DNA of 64,000 nt from Rhytidiadelphus loreus (lineage: Eukaryota > Streptophyta > Bryopsida > Hypnales > Hylocomiaceae): the NCBI GenBank assembly GCA_947034895.1, contig OX344763.1, positions 43,647,025 through 43,711,024 on the forward strand. The letters run 5' to 3'. Each line of letters begins with the position of its first letter. Position 1 is the first letter of the stretch. The notes beneath the pieces were generated by a model. That model had not been told where the DNA came from and searched no databases. It saw only the letters and a program-made list of their open reading frames with translations. The position numbers and the translations under genes were made by a program. This document shows, piece after piece, positions 1 through 64,000 of the stretch.

Positions 1-560
1 ACCTTGGCTGCCTTCCGGAATTCCTTTAGCAAAGACTCCATCTGGCTGGCAAACTCCGCAAGTATCTGTGCTATTCTCCCTCCGGAGATTTTCTTCTCTC
101 TGTGCACGCCTTCGTCAAACAGTTTTGCCTTGGCCATGGCGTCTCCGGACGCCGCCACCACGGAGGTCATTGCGTTGATGGCCTTCCGGGTGTCCTCCTA
201 CAGGTTCCGAGTAGCTCTTACTTCCTCCATGATGACTTTCCGGTCCCTCTTCAAGAGTTGGATCTCGCCTCTCAGCTTGATCATCAACTCATCCATTTCT
301 CGGAGGGTAATGGTCTGCTTCAGAAACCTCTCCTCCTTCTCCCGGTCCTCATCCAGATTATTGATACAGTTTGCTACCGTTTCCGGAAGAGAACTGTCAA
401 TCTTTCCTCCTACCAGACCGGCCACCGAAGCAAGTGCGGTCTGCCTGATCACACATCGGGCTTGGATTTCCTCCAAAACATGAATCAACTTACCAAAAAG
501 TGGATTCATTCCGGTATCGTTGGATCCGGAAGCTTTAGCTTTTCCCTTGTCTGCTTCCCG
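1..560 (-). pseudogene. 3' half of the R2 retroelement-like ORF, cut by the outer hAT element
   Basis: Read on the minus strand, this stretch continues in frame from 35291-35298 across the 8-bp duplication GCTTCCCG, so it is the distal half of the ORF that begins at 36282. It encodes a charged, helical region (LLKRDRKVIMEEVRATRNL) with coiled-coil character. An in-frame TAG lies at 198-200, after which the frame stays open to the window edge. The part after the stop (REKKISGGRIAQILAEF) aligns with R1 around 23925-23990 (REGHISGTKVVKILVEF), so the open frame past the stop is real coding ancestry. The rest lies left of the window. Function is unknown; the gene is broken by the insertion and by the stop codon. 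Confidence 0.7.
553..560. other. Left target-site duplication of the outer hAT element
   Basis: GCTTCCCG directly precedes CAAGGTTGAC. The same 8 bases follow CAACCCTG at 35291-35298. Eight-base duplications are typical of hAT elements, and joining the flanks restores the reading frame of the interrupted R2 ORF. Confidence 0.93.
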
Positions 561-735
561 CAAGGTTGACGAATTACAGCATCCAACCCAAAATCGCGTC
601 CAAAAAGCGGACGTCTAGACGTGGCGGACGCGAGGGACGTTGGGTAAAACGGAGCCGTCCGTCCGATTTACCTCGGGGTAAATTCAAGCGTCGGAATTTC
701 GACGGCTGCGGCTGTCCGAATTCTGACGCAGTCGC
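561..735. repeat. Left terminal/subterminal repeat region of the outer element
   Basis: After the terminal CAAGGTTGACG come clustered GGACGT, CCGTCCGTCCGA and TCGGAA motifs. They resemble the array at the other end of the element (34918-35290) and those before its cargo genes. Subterminal repeats in hAT elements are transposase binding sites; that role is inferred here. Short open frames within the array are by-products of the repeat. Confidence 0.7.
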
Positions 736-1100
736 AACTGTCCTCTTGAATTGCAACCCTGGTTGAAACAGGATTAACAATGATATCATCATGATCCTCT
801 AGCCTTTCAAAAGCATTTCAATTACCACAAGTATGAAGCCAAATTTTTTAATTTTTTTCATCATCTTGCAATATATTATGCTTCATTGTAGAAAAATAAC
901 ATACAAATGACACAATCAATTGATATTTTGGATTGAAATCATCTTTGGTTAAGTGCCCCCTTCAAAAATAATGGTATTACCACCATCAATAAGTTTAAGA
1001 GTATTACAATCAAAGTCTCTAACAATCAATTGTCACTACGACAATTTGTGCTTTATGTAATATGAGCACATGAACATTTAAGCCTATGTCTTTTCTATTT
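736..1100. other. Spacer, nothing recognised
   Basis: AT-rich sequence between the left-terminal repeats and the 3' end of the outer transposase gene. I see no gene, RNA or repeat in it. It may hold the 3' untranslated region of the minus-strand transposase gene. Confidence 0.4.
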
Positions 1101-2526
1101 CTAAGGATTGTAATCAAAATCTCCTTTCACCTCTGCCCCACTACTCTCACACCCATTTCCCAATCTTGCGTCTTCGTCGTTGGATGTGTCTTCCATATCA
1201 TCTGATGAAGAGCCTAGACATGTCGTTCTTCCCTCTTGTACTTGCGTGGATGAAAGGCTTCTTCTTCGTTTGTCCTTTTTGAGTTCTTCTTTTACCTTTA
1301 ATAAGGATTTCCCATTTTGTTCCTTAATGCCAACAACACTTTTTATTTTCTTCTTTGAAACATGTGGATGTGCATCAAGAGGGTTTCCAATGGCTCTTAT
1401 TTTTTTCAACGGGGATATTGCAAAAGGTTGCATGACTCTCTTCTTATTGGCTCTAGGTGATCCCCCGCCCTCTAATTTTATTGTTGAGGGCCCTCCACTG
1501 CCTCCATGAATGATTATCTTCGGTGAGATTGAAGATTGTGGTTTAGGCACTGACATTGTTGGGGGCTGTCGTGGTGGTGCATTACGAGAATGCCGAATGA
1601 ACATTGAAGCCAATGTCTCATCCTTGTCATCGTCCGTGGATGATAAAATACCTTGACTAGGCCGCCTTTCTTTTGAAATATTTGCAATCCGTTTTCCAAG
1701 CCCTAAGCTCCCAACGCCATCCGAAATTTGACTAGAGGTTTTCAATTGTGCACATGGAGGGATGCTAGATGGTAGTACTTCAAAATCTTGCATGAGTTCC
1801 TTCTTGGCTTCTCCATTGATGCACAAAATTGGACTTCTAAACCCCACCACACATAGATCAACATTCTTCTCCGCTTCATTTGCCTTAGGGATTGGAATAC
1901 TTGGGTGACCACTGTTCGCACTTGCCAATACAATGGTTGACTCAACACTCGTGTTGCCAACGTTCATTTTGACATTCACCTCTCAAGGCTCACGTCCTCC
2001 CTTGCCAATGTGTTTGTCATTTTCTTCCGCTCGCAACACTCCTCTAAACGGAGACTCAAGTGGAAAAAGATCTTCATCCATTCTTTGAGTCCCATCATTG
2101 GGAATCGTTCTCTCATTGGCCTCTACATAAGCGTCTTCTTTTACCGATAGAACTTTTTCGCTACTCATGAACCCACTTCCATCCACAAATCTAGCTATGG
2201 AAGGTACATCTTCATCATACCCATCATTATCCTCATCCAATGGAAAGTCATAGATGTCTCGATCATTGGCTCGAAGATCTTCATTGGGCCGACTTGGGCT
2301 ATCGAACATTTCATCATCAAAATTGTGCCCGTCGTAATTCATGGCATCTTCGTCATCCAATAGAGGCCCAACTAACCCACCATCCTCCTTGTCTTCCGAG
2401 ATAAACCCCTTTGAATCTTCCGAATCCACGTTGTCATCGTACCACTTCTTCTCATCCTTTTCCTTTGATGCTGCCAAGACCTTGGAATTGGTGTACACAT
2501 ACACCAAGTCTGCCGCCCTTTGCGTT
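1101..2526 (-). pseudogene. Outer hAT transposase, C-terminal part (acidic extension), cut by the inner element
   Basis: The start of this piece (RAADLVYVYTNSKVL) is the post-dimerisation-domain tail of a hAT transposase. It joins in frame to the piece at 17148-18770 once the inner element and one copy of TTTGCGTT are removed. The rest matches the inner element's extension: an acidic region, the motif DEKDETLASMF (here DDKDETLASMF), a basic block beginning NKK/NKR and a DNDEDE-like acidic tail. A TGA at 1983-1985 interrupts the frame. The extension is not part of ordinary hAT transposases, and its retention in both copies suggests a family-specific role. Confidence 0.85.
2519..2526. other. 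Left target-site duplication of the inner hAT element
   Basis: TTTGCGTT directly precedes CAGGGTTGAC; the identical octamer follows GTCAACCCTG at 17148-17155. Removing the element plus one octamer restores an uninterrupted transposase frame reading NKLTTQRAADLVYVYTNSK. Confidence 0.97.
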
Positions 2527-2835
2527 CAGGGTTGACGAATTTCAACGTCCGGGGCAAAATCACGTCCATTTTTCGGACGTCCGGACGTCCGGACGTCCAC
2601 ATTTTCGGGACGCGCGGACGATGTGGACGGCGTCCATCGGACGGCACCCGTCGGCCGTTCGGACGACGCGGACGGGCGGTCGGCGCGGTCGGCGGACGGA
2701 ACGACGGGCAGACGGGCGGACTGCGGACATGTCCGCGCGGACGGCGGACGGATGGCGCGGATGGCGGACATGTCCGCGCGGTCGGTGGACGAAAGGCGCG
2801 GACGGCGGACGGCGCGGATGGGCGGACATCCATAA
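2527..2835. repeat. Left terminal CGGACG-rich array of the inner element
   Basis: Very GC-rich, with reiterated GGACGTCC, GCGGACGG and GGACATGTCCGCGCGG units. Palindromic units such as GGACGTCCGGACGTCC lie just inside the terminus, as expected for subterminal transposase binding sites. It lies 3' of the transposase gene, so it is not that gene's promoter. Open frames through it are artefacts of the periodic sequence. Confidence 0.85.
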
Positions 2836-3145
2836 AACTACAGTACATGAAGCCAAATTTGATGCATTATACTATTATATTTTTGTAGGTAATACTTGAT
2901 CCAGAAAATGATGCACACAATGTAATTTCAGTCAATAGTGCTTGACTATTTAGAAACAAAAAAACCTTGATGATATTTTGAACATCATTAAGTTCAGGTG
3001 CATTACAATGATAGGTTCAAAAAATAAATTGCCGTTACATGCTTCCATGTAACAATTCATTATGAACACTTGAATAATGAATTATACATCCCTTTCATCC
3101 CGAAGGCTGATAATCACTATCTCCTTTCACCTCTGCCCCGCTACT
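2836..3145. other. AT-rich spacer 3' of the transposase gene
   Basis: About 310 AT-rich bases between the left array and the transposase stop codon. Probably the 3' untranslated region of the minus-strand transposase gene. Nothing else is recognised. Confidence 0.4.
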
Positions 3146-6100
3146 TTAACCTCTAGTATCCCATCCTGAATCTTCATCTTCATCGTTGTCTGACTTTTCC
3201 ATATCCTCTGATAAAGATTGTACAATTGCCCCTCCTTGTACTTGCTTGGATGCAACTGACCTCGTTGGTCGGCCCTTCCTCTGCTCTTGTTTGGCTCTTA
3301 GTATAGACTTTCCTATGCCTTCTTTAAGGCCATGAATCGGTTTTAATTTCCTCGCTGAAATTGGTTGACATACATCAAGAGGGGTTTTACCAAGACTTTG
3401 TCTCTTTGATGGGGAAATTGCAAAAGCTTCCATTAATCTTTTATTTCGAGCTTTGTGGGACTCTTTCACCGTTGGTGGTCTTACTTGCGATCCTCCTTGA
3501 TTGGGTATCTTTGCTCCAATCATCTGCTGCAATGTTCCATCAGACGATTTGAATGAATCACGTTTTGTTTGGCTAGAACGTTGACCAAACATTGATGCCA
3601 ATGTCTCGTCCTTCTCATCATCGCTCCATGATGAATTGAATGGATCTGGATTGACACGAAGGTGCATTCCAGTCGGACTGGTCAAATGTTGTTCAACTTG
3701 TTTTCCAAATCTTGAGCCTCCGGGACCATTCAAAGTTGTACTACCTCTTGTATGTAGTGTTGATGGACGATCGCTATGTGGTCGTAATTGGAGATCTTGC
3801 ACAATTTGCTTCTGGTCTTCGACGTTGTGAACTAGCATTGGGCGATCAAACTCCGTCACACGTGCATCTACATTCGATGGTACTTCCACACATTCAACAC
3901 TTGTATTATCCACATTCATGTCAGACTTCACCCCACACTCTCCCATGTCATTAACTTCGGGATTTTCTTCTACAAGTGCCATTGCCATGGGTAGACTCTC
4001 GAGAATTGGAATCACTTCATCTGTTTGGGGGATGCAATCATTGACAAACATTGCCTCATTTTCCTCCACTATTTGCGCATGAGTGTCCTCCGTATTGGCT
4101 AGAATCTTTTCGCTAGTCAACAACCCGGTTCCATCTACAAATTTAGCTATAGAAGGGCCACCTTCATCATATTCACAATTGTCCTCATCCAATGGAAAGT
4201 TGTAAATGTCTTCCGCATTTCTATCCCCTTCTTCATTGTTCCGATTTGGGCTCCGGAGCGGTTCATCATCCAAATTGGTGATGTCATCATTCATAGCATC
4301 TTCGTCATCGAATAGAGGATCACCATCTTCATTACGCTCGTCCTCCGACATAGAATCTTCCGACTCCACATTCTCGGTGTACCACTTCTTCTCATCGTTT
4401 TCCTTTGATGCAGAAAGGACTTTGGAATTGGTGTACACATACACCAAATCTTGGGCTCTCTGTGGCTTCAACTTGTTTCGAAATTTGTTGTGAACAAATG
4501 AATAGCTACTCTAATTTCGTTCACATGAAGACGAAGATACCAGTTGGGCCAAAATCCTCTTAGCAATTGGAGCAATGAGCTTCCCACACGCACCTTCAAA
4601 ATCCCACCAAGCGTGCGCCGACAATTGTTGCTCGTCCGGGTTCAACATGTTGTGAAATGGAGGTTCCCTGTGGCGGAAGGCTACAAATTCTTTCACGACC
4701 GAGGCGTACTCCCCTTGTTTGCAAATTTTCATTAGAATACGCTTGCATGCATCCATTGCATCTTGGTCGTCGGCTAGCTCTTGATCTTCAAGAAGGTAGG
4801 GGTTCAACAAAGCTCCTACATAATGTAGATCGGTCTCCACCAATTCCCGTCGGGCATAATACGATTGCACTAGTGGAATGGCAAGGTCTGAGGATAAACG
4901 AAAAGGCGGTTTATCTAAAGAGAGGACATGTTTCTCTAATTTCCTCATTATGTGCAGCACCTTGCCCATGCATGGCCTCTTTGCATCCAAGTCACGTAGA
5001 CCATTTACAACGGGAGCCGACAAGTCCTTGAAATTTTGACAACGGCGCCAAAAATGCTCGCTCAAAATTATCTTCTTCACCATCCGACATTCATTGCGGG
5101 ATTTGGAGTTCCGCCCAAACTTCCTTGCGTATTCATCCCATTGCGGGTCCGTCACTGTTTGTTGCAACTTCCCATTGACCTTCAACATGCACCCAATCAT
5201 GTTGTAATTAGAGGCAAACCTTGTTTCCACCGCCATCAACAAATTATATTCCGGTGAGTACTTCCGAAATATTGCAAGTGGCATGTGCCGCTTCTTGAAG
5301 AATTTCACCACGATATGGGCATTTTCCACGACTTCTTCAATCCATTGTTCATTCCCCCAATCTTTCAGCAACAAATTGAGGGCGTGCACCACACAACCTT
5401 GAAAAAAAATGTGGGGATATTTACTAGATATCAAATTCCATGCTGCAGGGTTCATTGACGCATTATCTGTACTCACCTGCACCACATTGTTGGGGCCTAC
5501 TTGTTCTATGAAGCTCTCAAGTATGCCAGCCAAGTATGTTGCATTTTTTTCGTGCCCTGTCGTATCCACCGCTCCCAAGAATTGCTCACCCGCAGAAGAC
5601 ACGAGCATGGCATTTATCAACGGCCGATTCGTAACCGACGTCCATCCATCAATAGACAATGTTGCTCCAAACTTCCTAATGCTGTGTTTGGTCCGCTTTC
5701 GGAGATTGACCTCAATGTCTGTCTTTGCTTGGTCAAGAAATTTATGGCGTAAGTCGTGATAAGACGGTGAGATATAAGGCCGTTGAAACTCGGCGGTTCG
5801 CTTCACCGCTTCTTTGAATGCTAGGTTCCTCGCAACAGCAAATGGTATGTTTGCAGCATAAAAGAAATTGGCCCACACCGCATTCAACTTGCGTTTATTT
5901 GCTTCTTCAAATCCATTCACCAGACTACTTTGCTTCTGACTAATTAGAGGCCTACTGCTTGATCCCCGTGGAGTACCACGCTCACTTGATCTTTGTGTAT
6001 TGAGGTTCACTTCAAAAGACAATGGATCCAAATCCTCCGGTGCAGTGCATGAGTCGGAATGTGTAGACCGTGCCATGTTTCTTCCATTTGAATTATCGCA

Positions 6101-6373
6101 TTCCCGCATAGCCATAGGTGTGCCACTGCCATCCACATTGTTCAGAGACGATCTTCGTGGGATCGCCCCTTGGCAACCCAAAAATAAAGCTCGAACTTGA
6201 GATGTCATTTTTGCGCAAAGGCTAATTCCTTTGTCATGAGCCCCCGATGTGCCTTGGTATCCTAAGTGGCTAAACAACCGGCTTACTTTCTTGGCAAACA
6301 CCAAGTTGCAAAACCGGCATTGCACTTTACCAACCTCCGGGAAGCCATACCAAGAAGACCAATCCTTGCTCAT
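3146..6373 (-). CDS. hAT transposase with acidic C-terminal extension; TAG in place of the conserved Trp
   Basis: The ATG at 6373 opens MSKDWSSWYGF. Residues 5-55 form a BED-type zinc finger (QCRFC, then FSH and a later His/Cys). DUF659 follows at roughly 190-345, with SIDGW (first catalytic Asp) and VSTDNAS (second Asp). The C-terminal hATC dimerisation domain includes HAWWDFEGACGKL and SSSSCERN. At 4511-4513 the codon normally encoding Trp in CERNW is TAG. The frame then continues open for about 450 codons: SSYSFVHNKFRNKL, VYVYTNSK, an acidic region, DEKDETLASMF, and a basic, possibly nuclear-localising block near 3250-3460. Total frame is 1,075 codons against about 650-750 for typical hAT transposases. 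The product should bind the element ends and catalyse cut-and-paste transposition in the nucleus. Whether the TAG is a disabling mutation or is read through cannot be settled here. Confidence 0.92.
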
Positions 6374-6697
6374 AGTGATCACTTCCAATTCCGTAAATTG
6401 GATTCAAATTAAAAATGTAACCGTTGGATAAGATTTGTAAAAAATATTAGAAACAATGTGTGAATGAAGCCTTGGAAACCAAAGCCCCCCTGTCCACTGA
6501 ACTATGCATTACCAAGCAAGGGACACAAAATAAATTGTAGCTCCTAGCCCTTGGAAATCTTAGCGTTCAGTTTCTCAAGAGTGCTTGTTAGTCTAAAATT
6601 CTAAGAACTTATAGATTTCAGATCAGGCCCATTTCTCATGACCGTTGAGCAGCAAAAACTAAAACATTTCTAAAGCCCCAACGGTTCCGAGAACAAA
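6374..6697. promoter_or_regulatory. Upstream region of the inner transposase gene
   Basis: AT-rich leader between the ATG at 6373 and the GC-rich array at 6698-6915. By comparison with the other three genes it should hold the 5' untranslated region and core promoter, but I see no clear TATA box. Confidence 0.4.
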
Positions 6698-6915
6698 AAT
6701 GCGGACGGCAGCGACAGAAGCGCGGACGGCGACCTGCGACAGGCGGACGGTAGCGTCGGAAGCGCGGACGGCGACCTGCGACAGGCGGACGGCAGCATCG
6801 GAATCGCGGATGGCGACCTACAACAAGCGGACGGCAGCGGCGGAATCGCGGACGGCGAGCTCCGACAAGCGGACAGCAACGTCGAAATTGTAGGCGGGTG
6901 GTGGACTAGCGGACG
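6698..6915. repeat. GCGGACGGC tandem array upstream of the inner transposase gene
   Basis: A tandem array with a period of about 42 bases built on GCGGACGGCGACCTGCGACAG, degenerating towards the right. It carries the same core (CGGACGG/CCGTCCG) as the element termini and lies about 330 bases before the transposase ATG. Probably a binding site for the transposase or a partner; that is inferred from shared motif and position. Confidence 0.75.
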
Positions 6916-7259
6916 GCTGGTGGATTTTGAGTAATTCATTAATTCTACAAGTTTTAATTTTAGGGACTTAGTTTAGAGATGCACGTAATTTTAGGAATAC
7001 AGAAATTAATGAGATAAAATTATGTTGAGAGATAGGCATGTCCAAAATCATACTTGACAAGAAAGTATCGCATAAAATATCAAAAACTTAGGAGAGTAAA
7101 TTCAAAAACATTTGAGTAACCCACATATTTTTATATTAATGAAAAGCAACTCATAGCATACTATGAGTGTTGTGAATTAATAGTATTGAATCCTCTCGAG
7201 ATTCAAAATTAACAACACTCCATAATGTCATATCGAAATACAAACAAGGTGTAACTACC
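6916..7259. other. AT-rich spacer
   Basis: Intergenic sequence between the transposase upstream array and the stop of the RING-protein gene. No gene or repeat seen; likely 3' untranslated sequence of the RING-protein gene. Confidence 0.4.
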
Positions 7260-10200
7260 CTATATATTATCCGTGCTACCTCCCTCAGAAAGACGCGACG
7301 AACCCTCTTTATCCTTCAGCCTTGCACTTGCACGGCGTGTTTGAGGACCAAGACTGCCCTCACTCATAGGCCCCATGGACGCAGCTTCCATGTCTACTGC
7401 GGAAAAGTGTCGTTTCGTATCCGGAGAGTAGTCATCCTCGTCTTCAATCTTCCGTTTATTCTTCCGTTTTGGAGTCAAATCCACGTCTTCTGCCTTCAAC
7501 GCTCTCAAAGCAGCATCCACTTTATCTACCAAAAAGTTGACCACGTCATCATCATTTTTCATGGAAAACCACTTTGGTTCTTCTCCCCCCACTAAAAATG
7601 CCCTCCAATGCATTATGATTTCGCCCATCCTCTTATCAAATGCCCCCGCCACCTCCACCATTGAATTTTCTGTGCTTGATTGCCCATCTAGTTCTACAAA
7701 GGCACGAACTTGTGCAGCTTCCTCCAACTTTGATAAAAACAGGGCCCTCCCTAGCAAAGTGTGATTGTAATCCCCGTATTGCTCATTAAACTCTTGTGTA
7801 GGCTCCACCTCTATCCAATTGCCATCTAGTCCTTTCTTCACTTCCTTTTCGGGAAATCGAAAGAATTTGTGGTGTTGCATGCTCCAATGGCCCCCCATAC
7901 TACGACAAAACACTTCTCGATCCTCCTCGTTGGCAATACCTCTAGCTCGCAACTCCACCTCTCAATCGTGGGTCATCCACACCAAGGAATCTATCGGCAC
8001 CTCCGATGATTCGTATAGCCCATGTGTAGAATTTACCAAATCCCATGTTAGACTTTTTCCCCAATGCGCATAATTTTGAAATTTGAATGGCGCTTGGTCT
8101 AACGGAAGGGTCCATCGATTGTATTCATGGCCGGGGGGCATAGCTTCCGAGATCCCGAGCATTTCGTAGAACCTAGGAGGCAAGGGAGAACGACACTCGG
8201 GGCACACCGAACGAATAAGGGATGCTCTCACGATGCATGTGACGTGGAAAGTGTGGGGACATTGGCCCATGGTGAGGGCTCCCTCGGGCCCAAAATGAAC
8301 TCGACAAAGGCTACAATGACCCTCCAATATTAAGGCCGAAGGATCACAAGCATGCTCCATTGTCTTGTCATTCTTCTTGATGTGTGCCGAAAGCGTGGGA
8401 TAAGGGACCCAACCTTCTTCTAGTTCCAAGGCCCAATTAATGGAGGCCACCTCTTCCTTCTTTGTGTGGTTCAAACGCTCGAACATTGCATCCATGTCTC
8501 CCCAATATGTGATTTCGGTAGACCCCGTTGGCACAAAGGCAAACATCTTCTTCAAACGCCAAAGAGAGGACTCCACGCTATCGCATTCTTCATCCGACTT
8601 CATTGCCAATTTGAGTAGCCCTTTCATTGCTCGTGATATTACAGACGGTTTGTCTTCGAGTTTTTGCACCCATGCCAACCATCGAGAGTCCAAAGTGCCC
8701 TTCGGCATACATTCATCCAATTGCACTATCCGTTGCAATCGTTTCAACTCGGCCTCCAAACGCGTGTTTTCTTCGGTGACCTCGTTCAATTTTTGCTTCA
8801 ATTCTTTGACCTCATTGCTTTCCGTTTGCATGGAAGCATCGTGGAATGTCGAATTAGTATTACCGATGGGGGTCAAATACAACAAATCCGGATTGTTGTT
8901 TTCCTCAATGCCATCTAGTCTGTCCTCCACTTTCTCCTTTCCCTTCTCAACAACCACCTCACCTTCTCGGATTTTCTTCTTCAACGCTACAATTTCGTAC
9001 TCCAAGTCTTCAATAAACTTCCTTTGGAAAAGCAATGTATTATGGCGACGATCTGATTGAGCCTCCAATGTCTCTAGCTTCTCTTTCAATTTCGAAGCAT
9101 CCGCCGCCAACTTGAGATTCTCAACATCTATACCCTTATACTTCTTGATCTCCTCTTGGTATTCACTCAAAACCTTCAAATCTGTAACACGCTCGTCGAG
9201 AAATGGTGTCATAGATTGGCTGAACTTCACGAAGTCCAAGGCACCACTCAACAATTCAGGTGCTAATTTGGAAAAATTCGTTGCAACTTCTTGCAGCCTT
9301 GGAGCGACTTCTACTACAAATTGAGCCGTAACTGCCAATTTTGATGCGGTCAAAACAAAATCAGCCCATTGACTCTCGGAAGGCTCATCTTGGATTTCTG
9401 CGCCTCCGTTACTCGTGCCATCCTCGTTGGTGTGCTCCATGTTCTTTAAACGTTCTTCGTGTGACCGCCACAAATGTGAACCTTTACACAAAGATTCTAA
9501 TAATGCAACCGAGGGCATCCGACGAACAATTTGCCATTTTGATGTCCTCAATGATGACAAATGTGGATACTTGGAATCGATAAATCCACCAAGAATGGTC
9601 TCATTTGGCAGCACGCCATCCGATTGTTCTCCATGATGAGGTGAAGGATGCACCTCAACTCCTAGATTCAATGTCGGGCTCAGTGTCTTCGGCAAACTTT
9701 GCTTCGAAGTACTTGCCAAATGATTTAAAGCATTGCTGTCTATAAGATTCTGAATGGCAATTCCCGCTTTAGCAACTTCTCCCTCAATGACATCATCATG
9801 ACGTTCATGTGGTGCGGATGGGGCCATGTGCTCCACCATTGTTGTTCCATTTGGTGTGCATATCAAATCCATTGGAGGAGTTAAAAATATGTCTCCCTCC
9901 ACATGCTCGCCTTTGAAATCTTGTATTGCCGTACGGTTTTGTGTTGAAGCCAATTGCATTGCCGAACTTGTGACCTCCACGTCCTTGGTCATAGTCATTG
10001 TCATTGGTTTGACCTCTCTTTTGGATTTAAATGCCTCACTTGGCCCTGCTTGTGGATTGTACAAATCGGGAATATCTTTCCGATTACATTCAAGCACACG
10101 TGGAGCGTTCGTTGTCGTTGGAAACGTGCTCCAATCCACCTTGCGTGCCAATATCAATTTTGCATACACCATAGAAGCCAAGCTGTAGTTTATATACCCC

Positions 10201-10547
10201 TTGGACATTGCTTTATCCCCGAAGAGGGCCCGCCAAACTTCATGCGCTCGGTGAATGAAGTGCGCATTGTTGTAATTCCCTGGTTTGCAACAAAAACCAC
10301 GAGTATGGATGATGTGGGCCTCCCTAGGCCACAACTTGTCGATGTGGTACATCTTCACATACTTCTTGCACGTTTTGGAGGACCAATATTCCGCTTCCTC
10401 CGCTTCCCAACCACCCTCTGCTTTGATGTTGGGATCATCTAAAATCTCATAGTGGAGCTCATGGGCGGTTCCTTTTGGTTTAGGCCTCCTACTATTGTCA
10501 CCTCCGCCGGTCAACCCACCACTACCTTCAACGCCTTGACCACTCAT
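7260..10547 (-). CDS. CKKY-domain / coiled-coil / RING-H2 protein (probable E3 ubiquitin ligase) of the inner element
   Basis: The ATG at 10547 opens MSGQGVEGSGG; an upstream in-frame TTG is not needed. Residues 50-145 form the domain shared with the UIM protein: WSSKTCKKYVKMYHIDKLWPRE, a Cys pair, HFIHR, then SMVYAKLILARKVDW. A Lys/Glu-rich coiled coil spans about 430-620. Residues about 742-785 carry a complete C3H2C3 RING-H2 finger: CSLC, then QCPHTFHVTC, then CPEC. RING-H2 fingers usually recruit ubiquitin-loaded E2 enzymes; activity here is inferred. A TGA at 7962-7964 interrupts the frame after WMTHD, where the outer copy reads WMTQNMEVELR, so the last 233 codons are lost unless it is read through. 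Those end in a basic, Ser-rich tail with a KRKIEDEDDYSP motif. The full frame is 1,095 codons. Confidence 0.85.
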
Positions 10548-10771
10548 GGTTGTCAACTTGAACTTGTCCCCAATTGAATTTAAATAGTCACCAAAAGTAT
10601 GTGTCTTCAATCCACCCAAGTTTCAATGAATGTTTGTATGTGAACCAATAATGATAGATGAATGACCCCACCTCTCCACCATGTAGGAGCAACTCGCACA
10701 ATGAAGCAACAGTAGCACATCCAACACGGTTGTAAGTCCTAGGAAGGAGAGGGAAGTGAGAAAAAACAAGA
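10548..10771. promoter_or_regulatory. 5' leader of the inner RING-protein gene
   Basis: The sequence around 10670-10745 (CTCTCCACCATGTAGGAGCA, AACAGTAGCACATC) is recognisably similar to 26130-26200 in the outer element. There it lies in the same position relative to the start codon and the TATA box, so it is a conserved 5' untranslated region or core promoter. Confidence 0.6.
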
Positions 10772-11125
10772 AGGCCGTCCGCCCTTATAGCCGTCCGAAA
10801 CCAAACCTAAGATCGTCCGCCACCGAACCTCCCCCGACCAATGCGAAGCGGACCCGAACGTCCGCTCAATCGGACGGCCCATCCGTCTCCAAATCCGACG
10901 CTGCCGTCCGCCTGCTGCCCCCCGTCCGCGATTCCGACGCTTCCGTCCGCATTTCCGACGGGCCGTCCGCGTGCTGCAGGCCGCCGTCCGCATTTCCGAC
11001 GCTGCCGTCCGCCTGCTCCGACGGGTCCGTCCGCATTTCCGACGCTGACGTCCGCCATTCCGACGGGTCCGTCCGCATTTCCGACGTTGCCGTCCGCCCT
11101 TCCCTCCCCGAGGTCCGCCCAAGCA
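10772..11125. promoter_or_regulatory. CCGTCCG array and TATA box of the inner RING-protein gene
   Basis: A dense array of CCGTCCGC, TTCCGACG and CCGTCCGCATTTCCGACG units. Reading on the minus strand, GGCTATAAGGGCGG (TATA at 10784-10790) is embedded in the array. The outer copy has GGCTATATGATCGG in the same place (26232-26238). The unit CCGTCCGCGTGCTGCAGGCC occurs here and again before the kinase gene (about 12589-12608), so the promoters share specific units, not just base composition. Confidence 0.75.
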
Positions 11126-12524
11126 CACTTGGGGAGTTTGGGCCTTGTTTTCACCCTCTTGAGTCTTCTAGTCCTCTCCTGATTTCCAGAAGCATAGGAT
11201 TCTTTCATTTGGGAATGTAGAGACGTTGTACTAGTACCGGATGCTCATTGATGAAGGAATGTTTCAATGTTCGAAGCATTGACTTGGTTTTCATAAATGT
11301 CAAGGCAATCCACGGACTCAAAGGTAGTATTTTGACTAATGCAATGCCTCCAAACCCTTGTTAGGGTTTAGGGTATAGGGTTTAGGCCTTTCGTTGTCCA
11401 AATGGGGGTGACAATCACAATCCTTTGTCTTTGATTTTGGATAAACAAATATGCCCCCCAAAATTCCAAATAGAACTAATAACAAAATGGAAAGGAGTTA
11501 TTGAATTGCAAACAATTCCCAAGGTCCAATTCATGTAATATTCAAAGTTGATTAATTTTCCAATGGATCAAATCTTTTAGAGGTTTGAGTGCCCAAGCCA
11601 TTCAAAGTGTGTTGTACATATGAAAAAAAAAAATGGCCTTTTAGTATCCACAACGAAAGAAACATTTGTCCTTGCATTTCCTAACCATGTAGATGTTTAG
11701 ACTTTAAAAAATTTGCTTGAATGCCTAGTAGGGTGCACATGAACTTGTGAGGTTATAACTTATAAGAAGACAAGTGTATGCACTATTTTCATAGCACGTT
11801 GTCCCACCCTAGTGATTGAGCAAGTTATAATTTCATACTAGAATTAATTTAACTTGATATAATTGGCGCTAATATTTTGGCACCTTATGATTCTTTAAAG
11901 AATGGAAATCAATACATTGGAAATCAATAAATTCATTCAACTCAAAGGGAGGGGGGGGGGAGACTTCTAGAAATCTACTTCCACACGTTTTCATGCTAGA
12001 GTATCAAAACCTTTGCAAGCCCCTAATATCCCCTTCATGTAAAATACCATTTAAAAGAATTTTTGTCTTTGGTTTTGAAATGACCATTTTATGAGGTGTT
12101 GACATACAAGAAACAAACCTCGTAGCTTCATTTGGACAATGAGAAGCTTTAAGTTTTTTCTCGAAGTTCAAATAAGTAGAATTAAATTACCATGTGTTCA
12201 ATTCTTCATTTCATTCAAAAATTTATATCATAGGAAATTCAATTGCATCCCTAGAAAATAAGAGAAAATTATAAACTCAATGCATGCACGTAAAAACAAC
12301 ATAAAAAAATATGTGAATCTTTTAGATAATTCCTAAATTCACACATCCTTTTTTCTATTTATTTTTTAATTTTTAGATCAAATGAAATCCCAGCGCCATT
12401 GGCACAAAGGAACCACATTAAAAATAAAATTGAACCGGAGGGCCAGCCAGCTGGTGACATCAAGGATTCAAAGACCCCTAAGGCCGTAATGATGAATTTG
12501 GGCGGGATGCACTTCAAAATCCCA
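11126..12524. other. Divergent intergenic region between RING and kinase genes, with telo-box run
   Basis: About 1.4 kb between two divergently transcribed genes. At about 11357-11388 there is a short run of TTAGGGTTTAGGG-type plant telomeric repeats. The outer element has a similar run at about 26795-26828, upstream of its RING gene. A G homopolymer lies at about 11949-11960. No ORF or RNA is recognised in the rest. Confidence 0.5.
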
Positions 12525-12830
12525 CCCCCGTCCGCTTTGGCGGACCCCGCCGTCCTCCGTTCCCACGCTGCCGTCCGCCCGTCGGAGCCGCCGTCCGCGT
12601 GCTGCAGGCCGCCGTCCGCGTTGGGGAGTCGGCGTCCGACTGGGCGGTCTGTTCTAGCCGTCCGATGAAGCGGACTGCCAATCCGTGCGTTTCATCGGAC
12701 GGCCGAAGCGAGGCGGACCGTTGGCCGTCCGCTTTGGGGTCTGTCCGCTCGTGCGGACCTCAAGGCCGTCCGCCTCATATAAGGCGGTGCGGACGGCCCG
12801 TCCGCTCTCACTTTTGCCTTCCCCCTTGTG
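12525..12830 (+). promoter_or_regulatory. CCGTCCG array and TATA box of the inner kinase gene
   Basis: Repeated CCGTCCGC and GCGGACGG units, including a GCCGTCCGCGTGCTGCAGGC unit shared with the RING promoter. The likely TATA box is CATATAAGGCGG (about 12778-12784). It is followed by a leader with GCGGAGAGCTTGGTGGTT, which is also found after the TATAAGAG of the outer kinase gene (31611-31705). Conservation of TATA and leader in both elements supports a real promoter. Confidence 0.78.
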
Positions 12831-13007
12831 CTTTGCAAGAGAGAGCGGAGAGCTTGGTGGTTTATCTTCCATTGGCTCCTTTCGTTGGGAAGGTAGGAGG
12901 TGGGTTTTGGGGGCCTATATTTTGCCCGTTTTTCCCAGTTTATGTGTACTTGGTGCACTGTAATTTTTTATGAATTAAATTGGGACTAAAAATTAATACT
13001 TTCTACG

Positions 13008-14492
13008 ATGCCGAGACCGAAGAGAGCGGCGAAGGGGAAGAATGTGGTGCCCAATATTGACTCAGCACGTGAACTTCCTTCCAATGCTTGCAAAGCATTC
13101 TTGATTGAATACATTGTGAAGTTTTATGAGGCGGAAACTACAGTGTCTCTTGACACTAAATATGTGAGATACCAAGAGGAATGTGTAGACAAATTCAAGA
13201 TGGATATGACACAAAAGTTCACGGATGCTCTAAACGTTCTAGAATGGATTCATGAAATGGAGAAGAAAGGCTTCCAACAATTTCTAAAGAACAGGGTGCA
13301 AGACGCATTGTAGAATGCGAAGGTGATCCTAGAAAAATACAGGAGGGAACACCGTGCAAGTGATGAAAGCTTTGAACAAGTCATTCTCAAAGTTGACTTG
13401 TTTGTTCGTCGTTGTGCTCCGTTTGCAAAGAGACGCAATCGGCGAGGGTCATTGGGTTGGTGGACTTCGGATGAAGGAGATGTAGAATTGCAACGTGGAC
13501 GACGACATCTCATAGCACTACCAGACACAGCAAGGGTGATTCTACAAGATGACAAAATCTTGAAGGGCGGATACGCAACAATTCGCAGGGTTCGAATTGA
13601 AGGATGTCATGAGATTCCCACATTTTGGGAATTTGCTGCAAAGATATCTCATCAACAACGGATTCGTCCTCAACTTGCGAAGTTGGAGCACCAAAACGAA
13701 TCAATGGCAGTGAGGATTCCACATGACGGAGTTATTCGGTTTGCCGCTGTCCATGCAACAAACAATGAAGGGTATGCATATTGGTGGAATGGTGGTACAT
13801 TGCGGCAAATGTTGATTCTCGATAATGATTATGCAGATAACATTGCCATTCGATTGTCTTATTCACGACCAACGCCCGAAGAGATGATTCAAGCTTTCCG
13901 TCTTGGTCGATGGAGAAAAAAGCGCACCGAGTTGGCATGGGCATTGGTGCATATCATGAATGCGGTCCACAATGCGGGTCATCTACACAATGATATTTCT
14001 CCCGACAATATCATGTTTCACTTTCCTGAGGATGAATCACGTGTTTACATTGGAGTTTGCGATTGGGGCATGTCTACGGTTCGTACTGAACCGATGAAGT
14101 CATTGTATACGTTCACATCCGCGGCAGATCGGGATGCAGCTTTGAACCGAAGGTGGTGGGTGGACCCTTCAATTGCATACGTGCACTACAAAGATGCGGA
14201 TGTGGAAATGATTCCAACTTTGTCACGTAAATCGGAGGAATATGCCGTTGGTCGAATAGCTCAACGGATCAACAAACTATGCATGTCAGAGGCCTACACA
14301 TCGCTTCATCGTGAAAATGAAGGACATACGAGGTTTAGCCACCACGATTTGGCAAGGGTATTTCACCTCTACTTGGATCGCCTTTGCAATTCAGTGATTG
14401 CGGAGCGCGGAAGTTTTTCCGAAATCATTCAACGATTTACTAATTCTTACAATTGGCTTATTCCAGATGACCACTTCCGTCACTCATATTAA
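13008..14492 (+). CDS. Divergent protein kinase encoded by the inner hAT element (single in-frame TAG)
   Basis: The ATG at 13008 opens a basic start (MPRPKRAAKGKN). About 160 residues without a recognised domain are followed by a kinase-like fold: a glycine-loop-like KGGYATIRRVRI (about 186), a candidate ATP-anchoring Lys in FAAKIS (about 212), the catalytic loop HNDISPDNIMF with Asp about 329 and Asn about 334, and a DFG equivalent CDWGMS (Asp about 352). The catalytic Lys, Asp, Asn and metal-binding Asp are all present, so an active Ser/Thr-type kinase is plausible; substrates are unknown. A TAG at 13311-13313 follows QDAL, where the outer copy has TGG (NALWNAS). Downstream the frame is open for 393 codons. 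Homology to the outer copy covers the full length. Confidence 0.88.
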
Positions 14493-15516
14493 TATATGAG
14501 TGTGCTACATAGTACTATAGATTATAGAAGTAATCGATAAATGTATCAGTGAGGATGTACGTTACTATGTGTGCTAACTATAGACTATATATACACCATC
14601 AATGTATGCCAATATATGTGAAATTGGCTTTCCGTTTTGAACATTTTGTATTTTTCGGAACACAAACTATTTAAATACAAAACATCTTTTTTGGGTGGAT
14701 GAGAAATGTAGACTTGGAGTTCTTCTTCTTGATGTATCATTGATGTTGGATTGTTGGGTACCTAGCCACCTAGGTTGGCAAGGTGGTGTGCTAAATTGTA
14801 TGATCTATCGTGTAAATGTGTATGGCACATGCAAGAGAATCCCCCAAATTTTCATTGGGGGGCAACAAAGTAACAACACCATTTGTATTGAAATAATACA
14901 ATTATACAATATGTTGTTTTGCGAAGTTGATTTTGTTTAGGAGAAGCTTAAGTGCCAAACTCCTTGAATCAATTTTCCGTTCATTATTCTAGAACCCTAA
15001 ATGAAATTAAAATTCCAAAGCATAATTGGATTGTGGTCTTGTAAATTAAACCGAAATTGCAGATTTTAATTTGTAAAAAATTCTTTACTGAAATTTTGTC
15101 TGAGATTAAAGGCGTTCTCAATTTCAAATGCAGTGCTTATCATGCCATATCTTTCAATCCATGCAGTCAAAATTTTTGAAATTTTGGCGCCATGCTCTAA
15201 AATAAGTTATGTCCAAAATACTTTATTTAAATTCCCCCCAGAAATTGATGTTGATGTTTTTCTACGGTATATACCGTAGAAGTGGTTCGAACAAATCCAT
15301 TTTTCTAAAAACATCCATAGGGCTTTAGGGCTTAATTACAATATATTTTATTCATAATTTACAAATAGGAAAATACTATTTGTTAAGAGCCAACATCTTT
15401 GTACTGTGCTTGTCACTTTCTATATTATGTGGCAAGAGATTACAAATTTACAATCACTTGATTGTATTGTGAGACAACAACTACAATCTTACAAATGTCC
15501 AATAGTCCAATCTACT
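14493..15516. other. Convergent intergenic region of the inner element
   Basis: About 1 kb of AT-rich sequence between the 3' ends of the kinase gene (plus) and the UIM-protein gene (minus). Nothing is recognised beyond 3' untranslated sequence. Confidence 0.4.
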
Positions 15517-16614
15517 TCACTCAGATTCTGATTCAGTGTCATCTTTTTGGCTTGGGCCTGTACCACTAGACCTATAAACATTGAGAAATGGTCCTCCGCC
15601 ATAGTAGTCGTCTCCATATCTGTTTTGCCCACTTGCTTGTCCATAATGTCTTTGGTATGGACCTCCAAAAGTTGGAGGAGGAATTGAATCATTGTGAGTA
15701 GATGCTTCTTGAGTTGAACCGCCATAAGAAGGGCCTCCTTGAGGTTCATGAGAACCACCTCCAGTAGACGTAAAGTTGTATTGGGAGCCTCCCTGGTTAC
15801 CTTCAAAATGATGCGTGGTTCCGTGGCTTATCCTTGAGCTGTGATACCCCCCTTGAGGGTCATTATCGTAGTGTGAAATACTTCGCGTATCTTGCGAGCC
15901 ATATGCACCACGATCGGGTTTGTACACCCCATGATGGCCATATTGTCGACCACGGTCCTCTAGGCTTCTTTGCATTGCCTCTCGCATTTCTTGTTGGTAT
16001 TGAATGTCCTCCCGATCTTCTGTACGCTCGTGCCTCTCTTCCATCCTCACGGGTGTTGGAGTGTCTTTCTCATCATCATCACCTGACCATTCATCTTCTG
16101 CATCCGGCAATACAACCGGTGGAAATCCAAACTGGCCTCGATTAGACCACTCTGGCATGCAATCGCTCGGCCCAATCCAACTGGTATAAAGTACCGCATC
16201 ACTGCGATTCAAGTGGGTAACATCTTTTCCGTAAATTGTGCGCCAATCTACATCTTTGTGGAGTACAATCTCCGCCCAAACCATGCTCATGTTGGAATAG
16301 TTCATTAAATTCGGTTTGGAGTCCCGTATTTGAGCTGAACGTGTTACTTCCTCATATCGATGAACAAAGTGTTTGCTTTGGCATGTGGAAATTTGTCCTT
16401 CCCAACGACGAACTTGCACCTCTGCGCGTTCTCTGGACCATATTTTGGAGAGGTGCATCATTTTGATGTACTTCTTGCACGTCGTGCAGTCCCAAGTTTT
16501 TTTGGGTTCTTCCCATCCCGGTTCAGCTACACACATTTGGTTGTCCCAATCATCCCAATTTATGTCTTGGGATTTGTCCTTCTTACTGGACTTCGATTTC
16601 TTATCGCGAGGCAT
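15517..16614 (-). CDS. CKKY-domain / UIM protein of the inner hAT element
   Basis: The ATG at 16614 opens MPRDKKSKSSKKDKSQDINW. The frame has no stop and gives 365 residues. Residues about 40-135 carry WDCTTCKKYIKMMHLSKIWS, a Cys/His cluster (CQSKHFVHR) and NYSNMSMVWAEIVLHKDVDW, matching the N-terminal domain of the RING protein. After an acidic stretch (EDEWSGDDDEKD), residues 202-220 read EDIQYQQEMREAMQRSLED. This fits the ubiquitin-interacting motif pattern (acidic patch, hydrophobic-xx-Ala, Ser, acidic). The C-terminal third is Gly/Ser/Tyr-rich and probably disordered, ending in TESESE. It may bind ubiquitinated targets and share a partner or DNA site with the RING protein; both are inference. 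Confidence 0.88.
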   Translation of the reverse strand: MPRDKKSKSSKKDKSQDINWDDWDNQMCVAEPGWEEPKKTWDCTTCKKYIKMMHLSKIWSRERAEVQVRRWEGQISTCQSKHFVHRYEEVTRSAQIRDSKPNLMNYSNMSMVWAEIVLHKDVDWRTIYGKDVTHLNRSDAVLYTSWIGPSDCMPEWSNRGQFGFPPVVLPDAEDEWSGDDDEKDTPTPVRMEERHERTEDREDIQYQQEMREAMQRSLEDRGRQYGHHGVYKPDRGAYGSQDTRSISHYDNDPQGGYHSSRISHGTTHHFEGNQGGSQYNFTSTGGGSHEPQGGPSYGGSTQEASTHNDSIPPPTFGGPYQRHYGQASGQNRYGDDYYGGGPFLNVYRSSGTGPSQKDDTESESE

Positions 16615-16780
16615 GGTAAGCTTGCTTAAATGATTAATGATTCGCACTTACACTTGAAACAATTTAGGGTTCAATCACAATCATTTGCACACCAAAACGG
16701 AAGAGGCGCACAGAGCCTTAGGCACTAGATCATCCACTCCGCAAGGGAAACGATTGTGGCAAAATAAGCCATGCTCTCCG
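16615..16780. promoter_or_regulatory. 5' leader of the inner UIM-protein gene
   Basis: Short leader between the ATG at 16614 and the TATA box at 16781-16789. Nothing unusual is seen in it. Confidence 0.4.
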
Positions 16781-17147
16781 CTATTTATGCAGTCGGACGG
16801 CATGAATCCACGTACGGGAGCATCGGACGGCACACATGCGGACGGCAAGATCGAACGGTGGAAAATCGGCGTCCGTCACATCGCACGGTCACTGTCCAAA
16901 GCGGACGGGCCCCCGACGGGCGGACGGACATCCGGTCGCCAGTCCGCCCCTGTTCCGTCGGGCCGTCCGCTTCTGCTCCGTCGGGCCGTCCGCTCCTGTA
17001 CCGTCGGCCCGTCCGCTCCTGTTCCATCGGAAGAATCAGCCGTCCGCTCGTCTAGCGGTCGGACGCCATCTACCGCCAGGTATGTCAAAAGACGTCCTGG
17101 GGTTAGCGTCCGCGGACTCTGGACGTCCGGACGCCCTGTCAACCCTG
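16781..17147. promoter_or_regulatory. Right terminal array doubling as promoter of the UIM-protein gene
   Basis: Units of about 24 bases (CCGTCCGCTCCTGTTCCGTC) and other CGGACG motifs run to the right terminus. On the minus strand GCATAAATAGCGGAGAG (16781-16789 core) is a TATA box; the outer copy has CCATAAATAGCG at 28621-28632. The element's right end thus serves both as subterminal repeat and as upstream region of a cargo gene. Confidence 0.8.
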
Positions 17148-17155
17148 TTTGCGTT
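17148..17155. other. Right target-site duplication of the inner hAT element
   Basis: TTTGCGTT, identical to 2519-2526. It begins directly after the terminal GTCAACCCTG. Confidence 0.97.
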
Positions 17156-18769
17156 GTCAACTTGTTCCGAGATTTGTTGTGAACAAAAGAATAACTACTT
17201 CAATTTCGTTCACATGAAGACGAGGATACCGGTTGTGCCAAAATTTGCTTGGCTATTGGAGCAATGAGCTTCCCACATGCACCTTCAAAATCCCACCAAG
17301 CATGTGCCGACAATTGTTGCTCATCCGGGTTCAACATGTTGTGAAACAGAGGTTCCCTATGGCGGAAGGCTACAAATTCTTTTACCACCAAGGCGTACTC
17401 TCCTTGTTTGCAAATTTTCATTAGAACACGCTTGCATGCATCCATTGCATCTTGGTCGTCGACTAGATCCTTATCATGCAGAAGGTATGGATTCAAAAGA
17501 GCTCCTGCATAATATAAATCTGTCTCCCCCATTTCACGGCGTTTGAAAAAGGATCGCTTCAATGGTTCGGTGAGGTTTGTTGCCAAACAAAAAGGATGCC
17601 CTTCTAGGCTAAGGACATGTTTCTCTAAATTCCTCATAATATGCAACACCTTACCTATGCATGGCGTCTTTGCATCCAAATCACGTAGACCATATACAAC
17701 GGGGGCCACCAATTCTCGCAAATTTGTCCACCGGTCCCAATAATGCTCTTCTAGAATGAACCTCTTCACATCACGAGACTTCGTGCGAGATTTGGCTTTG
17801 CTATTGTCGTTCAATGTATTCATATATGCCACCCACTGTGGATCCACCACACTTTGTTGCAATGCTCTTTTGACTTCCAACAAACAATCAATCATAATAA
17901 ACACAGAGGCAAACCTTGTTTCCACCGGCTTCAACAAACTGTACTTTGTCTCATACTTCCGAAATATAGCAAGTGGCATGTATCTTTTCTTGAAGAAATT
18001 TACTACGGTTTGGGCTCTTTTTACCGACTCTTCAATCCATTTTTCCTTTCCCCAATCTTTGAGCAACAAATTCAAGAAGCACCACGTATCCTTGAAAAAA
18101 AATGTGTGGATATTTGTTCGTTACCAAATTCCATGCTGCCGGATTCACTGGAGCATTGTCTGCGCTCACTTGCACTACATTCGTAGGACCCAGCTGCTCT
18201 ATGAATTTTTCTAAAATTGTGGCCAAATATTGTGCTGTCTTTTCCACCCCACTGGTATCCACTGATCCAAGGAATTGTTCACCCGCTGAAGATACAAGCA
18301 TGGCATTGATCAGTGGACGATTTGTAACTGAGCTCCATCCATCAATGGACAATGTTGCTCCAAACTTCCTGACGCTGTCTTTGGTCCTTCTATGCACCTT
18401 CTCCACAACATCTGCCTTGGCTTGATCAAGCAATTTATGCCGTAGATCATGATATGATGGTGGAGTGTAGGCCATACCATACTCGGAGGGTTTTTTCACC
18501 GCTTCTCTGAAAGCTACGTTTCGGGCCACTGAAAAGGGTATATTTGCCACATAGAAGAAATTGGCCCACACTTTATTCAAATTCTGTTTTTTTGTTTCTT
18601 GAAAGCCATCCAAAAGCCTACTTTGTGTTGGAGGCCTACTGCTTGAGGCCCTGCGAATGTCACGTCCGCTACATGTTTGCATACTTGGGGTTACTTTGGA
18701 ACCCCCTCCAACGACTTCTTCCGGTGTTGTACAAGAATCTTCTTACGTAGAACGTGGCATGCCCCTTCC

Positions 18770-18770
<1 letters not shown>
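17156..18770 (-). pseudogene. Outer hAT transposase, N-terminal and catalytic part (BED domain lost)
   Basis: Encodes DUF659 (TLSIDGWSSVTNRPLINAML, VSADNAP) and hATC (HAWWDFEGACGKL, SSSSCERN), closely matching the inner transposase. Damage: a TAA at 18743-18745; a 2-base deletion near 18075-18095 (just after FFQGYVV) that shifts the frame; and TGA at 17200-17202 in place of the Trp codon of CERNW, the same codon that is TAG in the inner copy. The N-terminal BED zinc finger is absent and the gene stops at a TA microsatellite. The C-terminal part resumes at 2526 on the other side of the inner element. Confidence 0.9.

Positions 18771-18772
<2 letters not shown>

Positions 18773-18828
<56 letters not shown>
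18773..18828. repeat. (TA)n microsatellite
   Basis: About 55 bases of almost pure TA, lying exactly where the BED-finger region and promoter of the outer transposase should be. It probably marks a deletion breakpoint, because the 3' end of the RING pseudogene follows within about 150 bases. Confidence 0.95.
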
Positions 18829-18979
18829 AAAAGACATACATACGTAGATATTAAAGGCAAAACAAGACATGCCGTGATTACAATTATTTACTACTATTTT
18901 CACCTCGTGACATTAAAACAAAAGTCTATCGAGTATAGAGTTCTATCTCTTCTATTGCAATAGACCTATTGGTCCATTT

Positions 18980-21900
18980 CTATTTAATTCTATCATTGTT
19001 GCCATCTCCCGAACCACCAGACTGACCAGAGGACCTCTCTAGATTGCGTTGTGCCACTTGAGCGGCAATCCTTGGACTTTCGCAACGAGATTTTCCCCCA
19101 GGGCTTGTTGAGCTTAAGAGCCATTTTGATTTGGTTGCCCTGTCAACAATGACAAATTGTCATATTGTTTTCGGAGAATAGTCATCGTCATCTTCAATCT
19201 TCCGCTTTTGTTTGCGCTTCGGAATCAAATCCACATCCATCGCCTTTAAGACTCTCAGAGCAGCGTCCACTCGATTTTCCAGCACATTCACCATATGGTC
19301 ATCACTAGGGTTGTTTACCCTAAACCCTTCGGTGACTCCTTCCAATAGGAACGCCCTCCATTGACCTATGATGTCGGACACCCTCCTATCAAATGCCCTT
19401 GCCACCTCCACGAACGAATCCTCTTTGTTTGATTCTCCATCCGTTTCCACATGAACACGAATTGATGCAGCTTCTTCCAGCTTAGATAAGAACAGTGTTC
19501 TGCCTATGGGAACGTGATTGTATGCCTCGTACTGTTCACTGAAGCCAAGAGGATGCTCCACCTCTATCCAATTGCCATCTGGCCCTTTCTGTACTTCTTT
19601 TTCAGGAAACCGGAAAAATTTATAGTGTTGCATGCTCCAATGCCCTTTCATACTGCGACAAAACAATTCATGAGCCTCGCCATCATCAATGGCACGAGCC
19701 CGCAACTCCACTTCCATATTTTGGGTCATCCACATGAAGGAATCCACCGGTTGCATGGATGCATCATACAATTCATGCTTCTGTTCCTTTGGATCCCATA
19801 TGAGGGGTTTCTCCCAATGCGAATAATTCTGGAATTTGTATGGCCCTTGGTCAAGTGGAAGAGTCCATCTATTGTATTCATGGCCGGGGGGCATACCTTC
19901 CAAGATGCCAAACATCTTGTAGAACCTAGGACTTAAAGGAGAACGGCACTCGGCACAAGCAGATCGAAAAAGAGATGCTTGCACAACGCATTTGATATGA
20001 AAAATGTAGCAACAATGGCCCATGGTGAAGGCTCCTTCAGGCCCAAAAGGACCTTGGCAAATGCTACAATGACCCTTCAACATTTCATTGCATGGATTAG
20101 AACCATGCACAACTATCTTCTCGTTCTTCTTGATGTGTGCTGAAAGCGTTGTGTAAGAAGTCCATCTTTCCTCTACTTCAAAAGTCCAATTGATGTTGTG
20201 ATTGTGGGCTAGCGATTCCTTCTTGGCGTGGTTCAACCGCTCGTACATAGCATCCATGTCTCCCCAACATGTCATTGGCATAGACCCCCAAGAATGTTGC
20301 TCGACCGCACTTTTGAATTTCTTCAAAGCAGCCTCAACGACATTGCAATCTTCATCTGACTTCATTGCAAGGGTGCGAACCCCGATCATTGCCCGAGATG
20401 CTAAAGATAGTTTGTCTTGAAGTTGTTGTATCCATGTCAACTACCGAGACTCCGATCCGCTCGCCGGTAGACATTCATCCATGTTCTCTACTCGTTTCAT
20501 CTGGTCCAACCTCGATTGAAGAAGGGCATTTTCTTGGTTTACCTCATTCAATCTTCGATTCAACTCGCTCCAACTTGGAACCTCATCCACCTTTCTGGTC
20601 TCAAGCTCCTCCACTGCTTTGGCCTTTTGAAATGGAAGAGAGAGTTGATCGCTTTCTTGAGTTTCTTGCGACCTCGTTAGTTGGGTCTCTATCGTAGAGA
20701 GGCCCTTTTCTTCGTTTCGTTCCTTCAAATATTTGTCGCTATACTTCCTCTTTGACGCCACCAATTGCCTTCCCAATGACTCACAATTTTCAACGACCCT
20801 TCTTTACTTTTTACTCCACTCGTCATTCTTCTGCTCCAGCTCCACGCTTGTCTTCAAGTAGTTGTACTTCTCATCAAGAAGTGTTAGCGCTCCACTAGCA
20901 AACTTGTGAAAAGCCAATCCACCCTTCAATAGTGGATGCAATAATGTGAATAAATTCTTGGCCAATTCCATAGCCAACGGGGCCATTTCCGCTACAGCTT
21001 TAGTAGAACATGTTATTGCTTGAGCGGATGTCACAAAATCGTGAAGCCCAAGTTTGTTTTTGGTTGCCGTAGAGCACTCGGCCTCGTTCACGGGTTCACC
21101 TTCTCTCGATCCATCCATTTGAGATGGGTACTCTAATCTGCACCTAAGTATGATTTCAAGATGCTCCGGATTTGGAATTTGACCCACATATTGCAATCTT
21201 CTTGGAGTTAAAGTGCACAAGAGCGGATACTTGTGCACAATCTCCTCGCCATAAATATTGGAGGTCGTTGCCACGTTTTGAAGTCGCTCTACGAACAGAC
21301 ATGACGGTTGAACTTCACGGATCGGGCTCAATATTGGACTAGGCGGCGTTGGCGAGTCCACGTTTGGAGGACCGTACTTCAAACTATCGAGAGCATCACT
21401 GTCTATAAGCCGTTCAATTGTAGCATTTGCTCTTGCAACTTTGTCTTCATCCATGTCTTCTCGCGACGAGGAAGAGGGGGCAACTTCTTTCACGAGGTCG
21501 TGCTTGTTTGGAGCAATGCTTTGCTCCCCCGTGATTGGTACATGAACCGAGGTGGGTAAACAAGTCTTCGGATCCTAGAAATTGACCTTCCCAAAATACA
21601 CCTCCCGAAGAGGCATTGGTGGCCTCCGCTCCTAGTTGTGTGGGGTCCAACTGTACTACGTCGCCTACGCCCTGTGAAACCTTCATTGTAGGCGTTCTAG
21701 TATTTTTGAATACTATTTTAGATTTAGCCGTTTGTGCCCCGTGGTTGTATAAATCGGGAATATCCTTTTGATTTTTCGGAAGTTGAAGCGGCAATTGCGA
21801 TGTCGTTGGAAACGTGCTCCAATCCACCTTCCGACCCAATATGAGTTCTGCATACACCATAGATGCCGTGCTGTAATTTATGTATCCTTTACTCCTTGCC

Positions 21901-22217
21901 TTGTTGCCGAAGATGGCCTTCCACACCTCGTCTGATCGATGTACAAAATGACTATCCTTGCAAGTCCACGGCTTACAATTGAAATATCTTGTGTGGGCTG
22001 CATGGCAATCCCGAGGCCACAACTTGTCAATGTGGTACATTTTAACAAATTGTTTGCACATTTTAGAGCTCCAATATTTGGCCTCCACTTTCTCCCAGTC
22101 AGGCTCCGTTTTGATGTTCGGATCATCTAAAATGTCATACTGCAACGCATGTCCGGCCCCCCTTGTTTTAATTTTTTTCGGCGGAGGTTGTGTTGAAGTC
22201 GTCCCTGTGGGAGTACG
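18980..22217 (-). pseudogene. Outer-element CKKY / coiled-coil / RING protein gene, main part, decayed
   Basis: Homologous along its length to the inner RING gene: CKKY-type domain (YWSSKMCKQFVKMYHIDKLW), coiled coil, RING region, and a basic tail ending in SPKTI. Lesions are a frameshift near 21560-21590, TAA at 20804-20806, TAG at 20441-20443 (Trp in the inner copy) and TGA at 19160-19162, after which similarity trails off to about 18980. The RING finger reads CSIC, HCCYIFHIKC, CAEC: the first zinc-binding His (inner QCPHTFH) is Tyr, so the finger is probably disabled. The 5' end is cut off by R1; the apparent ATG at 22220 lies in R1 and is an artefact of the junction. Confidence 0.87.
22213..22217. 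other. Candidate left target duplication of R1 (GTACG)
   Basis: GTACG occurs at 22213-22217 and 25970-25974, on either side of R1. Joining the flanks there reunites the outer RING gene with its 5' end, one base out of frame. Confidence 0.5.
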
Positions 22218-22696
22218 CATTATCTACATTAACAGAAATAATAGACAATAGCAATTATATAGAGTAGAAATTTTCAAAATTTCCGTAATGGGTAGGGAAT
22301 AGGAAGCCTAAAACCAGAAATAGGAATTAGAGGCTTTACGGAAAACCTTAAATTGTAATTAGGGTTATAGTCGGATCCGGAAACCCTAACCCTAATCCGG
22401 AAACCGGAAAGTTCCGGCCGAGTAGGCCCTAGAGCCTAGTTCGGCTAGGGAACTTGCAGGAACGCCAGGCTGAAAAGCTACTTAACCCTCGCTGTCTTCT
22501 TCATTCTTCCTCTTTCTCCGCGTGATTATCGCGATGGCGCTTAGTGAGTGAAAGTGTGGTGAGATAGGAACGCGTTAGGGAGAGAAGGGGAGGCCGGTGC
22601 CGATCGCACCGGAAAGTAGGACGGAAACTTAGCGGATCAGGCGACGGAAACTTAGCGGAAACATTAGCGGAAGTGAGTCGGAAGTGAGGATAGAGT

Positions 22697-24544
22697 ATGT
22701 CGGTAGTTATGGCAGGGGCCAGTGTGCTACGGAAGTCAGGGATCACGGCTCGGATGATCAATCCGGAAATCCCTGAGAATCCGGAACACCACCATCAGCT
22801 GGAGGATGACTTGACGGATATGGGGTGTCTGGGGTTTCTGAAGAGACCCTGGAGCATCCGGAGCGAGGAGATGATAGACGAGCTAGTCTATGGCGCTCCA
22901 AATCAATACCACCTAACCGTTAGGGGTCGTCCAAAGTCCTGGACAGCAGAGATATGGGCCGGAGTCTATTTCGCGTCCACTAGAGGATCCGGATGGGCCG
23001 GCCGGACAGAGAAATTCGCTGCAGATAGATTCCGGAACCCGGCGGATCCGAAGAAGGGATACACTGCATCCGACTACCGGAATCCTAGGGACCAGAGACT
23101 CTTAGAGTTTCTGAGCCCCATCCTGTATCCGGAAAAGCCCAGCCGGATTACAATAACGCTGGCAAACACGATATTTGGAGCCTTAGGGGAAAAGGGAAAA
23201 CCGGCCCCTAGACCAGTTAGCTGGGGGCTCATTATCCAGTTGATAGTGGATAAGCTTTCCGGAAACCTGGTGGGAAAGAAATCCAGTCCCATCAGTCCGT
23301 ACCTCCTCCACTTGTATCACAAGTAGGAGGTACTCAATAGTCCGGAAGATATCATCTACCGACAGGGAGATAGCTTACTCCGATATGGTCTTCCTCCGGA
23401 TTCAGATCCGACGGATGAGGAGCCGGAAGAGGACGTGAAGCCGGAACTGGAGCATGACTCACCGGAGAGGCACGACTCCCGCCGGAAGAGCACGGACCCG
23501 GAATCAAGAGGGAAGAACCAGCTTCCGGATCCTGTTCCATCCCGGAACACTGATCCGGATCTGGATATCTTTGAGTCGACCATCTCCTGGCTGCGGAGTC
23601 AGAAGGCTTCCAACGACCGGATGGCCACCCTGATCCGGAGAGTCTGCACAGTATTAAAGGTAGCGGACAAGACGGAGATCGTGGAGGCGATCAAGAGCAG
23701 ACCGGATCCGGAGATGATCCGCCTATTGGAGGGACGGATCCGGGTAGTGGAGGCGAAACGCAACCATCTTCAAAACCACGCAACGTGGGCGGAAAGGGAG
23801 ATGCACACCGCCAACAAACGAGCGACGGATGCGACGGAGCTGGTCCGGAAATTGAGAGACCTCATCGACCCGCCAACAAATATCATTACCAGATCCGCGC
23901 TCTGGAACAACCAGATGACCCGAGAAGGCCACATTTCCGGAACCAAGGTTGTGAAGATATTGGTAGAGTTCGAGGCACGGATAGAGGTCGCATTGAAGGA
24001 AATTCATCACTTGGTTGGCCATTTCGATCCACTCAGCGGACTGGAGGAGTTTCCGGAAATACCCGGAGGGGAGTTCCAGGAGACAACATAGCTGAACCTG
24101 GGAGCACGATCGTCAGCCCAGCATCCCGAAAGATCCTCGATGCAGAAGGAGATTACGGATGGGAGGAGGATTCCGGATCCGGTTTTGACGCCCCGGAATA
24201 CTTCGGTAAACCTCTTCCCACCCATTCAGGATCCCACTATAGACGTGACGGCGATGACGGAGGATCCGGTTGGGATTCAGAATCCGGCCCGGACCCATCC
24301 GGAGGAGTTTACGCATATGCAGCAGGAGACTCCTCCGCAGCCACCACCGTCGACCCCGATTGAGATCATCGACCTGGAGAAGAAGAAGGCCACCAGGCGG
24401 AAGGTCAGCAGCGATCCGGAGGAGGTTCTCGAGTCGGAGGAAGAGGAGGCAGTGACGAACTCGTCTTCCGAGTCGGAGTATGCGGAGACGGAGACGGGTC
24501 CGCCAAGGACCCGATCCACAACCAAGTCCACCCCGACGAAGTAG
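22697..24544 (+). pseudogene. R1 ORF: unrecognised protein of about 615 codons with two in-frame TAGs
   Basis: The ATG at 22697 opens MSVVMAGASVLRKSG. The first third (RPWSIRSEEMIDELVYGAPN, LLEFLSPILYPEKPSRITI, NTIFGALGE, SPYLLHLYHK) matches R2 closely and is predicted globular. The middle is helical and charged (LLEGRIRVVEAKRNHLQNH). The C-terminal part is acidic and Pro/Glu-rich (PPQPPPSTPIEIIDLEKKK). TAG codons at 23324-23326 (R2 has Gln there: LYRKQGLL) and 24089-24091 interrupt a frame that is otherwise open throughout. The layout of globular domain plus coiled coil resembles a Gag-like or plant 'putative transposon protein' ORF, but that is only a suggestion. Confidence 0.6.
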
Positions 24545-25040
24545 ATCCGGCCGAAGGCGCCAACCCGGATTTCGAAGGGCGGAACGTCAACGAAGAAGGC
24601 GCAGAAGGGTAAATGACTAGGTTGCGTGGTTGGATTGTTAGTTTTAGTGTTTTGTCTTCATCGCGGGTTTTCCGGATGTGGGACCCTCTGATCCGGAATG
24701 CTAAGTAGTTCCGGATTTCTAGGAATTCAACGGCTTTCCATTTTTCCCGGAACGGTCACTTGGCCGTTGTCTGGATTTTCAGCTGGCCGTTGGCCGCTTT
24801 TTCGTTGGACCGTTTTGGTCGTATTGTTTTGGTTTTTAAGGCGGGCCGGCTTGTGGCCTGTCATTCTGTTTTGTGTCATTCAATCTGAGCATCCAAGAAT
24901 AAACACCTTGGGAATCATTATCTTGCGTATCGCGTCTTGATTACTTGTGGGTGGGTGTATCTGGGAGAGTGTGCAAGGTAGGAATCCGGATTGGTTGTTA
25001 TCCGGATCCGGCTGAAGGTGTCTTGCAGAATAGTTTAGAT
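24545..25040. other. R1 3' region, non-coding
   Basis: Sequence with continuing TCCGGA bias after the R1 ORF. No gene or structured element recognised. Confidence 0.4.
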
Positions 25041-25480
25041 TGAACTTGAGGAGCTGAGCGTGGTGCCTTTAAATCGCTGGAACGGTGATCCGTTGGGATC
25101 CGGTAGTGGTCAGGGAGCTAATCCGAAACTCATGAGTAGTTTCGTGCGGAAGTCAGCAGCCGCCAAGAGGAACATTCCCAAACCATCGGAAGGTCTGCCA
25201 ACCTCAAGAACGGTCGACAGCTAGGAAGAAAGTCCTTTAGTTCCGGATTCCAACTATCCGCGGTTGTTTTGCGGTTGAGTCTAGTTTACGAGTGAGGAGC
25301 TGTGCGTGGTGCCTTTAAATCGTTGGAACAGTGATCCGGTGGGATCCAGTAGTGGTCAGGGAGCTAGTCCGGGAACTCGAGAGTAGTCCCGTGCGGAAGT
25401 CGGCAACCGCCTAGTGGAATATTCCCAAACCACCGGAAGGTCTGCCAACCTCAGGAGTAGGCGAAAGCGTGATCCGGAAA
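25041..25480 (+). repeat. Direct repeat within R1 (two units of about 190 bp, about 243 bp apart)
   Basis: Units at about 25048-25225 and 25291-25465 share GTGGTGCCTTTAAATCG, GGTCAGGGAGCTA and GGAAGGTCTGCCAACCTCA with scattered differences. Both are non-coding; function unknown. Confidence 0.8.
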
Positions 25481-25969
25481 ATAGTTGAGTGTCGTTGTAG
25501 TAGGGACGGGTGAGGGTGTATCTCTGCGTGACCTACCTTCCAGGTGGCCACCCGGAATGTTGTGAGAGGGACCATCTTTCCTCCTTACCGGACTAAGAAC
25601 TTTGAGGACGGATAGTTGTTTGTTGTTTAGGAGTTGATATGTGTGTTATTTGAGTGGTGATGTTCCCCACCCCTCGGAAAGAGCAAGTGAGGACCTTCTG
25701 AGGGTAAAACAGAGGTACCAAAAACCGGTGTGACGGATAGTGAGAGTAGGAATCCGGATCAAGGTGGATCCGGATTTGATTCCGGAAGACAATATTTCTG
25801 GAACTTGGTGTTTGTGTTGTGCCGGATCCTACAACGGATTGACATTTCCGGGTAGATCCGTAGTTCCGGAAACTTATCTATCACGACAACATCTGGAATT
25901 CCCTGGGACGATAACTCGTGTCATCTTAATGCTTTTGTGGTGTTAAAGATACCTACGCCTAGACTGCGC
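25481..25969. other. R1 3' end, non-coding
   Basis: GC-moderate sequence with repeated ATCCGGAT/TTCCGG motifs, ending before GTACG at 25970. No coding capacity is supported. Confidence 0.4.
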
Positions 25970-26012
25970 GTACGACAGTCCCAATAGCCCCTCCATCACC
26001 TTCCGCGGCCAT
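25970..26012 (-). pseudogene. Displaced 5' end of the outer RING-protein gene
   Basis: The ATG at 26012 opens MAAEGDGGAIGTVV, comparable in position and composition to MSGQGVEGSGGLTGGG of the inner copy. R1 then interrupts. The matching promoter lies just upstream (26220-26585), which is why this short piece is assigned to the gene. Confidence 0.55.
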
Positions 26013-26600
26013 GCTTGGTACTTTAATTGAAAAGCAATTCAAAGTAAAAAATTCGGTCAATTGAAATATATGTGTAGGTAATTTAAATCTGCCAAAGTCA
26101 CACCGTAATAAAATATGTTGGACCCCTTCTCTCCACCAAGTAAGAGCAACTAGCGCCAGAGGCAACAGCAGCACATCTGACTTGGCAAGCTTGGAGAGAA
26201 GAAGTGAAAAGAAATGAAGGGCCCGTCCGATCATATAGCCGTCCAAAACCAACCCTAATACCGGTTCGGTTCCGAACCATGATCCGTCCGACTTTGGGCC
26301 GTCGGATCGAACCTGGTCGTTCGATCAGACGGACCAAACAAGCCGTCGCCGTCCGATCAGGCCGTCGGAAGAGGCCGTTGGATCCGACGCCACCGGCCAA
26401 TGAGGCCGTCGGATCGAACGCTGCCGTCGGATCGAAGATGTCGTGGCCGTTGGATCAGGCCCTCGTTTCGGGCCGTCGGAAGACCAAGTTTCGGAGTCGC
26501 CTGCAAGGCTACGACCGATCAAGCGGACCGAACAGGCCGTGGCCATCGGATCAGGCTGTCGGATCAAGCCGTCGGATGGATTTTAGGTCTTTAGCTCTCC
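26013..26600 (-). promoter_or_regulatory. Leader, TATA box and repeat array of the outer RING-protein gene
   Basis: The leader around 26130-26200 resembles 10670-10745 of the inner element. TATA box CTATATG lies at 26232-26238 (minus strand), next to GGACGG. The array to about 26585 uses the variant GCCGTCGGATC/GATCAGGCC in place of the inner element's GCCGTCCGC, and the same variant fills the outer right terminus (34918-35200). Confidence 0.75.
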
Positions 26601-28319
26601 AATCAGGCCATCGTCTCCTCTGCACGGACCTGCTGAACTGTCATCCTCCAACTGTGTACGCACTGTTCAAACAACGGATCCTTGAAATAGTTAAATCACT
26701 GTAAAAAATAATCAATGAAATGTAGAAAGCATCTAATGTGTGAAAGCTTATTGTTCATTTTCTTTCCTACATTGTGAGACTGTTTTTAATGCTAAACCCT
26801 AGACCCTAAACCCTAAACCCTAAATCCTACGAATTATTAAATTTCCATATAAAATATTCACGTGCTCAACAAAAAATTGGTGCAGCATGCAGCATCACTT
26901 TTACGATTTCACCGAGTATTCCCACCATCCCAATATCCACTAGTAGCAATTTTGGCTCGCCCTCTATACATGGTTACATGGATACATTATTACATTGCAA
27001 TTTGAAGACATTTATTTTTTTGGATCCACAAAGTACATGACTTCTTCTATGATTTTAAGATATGATTTAAAAAGTCAATGTGAAAATGTTGGTTGAAATG
27101 TAATTTGAATGTAGAAACCATTGTGTAATTGATCCATTGAACTTGTAGTCTACATGTGATAATTTAAATGTACTATACATGTGAACCTTGTCGACTAATT
27201 AGTTATTCATATCTATGTTTCCGGGTATGAATTATTACATAGCACCGTGGAAATTGCAGAAGTGAAAGGTTGTCCCACAAAATTGACAATTGAATATATA
27301 TGATGATCACTCATGTACGAGAATTAATAGAAGGAGAACGTCACATATGATCATTTGAACGTTTTTGATTTACTTGTAAAATGTACTACTCATTCGTGAA
27401 TTCATGACATTGTAATATGGAAAATTTGAACCATATACCCTATATTGATATATTTTTTCATTTCATTGAGAAGGGGGAGAGAGGGGCCAACTTTAAGGCC
27501 TTCAGTCCTTCACCAATTTTTCTAAACTTGAATTCATTAATCTATTAATTTTGGTTTCATTAATTATATGTATGACGAAATGTTAAGCTTTCATACCTTG
27601 CAGTATTGCACAAAAATATATTATATTATAGAATTATGGATAATCTCTTTATTCAAAGTTCTAGCCTATTAGAGCATGTTCTTGAGTGTTGCCAAAATAA
27701 ATCTATAAATTTTTAGAGTTCATTTCTGCATGCAATTGTTAGTGAGATTGATAACTATTAACTAGAAAAGAAGTTCTACAGGTTTTTGTGGAACTGAAAG
27801 ACAGTGGGCAGATTTGAGAAAAAAATAAATATTTCTTCAAATAAATTCTTCTAGGTAGGTTTTCTACTTTTACATGGTCAACAATTATGGAATCTCTCTT
27901 TCTTTACTCAGAAAATGCAGTTGTAAGTGCCCCATAAGGCCATAACCGTAGTTCATGAATTTCTACAATTATTTCAAGAAAGCGAATTAGAGGATGTACA
28001 TGATTTATTAAAAAAATTACGCATTTCGAAGCAATGGGATCCTAATTTTTCAAGGGCATAGCAAAACCCTCATGAATTTGGGAATTTAAAAATTCCATAC
28101 TTCTTTCTTCTTGTTATTTTCCTTCTACATGTTATACAAGGGTTTAGTGTGTTACAAGTAACGTTTAAGATCCTACGGTTTAGTTCCAAAAATTTTGACG
28201 TGCTCACAGGGGGGGGCAAAAAAGGGCACGCTGAATTGCCCCCTTCATTGCCCCTGCTGCAGGGCAAAGCCTGCAATTTTGAAAGGGGAAAAACTTTCCT
28301 TCTTTCCCAAAATTCTCCT
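26601..28319. other. AT-rich intergenic region with telo-box run (outer element)
   Basis: Contains CTAAACCCTAGACCCTAAAC followed by two more CCCTAAA units (26793-26828). About 26790-27400 is similar to 41915-42520, the third fragment of the family (shared AAAAATTGGTGCA-like and CTCATGTA blocks). No gene seen. A G-homopolymer stretch occurs near 28209. Confidence 0.5.
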
Positions 28320-28640
28320 TGCCGGACGACCCCTCCGCCCTTCCGACGCCCCGTCCAACTTTCCGACACCCTGTTCGACCTTCCAACGGTCCCGAAAGCT
28401 GAAATCAACGCCCCGTCCGACCTTCCGACGGTCCCGAAAGCCAAAACCGACGCGCCGTCCGAGCTTCCGACGCACCGTTCGACCTGTTTGTCCGCCTGTC
28501 GGTGCGTCCGCACTTTCTTGGTGACCGTGCGATCCATCGTGCGACGGTTTCGGGCCGCACGATGGGGGCGTCGGATAACAGGCCATCCAATTCGGACGGA
28601 CCCTAAAGCGCTGTTGAAAGCCATAAATAGCGTTTCCGAC
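28320..28640 (+). promoter_or_regulatory. TCCGACG array and TATA box of the outer UIM-protein gene
   Basis: Repeated CTTCCGACGCCCCGTCCGA-like units, then CCATAAATAGCG at 28621-28632, which matches the TATA region of the inner UIM-protein gene (CATAAATAGCG). About 300 bases upstream of the ATG at 28931. Confidence 0.75.
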
Positions 28641-28930
28641 GCCTCATTTTTCCACAGCCGTTTCCCTCCCGAAGTGGGTTTTCCAGTGCCCGATGTGAAT
28701 CTGTGGCTCTGTGCGCCCCTTTCGGTTTGGTGTGTGAACGGTTGTGCTTGGATACTTGATGGTTTTAAGTGATGTGGTTTGAATAATTTCTTGGATGCGA
28801 GGAACTGTGAATTAGAAAACCGTTTCACTTCATTGCATTTGAATTTTGAAGTGAGAAGCACTTGGTGCACTTGATGCAATTTTTTGGAAAAATTCGGACA
28901 TCAATTATCTTCATTGTAATCAAGGTTATC

Positions 28931-29935
28931 ATGTCTCGCCCTAAACCATCCAGTAAGAATAAGAAAGGGAAATCTCAAGATATGAATTGGGCTGACTGGG
29001 AAAACCCTAATTGCGTAGCTGAAGATGGATGGGAAGAAGAACCAAAGAAAGTTTGGGACTGCACCACATGCAAGAAGTACGTGAAGATGACTCACCTCTC
29101 CAAAATGTGGTCACGAGAATGTGTTGAAGGCCAAGTTCGTCGATGGGAAGGACAAATGTCCACATGTACGAGCCAACACTTTCTTCACCATTACGAAGAA
29201 GTAACGCGTTCAGCGGGTTTACGTGACTCCAAACCTAATATAATGAACTATTCTAACATGGCTATGGTTTGGGCAGAGATTGTACTCCACAAAGATGTGG
29301 ATTGGCTTACCATTTATGGGAAACATGTGGATAGTCTGAATCGGAATGATGCAATGATTTATACTAGCTGGACTGCTGCAAGTGATTGCCAGCCAGAGTG
29401 GTCCAATCAAGGGCAGTTTGGATTTCCTATAGTTGTGGTGCCACATGGAGAAGATGAATGGTCGAGTGACGGTGATGAGGGTGGAGCTCCAGCACCTGTA
29501 ACATTGGGAGAGGAGCACGAGCGTAAAAAAGATCGAGAAGACATTGAATACGAACAACAAATGCAAGAAGCAATGTGTAGAAGCGTAGAGGACCATGGTC
29601 GACAAGATGGGTATGATGAATTCTACCAATGTGACCGTGGTGCATATGACCCACCACATGGGTCCTATGGTTCACACTATGGCCATGACCCCCAACATGG
29701 CTCTCAAAACGTTGGAGGCTCTTATTATGGCAGTTCAACTCAAAGAGGATCGCTCCGCGGTGATTCAATTCCTCCTCCAACTTTTGGAGGTCCTTCCTCC
29801 GCAAATTATGGACGAGGAGGTGGGCAAAGCGGATATGTTCCCGACTACTATGGCAGAGAACCATATCTCGGTGTTTATAGTGGTGGTCCTACAGGCCCAA
29901 GCCAGAGAGATGACACGGATTCAGATTCCGAATGA
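28931..29935 (+). CDS. CKKY-domain / UIM protein of the outer hAT element (intact)
   Basis: The ATG at 28931 opens MSRPKPSSKNKKGKSQDMNW, aligning with the inner protein's start; upstream in-frame TTG is not used. The 334-residue frame is free of stops, although other genes of this element are ruined. Features: WDCTTCKKYVKMTHLSKMWS, C and His cluster (CTSQHFLHH), NYSNMAMVWAEIVLHKDVDW, an acidic region (GEDEWSSDGDEGG), the UIM-like EDIEYEQQMQEAMCRSVEDH, and a Gly/Ser/Tyr-rich tail ending DTDSDSE. Preservation of this one gene may be chance or may reflect selection or domestication. A comparison of silent and replacement changes between 15517-16614 and this gene would test that. Confidence 0.87.
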   Translation: MSRPKPSSKNKKGKSQDMNWADWENPNCVAEDGWEEEPKKVWDCTTCKKYVKMTHLSKMWSRECVEGQVRRWEGQMSTCTSQHFLHHYEEVTRSAGLRDSKPNIMNYSNMAMVWAEIVLHKDVDWLTIYGKHVDSLNRNDAMIYTSWTAASDCQPEWSNQGQFGFPIVVVPHGEDEWSSDGDEGGAPAPVTLGEEHERKKDREDIEYEQQMQEAMCRSVEDHGRQDGYDEFYQCDRGAYDPPHGSYGSHYGHDPQHGSQNVGGSYYGSSTQRGSLRGDSIPPPTFGGPSSANYGRGGGQSGYVPDYYGREPYLGVYSGGPTGPSQRDDTDSDSE

Positions 29936-31487
29936 AGCCGAATCAAACACTATTGTATTGTTTGTCTTACAATATGGGCTCTAAATTGCAATTTAGTTGT
30001 TTTCCATACAATGACGCAATATAGAATGTAGCAAGCATAGTGTAATGGTGTCAATGAGTGGTCGTCAGTCGTCACGTACAATGCAAAACCGCTACAATTG
30101 CGATATATTGAAATATATTATTAGAATGATAGATTTCTCATGTTCATGGTATTATTGAATGCCATTGCTATGCAATGGATCAAGCCATGGTGTTTTGGAA
30201 GTTTAAGTATAGCAATGGCCTAGCTTTTACCATTTTGTCATTCGAATGTGAAAATGTGAATGCACCATCGTAGATGGCATGTTTATCCCAGATGTTCATG
30301 GAAAATATTGAAGTGCTTCGAACTTGTTACCTAATTTTTATTTTAAAAAAAGCATAAGGTAGCATGTTATATTTTGTAGACCCTCCTACATAAAGTAAAT
30401 TGTCACTTATTAGTACACCTAGTATGTCCAATACACACCTTGAGCCTTGTGAATTGTGATGGACAAAAATGTTTGGAGTCACGATTTCAATATTTGGTAA
30501 TCTTCCTATTCTTCCTATGAAAAACATAAAGAAAGAGTGCTTAAATTTAACTAATGTAAATGCATTCCTATTTTTTCTATTTCCAAAATTGCATTCAAAA
30601 TTTCATAACTAATTCCATGAAGCTTCATGTACATAATAGGAAAGGATTTGATTTACAAGTCAATTTTCTCAATATATGAATGAAATTTCATTGAAAAATA
30701 CTTCAAGTTGTTTCAATTCTTTGAAATTTAGTTGCGTCCCTTATATGGTCTAATTTTGTTTTGTGGACCTCCTACTTTAATGAATTTCGTGATTTTGTCA
30801 AGTAAAGGGGGACAAAATGAATTTTGGGTGGTCTGATTTTTTGTTGAAATTTTCAGGAATTTTTTCATAAGATAGATAAATTGATGAGTTTTTAGGGAAT
30901 ATAAATTATGTTTTTGTTGGTGTCCGTGCGCAAAAGTTTTTGCACCATAACCTATTAACTTCAAAATAGGTGAGACCAAGCAACCCAAAAAATCCACTAG
31001 AAATTTGAATCAAAATTGAATTTTTTTTTCCTTGTATATTATATTTTCCTCTAAATGGGAAGCTTTGATTCATTCCAATTGGATTCATGATGTGAAAGTT
31101 ATGGATTTTCTTGTTTTGTGGGCAATCATAGGATTATCTTGAAAGAAATTCTTTTCTTACACTTGGAATGCTAATTCATGATTTTAAGTTACAAACTTTG
31201 ATTGTTCGTATCGTGGAAAGTATAATCTAAATGGAAAATTTCATTATATCATTAGCTTGAGTGAAGAATATTGCATACAAATTGTCCATTTGTTTCAAGA
31301 AAAAAATAAAATAATATTGGATGCATTGGTTTAAAAGAAATATTTTTATTAAAATAAATAAAAATCTCCATATAAACTCTTCGAAATTGTTGCAAAAATG
31401 TGAGGCCGAAAATGGGCTTCTTAGGAAGTAAAGGATTAAGGGGTGAAAATTGAATTTATTGGAGCCGTTTGTTCTCTAAAGTCTGCC
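29936..31487. other. AT-rich intergenic region between UIM and kinase genes (outer element)
   Basis: No coding region supported. Parts (about 30720-31060) weakly resemble the TTAA-flanked element family at 49.9-54.7 kb (CCTATTAACTTCAAAATAGG and following AAGCAACCCAAAAA-type text), so old fragments may be present. Confidence 0.35.
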
Positions 31488-31715
31488 GCGCCGTCCGATA
31501 TGTCGCACGGCAGCCCGTCCGCCTCACGGGGGCCGTCCGATCTGTCGGCCGCGTCATGGGCGTCGGATTTCCGACGCGGACCGTGCGTCAGAAAAAGGGC
31601 GTCAAAAAGGTATAAGAGAGTCGGACGGGCCCGTCCGATCCTCACTTTTGTTTTCCCCCTCGCATATTGCAAGAGTGAAGCGGAGAGCTTGGTGGTTCAT
31701 GCCCCCATTGATTCC
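31488..31715 (+). promoter_or_regulatory. GTCCGA array, TATA box and leader of the outer kinase gene
   Basis: CCGTCCGATATGTCGCACGG and related units, then TATAAGAG at 31611, then CCCGTCCGATCCTCACTTTTG and GCGGAGAGCTTGGTGGTT. The last block is shared with the inner kinase leader (12849-12866), so promoter and leader are conserved. Confidence 0.75.
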
Positions 31716-31850
31716 TCTTCTTGGGAAAGCAAGAGTGCGATTTTGGGGGCCTCTTATTGCCATTTTTTTCAGTTTTGGTTCGAGTTTCACTTGAATTTGA
31801 AATTATCATTTCATTTTGCAAATATTCATTCGTACAAGAAGTTCATCACG

Positions 31851-33347
31851 ATGCCACGAACAAAGAAGGCTGCAAAGAGGAAACAAATGGAGCATGAAGG
31901 AGGTTCACACAATGAGGCAAGTAGGGACATTCCCTCTGATGCATGCAAGAGATTTTTGATCAAGTTGATCGTCAATTTCTATGAGTCGGAAACCACGATG
32001 TCACTACACAACAAATATGTTAGGTACAACGAGGAGTGCTAGCAAAATTTCAAGGCGGACATGTGGCAACTGATGATGAATGCGCTTAGCGTTCCGGAAT
32101 GGCACCACGAGACGAAGAAGAAAGGCTTTCCAAAATTCTTGGAGAATAGGGTCCACAATGCATTGTGGAATGCATCAATGGTGCTAGCAAGGTATGGCTC
32201 TCAATATCGGGAAAATGATGAGGATTTTCGTGAAGTCATTCTGAAAGCTGACTTGTTTGTTGCACGATGCAAGCCGTTTGCAAAGAGCTGTAACAGACGA
32301 GGATCTTTGGGTTGGTGGAATAGCACTGATGGAGTGGTTGAACTGAATTGGGGCAGACAACACCTCATAGCGCTTCCCGACACAGCACGAGTAATCGCTC
32401 AAGACCAAAAAACCATGAAGGGTGGATATGCAACAATTCGTAGGGTTCGAATTGAAGGTTGTCCAGGGATAGCTACATTTTGGGAGTTTGCAGCAAAGCT
32501 ATCCAATCAACACCGCACACAGCCTCATCTTGCGAGATTGGAACACTAGAACGAGTCAATGGCAATGCGGATTCCACATCCTGGAGTTATACGGTTTGCT
32601 GCAGTTCATAAAACAACAAATGAAGGGTATTCAAATTGGTGGAATGGCGGAACACTACGACACATGATGCACTTGGATAATGATTATCCAGACAACATTG
32701 CCATTCGGTTGCACTATTCGAAGCCAACAGAGGTAGAGTTGATTGAAGCTTACCGTCTCGAACGATTTAGGAAGAAGTGCACGCAACTCGCATGGGCATT
32801 ATTGCACATCATGAATGCGGTGCACATTTTTGGACATCTTCACAATGACATCTCTCCAGACAACATAATGTTTCACTTTCCTGAAGACGAGTCACGTGTG
32901 TACATTGGAGTCTGCGATTGGGGCATGACTACCGTAGCTTCTGAACCAATGAAGTCTTTATACACATTTACATGTGCGAGTGACATGGAGGAGGCTTTGA
33001 GAAAGAGGTGGTGGGTGGACCCGAAGATTGCGTATGTGCACAAAAGAGATGCAGATGGGTCAATCATTCCAAATCTATCACGTGCATCAGAAGAATATGC
33101 GGTTTGTAAACTTGCTCAATGCATCAACAAGGATTGCATGTCTGAAGAATACTACAAGTTACATCGGGAATCAGCTGAACTGACGAAGTTGAATCACCAC
33201 GTTTTGGCCCTTATGTTTCACTCATACATGGAGCGGCCTTGCAGTGAAGGTTCGAATTACCGTGGCGGTTTGTCTCACATCATCAATTTCTTTTCCGGTC
33301 GGTGCAATTGGCCTGTGCCGGATGAGCACTTCCGCCATTCATATTAG
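31851..33347 (+). pseudogene. Outer-element protein kinase with two in-frame TAGs
   Basis: The ATG at 31851 opens MPRTKKAAKRKQMEHEGG, aligning with the inner kinase. The same motifs are present: KGGYATIRRVRI, FAAKLS, HNDISPDNIMF, CDWGMT and the C-terminal PDEHFRHSY. TAG at 32040-32042 falls where the inner copy reads GTA (ECVDKF), and TAG at 32547-32549 falls where the inner copy has CAA (LEHQNES). There are no frameshifts over 499 codons, so decay is by point change only and fairly recent. An open frame extending left of 31851 into the array is not coding. Confidence 0.87.
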
Positions 33348-34917
33348 TAGTTCAACGTACTTTATAGTAGCATAGAACTATAGAGGTATGTAGTAAATAT
33401 AGAATGAGGATGTACGCGTGCACACTATATAGTGCCTAATTATGCAATGTAGATGTATGACCATATATGTGGAATATGATAATTATACATTTTGAAAGTT
33501 CGGTGTATTTGAGTAAGTACTATTTATGATTTTTTGTCACATGAAACTATGAAAGATACATATGACTTGAATGAAAAGGGCACTACTTGTTGTTGAATGC
33601 TGAGGTGGCAATTAGCAAGGGTGTGTGGAGATTGTTTTCATTTTAAGCTTTATAAACCCCATCGTCCAAGCAGCTTCAAACTTCAGAAGGTCATAGGAAT
33701 CTCAGATTTTGAAATTTTCCCAAACAAAAATTTCTTGCTTGTCAAACATAAGTATACCTTTGTATCCATTGTTCGGATTTTCAAAATCTCAAAGTATGTG
33801 GTGGGAAAACTGATTCAAAGATGACTTAGTGCATTGTCAATATCTGGGACATTGTGGCATAATGGCATTGCAAAAAAATTTTGGAGGTGTTAGGTGTGTT
33901 GGATTGCTTTGAAAATGGGTATGCATATGCCCAACTTCAATACCTACAGGAAAAAATTTTAATTTTATGGTGTGTAGTGCAAAAAAATTGAGCATGAGGC
34001 GGTCAAAGGCATCTGAAATTCTGGGGCATAGTGAAAAAAAAAAAAAAAAAGACTTTGAATGCAAATATCTCTTTATCCGTACGGTGAAAACTCCCAAAAA
34101 GTTTACCACACCCTCTCATACAAGTTCACTTCAAGATCTTACGGTTATATTTTCAAAGAAAACATTTTCACAACATCGTGAATGATCGCAGCAGAAATGG
34201 CAGTTTTCAGTGATTTTGGACCCAGAAAATGGCTCGGTCCTTTAGGGCTTAAGAAAGAAATGGTTAGAATAAAAATGTGTTGAATTCTACAGTTGGGAAC
34301 GATACAAAATTTTTAAGAATTTTAATTTTTTTCGAAGTCAAATTACTTTCATGAGTTCAAATGGGGATTCTTTCAATACTCCCTGAAGTACAAGAATGGG
34401 TTAATTTTTGGGCCTAAATCCTTATTAACTAAAAAAATGGCATTTCTATAAAACCCTAAAAAAATAGTACCATCGTGCATTTCAACGCTATTTAGTATTT
34501 AGACCTTGTACCTTTTTCTTTTTCTTTTTGCTAGAATAATTTTCATGACCGTCAATAGGGACCCTAAACAAAACTTATTGTATACCGAAGTTCAACAATG
34601 GGTTCTATTTCTTTTCATAGCTCATTTGAACCCCTAAAGGATAAAGCGTCCCTTCCGCTGACAAATAAATTTCAGGTTGGTACCTATGGGCTGAATTTGT
34701 CTCCTGATTTTCTTAAATTTTTTTTGAAGATAGAAAAATGGATTACCTTTGTGGAAATATAATTTTTTTCTCAATCGATACCCCTCTACAAAAGTTATGC
34801 CCATGTAACTCAAAACTTGGGAGACCGGGCAACACAAAGATTTTTCAGAATTAAAATTTTTTATTTCTAAATTTTTTTCACTCATACATTATACTTTTGT
34901 CAGGAAAAGGGCTTGGT
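33348..34917. other. Intergenic region with fragments of TTAA-flanked elements
   Basis: Around 34190-34252 the sequence GCAGAAATGGCAGTTTTCAG ... GGTCCTTTAGGGC followed by TTAA is the reverse complement of the left end of the 0.94-kb elements at 49881 and 53771. At 34633-34905, CCCCTAAAGGATAAAGCGTCC and following text match their right end. These look like one or two truncated copies inside the outer element. An A homopolymer occurs near 34034. No gene is supported. Confidence 0.6.
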
Positions 34918-35290
34918 TAAACCAGACCGTCGGATCAGGCCGTCGGATCGGATGTGGCCATCCGATCAGACTGTCGGAAGAGGATATCCGATCAGACTGT
35001 CCGATAAGGCCGTCGGGTCGGACCTGGCCATTGGATCAGGCCGTCGGATCAGATGTGGCCATCCGATCAGACCGTCGGAAGAGCATACCCAGTCGGACCG
35101 TCCGATTAGGCCGTCGGAAGAGGCCGTCGGATCGGAAGTGGCTGTCCGATCGGCCAGGTCGTTGGAAGCCCCAGACAAACCGTCCGACGTCGGGCAAGGT
35201 AACTTTTAATTTATCCTAAGTAAAAAAAAAACGGACGTCCGGGGGGTTCCAGACGCGGACGCTGGATGTCTCGGCGTCCTGGCAACCCTG
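34918..35290. repeat. Right terminal array of the outer hAT element
   Basis: A regular array of GCCGTCGGATC, CCATCCGATCAGACTGTCGG and related units, then GGACGTCCGG and the terminus ending GGCAACCCTG. Presumed subterminal transposase binding sites. It lies 3' of the kinase gene, so unlike the inner right end it is not adjacent to a promoter. Confidence 0.8.
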
Positions 35291-36282
35291 GCTTCCCGGG
35301 GTCCATTCTTGGATGTTCCGGTTTTAGCCGAAAGAGCCCCTCCTTCCGGACTGGTCTTGGTCCGGGTGGACATCCCCTTCCCGTCCGGTTGAGACAGCTT
35401 TCCTCCCTGTTGACCTCCTAACTTCTTGTCAGCCGGAGATCCCCGGTTCCCCACCGTCGTCTTCAGCCGTTTCCGGTGGATGAGGGGTACTCCATCGTCC
35501 TCCTCGTCTTTTTCCTACCAGTTCCTCATATTCTTCTTGGGCGTTCCGGCTGGCGGAGTACTGTCGTGTTCGGTGTCGGAACTCTCATCGTCCGACGCTC
35601 CGAACTTGGAGAGAGCCATCTGGACCCTCCATTCACTCTCCTCGGTTGTTGTGAGGAGTCCCTGCTTCCGGTAGAGATGGAAGAGGTAGGGGCAGAGCGG
35701 GGTTCCTCTGCTCTTCTTGGTGTTGGCGCAAAGTCCGGCCACCAACAGGCACATATACTTCGCCCAATCTACTCGCATCTCCCCGCTCAAAGCTCCAAAA
35801 ATTGTATTGCCCACCGAGTGGGTCAATATCGTGGGCTTTTCCGGATATAGAATGGAGAGCAAAAACTCCAGCAGGCACCGATGCCGCGAGTTTATGCAAT
35901 CCGCCACAGCAAACCCGTCCTTGGAATCCGCTCCTTGGGAAAACAGCCCCTTCACATAGCTGTCCCGGGATTTGGCCTTGGACGTCCCTCCTTCCCGAAA
36001 ATTATACACTTCTCTCCAGATCTTCTCGGTCCACTTGTTTGGCGTTGCCCGGACAGTTTTTGCAAACTGGTTTGGAGCGCCCACTTGCAGCTCCCGGATC
36101 ACTTCTTCGTTTTTGAACCCCCAGGGCTTCCCGTGAAGCCCTTCACAGCTTATGGCCGTCAGGTCGTCAATCAACTCTGCCCTCTCCCGATCGGTCTTGG
36201 GTTCTACCGGCGCTACCCCTCTCAACTTTACTTCTCCCTGAGGCGCATTTGGTTTAGTGGCGGCGCCACTACGTTTAGGCAT
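35291..36282 (-). pseudogene. R2 ORF, 5' half, cut by the outer hAT element
   Basis: The ATG at 36282 opens MPKRSGAATKPNAPQGEVKL. It matches the R1 ORF in KPWGFKNEEVIRELQVGAPN, LLEFLLSILYPEKPTILTH, NTIFGALSGEM and LCPYLFHLYRKQGLL. TAG at 35515-35517 is followed in frame by an acidic/basic region (EKDEEDDGVPLIHRKRLKTT) and by TSKNGPREA, where the frame crosses into 560 after removal of the outer element. The first part is better preserved than in R1. Function unrecognised. Confidence 0.7.
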
Positions 36283-36821
36283 CCGTCCTCACTTCTACCT
36301 CTACCTCATGCTCTCTTCTAGCCGCACGTCTCGTATCCCACCCAAAACCCAATCTAATGTTTTGCGCGTACAACTCAATCCACGCGCCTTCCTTCAGCCC
36401 AGTGCCTCCTTAAATTTCACAGCGTCTAAGTGGGAAAGAACTCCAACAACACACACAAAGAGAAAACAAAACGCCTAAGAGTTGGAGAGAAAGAGAGAGA
36501 GAGCTGAAAAATCTGAGAGCTAGGACGCCAAAGTGAAAATGAGCTCTCAAACCCTAAGCCAGGGTTTATGTACCCCGAAAACTAGTCCGGATTGCCCTTC
36601 CGGTTTCCGGCCTTTTGATCCTCCGGTCCTCCGATCTCAATCTGGAACTAGAATACTTTCCGGCTTCCATTCCGATTCTGGATGGTAGTTGGTTTACTCT
36701 CCTAATTATCCTAAGTTCAAACAATTTCCTAATCTTTACACACTTCCGGCTTAATTCCTCTTGGATTAGAATCTAAAATCTTGATTCCTAGAAAAAAAAT
36801 TCAAAATTCCGGTTGCGACAC
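36283..36821. other. R2 upstream region
   Basis: Leader and promoter side of R2, rich in TTCCGG/CCGGA as in R1 at 22340-22700; for example ACTTTCCGGCTTCCATTCCG. A GA-rich run lies at 36480-36505. The probable end of R2 is near 36815-36825, just before the methyltransferase-like exons. Confidence 0.5.
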
Positions 36822-37580
36822 CATCACGCAGTTGGGGTCCCCGTGGGCAAAGACGACATCCTCACCAACCTTTGCTTTAAAGAAGACTTGACCATGAACA
36901 GGGACGTACCTTGGCGAGGCCCTTGGGAGAAGGCCCGACAGTTCATGCAGATGTTAATGGAGGCCCTGACACGGCTGACAGAACCTGGAGACATCATTGT
37001 CGATTGCAATGCAGCCACAGGTATTTTTGGTTCTTTTCTTACTTCAAGATCATTAATATTGTACCATAAACTTCATATTTTGATGTTGTTTTCTAATATT
37101 TGCTGGACTTGATCATAGGATCCACTATTCAAGCCTGCCGCGCCACGCGCCGTCATATACTGGCTTTTGGTGGGCGAACTACCACAGTTTTGCAAAGGCG
37201 GTGGTGGGCGAACCTACCACAATTCTGCGAAAGACGTACCTGTGCAGCCAGTCAAAAAGACATCTTGATTCAGTAAGTAAGTTTTACTTTGATCTACTTA
37301 TTTGTTCACGAAGATTCATCAAACTCTCTTGTATTCTAATATCTTTTTTGCTGGACTTTGCAGGAAAGCCAAAGATTTGATGTCCTGTCAAACTGTTCCT
37401 TTCTTCGCCAATGCGGCTTTTTTTCCTAGCCTTCCAAGACCATTTCAGCTACTGTGTTACGCTAAGGCTATTTGTAGGGATTTTGTGATCCAAAACCCGA
37501 GACCCACTTCCAGAGCCTATTCAGTAGATCCTCGTGTACTTCAGTTCATAGATGATTGTGCTGTGGAGTCAGACTCGTAG
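36822..37580 (+). pseudogene. 3' part of a spliced methyltransferase-like gene
   Basis: Three exons joined in frame by GT-AG introns: to 37020 (ACAG^GTATTT), 37119-37272 (ends ATTCA^GTAAGT), and 37363-37580 (starts after TTTGCAG, ends TAG). The product contains LTEPGDIIVDCNAATGSTIQ, which resembles motif I (AdoMet-binding, D...G.G) of N4-cytosine/N6-adenine DNA methyltransferases, with PWRGPWEKARQFMQML before it in the place of the usual K-P-x-x-L helix. Exon 2 holds a tandem duplication of about 34 bases (GGTGGGCGAACTACCACA and a near copy). The 5' part is missing at the R2 boundary, so this is probably a truncated gene. The family assignment is tentative. Confidence 0.4.
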
Positions 37581-38329
37581 ATATCAAATAGTGAGGATAG
37601 TTCGACTTCCGACTTGTGTTAGTATGTGAAGTCTTCATATCTAGTACTCTGGATAGATGACGGGCATGTACTTGATTTTTAGGATTATTATTTTCTATTA
37701 TATTGAAATTTGAGGTTTCCTTCATGATCTCTATGCACTGTGAAAACCAAATTTTCTTATTGTACAAGCTTAACCACAATCACTCCTCTTTTACATGACC
37801 TTAAGCCCCCAGTGCCATCACCAGCGAAGCCTTACTGAAGCCCCTATCGCTACTTTGGAGTCTTACATTACCACCAGTAAGAATGTGTGCACACCAGCGT
37901 TCAAGCAAGGGCTTATTTTTTAGGGCATTAGTCACATTAGTCACAGTTGAGGGAATTGGCCACAACTATTGATTGGGGGGATGGAATTGTCTAAGATTTG
38001 TTGTGCATTTTCTTTACTGTATGGGGCATCCACATGCAATTCGCTTGTCCTCACATCTTGTAGATGAATTTGGTAGGATGATCCAATGTTCTCACTGTGT
38101 TGATGCAGTTTAATTTCGTTCGATGGTCCTAGTCTCTTATAAATGAAGTTGGTAGGATGATTCTCTTACACCGTAACCACGTTCAACCTTTGTCGCCACA
38201 CAAACATGATTTTGTAAAAGTAGTGTCATGTTGTTTCTCGCAAATTGGAAAGCCGCAGATGAGAGGTCCAGAAATTCTAATGGCAAAGTATTCTTGAGGC
38301 AGCTGAATTATAATTCATCCACAATATTT
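37581..38329. other. Spacer, nothing recognised
   Basis: Sequence 3' of the methyltransferase-like exons with no supported feature. GATGGATGATTCTC-type near-duplicates around 38070 and 38150 are short. Confidence 0.35.
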
Positions 38330-38770
38330 CAACTGCTTGCATCCACATTTTTCATCCATTGTCATCCATAATTTTTCATCCGCCTGCATCTACACTTTTC
38401 ATCAATTGTCATCCATATTTTTCATCCACTTCCATCCATATTTTTTCACCCACTTTCATCCTAATTTTTCTTCTACTTCCATCTCTATTTTTCATCCACT
38501 TCCATCCCTATTTTCTCATCCACATTCGTCCATATTTTTCATCCAATTCCATCCAAATTTGTCTTCCACTGTAACCCACATTTGTCATCCACTGTCATCC
38601 ATCTTTTTCATCTAATTCTTCCAATTCTTTTCATCCATTTTTTCAAACAACTTTCTTCCATTTCTTCTATGGAATTTCCAGAATTCCCGGAAATTTCCAG
38701 AAATTTCATCCATTTTTCATCAACTTTCATCCACTTTTCTATCCATTTTTTTCCCCACTTTTTGGGTTTT
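38330..38770 (+). repeat. Degenerate minisatellite of about 20-22 bp units (TTTTTCATCCACTTCCATCC)
   Basis: About 20 imperfect copies of a TTCATCCA-based unit run through this block. Three overlapping long frames exist here only because the repeat lacks stops; none is coding. Confidence 0.9.
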
Positions 38771-39937
38771 CATTCTAAGATTTCAGCTCCCCGCTCACCA
38801 ATCCCCGCTCACCAATTCCCGCTTCTCGCTCGCCACTCGCTCCCTAGCATTCCCCCCATTGTTGTAGTGCATTGATCCGGTTATCAACAAGTGGAACAAT
38901 TCATTAAATTTGGGTATTAGAGAACAGTATAGATGAAGGGTCGGGTCTTAGTTGTTGATCTGGATATCTTCAAACGGAAGAATTCATTAGAAGACAAAGT
39001 AACGATCTCTATTAGATAGCTACCACTTGCCACAATTTTTAGCCGGGCATCAATATTGTGGGCAAGGATACCAAATTGAGTGCTAGAGTTTGGTGCCTAC
39101 CATTCCAATTTCTTTGTGTTTTTTGCTCTCCTTTGTTGTGTGTTGCGTTTCTTCTTGCTCCATTGGATTTGGTCAATTTAGTTTTATCTTCTTGCATTAG
39201 GAAAAATCTAAGGCCCCAAGAGGGCTGCGAGTTTAGACCCTCCGGAATAGTAATAAGCAGAAATGGTGCAATTGTAGAAAAAATCAATAAGAATGATGCG
39301 GCACTACTAGTGCCATAGTAGAGCCACATCAGTGCCACCGCACTGTTGCAGTAGTGCCACAACAGATTGCGCAATTAAATTTATTTATTTTGAATGTAAA
39401 TAAATAAATTTGGTTACTACATCATAGCGTTGTCGAAAATAAACTGTTAATGACCTTGTTGAGGGCTCAAATTTTTCCTAATGTTGTTTCTTTATGAACA
39501 AATAAGTGCTTCCAGTTGAATTTAGGATGACGTGGACGTGTAGAGGAGTTTCTAGGCTTAGCTTGTCATGTAAGTTGGTTTTCTAGGATTTGAGGTTCTA
39601 GTTCCAAAGCGTTTTTTTGCTAAAGTGGTACTACGTGTGGATTTGGATTGAGAGGAAGCGAGGAAGGTCTACTACATCCTCTCTTGTAAGTTAGCTTCAA
39701 ATTTGTTGATGTAGATTTTTGTTGGACCCGATTGTAGGTCAAAAGCCAATAGTAATGTTGTCGTCTAAGTCCAAAGCTAAATTTTCCATCTACTTTACAC
39801 AATTGCATAGCACACACTTGTAGCCTTGTAGGGCAATGAAAACTTGTTTAGCACAAAACTTGATGCACAAGGATGTGGTCCTAAATTTGGAAGTTTTGTG
39901 TAGATAGTCTGATTCTTGAAGCAATCATCTCAAATTT
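38771..39937. other. Non-coding spacer
   Basis: No ORF with recognisable content. A short inverted motif AGTAGTGCCA/TGGCACTACT occurs near 39303-39361. Confidence 0.3.
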
Positions 39938-40535
39938 AGGGTTTCAATTTTGTTCTTTGTAGTGCTAACATTAAGATACATTATTTGAAGATCTAGATTA
40001 GTGAGGTTTTGCGTGGAAGATTAATAGTAGTTGTGGAGTCAACAAAATTTGACATGTTTGTTTGAAGTAATCTTAAAGGTGTGATTGTTTGTTAATGTAG
40101 GTTGGAAACTAACACTTTTTTTAATTAAGTCCCTAGTAAACATTGCACAAAACACAAACTCCCAGAAGTTCAAGGTCCAATCAAAAGACCGACAATTGTA
40201 TCAGATAACGATCGTGTTTTTTTGCCATTAATTGCTTAATCCATGAAGATTAACATTAATGATAACTTTAATTTTGTTCTCAGTAGTGCTTTAGGGTTTC
40301 AGTTTTGTCCTTCAAGATTCAATTTTGTTCTTGGTGGTACTAATATTAAGATATGTTAAATGAAGAGCTAGATTAGTGAAGTTTTACTTAGAAGAATATG
40401 GGGAGCTATAGAGTGTACCTAATTTGACTTGTTTACTTGAAGTGATTCTCACGTTGTGATTGTTTGTTATTGTAGGTTTAAAAGGCTCTTTTTATTCAAT
40501 CCCTAGTGCAACATTATACGGAATACAACCTCTTG
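39938..40535 (+). repeat. Diverged direct repeat, two units of about 230 bp
   Basis: Units at about 39938-40165 and 40288-40525 share GGGTTTCAATTTTGTTCTT-like starts, TAAGATA, GAAG.(T/G)CTAGATTAGTGA, TTTGAC(A/T)TGTTT and GTGATTGTTTGTTA.TGTAGGTT. Their origin is unknown; probably parts of an old transposon. Confidence 0.75.
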
Positions 40536-41187
40536 GATTTTGGGGAATAATCAATTGTTTTGGAAAAATGTAGTTATTTGGTTGTAATTGATGTGGACTT
40601 CGTTTTGTTAAGCTTTGGTTTTGGTACATCAAGGGCCATGGTGATTTGTTAGAGCATTGAATGCTTAGAACAAAAGATAGGTCTAGAAACCCTAAATCTG
40701 GTGATGAAGGTGATCAGAAGGTTTTAGAGGGTGGGATTGGTAGTTTGTGGCAGACGATAAACGTAGAATTACGTTCTTTTTACCTACTGTGGTTGACTTG
40801 TGAGTTTACATTTCTTCTTGAGTTGATCCCGATCTTTTCAAAGTTGCAAATAAGATTGTTTGTTTGCTGGAGTTAACTCCGACTTGAACTGAATTTTCAG
40901 GTGGAAAATCCTAGAATCTCAGTTCGTGAGAGCAATCGTAACAAAATCAAGTTTAATATTCTTTATCAAATTTCTTTTTTCTGAATTAGTCAATGGTGGA
41001 ATTGTAGTGATGAAGGTGGAGAAGATGATTTTTTGGTTTTGGAGTGAAATCCTAAATTGGGGTTTGAAAATTAGCTATTAGATTGATTGATCAATTGTAT
41101 ATGTGTGAGCAATCGTGTGGCTACCAATTGAGAAGCTAAACATTCAACATAGAACATCCAAATACAAATCAAAGTCTGATTGTGGAT
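40536..41187. other. Non-coding spacer
   Basis: AT-rich sequence without supported features. Confidence 0.3.
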
Positions 41188-42520
41188 CAAGGTTCACTTG
41201 ATGAATTCCAACGTCCAAGGCAAAATCACGTCCATTTTTCGGACATTCGGATTTCTGGACTCAGCAGACTCTATGTTGACATTGGATAGCACTGTTGGAA
41301 AATTATAACGGGCCCCAGTATAGGGATTTCAGATGGCCCATTGAAAAGTAGTGTTCAAATTTGGACAATGCGTCAGAAAGCGCACTCCAAATTCGGACAG
41401 CCCACTTCAGACGCCTAGTTTTTTTCACATTTTCAAACACCTCCTCAAAAACTTGTCCATAACTTTTATTTGGAAGGTCCAAACTTCAAACGGATATTTG
41501 AAGATGAAACCTTGCTTGATTTCCAAACATATTCTAGTTCAAAGCTTTTCAGAAAAAGGTATTCTACTATGCTAAAATGAGGTATGAATATGTGCTTTTC
41601 TTACATTTTATTTCGGACGGTTGGTCCCACTTGGCCACTTTGGACGGCAAATTTTGGATGCCCATTTTTTTCTTATTTTTTAACACTTATCCGCCCTAAG
41701 CAATTGTTGATTGTTGGTCTAGTTGTCCGACAATTGACTGCTGACTTGTTTGTACAGTTGTCCGCTTATACAAAAATTGAAAAATTCTAAAAAATACAGA
41801 TTTGCTTTCTAATTAAGATTGTTATTTAATGATTAAGCATCCTATGTAGCAAAAATGTATTCAAAGAAAGATTAATTCAAGTTTTTCTTTCACACATTTA
41901 AATATGCACTCTAAATGCTAAACCCTTAACCCTAAACTCTAAACTTTCAATTTTACATTAGTTACCAAAAATATTGGTGTAATGTGCAGAATATTTTTTA
42001 TTTTTTATTTCTTTTAGATGTGATTATCATGATGTACAACATATGTACTTATATAGACCTCATAGACTTATTCATATATGTTTTCAATGTATTTTTAGTT
42101 TTTCTACATATTCAATTATAATGTGCGAATTTACAAATGTGGAACATACAATTATAACTTGAAGTGTTCTTTAAGTTTTGTTGTAAAATGCATTAATAGT
42201 TTGAAACAACAAAGTATACATAATACAAGCAATTGTATTATTTTGTTATTGTATTAGAGGATGTTACAAATAATTCTTTAAGCAATTTAATGTAATTTAA
42301 TGTAGTTTAATGTAGTTCAAGATTAAATATTGCATTCATACAACGAAAATGTAATTGAAGTTATTTTGATATTTTTCTACACCCTTATACTTATATTTAC
42401 ATCTTAAACTATATAAATTGTAAATTGTCAACAATATATCCCATACAAAAAATATTGGTGCTTATGTAGTGAAAAATATGATTGACCTTCAAATATGATG
42501 ACCCCTCATGTATCACAATT
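41188..42520. mobile_element. Third, decayed fragment of the four-gene hAT family
   Basis: CAAGGTTCACTTGATGAATTCC at 41188 and AACGTCCAAGG followed by CAAAATCACGTCCATTTTTC match the left terminus of the inner element (2527-2580). Scattered TTTGGACGG, GTCCGACA and TGTCCGC relics follow, then a telo-box run CTAAACCCTTAACCCTAAAC (about 41918) and text similar to 26790-27400 of the outer element. No gene remains and I cannot see the right end, so this is a truncated or internally deleted copy. Confidence 0.65.
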
Positions 42521-42529
42521 ATGCTAGGC

Positions 42530-43093
42530 GAGGACACTCTCACTACAATTGGAGTATCCACGTGTGGTGGAGTGATTTTTTGACCCCCTAATTACTTTTG
42601 AATAAACTATAATTTCATCCTAAAATTTTGAGCTTTTTTTAACAATGACTAAAGGTTTTTATTGATAAAAATTTCAATTCCAAATAACATAAGATATATT
42701 GTCTAGAAAGGGTTGAAAAATGAACTAAAATGGCATGTTCTCCAACTAAAATATTTATAGAGCTCACATGAAGATGACTATTGCATCAATATTCAACCAA
42801 AATAAACTTTCAATAGAAAGCTATTATATAGAATTTCTTTTTTTCATTTTTCAAATTTTTTTTTCTATAACATAGAGGTGTGGAAGTTATTTTCAGCTTT
42901 ACAGTGTATCTTTTTTCTTAAAAAATTTATAACTAATTACTATTAGTATAAAAAAATACCAATAATTCAAAACATAAACTTTTAAAGTAGAAAAACCTAT
43001 CCATAATTTTTTTTTTAAATTAAATTTACCGATGTATTACATGTATTACTTTTTTTGCCGCACGTGGGTTACTAAAACGTGGGGAGTGTCCTC
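42530..43093. repeat. Candidate MITE with GAGGACACTC inverted ends
   Basis: GAGGACACTCTCACTAC at 42530 is inverted as GGGGAGTGTCCTC ending at 43093, with CACGTG-containing segments inside both ends. It is about 560 bases, AT-rich and non-coding. A target duplication is not clear. Confidence 0.4.
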
Positions 43094-43230
43094 TCCAAGG
43101 CTTCAATACTTCCATAAAAAAGTATATTCTTGACGTTGTTGGCTTTCTTCAAGTCCTTCTCTCCACCAAAAATTGTCTCCCAATCCTCCAAACTAAATGC
43201 TAAAAAATACTTGGACCACTTCTACCCAGT

Positions 43231-45302
43231 CACTACAAAAAAACGAGTATTTTATGACTGAAAAAATATAACTAGGGATGATTGGCAATTGCTTACAGTC
43301 ATATTCTTAGAGGCCAACACCTTGAAGAGAAATTTAATTGCAAAATATGACTACTAATCATTTGTGGGCCTCGTCTAAGAAGCATTTACTATACGTCCAT
43401 TGGGAACACCAATTAAAGTACTTTATAAAGAATGCATGGAATATATTTGGGGAATGTTGAGTCATATTGCCAATCATATTTTCATGGTAGTGACATTTTT
43501 AAATTTCCGGGTAGCTTGAGAAAAATATAGGCAATCCAAAAAAAATATGTACAAGTCATTGTTTAAAATTTTGAAATCCTAGCCACCTCTTTTTAGGAAT
43601 TTCAAAACTAATCACCACTTTTTTAGGATTTGAAATCCTAGCCACCACTTCTCTTGACTCTTTTTCCTTGCCTTTTGTTGTCTCTTAGCTCTTACTTGTA
43701 ACTTCTTATTTTTTGCTTCTTAGTTATTGCTTTTTGTTGTCTTTTTGCTCTTACATGTTATTTCTTGTTTTTCTTCTTAGTTGTTGGTTTTTGTTGCATC
43801 TTTGCTTTTGCTTTTTTGTTTATAAATCTTGTTTCTTCTTCTTGCATTTTAACTATTTTTTTTCTTAGTTTTTGCTTTTTGTTTCTTTTTATTACTTTTT
43901 AGTTCTTACTTCTTGTTTTTTTTTGTTGCATCTTAACTCTCGTTTCTTATTGTTTTTTGTTGCCTCTTAGTTGTTGCTTCTTGTTGTTTCTTGTTGCATC
44001 TTAACTCTTGTTTGTTGTTATCTCTTAACACTTGCCACTTTTTTCTTCTTGATTTTTTCTTTTATCACCATTTTTATTCTTCCTACTCTAAACTTCTGCT
44101 ACATATTTTGTGTTGTTGTAAGTCTTTGAAGGTTGAGATTTATTGTTCATTCACTAAAAATCAACCATCTATTTTTTTAATTGTATATGCAAATACAAGT
44201 AGTTGAAACAAAGTTGTTGTAGGTTAGTTGCAACCCAATAGAGCCATTTTTACATTATTGTAAGGAATATAAGCCCTATTGGATTGTGTGAATGATTCAT
44301 TGTGATATATATGTTTTATATTGTAAACTAATAAATGTCAATGAAGACAGTTGCATTCCTTCTTCAATTCTTCCTCTCCAATATAATTGCCTCTTGTGTA
44401 TATTTAAAATCTTGTGTATTTGATTTTAACTACATGAAGTCTTTTATTCAATTGTTAAATCATCTTGATGTATGATTGCAATGTGTCATGTCTATTTAAA
44501 ATGCATGAAAAATGTGATTGTACTTTGTAATTAAAGCAATTTTGGACCTCAATCACCATAATTACAAATTATACAATTTTTTTAAAAATATGACTCTTAA
44601 TTATCCAAAATATCACTTGCTTGAGTTACATTCACAATATGTATTGACCAAAATATAACTAATTATAGTCATATAATGCTCATAGTTACATGTGTTACAC
44701 TATAACTTTACACTTTTCAGAATATGATTGCAGTCAGTCATAAAATTACTAATGACATTCACATGAACTACTATGTCAACCAAAAATATGACTCACAAGA
44801 TTCATATTTTACATTAATAGCAAAGAATATGACTCATGAGAGTCATATTTATATTTCACATCATCCAAAAATACAACTCATGAGAGTTATTTTCTACATA
44901 GCAAAAAATATTACTCACAAGAGTCATATTCCACAATAACAAGAAAATATGACTCATTGCAGTTATATTTCATGTCCACCAAAATATGATTATATTCAGC
45001 ATCAACCAAAATACAACTTACCACAGTCATATTACACTTCAACCAAAAATATGACTACACGGAATCACATGCCACATAGAATTTTTCTTTTTTGTCCATG
45101 TAGCTCAAGAAAAAATCAAGCCCTCAAGGATAGTCAATGTATACACCATATTGACAAAATATGGCTAATTATACCCCCAATCCATATAACTACTAATATG
45201 ACTCATCAATAATGACTGGATCTAGTCATAATGAATCATCTATAGTGATTTCTACATCAATCATATTTTTTGATTTTATGACTCACTATTTTTGTTGTAG
45301 TG
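43231..45302. mobile_element. Non-autonomous CACTA-type element, about 2.07 kb
   Basis: The left end CACTACAAAAAAACGAGTAT and the reverse-complemented right end CACTACAACAAAAATAGTGA are CACTA-type termini; both continue into TATGACT/AGTCATA motifs. Flanking triplets are AGT and AGC, two of three matching. Both subterminal regions carry many ATGACT/AGTCAT repeats, often paired as ATGACTC...GAGTCAT (dense at 44700-45240), the usual layout of CACTA transposase sites. No transposase is encoded; the T-rich centre (43640-44060) makes long frames by chance. Confidence 0.8.
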
Positions 45303-45570
45303 AGCTACAAGGTTTGTTGAGTAGGTTCTCCATGCCTTCTTCCTTGATGACCAACCCCTGGAAGAGAAACTGAAAATTTCCTTCAAGCCCATAGGATCGG
45401 CTTGCAAAGAAAATCCTCAAATCAATCAAAACCCTAAATGCCTAGACTATCCATCAAGTTCAACATATACCCTCTTGTTGTGAAACTGTGGTTGTATCAT
45501 CATGATTTCCTTGTTGAAAATGAGTCCCAAAAGGTACTAGAGAGCATTGTGAACTGTACCTTAAATTATA

Positions 45571-46137
45571 CTACCTCCGTCCCAAAATGATCTTCCTGTT
45601 AGACTAAATCTTATGGATTAAGGATAAAAATAACTTTTTAAAAACTCAATTTGTATAGTATGTAGAGTTTGGTGTTCTCTTTGCATCCTAAAAAGTTTGA
45701 GTTTTGAAGCCCTTTTCAAAGTGTAGTTTTATAATATTGAAAAGTGAATATTTTGGGGCGTTTTTAAATAACACCAGTGAGCACTTAATTGTTGAATGTG
45801 AGGTTGCCATTTTGTGGGCATTTAGCATATGCCTAAGACCATGTATAGACCTTTGTTTCAGCTTCCAAAGCTTAATCTACTTCAATTGGGAAATACTCAA
45901 AGAGATGCAAAAAATAAAAACTATAAGTGCGGATTGAAGCTTTCAATCATTTTATTTGTCTTTTGCTTGATGTTTGCATGGATGGAGCAAAAACAACCAC
46001 TTACAGTTGTTTTGCTAGTCTCAAATAACAATCATAAGCCAAATTTGACTAATTTCAACATCACAAAGTGCAATAGGAAGATCATTTTGGGACAAAAAAA
46101 GAAGGCCAACAGGAAGATCATTATGGGACGGAGGGAG
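45571..46137. mobile_element. Stowaway-like (Tc1/mariner) element, 567 bp
   Basis: Starts CTACCTCCGTCCCAAAATGA after TA and ends with the inverse (TCATTATGGGACGGAGGGAG) before TA. The inverted repeat of about 32 bases includes GATCTTCCTGTT. The CTCCCTCCGTCCCA terminus and TA target are hallmarks of plant Stowaway elements. The internal frame at 45704-46185 has no recognisable product. Confidence 0.88.
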
Positions 46138-46564
46138 TACTACGTATCTATTATGACACATTTCCAAAACTGCATACTGAAATGAATACCACAATCACCA
46201 TCTCATTTCAAAATCAACTATACAAATTTTAAAACGAATCTACAATGTGGTCTGCAAGTTCCAGTGTTTTTTAGGTTCCTCTCAAAACTCTCCAATTTGC
46301 AATGGAGTCTTTGCACGGGAATTTGGGTAGAAAAAGCAGAAGCAAAAGTCCAAATTTACTTTGCATGATTTATAAAGATTCGAATGACAGTGCATCCAGA
46401 AGAAATATTACAAAAATATTAATTTGTTAAGATGTAATTAACTTCAAAGTTGTGCCAACACCAAAATGTGGTGCCCCGGGCGTTTCGTGGTTCCAAACAG
46501 CTTCATCGCATAGTATACCAAAACAAAGTTGTATTGAGACTACACTACACTATCTTTGAAAGGA
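46138..46564. other. Spacer 3' of the dehydrogenase gene
   Basis: Non-coding; probably includes the 3' untranslated region and polyadenylation region of the minus-strand gene ending at 46565. Confidence 0.4.
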
Positions 46565-48329
46565 TCACCACTCTAATTCACCACGGATCTGTTGGTCAAA
46601 AAACTTCCCATGAGGACCACCCGGCGGGAGCAGAGCCAACCAAATGCCTGTCATAGCTGCTGCTTCAAGAGTGTTTGTCCCTTGATAATTATTTAGGTTA
46701 GTTTTGGTGTGTCCAGGAGTGAAGCAATTGACATACACCTTCTTGGTTTCTACCTCTACCTCGCGGGCTAACACACTTGTATATCCATTCAGAGCAACCT
46801 TACTCGTAGAGTAGACAGGGTAATACTCTGGCCATCCTCCAGTTTTCGATGTCTCAAGATATTCTTGTACGAAGTGGTCCACTTTATCCTCTGTAATTTG
46901 GTCGCGCTGTTTGAATTCCTCACGATATTTGTTGGAGAGGCGCTGAGATTCGCACCAGTTGCATATCAGGGACCAAAATGAATGAAAAACAATTGCAGCT
47001 ATAAACACTAGTGTGGATAGTGTCGAAGTAAAAATGAATTGGCACTAAGAGATTGGCTCTGCTGACGAAGTACATGGATGTGGATTTCCTCCTATGGTAA
47101 CAAGGAATAGAATCATATGTCTAGTATACCTCCAATTTGATGATTGTTTTCCATTTCAGTAAAATACCCTTAAATGGCAGCAATCAGCATAGACAGTACC
47201 AACATTCTCGCGATGTTCCATTCAGTTTGTTCAAAAGAGGATTAAGGAATAACATGCAAGTTACCTCAAGCATCCCCAAGGAGGAGGACACCATGATGAT
47301 GCGAGCGCCTGCAGGAGATGGGCGAAGCAGAGGTAAGATGGCTTTGGTGACGCGCTTCACACCATAATAGTTGGTATCAAAGACCTCTGCTTCGGTTGTG
47401 GCATGGGAGATGGCTGCGTTGTTCACCTGTTCCAACCCCAAACGCCCAGTATTAGTATTCAAACCCCTAATTTTAGTCACCTAGCTGAGACTTTTGTTTG
47501 CCGACCGGCTGGCTTTAGGGTTTAGGGCTATGTGCATGGTGAATCTAACCATTCTGTGCAATGACTGACCTGGCTTCGGTATGCAAGATAATTCAGTATA
47601 CAAGTCTGTAAACATTCTTTCACTTCTTGCAGAATTGGAGAGCCTCTAATGAATAGAAAAACTCCATTTATGAGTAAGGGTGGCATTTTGAAAAGACAAT
47701 GGCCATGAAAAGACAAGAAAGAATGAATTTGCAAGAGCAATTCAGAAACTTCAAACAGAAATATTCCTAGAACTCATCCACTGAGACGAATTAAAAACAA
47801 TTAGTATTAATAGATGGCATATTGTCAGCTTTTCACAGTGTCCAGAATCACCATACAAAATGCTCAACTAATAATATAAACTCTTTCAAAACTAAGAATT
47901 TGAATTAAATGAATTTCTGTCATCATTCCACATACCCTTGTAATCCGATACACAACACATTTATCACACTTTGCACATTTCTGCATTGCACAGCAAAACT
48001 CTAAAACTACGCACCGACTCCCCACGTGATGCAGAAAAACGTTGATACATACCAAGATGTCTACGCCCCCATAGGTTATACGCAACCATTGAACCAGTGC
48101 AGCAACAGACTTGTCACTGGTGACATCAAGGGGATGGAACGCAATGAGGTCTTGGGATAACTCAGCTGGAAGTTCTTTCTTCAGTGTCTCAGCCGCAGCT
48201 TTCCCTCGCTCTTCACTGCGTGCAGTTACCACTGTGGTAAGCCCGTTTTGAGCAAGTTGGCGGGCAATCTCGTAACCAATGCCTTGGTTGGCACCTGTTA
48301 TCACTGCAACTGTATCCTTTGACCACCAC
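46565..48329 (-). CDS. Short-chain dehydrogenase/reductase (plant carbonyl-reductase / menthol-dehydrogenase-like), three exons seen
   Basis: Exons on the minus strand are 48053-48329 (preceded by TGCAG; ends ATCTTG^GTATGT), 47265-47426 (starts CAG^GTGAACAAC, ends CTTGAG^GTAAC) and 46565-46942 (starts CTCAG^CGCCTC, ends at the stop). Phases agree and give about 272 residues. Motifs are complete: TGANQGIG (cofactor loop), TAR after strand 2 (suggests NADPH), DVT, VNNAA, the catalytic Ser in MVSSSLG, and YSTSK (catalytic Tyr and Lys). This places it among plant SDRs that reduce carbonyls or oxidise monoterpenoid alcohols; the substrate cannot be read from sequence. The first residues and ATG lie in an upstream exon I could not identify (the exon starts inside RWWSKDTVAVITGAN). 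It appears intact and is the only conventional gene in the window. Confidence 0.9.
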
Positions 48330-49846
48330 CTGCACATTACATTGCACATCCACGTGCCTTTCAAAGACTGATTTCTACGGCATTAGCTAGGTTTACTACA
48401 TAATCTAATAGAGCTCAAAGTTTAGAAATGCGTGTCCATTAACCTTTGTGGAAACAGAAGATGTCTCCCTCAGATTCTGGATCCGTTCACTATACAAGTT
48501 ACTATATCCTTTTGCGGTTTAGGGTTGGGGTTCATAAAGTTATGAACCCTTTGCTAGAACTCTGTCAAACTGTTCTGCGTATTGACATCGGGGTATGAAG
48601 TTTGTGCATCTCTCACAACCCTGAGATTTTGTAGTGGAACCCTAAAGAGAAAGACTCGTACAGTACACTCCTTCAATTAAAAGATTAGGGTTATTTCTCT
48701 GCCACATATCACATCGCTGGCAAGTTACACCAAAGCTTGCCTGAATTTTAGCCCCTCGCATGCAACTCTTGCAAAACTATGTAAAATCTAGCTCCTCAGC
48801 TTATTGGAACAATCACAAACTGGATGGATACCCATCAAAAGTTCGCATAACTAGTTTTGCAGGAGATCTCGAAGACCAGAACAAAACCACAACCTCTCAG
48901 ACAGAATGCAAAACTGACCCGGAACAATCAAAGAATGATGAGAGCAAACCAGAATTCGTAGTGAGAGTGCAAGCTATCTCATACCACCACGGGACAACAA
49001 ACATAACTCTAACCAAGGCTAGGACAGTTTAATCAATAAAATTGACGTGTAGTTGTTTACCACATCTACAATACTAGTTCAGAACTTCAGATGTACGATC
49101 TCAATCTTGACTACCGAAATCTCACATCTGCCAAGACAGAAGCAGAGGGGATCAATTCTTGTAAAATCAGGTAGTAGCCCAATTTCACAAAATTGACGGA
49201 TACATGCAGTACAGAAATCAGTTCTAACCACAAGACAAGATGGACAACTTCTTGAATCAACAAACCCAACTAACATAACTTCATATTCCTACTAGGACGT
49301 CACTTTCTACATCTAACACATCCCATCTGTGTCACTCAGTGTGCTTTGAAAGAGGATCATTACTTGGACTGTGGTGACGCCATGGTACGGTGATTCAAAC
49401 TTGGAACAGATCTACTGAATTGCTGGCCTCTCGATCTCGGCAATGTCCAGCTCAATTTCACTAAGTAGGATCGTGCAATAGAATTGGATGTCTTTCACAG
49501 AGCTTATATAGCAGGCGTGCCTTCATCTGCAAGAAATAGGATGCAATCCGGCCTCCTAGCTATGCATTTGGAAATTTCTGAGGAACCTTCGTGCTGTCTG
49601 TTTGTGTTGAATGTCGGAGCACCGAGCTTCCTGCAGCTGTTTCTTCAATTCCACTTGTCCACTGGGAAGGGGTTGCCCGATTCCTTCCCTCGGAACGGGC
49701 TCAAGGTGTCCATCAAGATACTTATGAGAATGGCTTGGTCGAGGACTGTGACGGAATTCGACAAGTCACATGTGAAAGACATTCTACGAAGCAAGCATGG
49801 CTTGCTTGTCAACAATCAAAAGCAACTTTATGCAGCAGGTTCTTTA
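48330..49846. other. Upstream region of the dehydrogenase gene
   Basis: Should contain the first exon(s) and promoter of the minus-strand dehydrogenase gene. Candidate ATGs on the minus strand (for example at about 48759 and 49383) do not lead to a donor site in the phase required by the exon at 48329, so none is called. Two open frames on the plus strand have no recognisable content. Confidence 0.4.
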
Positions 49847-51210
49847 CCTAAGGTAGTATGCTCTAAAAGCGACCATTTAACCCCTAAAGGACCAAGGCCT
49901 TTTTTTTGCCATAAAACACTCAAAACTGCCATACCTATAGCAAGGAGTAAAAAAAATTGAAAAATTGTTTTATTTTCATATATATAACCGTAGGATCTTA
50001 CACCTAACTAGTATAAGAGGGTGTGGAAAAAATTTCAAAATTTTTGACCGCTCAGATTGCAAGATATCTGCGTTTAAAGTGGAAAAAACAAGTTTTTCAG
50101 CACATTGCGGGATTAGATTTTTTGACTTTGAACATTTTTAACTTCAATTTTTTTCACTACACAATTTTGAGCTTTAAATCTTTATAGTGGAGAATTGAGT
50201 TGAGAGTCTAGGTAAAAAGAAAATTTATAAAAAAAATTTAATTATCATTCTTAAAAAAATTGTTAAGTAGAAGTAGGTATGAGATAGAAGGAAAATCTAA
50301 AATATTCATATATTTTAGATGGAATTAAAATGCACTAATCCGAATGGTGAGATTGTTCTAGCAAGTAAATCAGACCATGGAAAAAAATAAAAATTTGAAA
50401 ATTTGAAAAATTGCATTCAGAAATGAATCCTACAAGTTATTTTTTTCAAGAAGATGCTCTAACTACCCCCAAAACAAGAATGTCCATAACTTTCTCATAA
50501 CATATCCAAATGAAATGAATAAAAGCTTTCCGGATAGAAAAAAATATAATCTATGAGAAAAAATAATATTAAAAATAAAATTCAAATTTTTGTCCATTTT
50601 TTTCTGGCTGCCCAAGCTGCCCGCTGTCCCCTTGTTTGAGCTTATTTGGTCATAACTATTGTTCCCGGCACCGATTTTGAAAAAAATTATGTTCCCACGA
50701 AGCTCATCAACTATTCTACCTCCAAAAAAAATTTCAAAAAATCAAGAGAAAATTTCAGCCCGTAGGTACCTGCCCAAAAACGCATTTGTCCCCCGAAGGG
50801 ACAATGGTCCTTTAGGGGTTAAGAGCTGATCTGCTTTTTTCATAGGCTTACATGGATAGAATTATTTTTAGATCATTTTTCAGAGAAAGAAAAATGGATG
50901 TGGAAACTAACACAAGTAGTTTTGTATTTTTCCAATCATTTTTTAATTACTTATAAATTTTCAAAGATTCAGGGCATAGGCACCTATTTGTGACCATAGG
51001 TCTCCCAAAATCTGTCCACTTGCAATTTGTAAATAGATGTGCAGAAATCAAAGGCAATGATTGGCTCTTGCAATAGAAAAATATTTTTTTCTCAATGTAT
51101 TCAATTACTACAGTGGTCCATTTAAGGATCACCATGTCTCCATTCTTCACCCCCAAATAGGGGCGGTTTGAAGAAGGTCGGCGCTTTTAGAGCATACTAC
51201 CTTAGCCTGA
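49847..51210. repeat. Inverted-repeat element interrupted by a TTAA-flanked element
   Basis: CTAAGGTAGTATGCTCTAAAAGCG near 49850 is inverted near 51185-51208. Without the 938-bp insert (49881-50818) it would be about 425 bp, the size of a MITE. Target duplication and family are not clear. Confidence 0.55.
49881..50818. mobile_element. TTAA-flanked non-autonomous element, copy 1 (938 bp)
   Basis: Begins CCCCTAAAGGACCAAGGCC and ends with the inverse of CCCCTAAAGGACCATTGTCC, flanked by TTAA on both sides (49877-49880, 50819-50822). TTAA targeting with CCC-starting ends is characteristic of piggyBac-type elements. No transposase. Copies 2 and 3 lie at 51928 and 53771. Confidence 0.85.
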
Positions 51211-51323
51211 AATCAGACTCTCTTCCTGACGGAAAACCTTTGCAGTGTGTTTCCTTAACACGCTTGTTTAAGAAAAAGAAAAAAAAACTTTATAGTAGCC
51301 GACCCATTTCTAATCACCCACAT

Positions 51324-51472
51324 TTGGGGATCATGGTGGATTGACCCCCTCGCTCAACCTTAGCAGGGGTGCATGTAAAAAAAAATTGCAAAAAAATTCA
51401 TGTGTGGAAAATAAATAATTCCGAGGTTTGCCTGCAAGGCCGAGCGAGGGGGTCAGTTCACCCTGGCCCAAT
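51324..51472. repeat. Short MITE with GATTGACCCCCTCGCTC ends, copy A
   Basis: GGTGGATTGACCCCCTCGCTC is inverted as GAGCGAGGGGGTCAGTTCACC about 110 bases on. The same ends occur at 60965-61189, where an 8-base duplication is visible. The AT-rich centre (TGTGGAAAATAAATAATTCC) is shared with that copy. Confidence 0.7.
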
Positions 51473-51927
51473 TGGGGCAATGTAGGTTGCTTTCTTTCCA
51501 TGCACAAAGAGAGGAAGAGATGAATAGCAATCAATTATGGTGCAATTTCTGGTGCAGTTGTGGCACATTTTTTTCCTTTCCTTTTCTTGTTCTTCTAAAC
51601 ATATGATCTTCAAGGGCCACAACTGGTCAAGACTAACACAATGTGTGGCACATTGTGATTGGCTACAAGACTCTCAATGAATATTGCAACCAACCGTTTG
51701 TAGATTTTGCAGTGAGCCCTTGGTCAAAAATAGGAAGGTCTATATGACCAACATAATCTTTAGCTAAAAAATTCATAGTAATTACGTTTTGAGAAATAAA
51801 ATTCTAAAAAATTATGGAATTCTTCCAAATGCTATTTTTGTGCATAGAAAATTTTCTGCACTCAAGAACCCCATGCTCCAAATACATGTAATTGCTTAAG
51901 TGGTTAGAAATAGATTGGCTACCTTAA

Positions 51928-53115
51928 CCCGTAAAGGACCTAGGCTTTTTTCTACCAAAAAACACTCAAAATTGTCATTTCTATAGCAAAGAGTAAAAGA
52001 ATTTGAAAATTAATTTATTTGCACATCTAACTGTAGGATTTTACAACTAACTAGTATGAAAATGTGCAGAAAAAATTTCAAAAATTTTGACTGCACAAAT
52101 TGCAAAGTATTTGCGTTTTAAAGTGGAAAAAAACAAGATTTTCAACAAATTGTGAGACTAGATTATTTGACTTTGAACCTTCTTAAACTAAATTTTTTGC
52201 ATTATAGAGTTTTGAGCTTTAAGGTAAACCAGCCCATTACCATTTGCTTCCCAATTCCATTAGTAGACTAGCCTAATTTTGTCTAGAAAACATCCAAATT
52301 CATTCTTTTATAACAAAATCAAAGCGTTCTATGACAAAATTAGAATTTTTATGACAAGAAAGGATAATGTGTCACTCCATTAATGGTCAATACTTAGTAC
52401 TTGGCTTGGGTGGTTATGGGTTGGTTAGGAAACATTTATGACTTTAGTCTATGGGTGATTTTGTAATTTTAGGGCAAACCACTTCAAAGATTCACAGAAA
52501 TTATAATTTTAGTTAGAAAATTATAATTCCACTCAAATTTGAATTGTGAAACATGTGCACACCTTTGAAAAATATATGCCCTTCTTGAAGTTGGCCCCAA
52601 CATATTTAGATTGCAAATCAAGATGGTAATGGACTAATTTACCTTAAATCTTTATTGGAGGAAATTGAGTTGAGAATCAACGGAGGAAAAAAAAATTCAA
52701 AAAAAATTAATTTTTTATCTTTAAAAAATTATTAAGTAGAAGTAGATATGAGAAAGAAGGAAAATCTAAATTATTAATATCTCTAAAATGGAATTAAAAC
52801 ATACTAATCCCAATGGTGAGATTTTTCTAGAAAGCCAACCAAACCATGTAAACTTTTCTTTTGAAAATTTGTGAAAAGCATTCATAAATGATTTCTACAA
52901 GTTATTTTTTCAAGAAAATGCTCTAATTGCCTAAAAAAGAAGATTGTCCACAACTTTCTCATAACAAATCCAAATGGAATGAATCAAAGCTTTCTATGTA
53001 GAAAAAAATATAATATATGAGAAAAAAAATTCAAAAAATCATGACAAAAATTGAACCTATAGGTACTTGCCCAAAATCCCATTTGTCCTCCAAAGGGACA
53101 ATGGTCCTTTAGGAG
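51928..53115. mobile_element. TTAA-flanked element, copy 2 (with nested insertion)
   Basis: Starts CCCGTAAAGGACCTAGGC after TTAA (51924-51927) and ends GGACAATGGTCCTTTAGGAG before TTAA (53116-53119). The body aligns with copies 1 and 3 (AACACTCAAAATTGTCATTTC, AAGTAGAAGTAGATATGAGA). Longer because another element sits at 52223-52643. Confidence 0.82.
52223..52643. mobile_element. Second TTAA-flanked family, 421 bp, nested in copy 2
   Basis: GGTAAACCAGCCCATTACCA at the left end is matched by GGTAAATTAGTCCATTACCA (reverse complement of the right end). TTAA flanks both sides (52219-52222, 52644-52647), and removing it restores the sequence GAGCTTTAAATCTTTAT of copy 1. A different inverted repeat with the same target. 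Confidence 0.82.
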
Positions 53116-53681
53116 TTAAGTTTAGCATTTATTTTTTGGGGACCACCACAAAACCATCATAGCATTAGACTTGAATAGAAAGTCTTGGATGTCCTCTCTA
53201 CAGTGCTACTATACCATTGTTCACGTTGCAACCTATACTCTGTGTACAATGGCTAATGCAATTCCATGCTCTCAATTCCCAAAAAAATATTCAAATATGA
53301 TCATGAGAGCCAGTTGACACCAATTCCATGCATGTTGGTTAAATTGTGAATATTTCAAATTCTATAAATTATGTCAACTTCCTTCAATTATTGTGTATAT
53401 ACAATAATTTGAAATGATGATTGTATACCAATATGTCAAGGTATAAGAATTTTTTTTGGAGTTCGAAGAAAAAATTGAAAGTAACTTCAAATCATGGTGC
53501 ACAAAACTCACAAAGTTTTAGCCATGGTTAATTTTTGAGATTAATTTTCTTTCAAATCAAAACTAATTTTTTCTTCAAACTTCCATAGTAAAGTGTGTGT
53601 ATATATATTCTTTCTTTGGACTTTGCCCATTGAAGCTTATAGTATGATTATTTGAATGAAAAAAGTTCCAAATCCATACTC

Positions 53682-53712
53682 AATTATATATATATATATA
53701 TATATATATAAT
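53682..53712. repeat. (TA)n microsatellite
   Basis: About 30 bases of TA dinucleotides in AT-rich spacer. Confidence 0.9.
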
Positions 53713-53770
53713 GAGATATATTTATAAGTAAATGCATCCAAAGTAGGAGGTGTCCAAAGCGTCCTTTTAA

Positions 53771-54707
53771 CCCCTAAAGTCCCAAGGCCATTTTTCTGTC
53801 AAAAAACACTCAAAACTGCCATTTCTACTGTGTTTGTCCAAAAAACAAAAAAATACTTTTCTTGGAACTAAACCATAGGAACTTGAACTTTACTTATTTG
53901 AGATTATGTAGTAAAAAATTCATGAAGTTTGACCGTACAGATTGAGAGATATGAGCATTCAAAGTTGAAAAACAAGTTTTTTTGAACACTAGACTGCAAT
54001 TTTAGATGACTTTGATCTTTATTTGTGGAAAAAATGTGCACTATGGAATTTGAATTTAAAATTTACTATGTTGAAGAATTGAGATGGGAGTCTATGAAAA
54101 AAAATTCAAAAAATAAAAATTTGATTTTCATATTTCAAAAAATTGTCAAGTAGAAGTAGGTCCAAGATTGAAATAAAAACTAAATTGTTAATAGCTCTTA
54201 GATGGAATTGAAATACAATAATCCCAACGGTGAGACTGTTTTAGCAAGCAAACTTAACCTTTTCAGAAAAAAATTGAAAAGATTTGAAAATTGCATTCTG
54301 AAATGAATCCTATAAGTTATTTTTTCAAAAAGATGCTTAGATTGCCCAAAAAATAAGATTGTTCATAACTTTCACATCACTAATCAAAATGGAATGAATC
54401 AAAGCTTCAGATGTAGACAAAAACATAATCTTTGAGAGAAAAAAAATTTAATTTATTTTGAATTTTGAATTTTTGTAATATTTTTTGCGTTGCCCGCTAA
54501 GTTTAGTTCTAGGCTTTTTGTGGTATAACTTTGGCTTCCGGGCACCGATTGAAATAAAAATTGTATTCCCACAAATCTTATCAGCTTTTCTATTTTTTTT
54601 TAAGTTTCAAAAAATTAGGGTAAAATTTCAGCCCATAGTAACCTGCCTGAATTCAAACCTGCCTGAATTCCAAATTGTCCCCCAAGGGGACAATGGGACT
54701 TTAGGGG
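53771..54707. mobile_element. TTAA-flanked element, copy 3 (937 bp)
   Basis: Starts CCCCTAAAGTCCCAAGGCC after TTAA (53767-53770) and ends with the inverse of CCCCTAAAGTCCCATTGTCC before TTAA (54708-54711). Both ends carry AGTCCCA where copy 1 has AGGACCA at both ends, so each copy's two ends match each other better than they match the other copy's. Confidence 0.85.
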
Positions 54708-54711
54708 TTAA

Positions 54712-55437
54712 GCTTCTATTAATTCCCATGGTGAAAATGTGGTCTTTGGAAAGTGAACTAGTTGGCTTACGGTTTCTAAGACCAACAATAATTATCCAAT
54801 TTTGCAATAAATTTATTGATAAAATCAGAAACTATATAATTATTGCCTTCTGAACTGTATTGCGTATTATTCATTTTCCTTGAGCAGTTATGCAATTATC
54901 TTATTATCAAACTTTTTGAATTTCATTTCAAGAGTAGTAGGCCGGCAGTGAGAATACTTTTTCATTCACTGTGAAAATAATTCATTTGGCTCTCTACAAA
55001 TTGGTTTGTGACTCTTGGTCATACAACATGGGGTTGTTGTTTTTCACATTTTTACTGGGGTTTTTTTGCAAGTGAAAGGAGTGAGGTTCCAACGCACCAA
55101 AGAATGCAACATTTGGATAGCGTATGCAAAGGTTAGGAAGAGTCATTTTTTTTGGTAGATGTTCTAAAATTGTTTCTTCAACATATGTCTGTATATATTG
55201 ATTTTAGAGATGTACCCATAGTGACGATGGCAGTTTTAATTAGGCAAGGTGTGATTTGGGTGTACCTTCTTTAGTTAATATGTTTAAAAGAAGAAGAACT
55301 CCAGTTCAAGTGCGTTCGTGCGTAAGTGAAGAATTCATTTGTTCAAGACTTGACATCAAAGTCCACATGACAAAGCTATGGTAAGGAAGAGAAAGAGAGA
55401 GAATTCTAGAACTATATTTTCTTCTCATCGTAAGGTA
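54712..55437. other. Spacer, nothing recognised
   Basis: AT-rich, no supported gene or repeat. Confidence 0.3.
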
Positions 55438-55570
55438 GGACTATCGTAAACGGTACTAATTTCAGAAATGGTTTCAATGTACCTTGCTCTTGTCATTTTA
55501 AGGCATAAATGACAAGAGCAGGTACATTACAACCATTTTTGAAATTGGCACCATTTATGGTATTCCTACG
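55438..55570. repeat. Near-perfect hairpin of about 130 bp (foldback MITE or small-RNA precursor)
   Basis: GTAGGACTATCGTAAACGG ... GCTCTTGTCATT is followed, after a loop of about 10 bases, by AATGACAAGAGCAGGTACAT ... ATGGTATTCCTAC. Arms are about 60 bases with few mismatches. Most likely a foldback MITE; a young microRNA-like hairpin is an alternative. Confidence 0.7.
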
Positions 55571-56269
55571 GCTTACTTCCAACATCTATTGTCACCTTAC
55601 ATTTATGTAAGGTAGAACTGCCCATCACTGCATAGATTTGCTATCTAGGTACTTTGGAGAAGCTATTTGTCAGCTCCCATATGTTTTAAGAATTCAAAAA
55701 TTTGAGAGAAGTTAATTGCAAAAAAAATGAAGACATTTCAACAAGAAGTGAATTTTTTGTGATTTTTCAAGGCTGAAATGTTAAACTATGAATAGACTCT
55801 TGTTAAAACATGAACAAACCTTTGTTAAAGAGTGGAATGATGTGTCTGCTCCCCCAGTGCATTGCCATCGTGATAAAAGATTGTGGTAATAGATGGGTCA
55901 CTACTGCAATTGGGAATTGGGTGGATGGTGGTATTAGGCAGTTCTACCTTAGGCTTATATTGTAACCAAGTTTGTCCCCAAAATAACTATTTTTGAGTGA
56001 GAGGAAGTTTGCCCATGTCATTTCCATGGCTGCTGCCGTACGCATTCGTGGGTCACCTCATCCTGAATTTTACAGTCTGTATACAAAATTCCGTCAGCTT
56101 TGGGTTGGGTCGAGGAATAGCAAATTAAAGTTGATTTTGACATAAAGTTGAAATACGGTAGACGTGAGACGTGTTTCTGACAGAGACTTTGAACCAGAAT
56201 CCAGCTCTTGAGAAGCTGTAAGTTGTAACTTATTGACAAGCTAGACAACAGCATGCTGAACTCGTCCTA
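55571..56269. other. Spacer, nothing recognised
   Basis: No supported features. Confidence 0.3.
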
Positions 56270-56730
56270 CGAAGTGGGGCCAGGGGGAACTGGACCCCTT
56301 GTGTGTCCCCGAGGGAAAATGCTGAAATTTTTTATATCCGACACATGATAAAATTTTCAAATTTTGAATTCATATTTGCAATCAGAGGCCTCGAATTAGC
56401 AAGGAGGAGGTGAAATAGGTAAATTAATCAAGCATAAAATAGGGGGTCTTTTTTTACCTATCCCCCTAGAATGACTTGGGGGGACAAGTGATGGGGGCAA
56501 TTCCCCCCAACCTGAAATGGGCCTTGTGGGGTGAATTTTGTGTTTTGTGGGGTAATTGTAAAAAAAATCCCCTATTTTGTGTTGTGTTAATTTTATTTTT
56601 CATCTCTCCTAGCTAATCTAGGGGCTTTAATTGCAAATATGAATTCAAATTTTTTCAAATTTTATCATATGTGGAAAATAAAAAATTCTTGTATTTTTCC
56701 AAGGGGTAAATTCACCCTATCATTACAAGA
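56270..56730. repeat. Diverged relative of the GACCCCCTCGCTC MITE family
   Basis: GGGGCCAGGGGGAACTGGACCCC near 56276 and TTCCAAGGGGTAAATTCACCC near 56698 resemble the ends of the MITEs at 51324 and 60965. The centre also has the TGTGGAAAATAAAAAATTC block. The open frame on the minus strand here is not convincing. Confidence 0.45.
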
Positions 56731-57517
56731 ATTTTGAGGCCTGTAAGGGCCATTAAGTTCTAATTTTTGGCACCCCCAAAGTGCAAATACAAAATCCTTT
56801 AAAAAAAATTTAATTGTCAATCTTATGTGTCGGTGATGTGACAGTGTTAGCTTCCAAATAATTTTTTTTTTCTGTAATTGCACCACTACCTTCCCAAACT
56901 CATAGCTTTGTTTAGGCCTAAAAATTTTTCCTAATGAAGGCCCGCTTTGTAGAACGGGTTCAATGTTTGGCAATTAGACATCCCAACTTTGATCAAATTG
57001 TATTTCTAGAACCTTGATAAATTAGTTACGGTTGAGTTTGATGAGAATTGCTAGATGGGTGCTATGAAGGTATGTATACTCATTATGGAGCCTCTCCCCA
57101 ATTGTGTTTTTATCTACACCAGTCCTACATTTCAACCCTTGAAATATTAGAGAGATGTAGATAAGGAAATTATAATAGGCATAATGGTTGTGCCTACCTT
57201 AATACGTATGATATTTTGATAGTAGACAACATATCAACCACAAATATGAAATACGTTCACATATTAAAATGATAATATATGTTTTATTTTCATTTTTTTG
57301 GTCACATTCAAAACATTCAAAAAACTAAAGATAAATTGTTTTCAGAAATTAGTCAACCCATCACTAGCCTACAATAAGGTAAATTGGCCTAAGGCTAGCA
57401 AAAAGCCCATGACAAATACTTGGGAAATGATCCATTACAATCTTATATCTACCCGCAACAAACTTTTTCAATAAATGAGATTAGGGCTACATGAGGTTGA
57501 GTTAGAGGTCATAATCA
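56731..57517. other. Spacer, nothing recognised
   Basis: AT-rich sequence with no supported gene or repeat. Confidence 0.3.
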
Positions 57518-57727
57518 CACTATAAGAGAAAGCGGTGTTTTAAGTATAGTCCTAGAGATAAGATATTAAGTAATGACCTTTATGTAGATTTCTAGTAAAA
57601 ATTTATTGGAAAGACGTGTACTTTCAGTAAATTTTTACTATAAATCTACATAAAAGTCATTACTTAATATCTTATCTCTAGGACTATACTTAAAAACACA
57701 CTTAAAACACCCCTTTCTCTTATAGTG
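57518..57727. mobile_element. CACTA-type foldback MITE, 210 bp
   Basis: Ends CACTATAAGAGAAAG...CTTTCTCTTATAGTG, flanked by the triplet TCA on both sides (57515-57517, 57728-57730). Arms of about 90 bases include AGTATAGTCCTAGAGATAAG. Same family as 61350-61571. Confidence 0.85.
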
Positions 57728-59514
57728 TCAATGTCTTAGATGATAGTGATGGAGTGATTAGGGACTCCAATATTAACCTTCACCTTTTGAGTGTAAATTC
57801 ATCACAAAAAGTGACTTTTTTTAGGCCAATGTTAATCAAGAAATTAGAGAAAAATGATTCACTTTAGGTACATCTAGTCACATAAGTGCAATAAAAAAAA
57901 AAGATTAACTTCAATTTGAGAGACCAATATGAATGAAGCGTTTGTTGGGAATGGATAAACCATCTAAGCTTCATAGACCTAGGGCAACTACAATCACTAC
58001 TATGCAATTGGCTCAAGAAATCTTCACTACCCATTTTAATTCAATTAGTGTGAGGCAAACTTATTGTTTTATATTGCATCTTTCTACTAGAAATTGTTTT
58101 ATTTTTATTTGTTTACTAGCATTTGGAAGAAGGGCAAGTGGGCTTGTCTTCTTTGCCTTGGAAACATCAAAATTTTGGAAATGAATATGGTTCTAGTAGA
58201 AAACACAATATAAAACAACCAATGCGTCTCACACAATTGAATTAACTTGAGTAGTAGAGCAAAGTGTCTTAGGGCAAGTTTCCCCTATCATTTATTTTAG
58301 TTAAAAGAAACTATCACAAGATTGATGAAGCTATTTACACTCATAGTCATGTATAAAACATGAAAATATAGGATGAAATTTCATTTATCTATCTACAAGT
58401 ATATACATTCATCTCAAATAAGGATATCACTCCAATGCAATTTAACAATTTCATTATTGTGAAGGAAAAATCTATCATTGGATATTTCTTAAAATCTTTT
58501 TGGTATTGCATTTGAGGAAATTTTTACTCAAAGAAGAATCCTCAATCTTAGCTCACCAAATCATAGAACTAACTTTATTTCACTAATTACTTTCTTTAAT
58601 AAGATCAGCTTAGAAAAAATTCATCTTGTATGATAGTCAAATAGAGTCTCCCTTCTAATAGAGGTATGTAGTCTTGGCATCACTCATTCTCGACTTTTAG
58701 GACTTGGTATGGGACTTAAGATGAACGAACTCTTAATTTATGCCAACCATTTAAAAATAGATTGGAGTTCTTTCTCACTCTCTTCTAATTTTGACACAAA
58801 ATATTAATGCAATAGTTTGTGGTGCCCCATGACTTCTTTTCTACTAGTGTGTGGCATTGTTCATAACATTAATGTACATCAATGTTTGTTGGTGAGATAT
58901 GATTGTGCTCATTGCAACCTTTTTGAGTGGTTTTGATGTTCAAGTCAAGCCAATTCTTTAGTACGTATTTTTAGACTTTAAAGTCTTTTAGATATTCATA
59001 AATAATTTGTAAATCACTTTTTATAATATCTATGGAACTTGTAGGTATGTGATCACATTTAAGTTATTACCTTTATTAGGAAGGTTGTTGAACCTTTTGC
59101 ATCAATTGTTTTATTAGTGTGAATTTCAATTTGCCCTCTAAAGAAACATTTCTATATCTTCATACCAATAGTCAATTTCCATGTCTAAACTTATGTAGAT
59201 TACAATGTTATGGCATGTGAAGCTAAAAGGACTTTACTTATGGTCTCATCTAACATGGTCAACAAGATTAAACTTTCTTTTGTATAAATATTTCACCTTT
59301 TGAGTGAAATATTTGTACTACAAATAGTTTTTGGTTGAACATTTTTTTAGTACTAAATCATGTTACATAGTTAGTTATATACTTGCCAAACTTCATAAGC
59401 AATAGAGAAGTTTAGCACATGCTACCTGAGTTGCCTACTTTGCATGAAGAGCTTAATGTGACTTTAAGAAATTGATTGGTAAAAAATCATGTTTTGATAA
59501 TGTTTTGATAACAT
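57728..59514. other. AT-rich spacer, nothing recognised
   Basis: No gene, RNA or clear repeat. The 83-codon frame at 57933 has no recognisable content. Confidence 0.3.
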
Positions 59515-59772
59515 ATTGATACAAGTGGGGAGTGCTAGCATGTGAGCATAGAAGCTATGAGCCTATGAGCATAGGTGTCTATAGTATAGACACCTTTTAT
59601 AGTTATAAGTGTCAATATTATAGGTACCTATGTTATAAACTCTTTCGGTATCATAGTGTACGTATGTTATAGCTACATATGTTATAATCACCTTCAAATG
59701 ACTGTAGGTACATACCTACAACTAGGTTCAATGCTTGTAAGCTCATGACTCTGTGCTCACCCACTAGTATCA
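59515..59772. repeat. Hairpin-forming MITE candidate, about 258 bp
   Basis: GATACAAGTGGGGAGTGCTAG at the left is inverted at the right as CTGTGCTCACCCACTAGTATC, with GTGAGCATAGA/TCTGTGCTCAC inside. Short palindromes (AGGTGTCTATAGTATAGACA) and GGTACCTATGTTATA-type repeats fill the centre. Family unknown. Confidence 0.5.
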
Positions 59773-60956
59773 TTGCATACAAGCTCACGTCTTGTGTCAA
59801 ATGTTCAAAAACATTCATTACAAAATGACTTTATAGAGACCTTCCAAAAATTCCCATTTTGCCATTTCAAGATCAATTATTCTTTAGAAGTTAAATGAAT
59901 ATGAATTGAAAAGTAACTATTTTGCAAAATGTAATAATATACCACAATGGCTACATACACACTATGCCAATTTTCCATTGGTAGATTTCAAATATATTTT
60001 TTATAGTATTCAAAATTTCTATGAATGTTATTTTTTCAACAATTAATCCTACACAGACAAAAGTCACGTATTTCAAAATTCACATCATTTCACTAAGGCA
60101 CTATCAATTGTGGGTACATATTGTGAACTTTGTTTTGAATGTCTTGTCACCTTACAAATGAGTAGTGTATCCTCCATTGTCCAGAATGTTAATTTACTCT
60201 ATGTAAGTTAAAAATAATATAAATTACTTTAAAACAATAGTGAAACTAACACAAATTTATATTTTGGCCTATATCTTGCCTCATGTACTATTGATATAAA
60301 GTAACTACATACACCTAGATGCATCCAGGTAAGCAATTGAGCATTATTGCTATTATTAAATTGTTTTTTTTCCTCTTGGAACTTATTTGAAAGTGAAAAA
60401 AAACATTATTTTTGATAAAAATGTAAATCAAGGTGTTTGAAAACTATGGTCCATTAGTTTCTAAACAAAAACTTTGTGCATTCTAGTGCACTCAATGTGC
60501 ACTTTGGTCAATTTTGATTGAATTCTAATTTTCAAACCATTTTTTAAAATGTTTAGTATTGTATTACTACAAAAATTTTAGGACCAACTTTGAGTCTTGT
60601 ATATAAATGAAGAGAAGATTGAAGTTTTAATTTTCCAAAACAAATTATCTTGAATACATGAAATTTTGAAATCTCTCATTTACCCCTAAAGGACTCCAAC
60701 TAAAGAAGTTGTTAAACAACCAATTGAAAATTTAGTTAGGCTCTTATAAAGTCAATTTTGAATGGATCTTTATGAGATTTTGACACAAGGTGTGGCAAGA
60801 ATATATGTACACATGTATTTCCTTGGTGAGAATATAATTTTATTTGATTGGATGATTGGATTAAAAGTTATAATGTCCAATGTTTTTTGGGCAAATCAAG
60901 CAACTTCAGGCATTATTTGCAAAATTCCTCCTCAACCTCCAAATTTTGTTGGGTAT
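59773..60956. other. AT-rich spacer, nothing recognised
   Basis: No supported features. TTTACCCCTAAAGGACTCC near 60679 resembles the end of the TTAA-flanked family and may be a relic. Confidence 0.35.
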
Positions 60957-60964
60957 ATAACTAG

Positions 60965-61189
60965 GATCGAGGTGGATTGACCCCCTCGCTCGGCCTTACA
61001 AGGTGTGCATGTAAAAAAAAGCCCCCTATTTTGGGCCATTCTATGGTATACTCTTGACCTCTCTTAACTAATTTGGGGTCTTTGATCGCAAAAATGAATT
61101 AAAAATTTGCAAAATAATTAATGTGTGGAAAATAAATAATTCCAGGGTTTGCCCACAGGGCCGAGCAAAGGGGTCAATCTACCCCGCCC
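60965..61189. mobile_element. hAT-type MITE, copy B, 225 bp, 8-bp duplication
   Basis: GGTGGATTGACCCCCTCGCTC at the left is inverted as GCAAAGGGGTCAATCTACCCC at the right. ATAACTAG flanks it on both sides (60957-60964, 61190-61197). The 8-base duplication points to hAT mobilisation. The ends differ from those of the four-gene elements, so another hAT transposase must have moved it. Confidence 0.78.
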
Positions 61190-61349
61190 ATAACTAGTAG
61201 GATAGAACTATATTAATAAACATGTGCAAAGTAAAATCTCACTCTAGGAAGTCCCAAGCCTGTTGATTCTACCAAGTAAGGACCAAAAAATATTCTTCTA
61301 ACTTCTAATGATATAATTTTTTGATCTACTTAGTCAAAGTTTTTGAAAT

Positions 61350-61571
61350 CACTACAAGAAAAATGTGTGTTTTAAGTGAGTTTTTAAGTATATTCCTAGA
61401 GATAAGATTATAAGTAATGACCTTTATGGAGATTTTTAATAAAATTTTACTAAAAACACATGTATTTCTAGCAAATTTTTATTGAAAATCTCCATAAAGG
61501 TCATTACTGATAATCTTATCTCTAGGAATATACTTAAAAACTCACTTAAAACACACATTTTTCTTGTAGTG
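61350..61571. mobile_element. CACTA-type foldback MITE, 222 bp
   Basis: Ends CACTACAAGAAAAATGTGTG and its inverse (CACACATTTTTCTTGTAGTG), with AAT on both sides (61347-61349, 61572-61574). The long hairpin arms share TTCCTAGAGATAAGATTA and AATGACCTTTATGGAGAT-type segments with 57518-57727. Confidence 0.87.
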
Positions 61572-62479
61572 AATGTTTTCTACATACTTCTATGGCAATG
61601 TAGTACGTAGAACTTTGCACAATTGAATTTTTTTTTAGATTCAATTTTTTCTCATTGCCTTAAAAAGTGTATGTTTTGACAATTTATGCCTAAAGTATGC
61701 CCTTGTCTTTTAGTGGTTAATAATACTACCAACAAACAACCATAACACTTTGAGATTTAAATAAAATTCCATTTTGAATTTTATATTTGAATTTTCATTA
61801 CAAATCCCACCAAAAGATTTGAACTCTAAACCACACTTAAAAACCAAATCATCCAAAAAAATTAATTTAGAGATATAATGATTCATCTCTTAAAAATATC
61901 AATATAAAATTTTCATTTTCAATTTTCTTTGTCATTTTATGAATTTTTGAGTGTGCATCAAGCAGTTTGACAAAGCATTGGTCATTTACAAAGGGTTCAT
62001 TTAAACTATTACAAAATTCATTTATTTTTCAAATTTTCAAATTTTTTTCATGTAAATGATAAGATTCTCTCTCTATATATCAATAAATTTTTTTTTTTGC
62101 AAAATGGTAAGTCACTATTTAATGGTTGATGATTTGGAAATTTGGAAATCCTAAGTAATAATGAAAAGTAATGCATTGCAACAAACTCTTGCACCCATTA
62201 ACAAATAGATACTTACCCCCTTAAGAACTAGGGGATAGTCCAAATTCCCAAAATTGTGAAGATGTATTATAAGATGCAACTTAGAATAATAATCTCATGA
62301 TGAGTTACAAACAATGCTTGTAAAAGAGCCAATCATTCCCCCCCATATCTTTGGACAAGTTGCAAGGGAATGAATTTTGAAAGACCTACTCTCACGGGTA
62401 TTGGGTGCCTATGAACAGAAATCTTTGAAAATTCATAAGTAATTCAATAATGCTTCAAAAAATATGAAACCACATGTGT
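61572..62479. other. AT-rich spacer, nothing recognised
   Basis: No supported features. Confidence 0.3.
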
Positions 62480-62693
62480 TACATGCCCCATCTGTTTCTC
62501 TTCGTCTGAAAAACGAGCTACCAGTCTTCGCATCTGCGGAACGGAAGCCCCCTGAACCCTAAAATCGCTGCTTTTCGAGCAGCCTCGTCGACCTTAATTA
62601 GATCCGCAGAGAGGAGATCCTGAGTGAGTCAGTAAGCTCTTCATTCAATGGGCGGTTTCTGCCCCTACCTTACAACATTGAATGCCTTTGCAA
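62480..62693 (+). other. Possible first exon of a gene continuing to the right (weak)
   Basis: Base composition rises in GC here and a short coding start is possible: the ATG at 62648 reads MGGFCPYLTTLNAFA up to a strong donor CAA^GTAAGTT at 62694. The preceding leader includes CCCTGAACCCTAAAATCGC. I found no matching second exon before the window ends, so this may be a coincidence. Confidence 0.2.
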
Positions 62694-62700
62694 GTAAGTT

Positions 62701-64000
62701 ATCCCCCGGCCACTGCGCAGGACAACAATCAGTTGAGTGTCCGTAGCTGAGCTGCAGCTAGTCAGTCCAGTCCTGCTGGTTGTCAAGTTGCCAGACCCTC
62801 CAGATCAGAAAGGCTGATTCTACCTTACCAGAAAACAATAAGTTGGATTGCAAACTGAAGCACTGACTCAGTCCCTGCCTTGGTTCCATCCCCACTTCCC
62901 CATTGACAAAGATTTTCTGATTTCGCCCTTCCCATTCCGGCCTGACGTGCACGGAGGGTCACATGGTTGCCTGGCTGCCAAGGCCGGTCACACGGATGGA
63001 TCGGAGCAGCTTTCAGATCAAGGACGACGTTCACAATTGGGCTGGAAGTTATGGTTCAAATGATTATGCCCCGCTTTGATGCACCGGCACCCCTCCTTGC
63101 TTGCGTTGGGACTGTCTGCGCGCCTGCCTGCCTGCTGTTAGTAAGGTAGACGGAAGTTTCTGCAAGTTGGTATCAGAAGGGAAAAAGCCAAAAGCAGAAG
63201 ACAATTAACACATACAAAGAAAGAAAAAGAAAGGAAGGAAGGAAGTTTCTGCCGCAGGCGTGCGCTCATGAATTTGGCATGGGTCGCTTCACTTTTCTTG
63301 CGCCATCACTGTAACACATTCTATGTGTGTACTCTTCCAATGAGTAAAAACGGACAGGGATCAGAGGATTCAATTCCAGAGCAACCCTGGAATCAGCTGA
63401 GACACAAATTAAGCTGTGGTAATGGAGTTGGGTGCCCAAGACCTCCTTTCTACTAGACTAGTAGATATGATGACTTCACTTTGGTAATGTGCATCACCTG
63501 GTTGTTGGCACAATTTTGAAATCTATGGATCATGTCAAGAACAAGTGCTGCTTCAGGACCAACATTGGAGTTGTCTAACCACTAACGGAAACCATGTCCG
63601 CTTCCTGCCAAAGGAATCCATTTAACGAAGCTGGAATTGATCACTAAATAATAACCAGTTCCACTAATAATGAGTTCCAACTTCCAACCAAGTTGGGTGG
63701 ACTCCTTTGCTGAAATAGGACCAAATTTGCAGTTGCTACCAACCATAAACCGGAACACAATTTGGAGAGGGTTATAGAAAACATAAGCGTAAAGTCTGAC
63801 ACAAAAATTGGAATATAAACTGATGAATTTGGAGAGAGAAGTTGGTTTCTGAATTTATGCATTGATGCTATCGAAGAGAACTACTGGCAGCCATGGTTGT
63901 GAATTGCAAAAAACGTGCGGTGTAAGTGCATTCTCCGATATGTGTCTGTGTCCAATTTGCTGATCATGCAAGTCCTGAATTTAATTTTAATTTTTGGACG
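62701..64000. other. Mixed-composition region, no gene established
   Basis: Several frames of 60-70 codons exist on both strands but none has recognisable content or support from splice sites. AAGGAAGGAAGGAAG-type simple sequence occurs near 63232-63246. It may be promoter or intron sequence of a gene to the right. Confidence 0.3.

What the first reader, a model, noticed from the sequence alone, without database searches (positions are those of the whole stretch)
2527..17147. A 14.6-kb hAT element carrying four genes: transposase, RING-H2 protein, protein kinase and UIM protein
Seen: CAGGGTTGAC inverted ends, a perfect TTTGCGTT duplication, and restoration of the interrupted host frame when the element is removed, so the boundaries are firm. 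Inside are four genes that recur together in a second, diverged element. Known: hAT elements generally carry one transposase gene and are a few kb long. Inference: the three extra genes are conserved cargo forming a functional module (ubiquitin signalling plus phosphorylation) that may help the element regulate transposition, resist silencing or act on host proteins.
Basis: partly seen in the sequence, partly recalled or inferred. Interest (0 to 1): 0.96.

Follow-up and report, generated by a model that had tools for sequence, protein, structure and literature searches.

The report
Four-gene hAT transposon family in moss
A plant genome, likely a moss, holds many copies of a 14.6-kb jumping gene that carries, besides its own transposase, the same three extra genes (a RING-finger protein, a protein-kinase-like protein and a protein with a ubiquitin-binding-like motif), which are predicted to help the element keep itself switched on.

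Summary
Confirmed and extended. The window holds a 14,621-bp hAT element (2527-17147; 10-bp ends, 8-bp duplication) with four genes. It sits inside a second, diverged four-gene element, whose ends I also found (561-35290; duplication GCTTCCCG). In the window's own 407-Mb genome, of seven exact end pairs under 25 kb on part of contig C1, five hold all four genes, four of them with different perfect 8-bp duplications and 96-98% protein identity; two short ones hold none. Genome-wide protein searches give 22 clusters with all four genes, 22 of 22 in one order and orientation, 81 with two or three kinds and 55 with one; random placement gives about 3 with two or more kinds, none with three. The second subfamily is also multicopy, with the UIM gene moved and inverted. 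So the extra genes are integral, not accidental cargo. New: both element ends and the upstream regions of all four genes carry arrays of one CCGTCCG motif, partly 21-bp spaced; RING and UIM proteins share an N-terminal domain without a match in solved structures. The arrays resemble those bound by anti-silencing VANC proteins of VANDAL elements. That the three proteins counter silencing is inference. The window copy is damaged in three of its four genes.

The parts
2527..17147 (.). inner four-gene hAT element, 14,621 bp
   Evidence: 10-bp inverted ends, 8-bp duplication, restored frame; siblings
2519..2526 (.). target-site duplication TTTGCGTT, left
17148..17155 (.). target-site duplication TTTGCGTT, right
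3095..6373 (-). inner hAT transposase gene (1095 aa in siblings E1 and E2; here TAG at 4511-4513 and an early TAA at 3146-3148); DUF659, hAT dimerisation region, about 450-aa C-terminal extension
7260..10547 (-). inner RING-H2 gene, 1095 codons, TGA at 7962-7964; shared N-terminal domain, coiled coil, RING-H2 at residues 744-786
13008..14492 (+). inner protein-kinase-like gene, 494 codons, TAG at 13311-13313
   Evidence: model and fold search on sibling E1
15517..16614 (-). inner UIM-like gene, 365 aa, open: shared N-terminal domain (C43, C46, C78, H82) and UIM-like helix about 197-219
2547..2823 (.). CCGTCCG/CGGACGG array, left end
6702..6910 (.). motif array 329-537 bp upstream of the hAT start, 21-bp period
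10777..11113 (.). motif array 230-566 bp upstream of the RING start, 21-bp period
12530..12800 (.). motif array 208-478 bp upstream of the kinase start
16794..17128 (.). motif array 180-514 bp upstream of the UIM start, also the right end
561..35290 (.). outer four-gene hAT element (20,101 bp without the inner one), with a further insertion of roughly 3.3 kb
   Evidence: ends and duplication GCTTCCCG; spacing in siblings
553..560 (.). target-site duplication GCTTCCCG, left
35291..35298 (.). target-site duplication GCTTCCCG, right
17157..18682 (-). outer hAT gene, N-terminal two thirds, frame broken; start not located
1101..2511 (-). outer hAT gene, C-terminal extension
19160..22223 (-). outer RING gene, frame broken, one RING ligand His replaced by Tyr
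28931..29935 (+). outer UIM-like gene, open; inverted and moved relative to the inner element
31851..33347 (+). outer kinase gene, two TAG stops (32040, 32547)
26224..26625 (.). outer motif array, separated from the RING gene by an insertion
28323..28597 (.). outer motif array upstream of UIM
31493..31633 (.). outer motif array upstream of kinase

Best explanation
This is a large, multicopy hAT DNA transposon whose unit of inheritance is four genes, and its three accessory proteins are likely made to keep the element expressed and mobile against host silencing. Shown by sequence: matched 10-bp ends, 8-bp duplications, four genes in fixed order, a second multicopy subfamily with the same set in another order, purifying selection on all four between the subfamilies, and one motif array repeated at both ends and upstream of every gene. 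Inferred: the arrays are binding sites that tie the four promoters and the ends into one regulon; a DNA-binding protein of the element (the transposase, or the domain that the RING and UIM proteins share) sits on them; the RING-H2 protein would ubiquitinate and the kinase would phosphorylate a target there (host silencing factors, or the transposase with its acidic tail), with the UIM-like protein reading ubiquitin. This would work like the VANC proteins of VANDAL elements, by another chemistry.
For: Ends, duplications, frame. Siblings E1-E4 with duplications ACTTGGAC, AGTACGGT, CACCAACC, TCTATCGG and all four genes. Genome: 22 of 158 clusters hold all four kinds, 22 of 22 in one order; 33 hold three, 48 two, 55 one; random placement 3.3 with two or more kinds and 0 with three. 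Second subfamily: 60 of 70 nearly full-length UIM copies have the kinase within 20 kb, 60 of 60 downstream on the same strand; 39 of 70 have RING within 30 kb, 39 of 39 divergent and upstream. pN/pS bootstrap ranges below 1 for all genes, inner against outer. Arrays: 83 of 87 GTCCG/CGGAC sites lie in the 5.5 kb of noncoding DNA; CCGTCCG 46 observed against 0.6 expected; present 180-600 bp upstream of all four starts in the inner copy and six siblings, none in the 600 bp downstream. Shared RING/UIM domain, hhalign 99.8%. Kinase fold: 1748 PDB chains at E 1e-3 or better. VANC parallel: PMC5735166 passages, PMC10398659 abstract.
Against: No expression, methylation or binding data. No named DNA-binding domain in RING or UIM proteins; the shared domain has no PDB match. 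Pfam finds no UIM; the kinase scores below Pfam's cut-off in the family's own copies. 55 of 158 clusters hold one kind only, 3 of 71 hAT hits have no cargo hit within 40 kb and 29 of 89 outer-type kinase hits have none of the 70 UIM hits within 20 kb, though the lists are truncated. RING is damaged in 7 of 7 copies checked. Among siblings constraint is weaker: pooled pN/pS 0.52 RING, 0.48 kinase, 0.80 UIM, untested for significance. Arrays at the ends could serve the transposase alone.
Confidence: 0.5

Rival explanations
1. The accessory proteins act on the transposition reaction itself: the kinase and the RING protein would set the activity, stability or cell-cycle timing of the transposase; silencing is not their target.
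For: The hAT gene has a long acidic, serine-rich extension of about 450 aa, a possible substrate; the arrays lie at both ends, where transposase should bind.
Against: Arrays also lie upstream of all four genes, which a reaction-only role does not need. Nothing here separates the two roles otherwise.
Confidence: 0.3
2. The accessory genes act on the host rather than on the element, as beneficial or driving cargo that pays for the element's carriage (for example through protein turnover in the haploid phase).
For: RING and kinase proteins can act on host targets; copies are concentrated on contig C3 (54 of 112 UIM hits), whose nature is unknown.
Against: The genes are tied to the element by shared arrays and are damaged alongside hAT in single copies. 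Free-standing domesticated copies were not searched for.
Confidence: 0.12
3. Passive capture: host gene fragments carried along, as in Pack-MULEs or Helitrons.
For: Plants have many such elements; 55 of 158 clusters show one kind of gene only, and two short gene-less elements share the ends.
Against: Full-length genes, purifying selection, same set in two subfamilies with different order, fixed order in 22 of 22 clusters.
Confidence: 0.03
4. Chance or assembly artefact.
For: None.
Against: Copies on five large contigs; different duplications and private lesions in the copies read.
Confidence: 0.01

Closest known systems
hAT superfamily of plants (Ac/Tam3-like, DUF659 clade; names recalled)
   Same: 8-bp duplication, short inverted ends, transposase with DUF659 and hAT dimerisation region
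   Different: 14.6-20 kb instead of a few kb (usual size recalled); three conserved extra genes; transposase with a 450-aa extension; motif arrays upstream of every gene
VANDAL/Hi Mutator-like elements of Arabidopsis with VANA, VANB, VANC (PMC5735166 passages, PMC10398659 abstract)
   Same: accessory proteins beside a transposase; dense tandem arrays of a short motif in the element's noncoding DNA, among them upstream of a gene
   Different: another transposase superfamily; VANC is not known to me as a RING, kinase or UIM protein; binding and loss of methylation were shown there, not here
MuDR and En/Spm, two-protein plant transposons (recalled)
   Same: regulatory second protein, subterminal motif arrays bound by an element protein
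   Different: one accessory protein, not three; no ubiquitin or kinase function
ULP1-bearing MULEs (Kaonashi) and OTU-bearing Helitrons (recalled; papers seen only in the listing)
   Same: a ubiquitin-system protein encoded by a DNA transposon
   Different: proteases, not RING, UIM-like or kinase; not hAT
ToxhAT, for which the name ToxTA is proposed, 14 kb, in fungi (PMC12506042 passages)
   Same: size and former name
   Different: 2-bp TA duplication, likely non-autonomous Tc1/Mariner, not related by these features

Membership tests
hAT superfamily | 8-bp target-site duplication | tested here: met
   inner, outer, E1-E4, S1, S2; E5 has both ends but no matching duplication
hAT superfamily | short terminal inverted repeats starting CAG | tested here: met
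   CAGGGTTGAC; outer left end CAAGGTTGAC
hAT superfamily | transposase with hAT C-terminal dimerisation region | tested here: met
   PF05699 39.9 bits over cut-off 21.4 in sibling E1, PF04937 121.6 bits; 16.3 bits, under cut-off, in the truncated window ORF
hAT superfamily | N-terminal BED zinc finger | tested here: inconclusive
   PF02892 E 0.076 in the window copy, not listed in E1
hAT superfamily | active transposition | not testable with these tools
   only siblings with about 98% mean gene identity and private lesions
VANDAL-type anti-silencing elements | Mutator-like transposase and 9-bp duplication (recalled) | tested here: not met
   hAT transposase, 8-bp duplication: works like, is not a member
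VANDAL-type anti-silencing elements | dense tandem motif arrays in noncoding parts | tested here: met
VANDAL-type anti-silencing elements | element protein binds the arrays and removes methylation | not testable with these tools
   no assay data
RING-H2 E3 ligases | C3H2C3 zinc ligands | tested here: met
   read by eye in the inner copy and in the homologues that reach this region in A7; the outer window copy has Tyr for one His. Pfam E 9e-5 to 6e-6, just under the curated cut-off
eukaryotic protein kinases | kinase fold with Lys, Glu, HxD..N, DxG | tested here: met
   K212, E231, N334, D352 invariant in 36 rows (H327, D329, G354 nearly so), with HND and DWG; Foldseek
UIM proteins | UIM recognised by the Pfam model | tested here: not met
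   no UIM model among the families matched by 40 members; core motif in 40 of 45, 1.5 expected

The most novel reading that the evidence does not exclude
hAT transposons of mosses have evolved their own regulon: a RING-H2 ligase, a UIM-like ubiquitin reader and a kinase, directed by a new zinc-binding domain to CCGTCCG arrays at the ends and at every promoter, which together undo host silencing of that element family alone. It would be an anti-silencing system that works through ubiquitin and phosphorylation rather than through a VANC-like protein.
Probability: 0.3. Interest if true: 0.92.

Novelty: new variant of a known kind. Interest (0 to 1): 0.82.

Why it matters
hAT elements are usually thought of as one-gene elements. 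A hAT family with four co-inherited genes, in two multicopy subfamilies, changes what counts as an autonomous hAT element. It offers a defined motif, a defined set of proteins and many natural copies with one gene or another broken, so whether a transposon can recruit ubiquitin signalling against silencing becomes directly testable. It also warns genome annotators: these kinase, RING and UIM-like genes are transposon genes, and two Ceratodon purpureus proteins named hypothetical protein belong to the same kinase family.

Tried and rejected
Stop-codon readthrough: both window elements have TAG at the same Trp of the hAT dimerisation region followed by a long conserved frame. I considered regulated readthrough or a changed code and dropped it when five siblings read in that frame showed TGG. 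Fifth gene in the outer element (22694-24586): rejected, since 29 of 39 outer-type copies with both genes have a RING-UIM spacing of 4.98-5.51 kb against 8.5 kb in the window, so it is probably an insertion; a similar protein lies outside the element at 35515-36288 (local score 353 against 43 at most in 100 shuffles). Passive capture: rejected. Fold of the UIM protein's domain: no match. Viral contigs, three scans: nothing; genome contigs: one weak kinase-like hit in a 3.4-kb contig labelled Omnitrophota (L001), not followed. Rfam: nothing at gathering score. In one search the hAT part was mis-framed by a spurious span and is not used; one search replaces it. The zinc pattern C-x2-C..C-x3-H holds in 40 of 69 UIM-type hits and 0 of 33 RING-type hits, so the RING version must use other ligands, if any. 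One search also scored the UIM pair in two wrong frames by accident; only the matching frame is used. Literature searches listed no paper on a hAT family with RING, kinase and UIM genes; the library holds open-licence papers only. Whole-word 'hAT' was not found in the two reviews searched.
Full report
What is there. The element at 2527-17147 has 10-bp inverted ends and an 8-bp duplication. It is inserted in the C-terminal part of the hAT gene of a second element; joining the flanks restores that frame. The second element has its own ends at 561 and 35290 and the duplication GCTTCCCG. Both hold a hAT transposase gene, a RING-H2 gene, a kinase gene and a UIM-like gene. The outer element is 20,101 bp without the inner one.

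Is it a family? The window lies in an unnamed 407-Mb genome, contig C3. The exact end CAGGGTTGAC occurs 439 + 442 times, against 183 + 226 for the reversed pattern as control, so a good part of these places are chance. Among the roughly 100 listed places, all on C1, I picked by eye seven end pairs (+ then -) closer than 25 kb. Five hold all four genes (E1-E5) and two (S1, S2; 5.5 and 6.6 kb) hold none and look non-autonomous. E1-E4 have perfect, different 8-bp duplications; E5 does not. S1 and S2 also have perfect duplications. E7 (one exact end) holds all four genes as well; E6 (one exact end) holds UIM and kinase in two pieces each, RING and the start of hAT, then another hAT on the opposite strand.

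Genome-wide, the tool scored 112 UIM, 105 kinase, 53 RING and 71 hAT matches; these are lower bounds. Linking hits with gaps up to 12 kb gives 158 clusters: 22 with all four kinds, 33 with three, 48 with two, 55 with one (UIM 22, kinase 18, hAT 12, RING 3). All 22 four-kind clusters read hAT- RING- KIN+ UIM-. The 102 clusters with two or more hits and no gene twice are all consistent with that order; one more holds a gene twice. Random placement (every contig taken as 80 Mb) gives 3.3 clusters with two kinds or more and none with three. Of 71 hAT hits, 68 have at least one cargo hit within 40 kb on the expected side. Pairs: 75 of 112 UIM hits have a kinase hit within 20 kb (74 within 5 kb, 74 of 74 on opposite strands; 1.5 expected); 48 of 53 RING hits have UIM or kinase on the expected strand within 15 kb, none with the wrong strand. 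Misses are partly the tool's: E5 counts as a miss and E6 although the partner genes are there.

The outer subfamily is multicopy too. Its UIM protein gives 144 rows: 97 are copies of its own type, one is a second piece of such a copy, and 46 are the inner type. Of the first 70, nearly full-length, 60 have an outer-type kinase within 20 kb, all 60 downstream on the same strand; of 89 outer-type kinase rows, 60 have one of these 70 UIM copies within 20 kb. 39 of the 70 have an outer-type RING within 30 kb, all 39 divergent and upstream; 35 of these also have the kinase, counted on a shortened kinase list. I did not search the outer hAT protein, so the full set of four is shown for the outer type in the window only. 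So the set of genes persists although one gene moved and turned round between the subfamilies; linkage alone would not explain that.

Other genomes. Homologues: 69 UIM, 138 kinase (120 listed), 33 RING, mostly from short unnamed contigs. Two kinase hits carry Ceratodon purpureus names, one a cluster of 126 sequences on a 110.5-Mb contig. One hit at 67% identity is labelled Bacilli bacterium, a metagenome bin, which I take for contamination without a test. That Ceratodon is a moss is recalled, and that the window is a moss is inference from this. UIM P0005 and RING P0191 are both listed with a single contig of 17,649 bp, and kinase P0147 and RING P0217 with a single contig of 879,700 bp; equal lengths suggest the same contigs, but the contigs could not be read.

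Are the genes functional? Inner against outer, dN/dS is 0.18 and 0.33 (two parts of hAT), 0.49 (hAT extension), 0.23 and 0.37 (two alignments of RING), 0.22 (kinase) and 0.39 (UIM), with pN/pS bootstrap ranges below 1. Some synonymous differences are near saturation, so the ratios are rough. Among the siblings the pooled pN/pS is 0.52 (RING), 0.48 (kinase) and 0.80 (UIM), untested: weaker, as copies that decay after insertion would give. In the inner copy and six siblings (E6 left out) the damage differs from copy to copy: the hAT frame is free of stops and frameshifts in 4 of 7 (E1-E4), though E3's open frame starts at a later ATG; UIM in 6 of 7, kinase in 3 of 7, RING in 0 of 7. Elsewhere RING frames of 1120 codons or more without stops exist in 9 of 53 hits, hAT frames of 1100 or more in 17 of 71, and UIM without stops in 52 of 112 (my counts by eye). 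So undamaged frames of each kind exist. Mean pairwise identity is 0.983 (RING), 0.981 (kinase) and 0.982 (UIM), which points to fairly recent activity.

What the proteins are. Transposase: DUF659 and hAT dimerisation region above cut-off in sibling E1, with a C-terminal extension of about 450 aa. RING protein: RING-H2 ligands in the inner copy and in the homologues that reach this region; the outer window copy has lost one; coiled coil before it. Kinase: catalytic Lys, Glu, HND..N and DWG conserved in 36 rows; AlphaFold model of the E1 protein pLDDT 85.8; Foldseek finds kinases, 1748 chains at E 1e-3 or better (the 50 best shown); Pfam Pkinase matches 23 of 25 homologues at E 1e-3. UIM-like protein: core motif [LMIVF]xxAxxxSxx[DE] in 40 of 45 homologues of 300 aa or more, 1.5 expected from shuffles, on a predicted helix of moderate confidence; 24 of the 69 hits were shorter and left out; Pfam sees no UIM. 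The UIM and RING proteins share about 150 N-terminal residues (hhalign probability 99.8, E 3e-30). In the UIM protein this domain is predicted with high confidence (pLDDT mostly near 90) and has Cys/His that could bind zinc; Foldseek finds no solved relative, and Pfam gives only weak zf-C3HC hits in 12 of 40 members. All functions are predictions.

The arrays. GTCCG/CGGAC occurs 87 times in the inner element, 83 of them in 5.5 kb of noncoding DNA, nearly all in five clusters: both ends and upstream of all four starts (the right-end array is also the UIM upstream array); the 1-kb stretch between the 3' ends of kinase and UIM genes has none. CCGTCCG: 46 observed, 0.6 expected, maximum 3 in 200 simulations. 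The commonest spacing is 21 bp, 10 of 38. In the inner copy and E1-E5, E7 (E6 left out) every one of the four genes has 3 to 19 sites within 600 bp upstream and none within 600 bp downstream of its start. In the outer element arrays remain upstream of UIM (7 sites) and kinase (6, with 1 downstream); the RING gene has none within 600 bp upstream and 1 downstream, since an insertion seems to have split it from its array, and the hAT start was not located. Such arrays are known as binding sites of VANC proteins in VANDAL elements, where they are tandem repeats in noncoding DNA, including upstream of VANA21 (PMC5735166, passages; PMC10398659, abstract).

How it likely works. Shown: one element, four genes, one motif at ends and promoters. 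Inferred: an element protein binds the motif, which switches the four genes on together and marks the ends for transposition; the RING, UIM-like and kinase proteins act at these sites on silencing factors or on the transposase. I put 0.5 on this account and 0.3 on a purely transposition-linked role. That the four genes are one inherited unit I hold at above 0.95.

Limits.

Noticed in passing
contig C3 of G000 (holds the window): 54 of 112 inner-type UIM hits and 34 of 97 outer-type rows lie on C3, and 33 of the 56 lower-ranked inner-type hits do. C3 may be a low-recombination or sex chromosome; its length and nature were not tested.
   Followed up: partly
window 22694-24586 and 35515-36288: Two related ORFs (local score 353, shuffles at most 43), one inserted in the outer element, one just outside it; no informative Pfam match. 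Probably another mobile-element protein.
   Followed up: partly
window 41188-41260: A third hAT-like left end (CAAGGTTCAC, then 63 bp at 86% to the inner left end); no partner sought.
   Followed up: no
L024, L025: Elements of 5.5 and 6.6 kb with the same ends and perfect 8-bp duplications but none of the four genes: likely non-autonomous partners.
   Followed up: partly
hAT genes at 4511-4513 and in the outer element: The same Trp codon is TAG in both window copies, TGG in five siblings of the inner one: coincident or a hot spot of C-to-T change.
   Followed up: yes
N-terminal about 150 aa of RING and UIM proteins: A shared domain with no solved relative; many short hits of both searches align over this part only.
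   Followed up: partly
window 46565-48382: Pieces on the minus strand that look like a short-chain dehydrogenase gene (read by eye), outside the elements.
   Followed up: no
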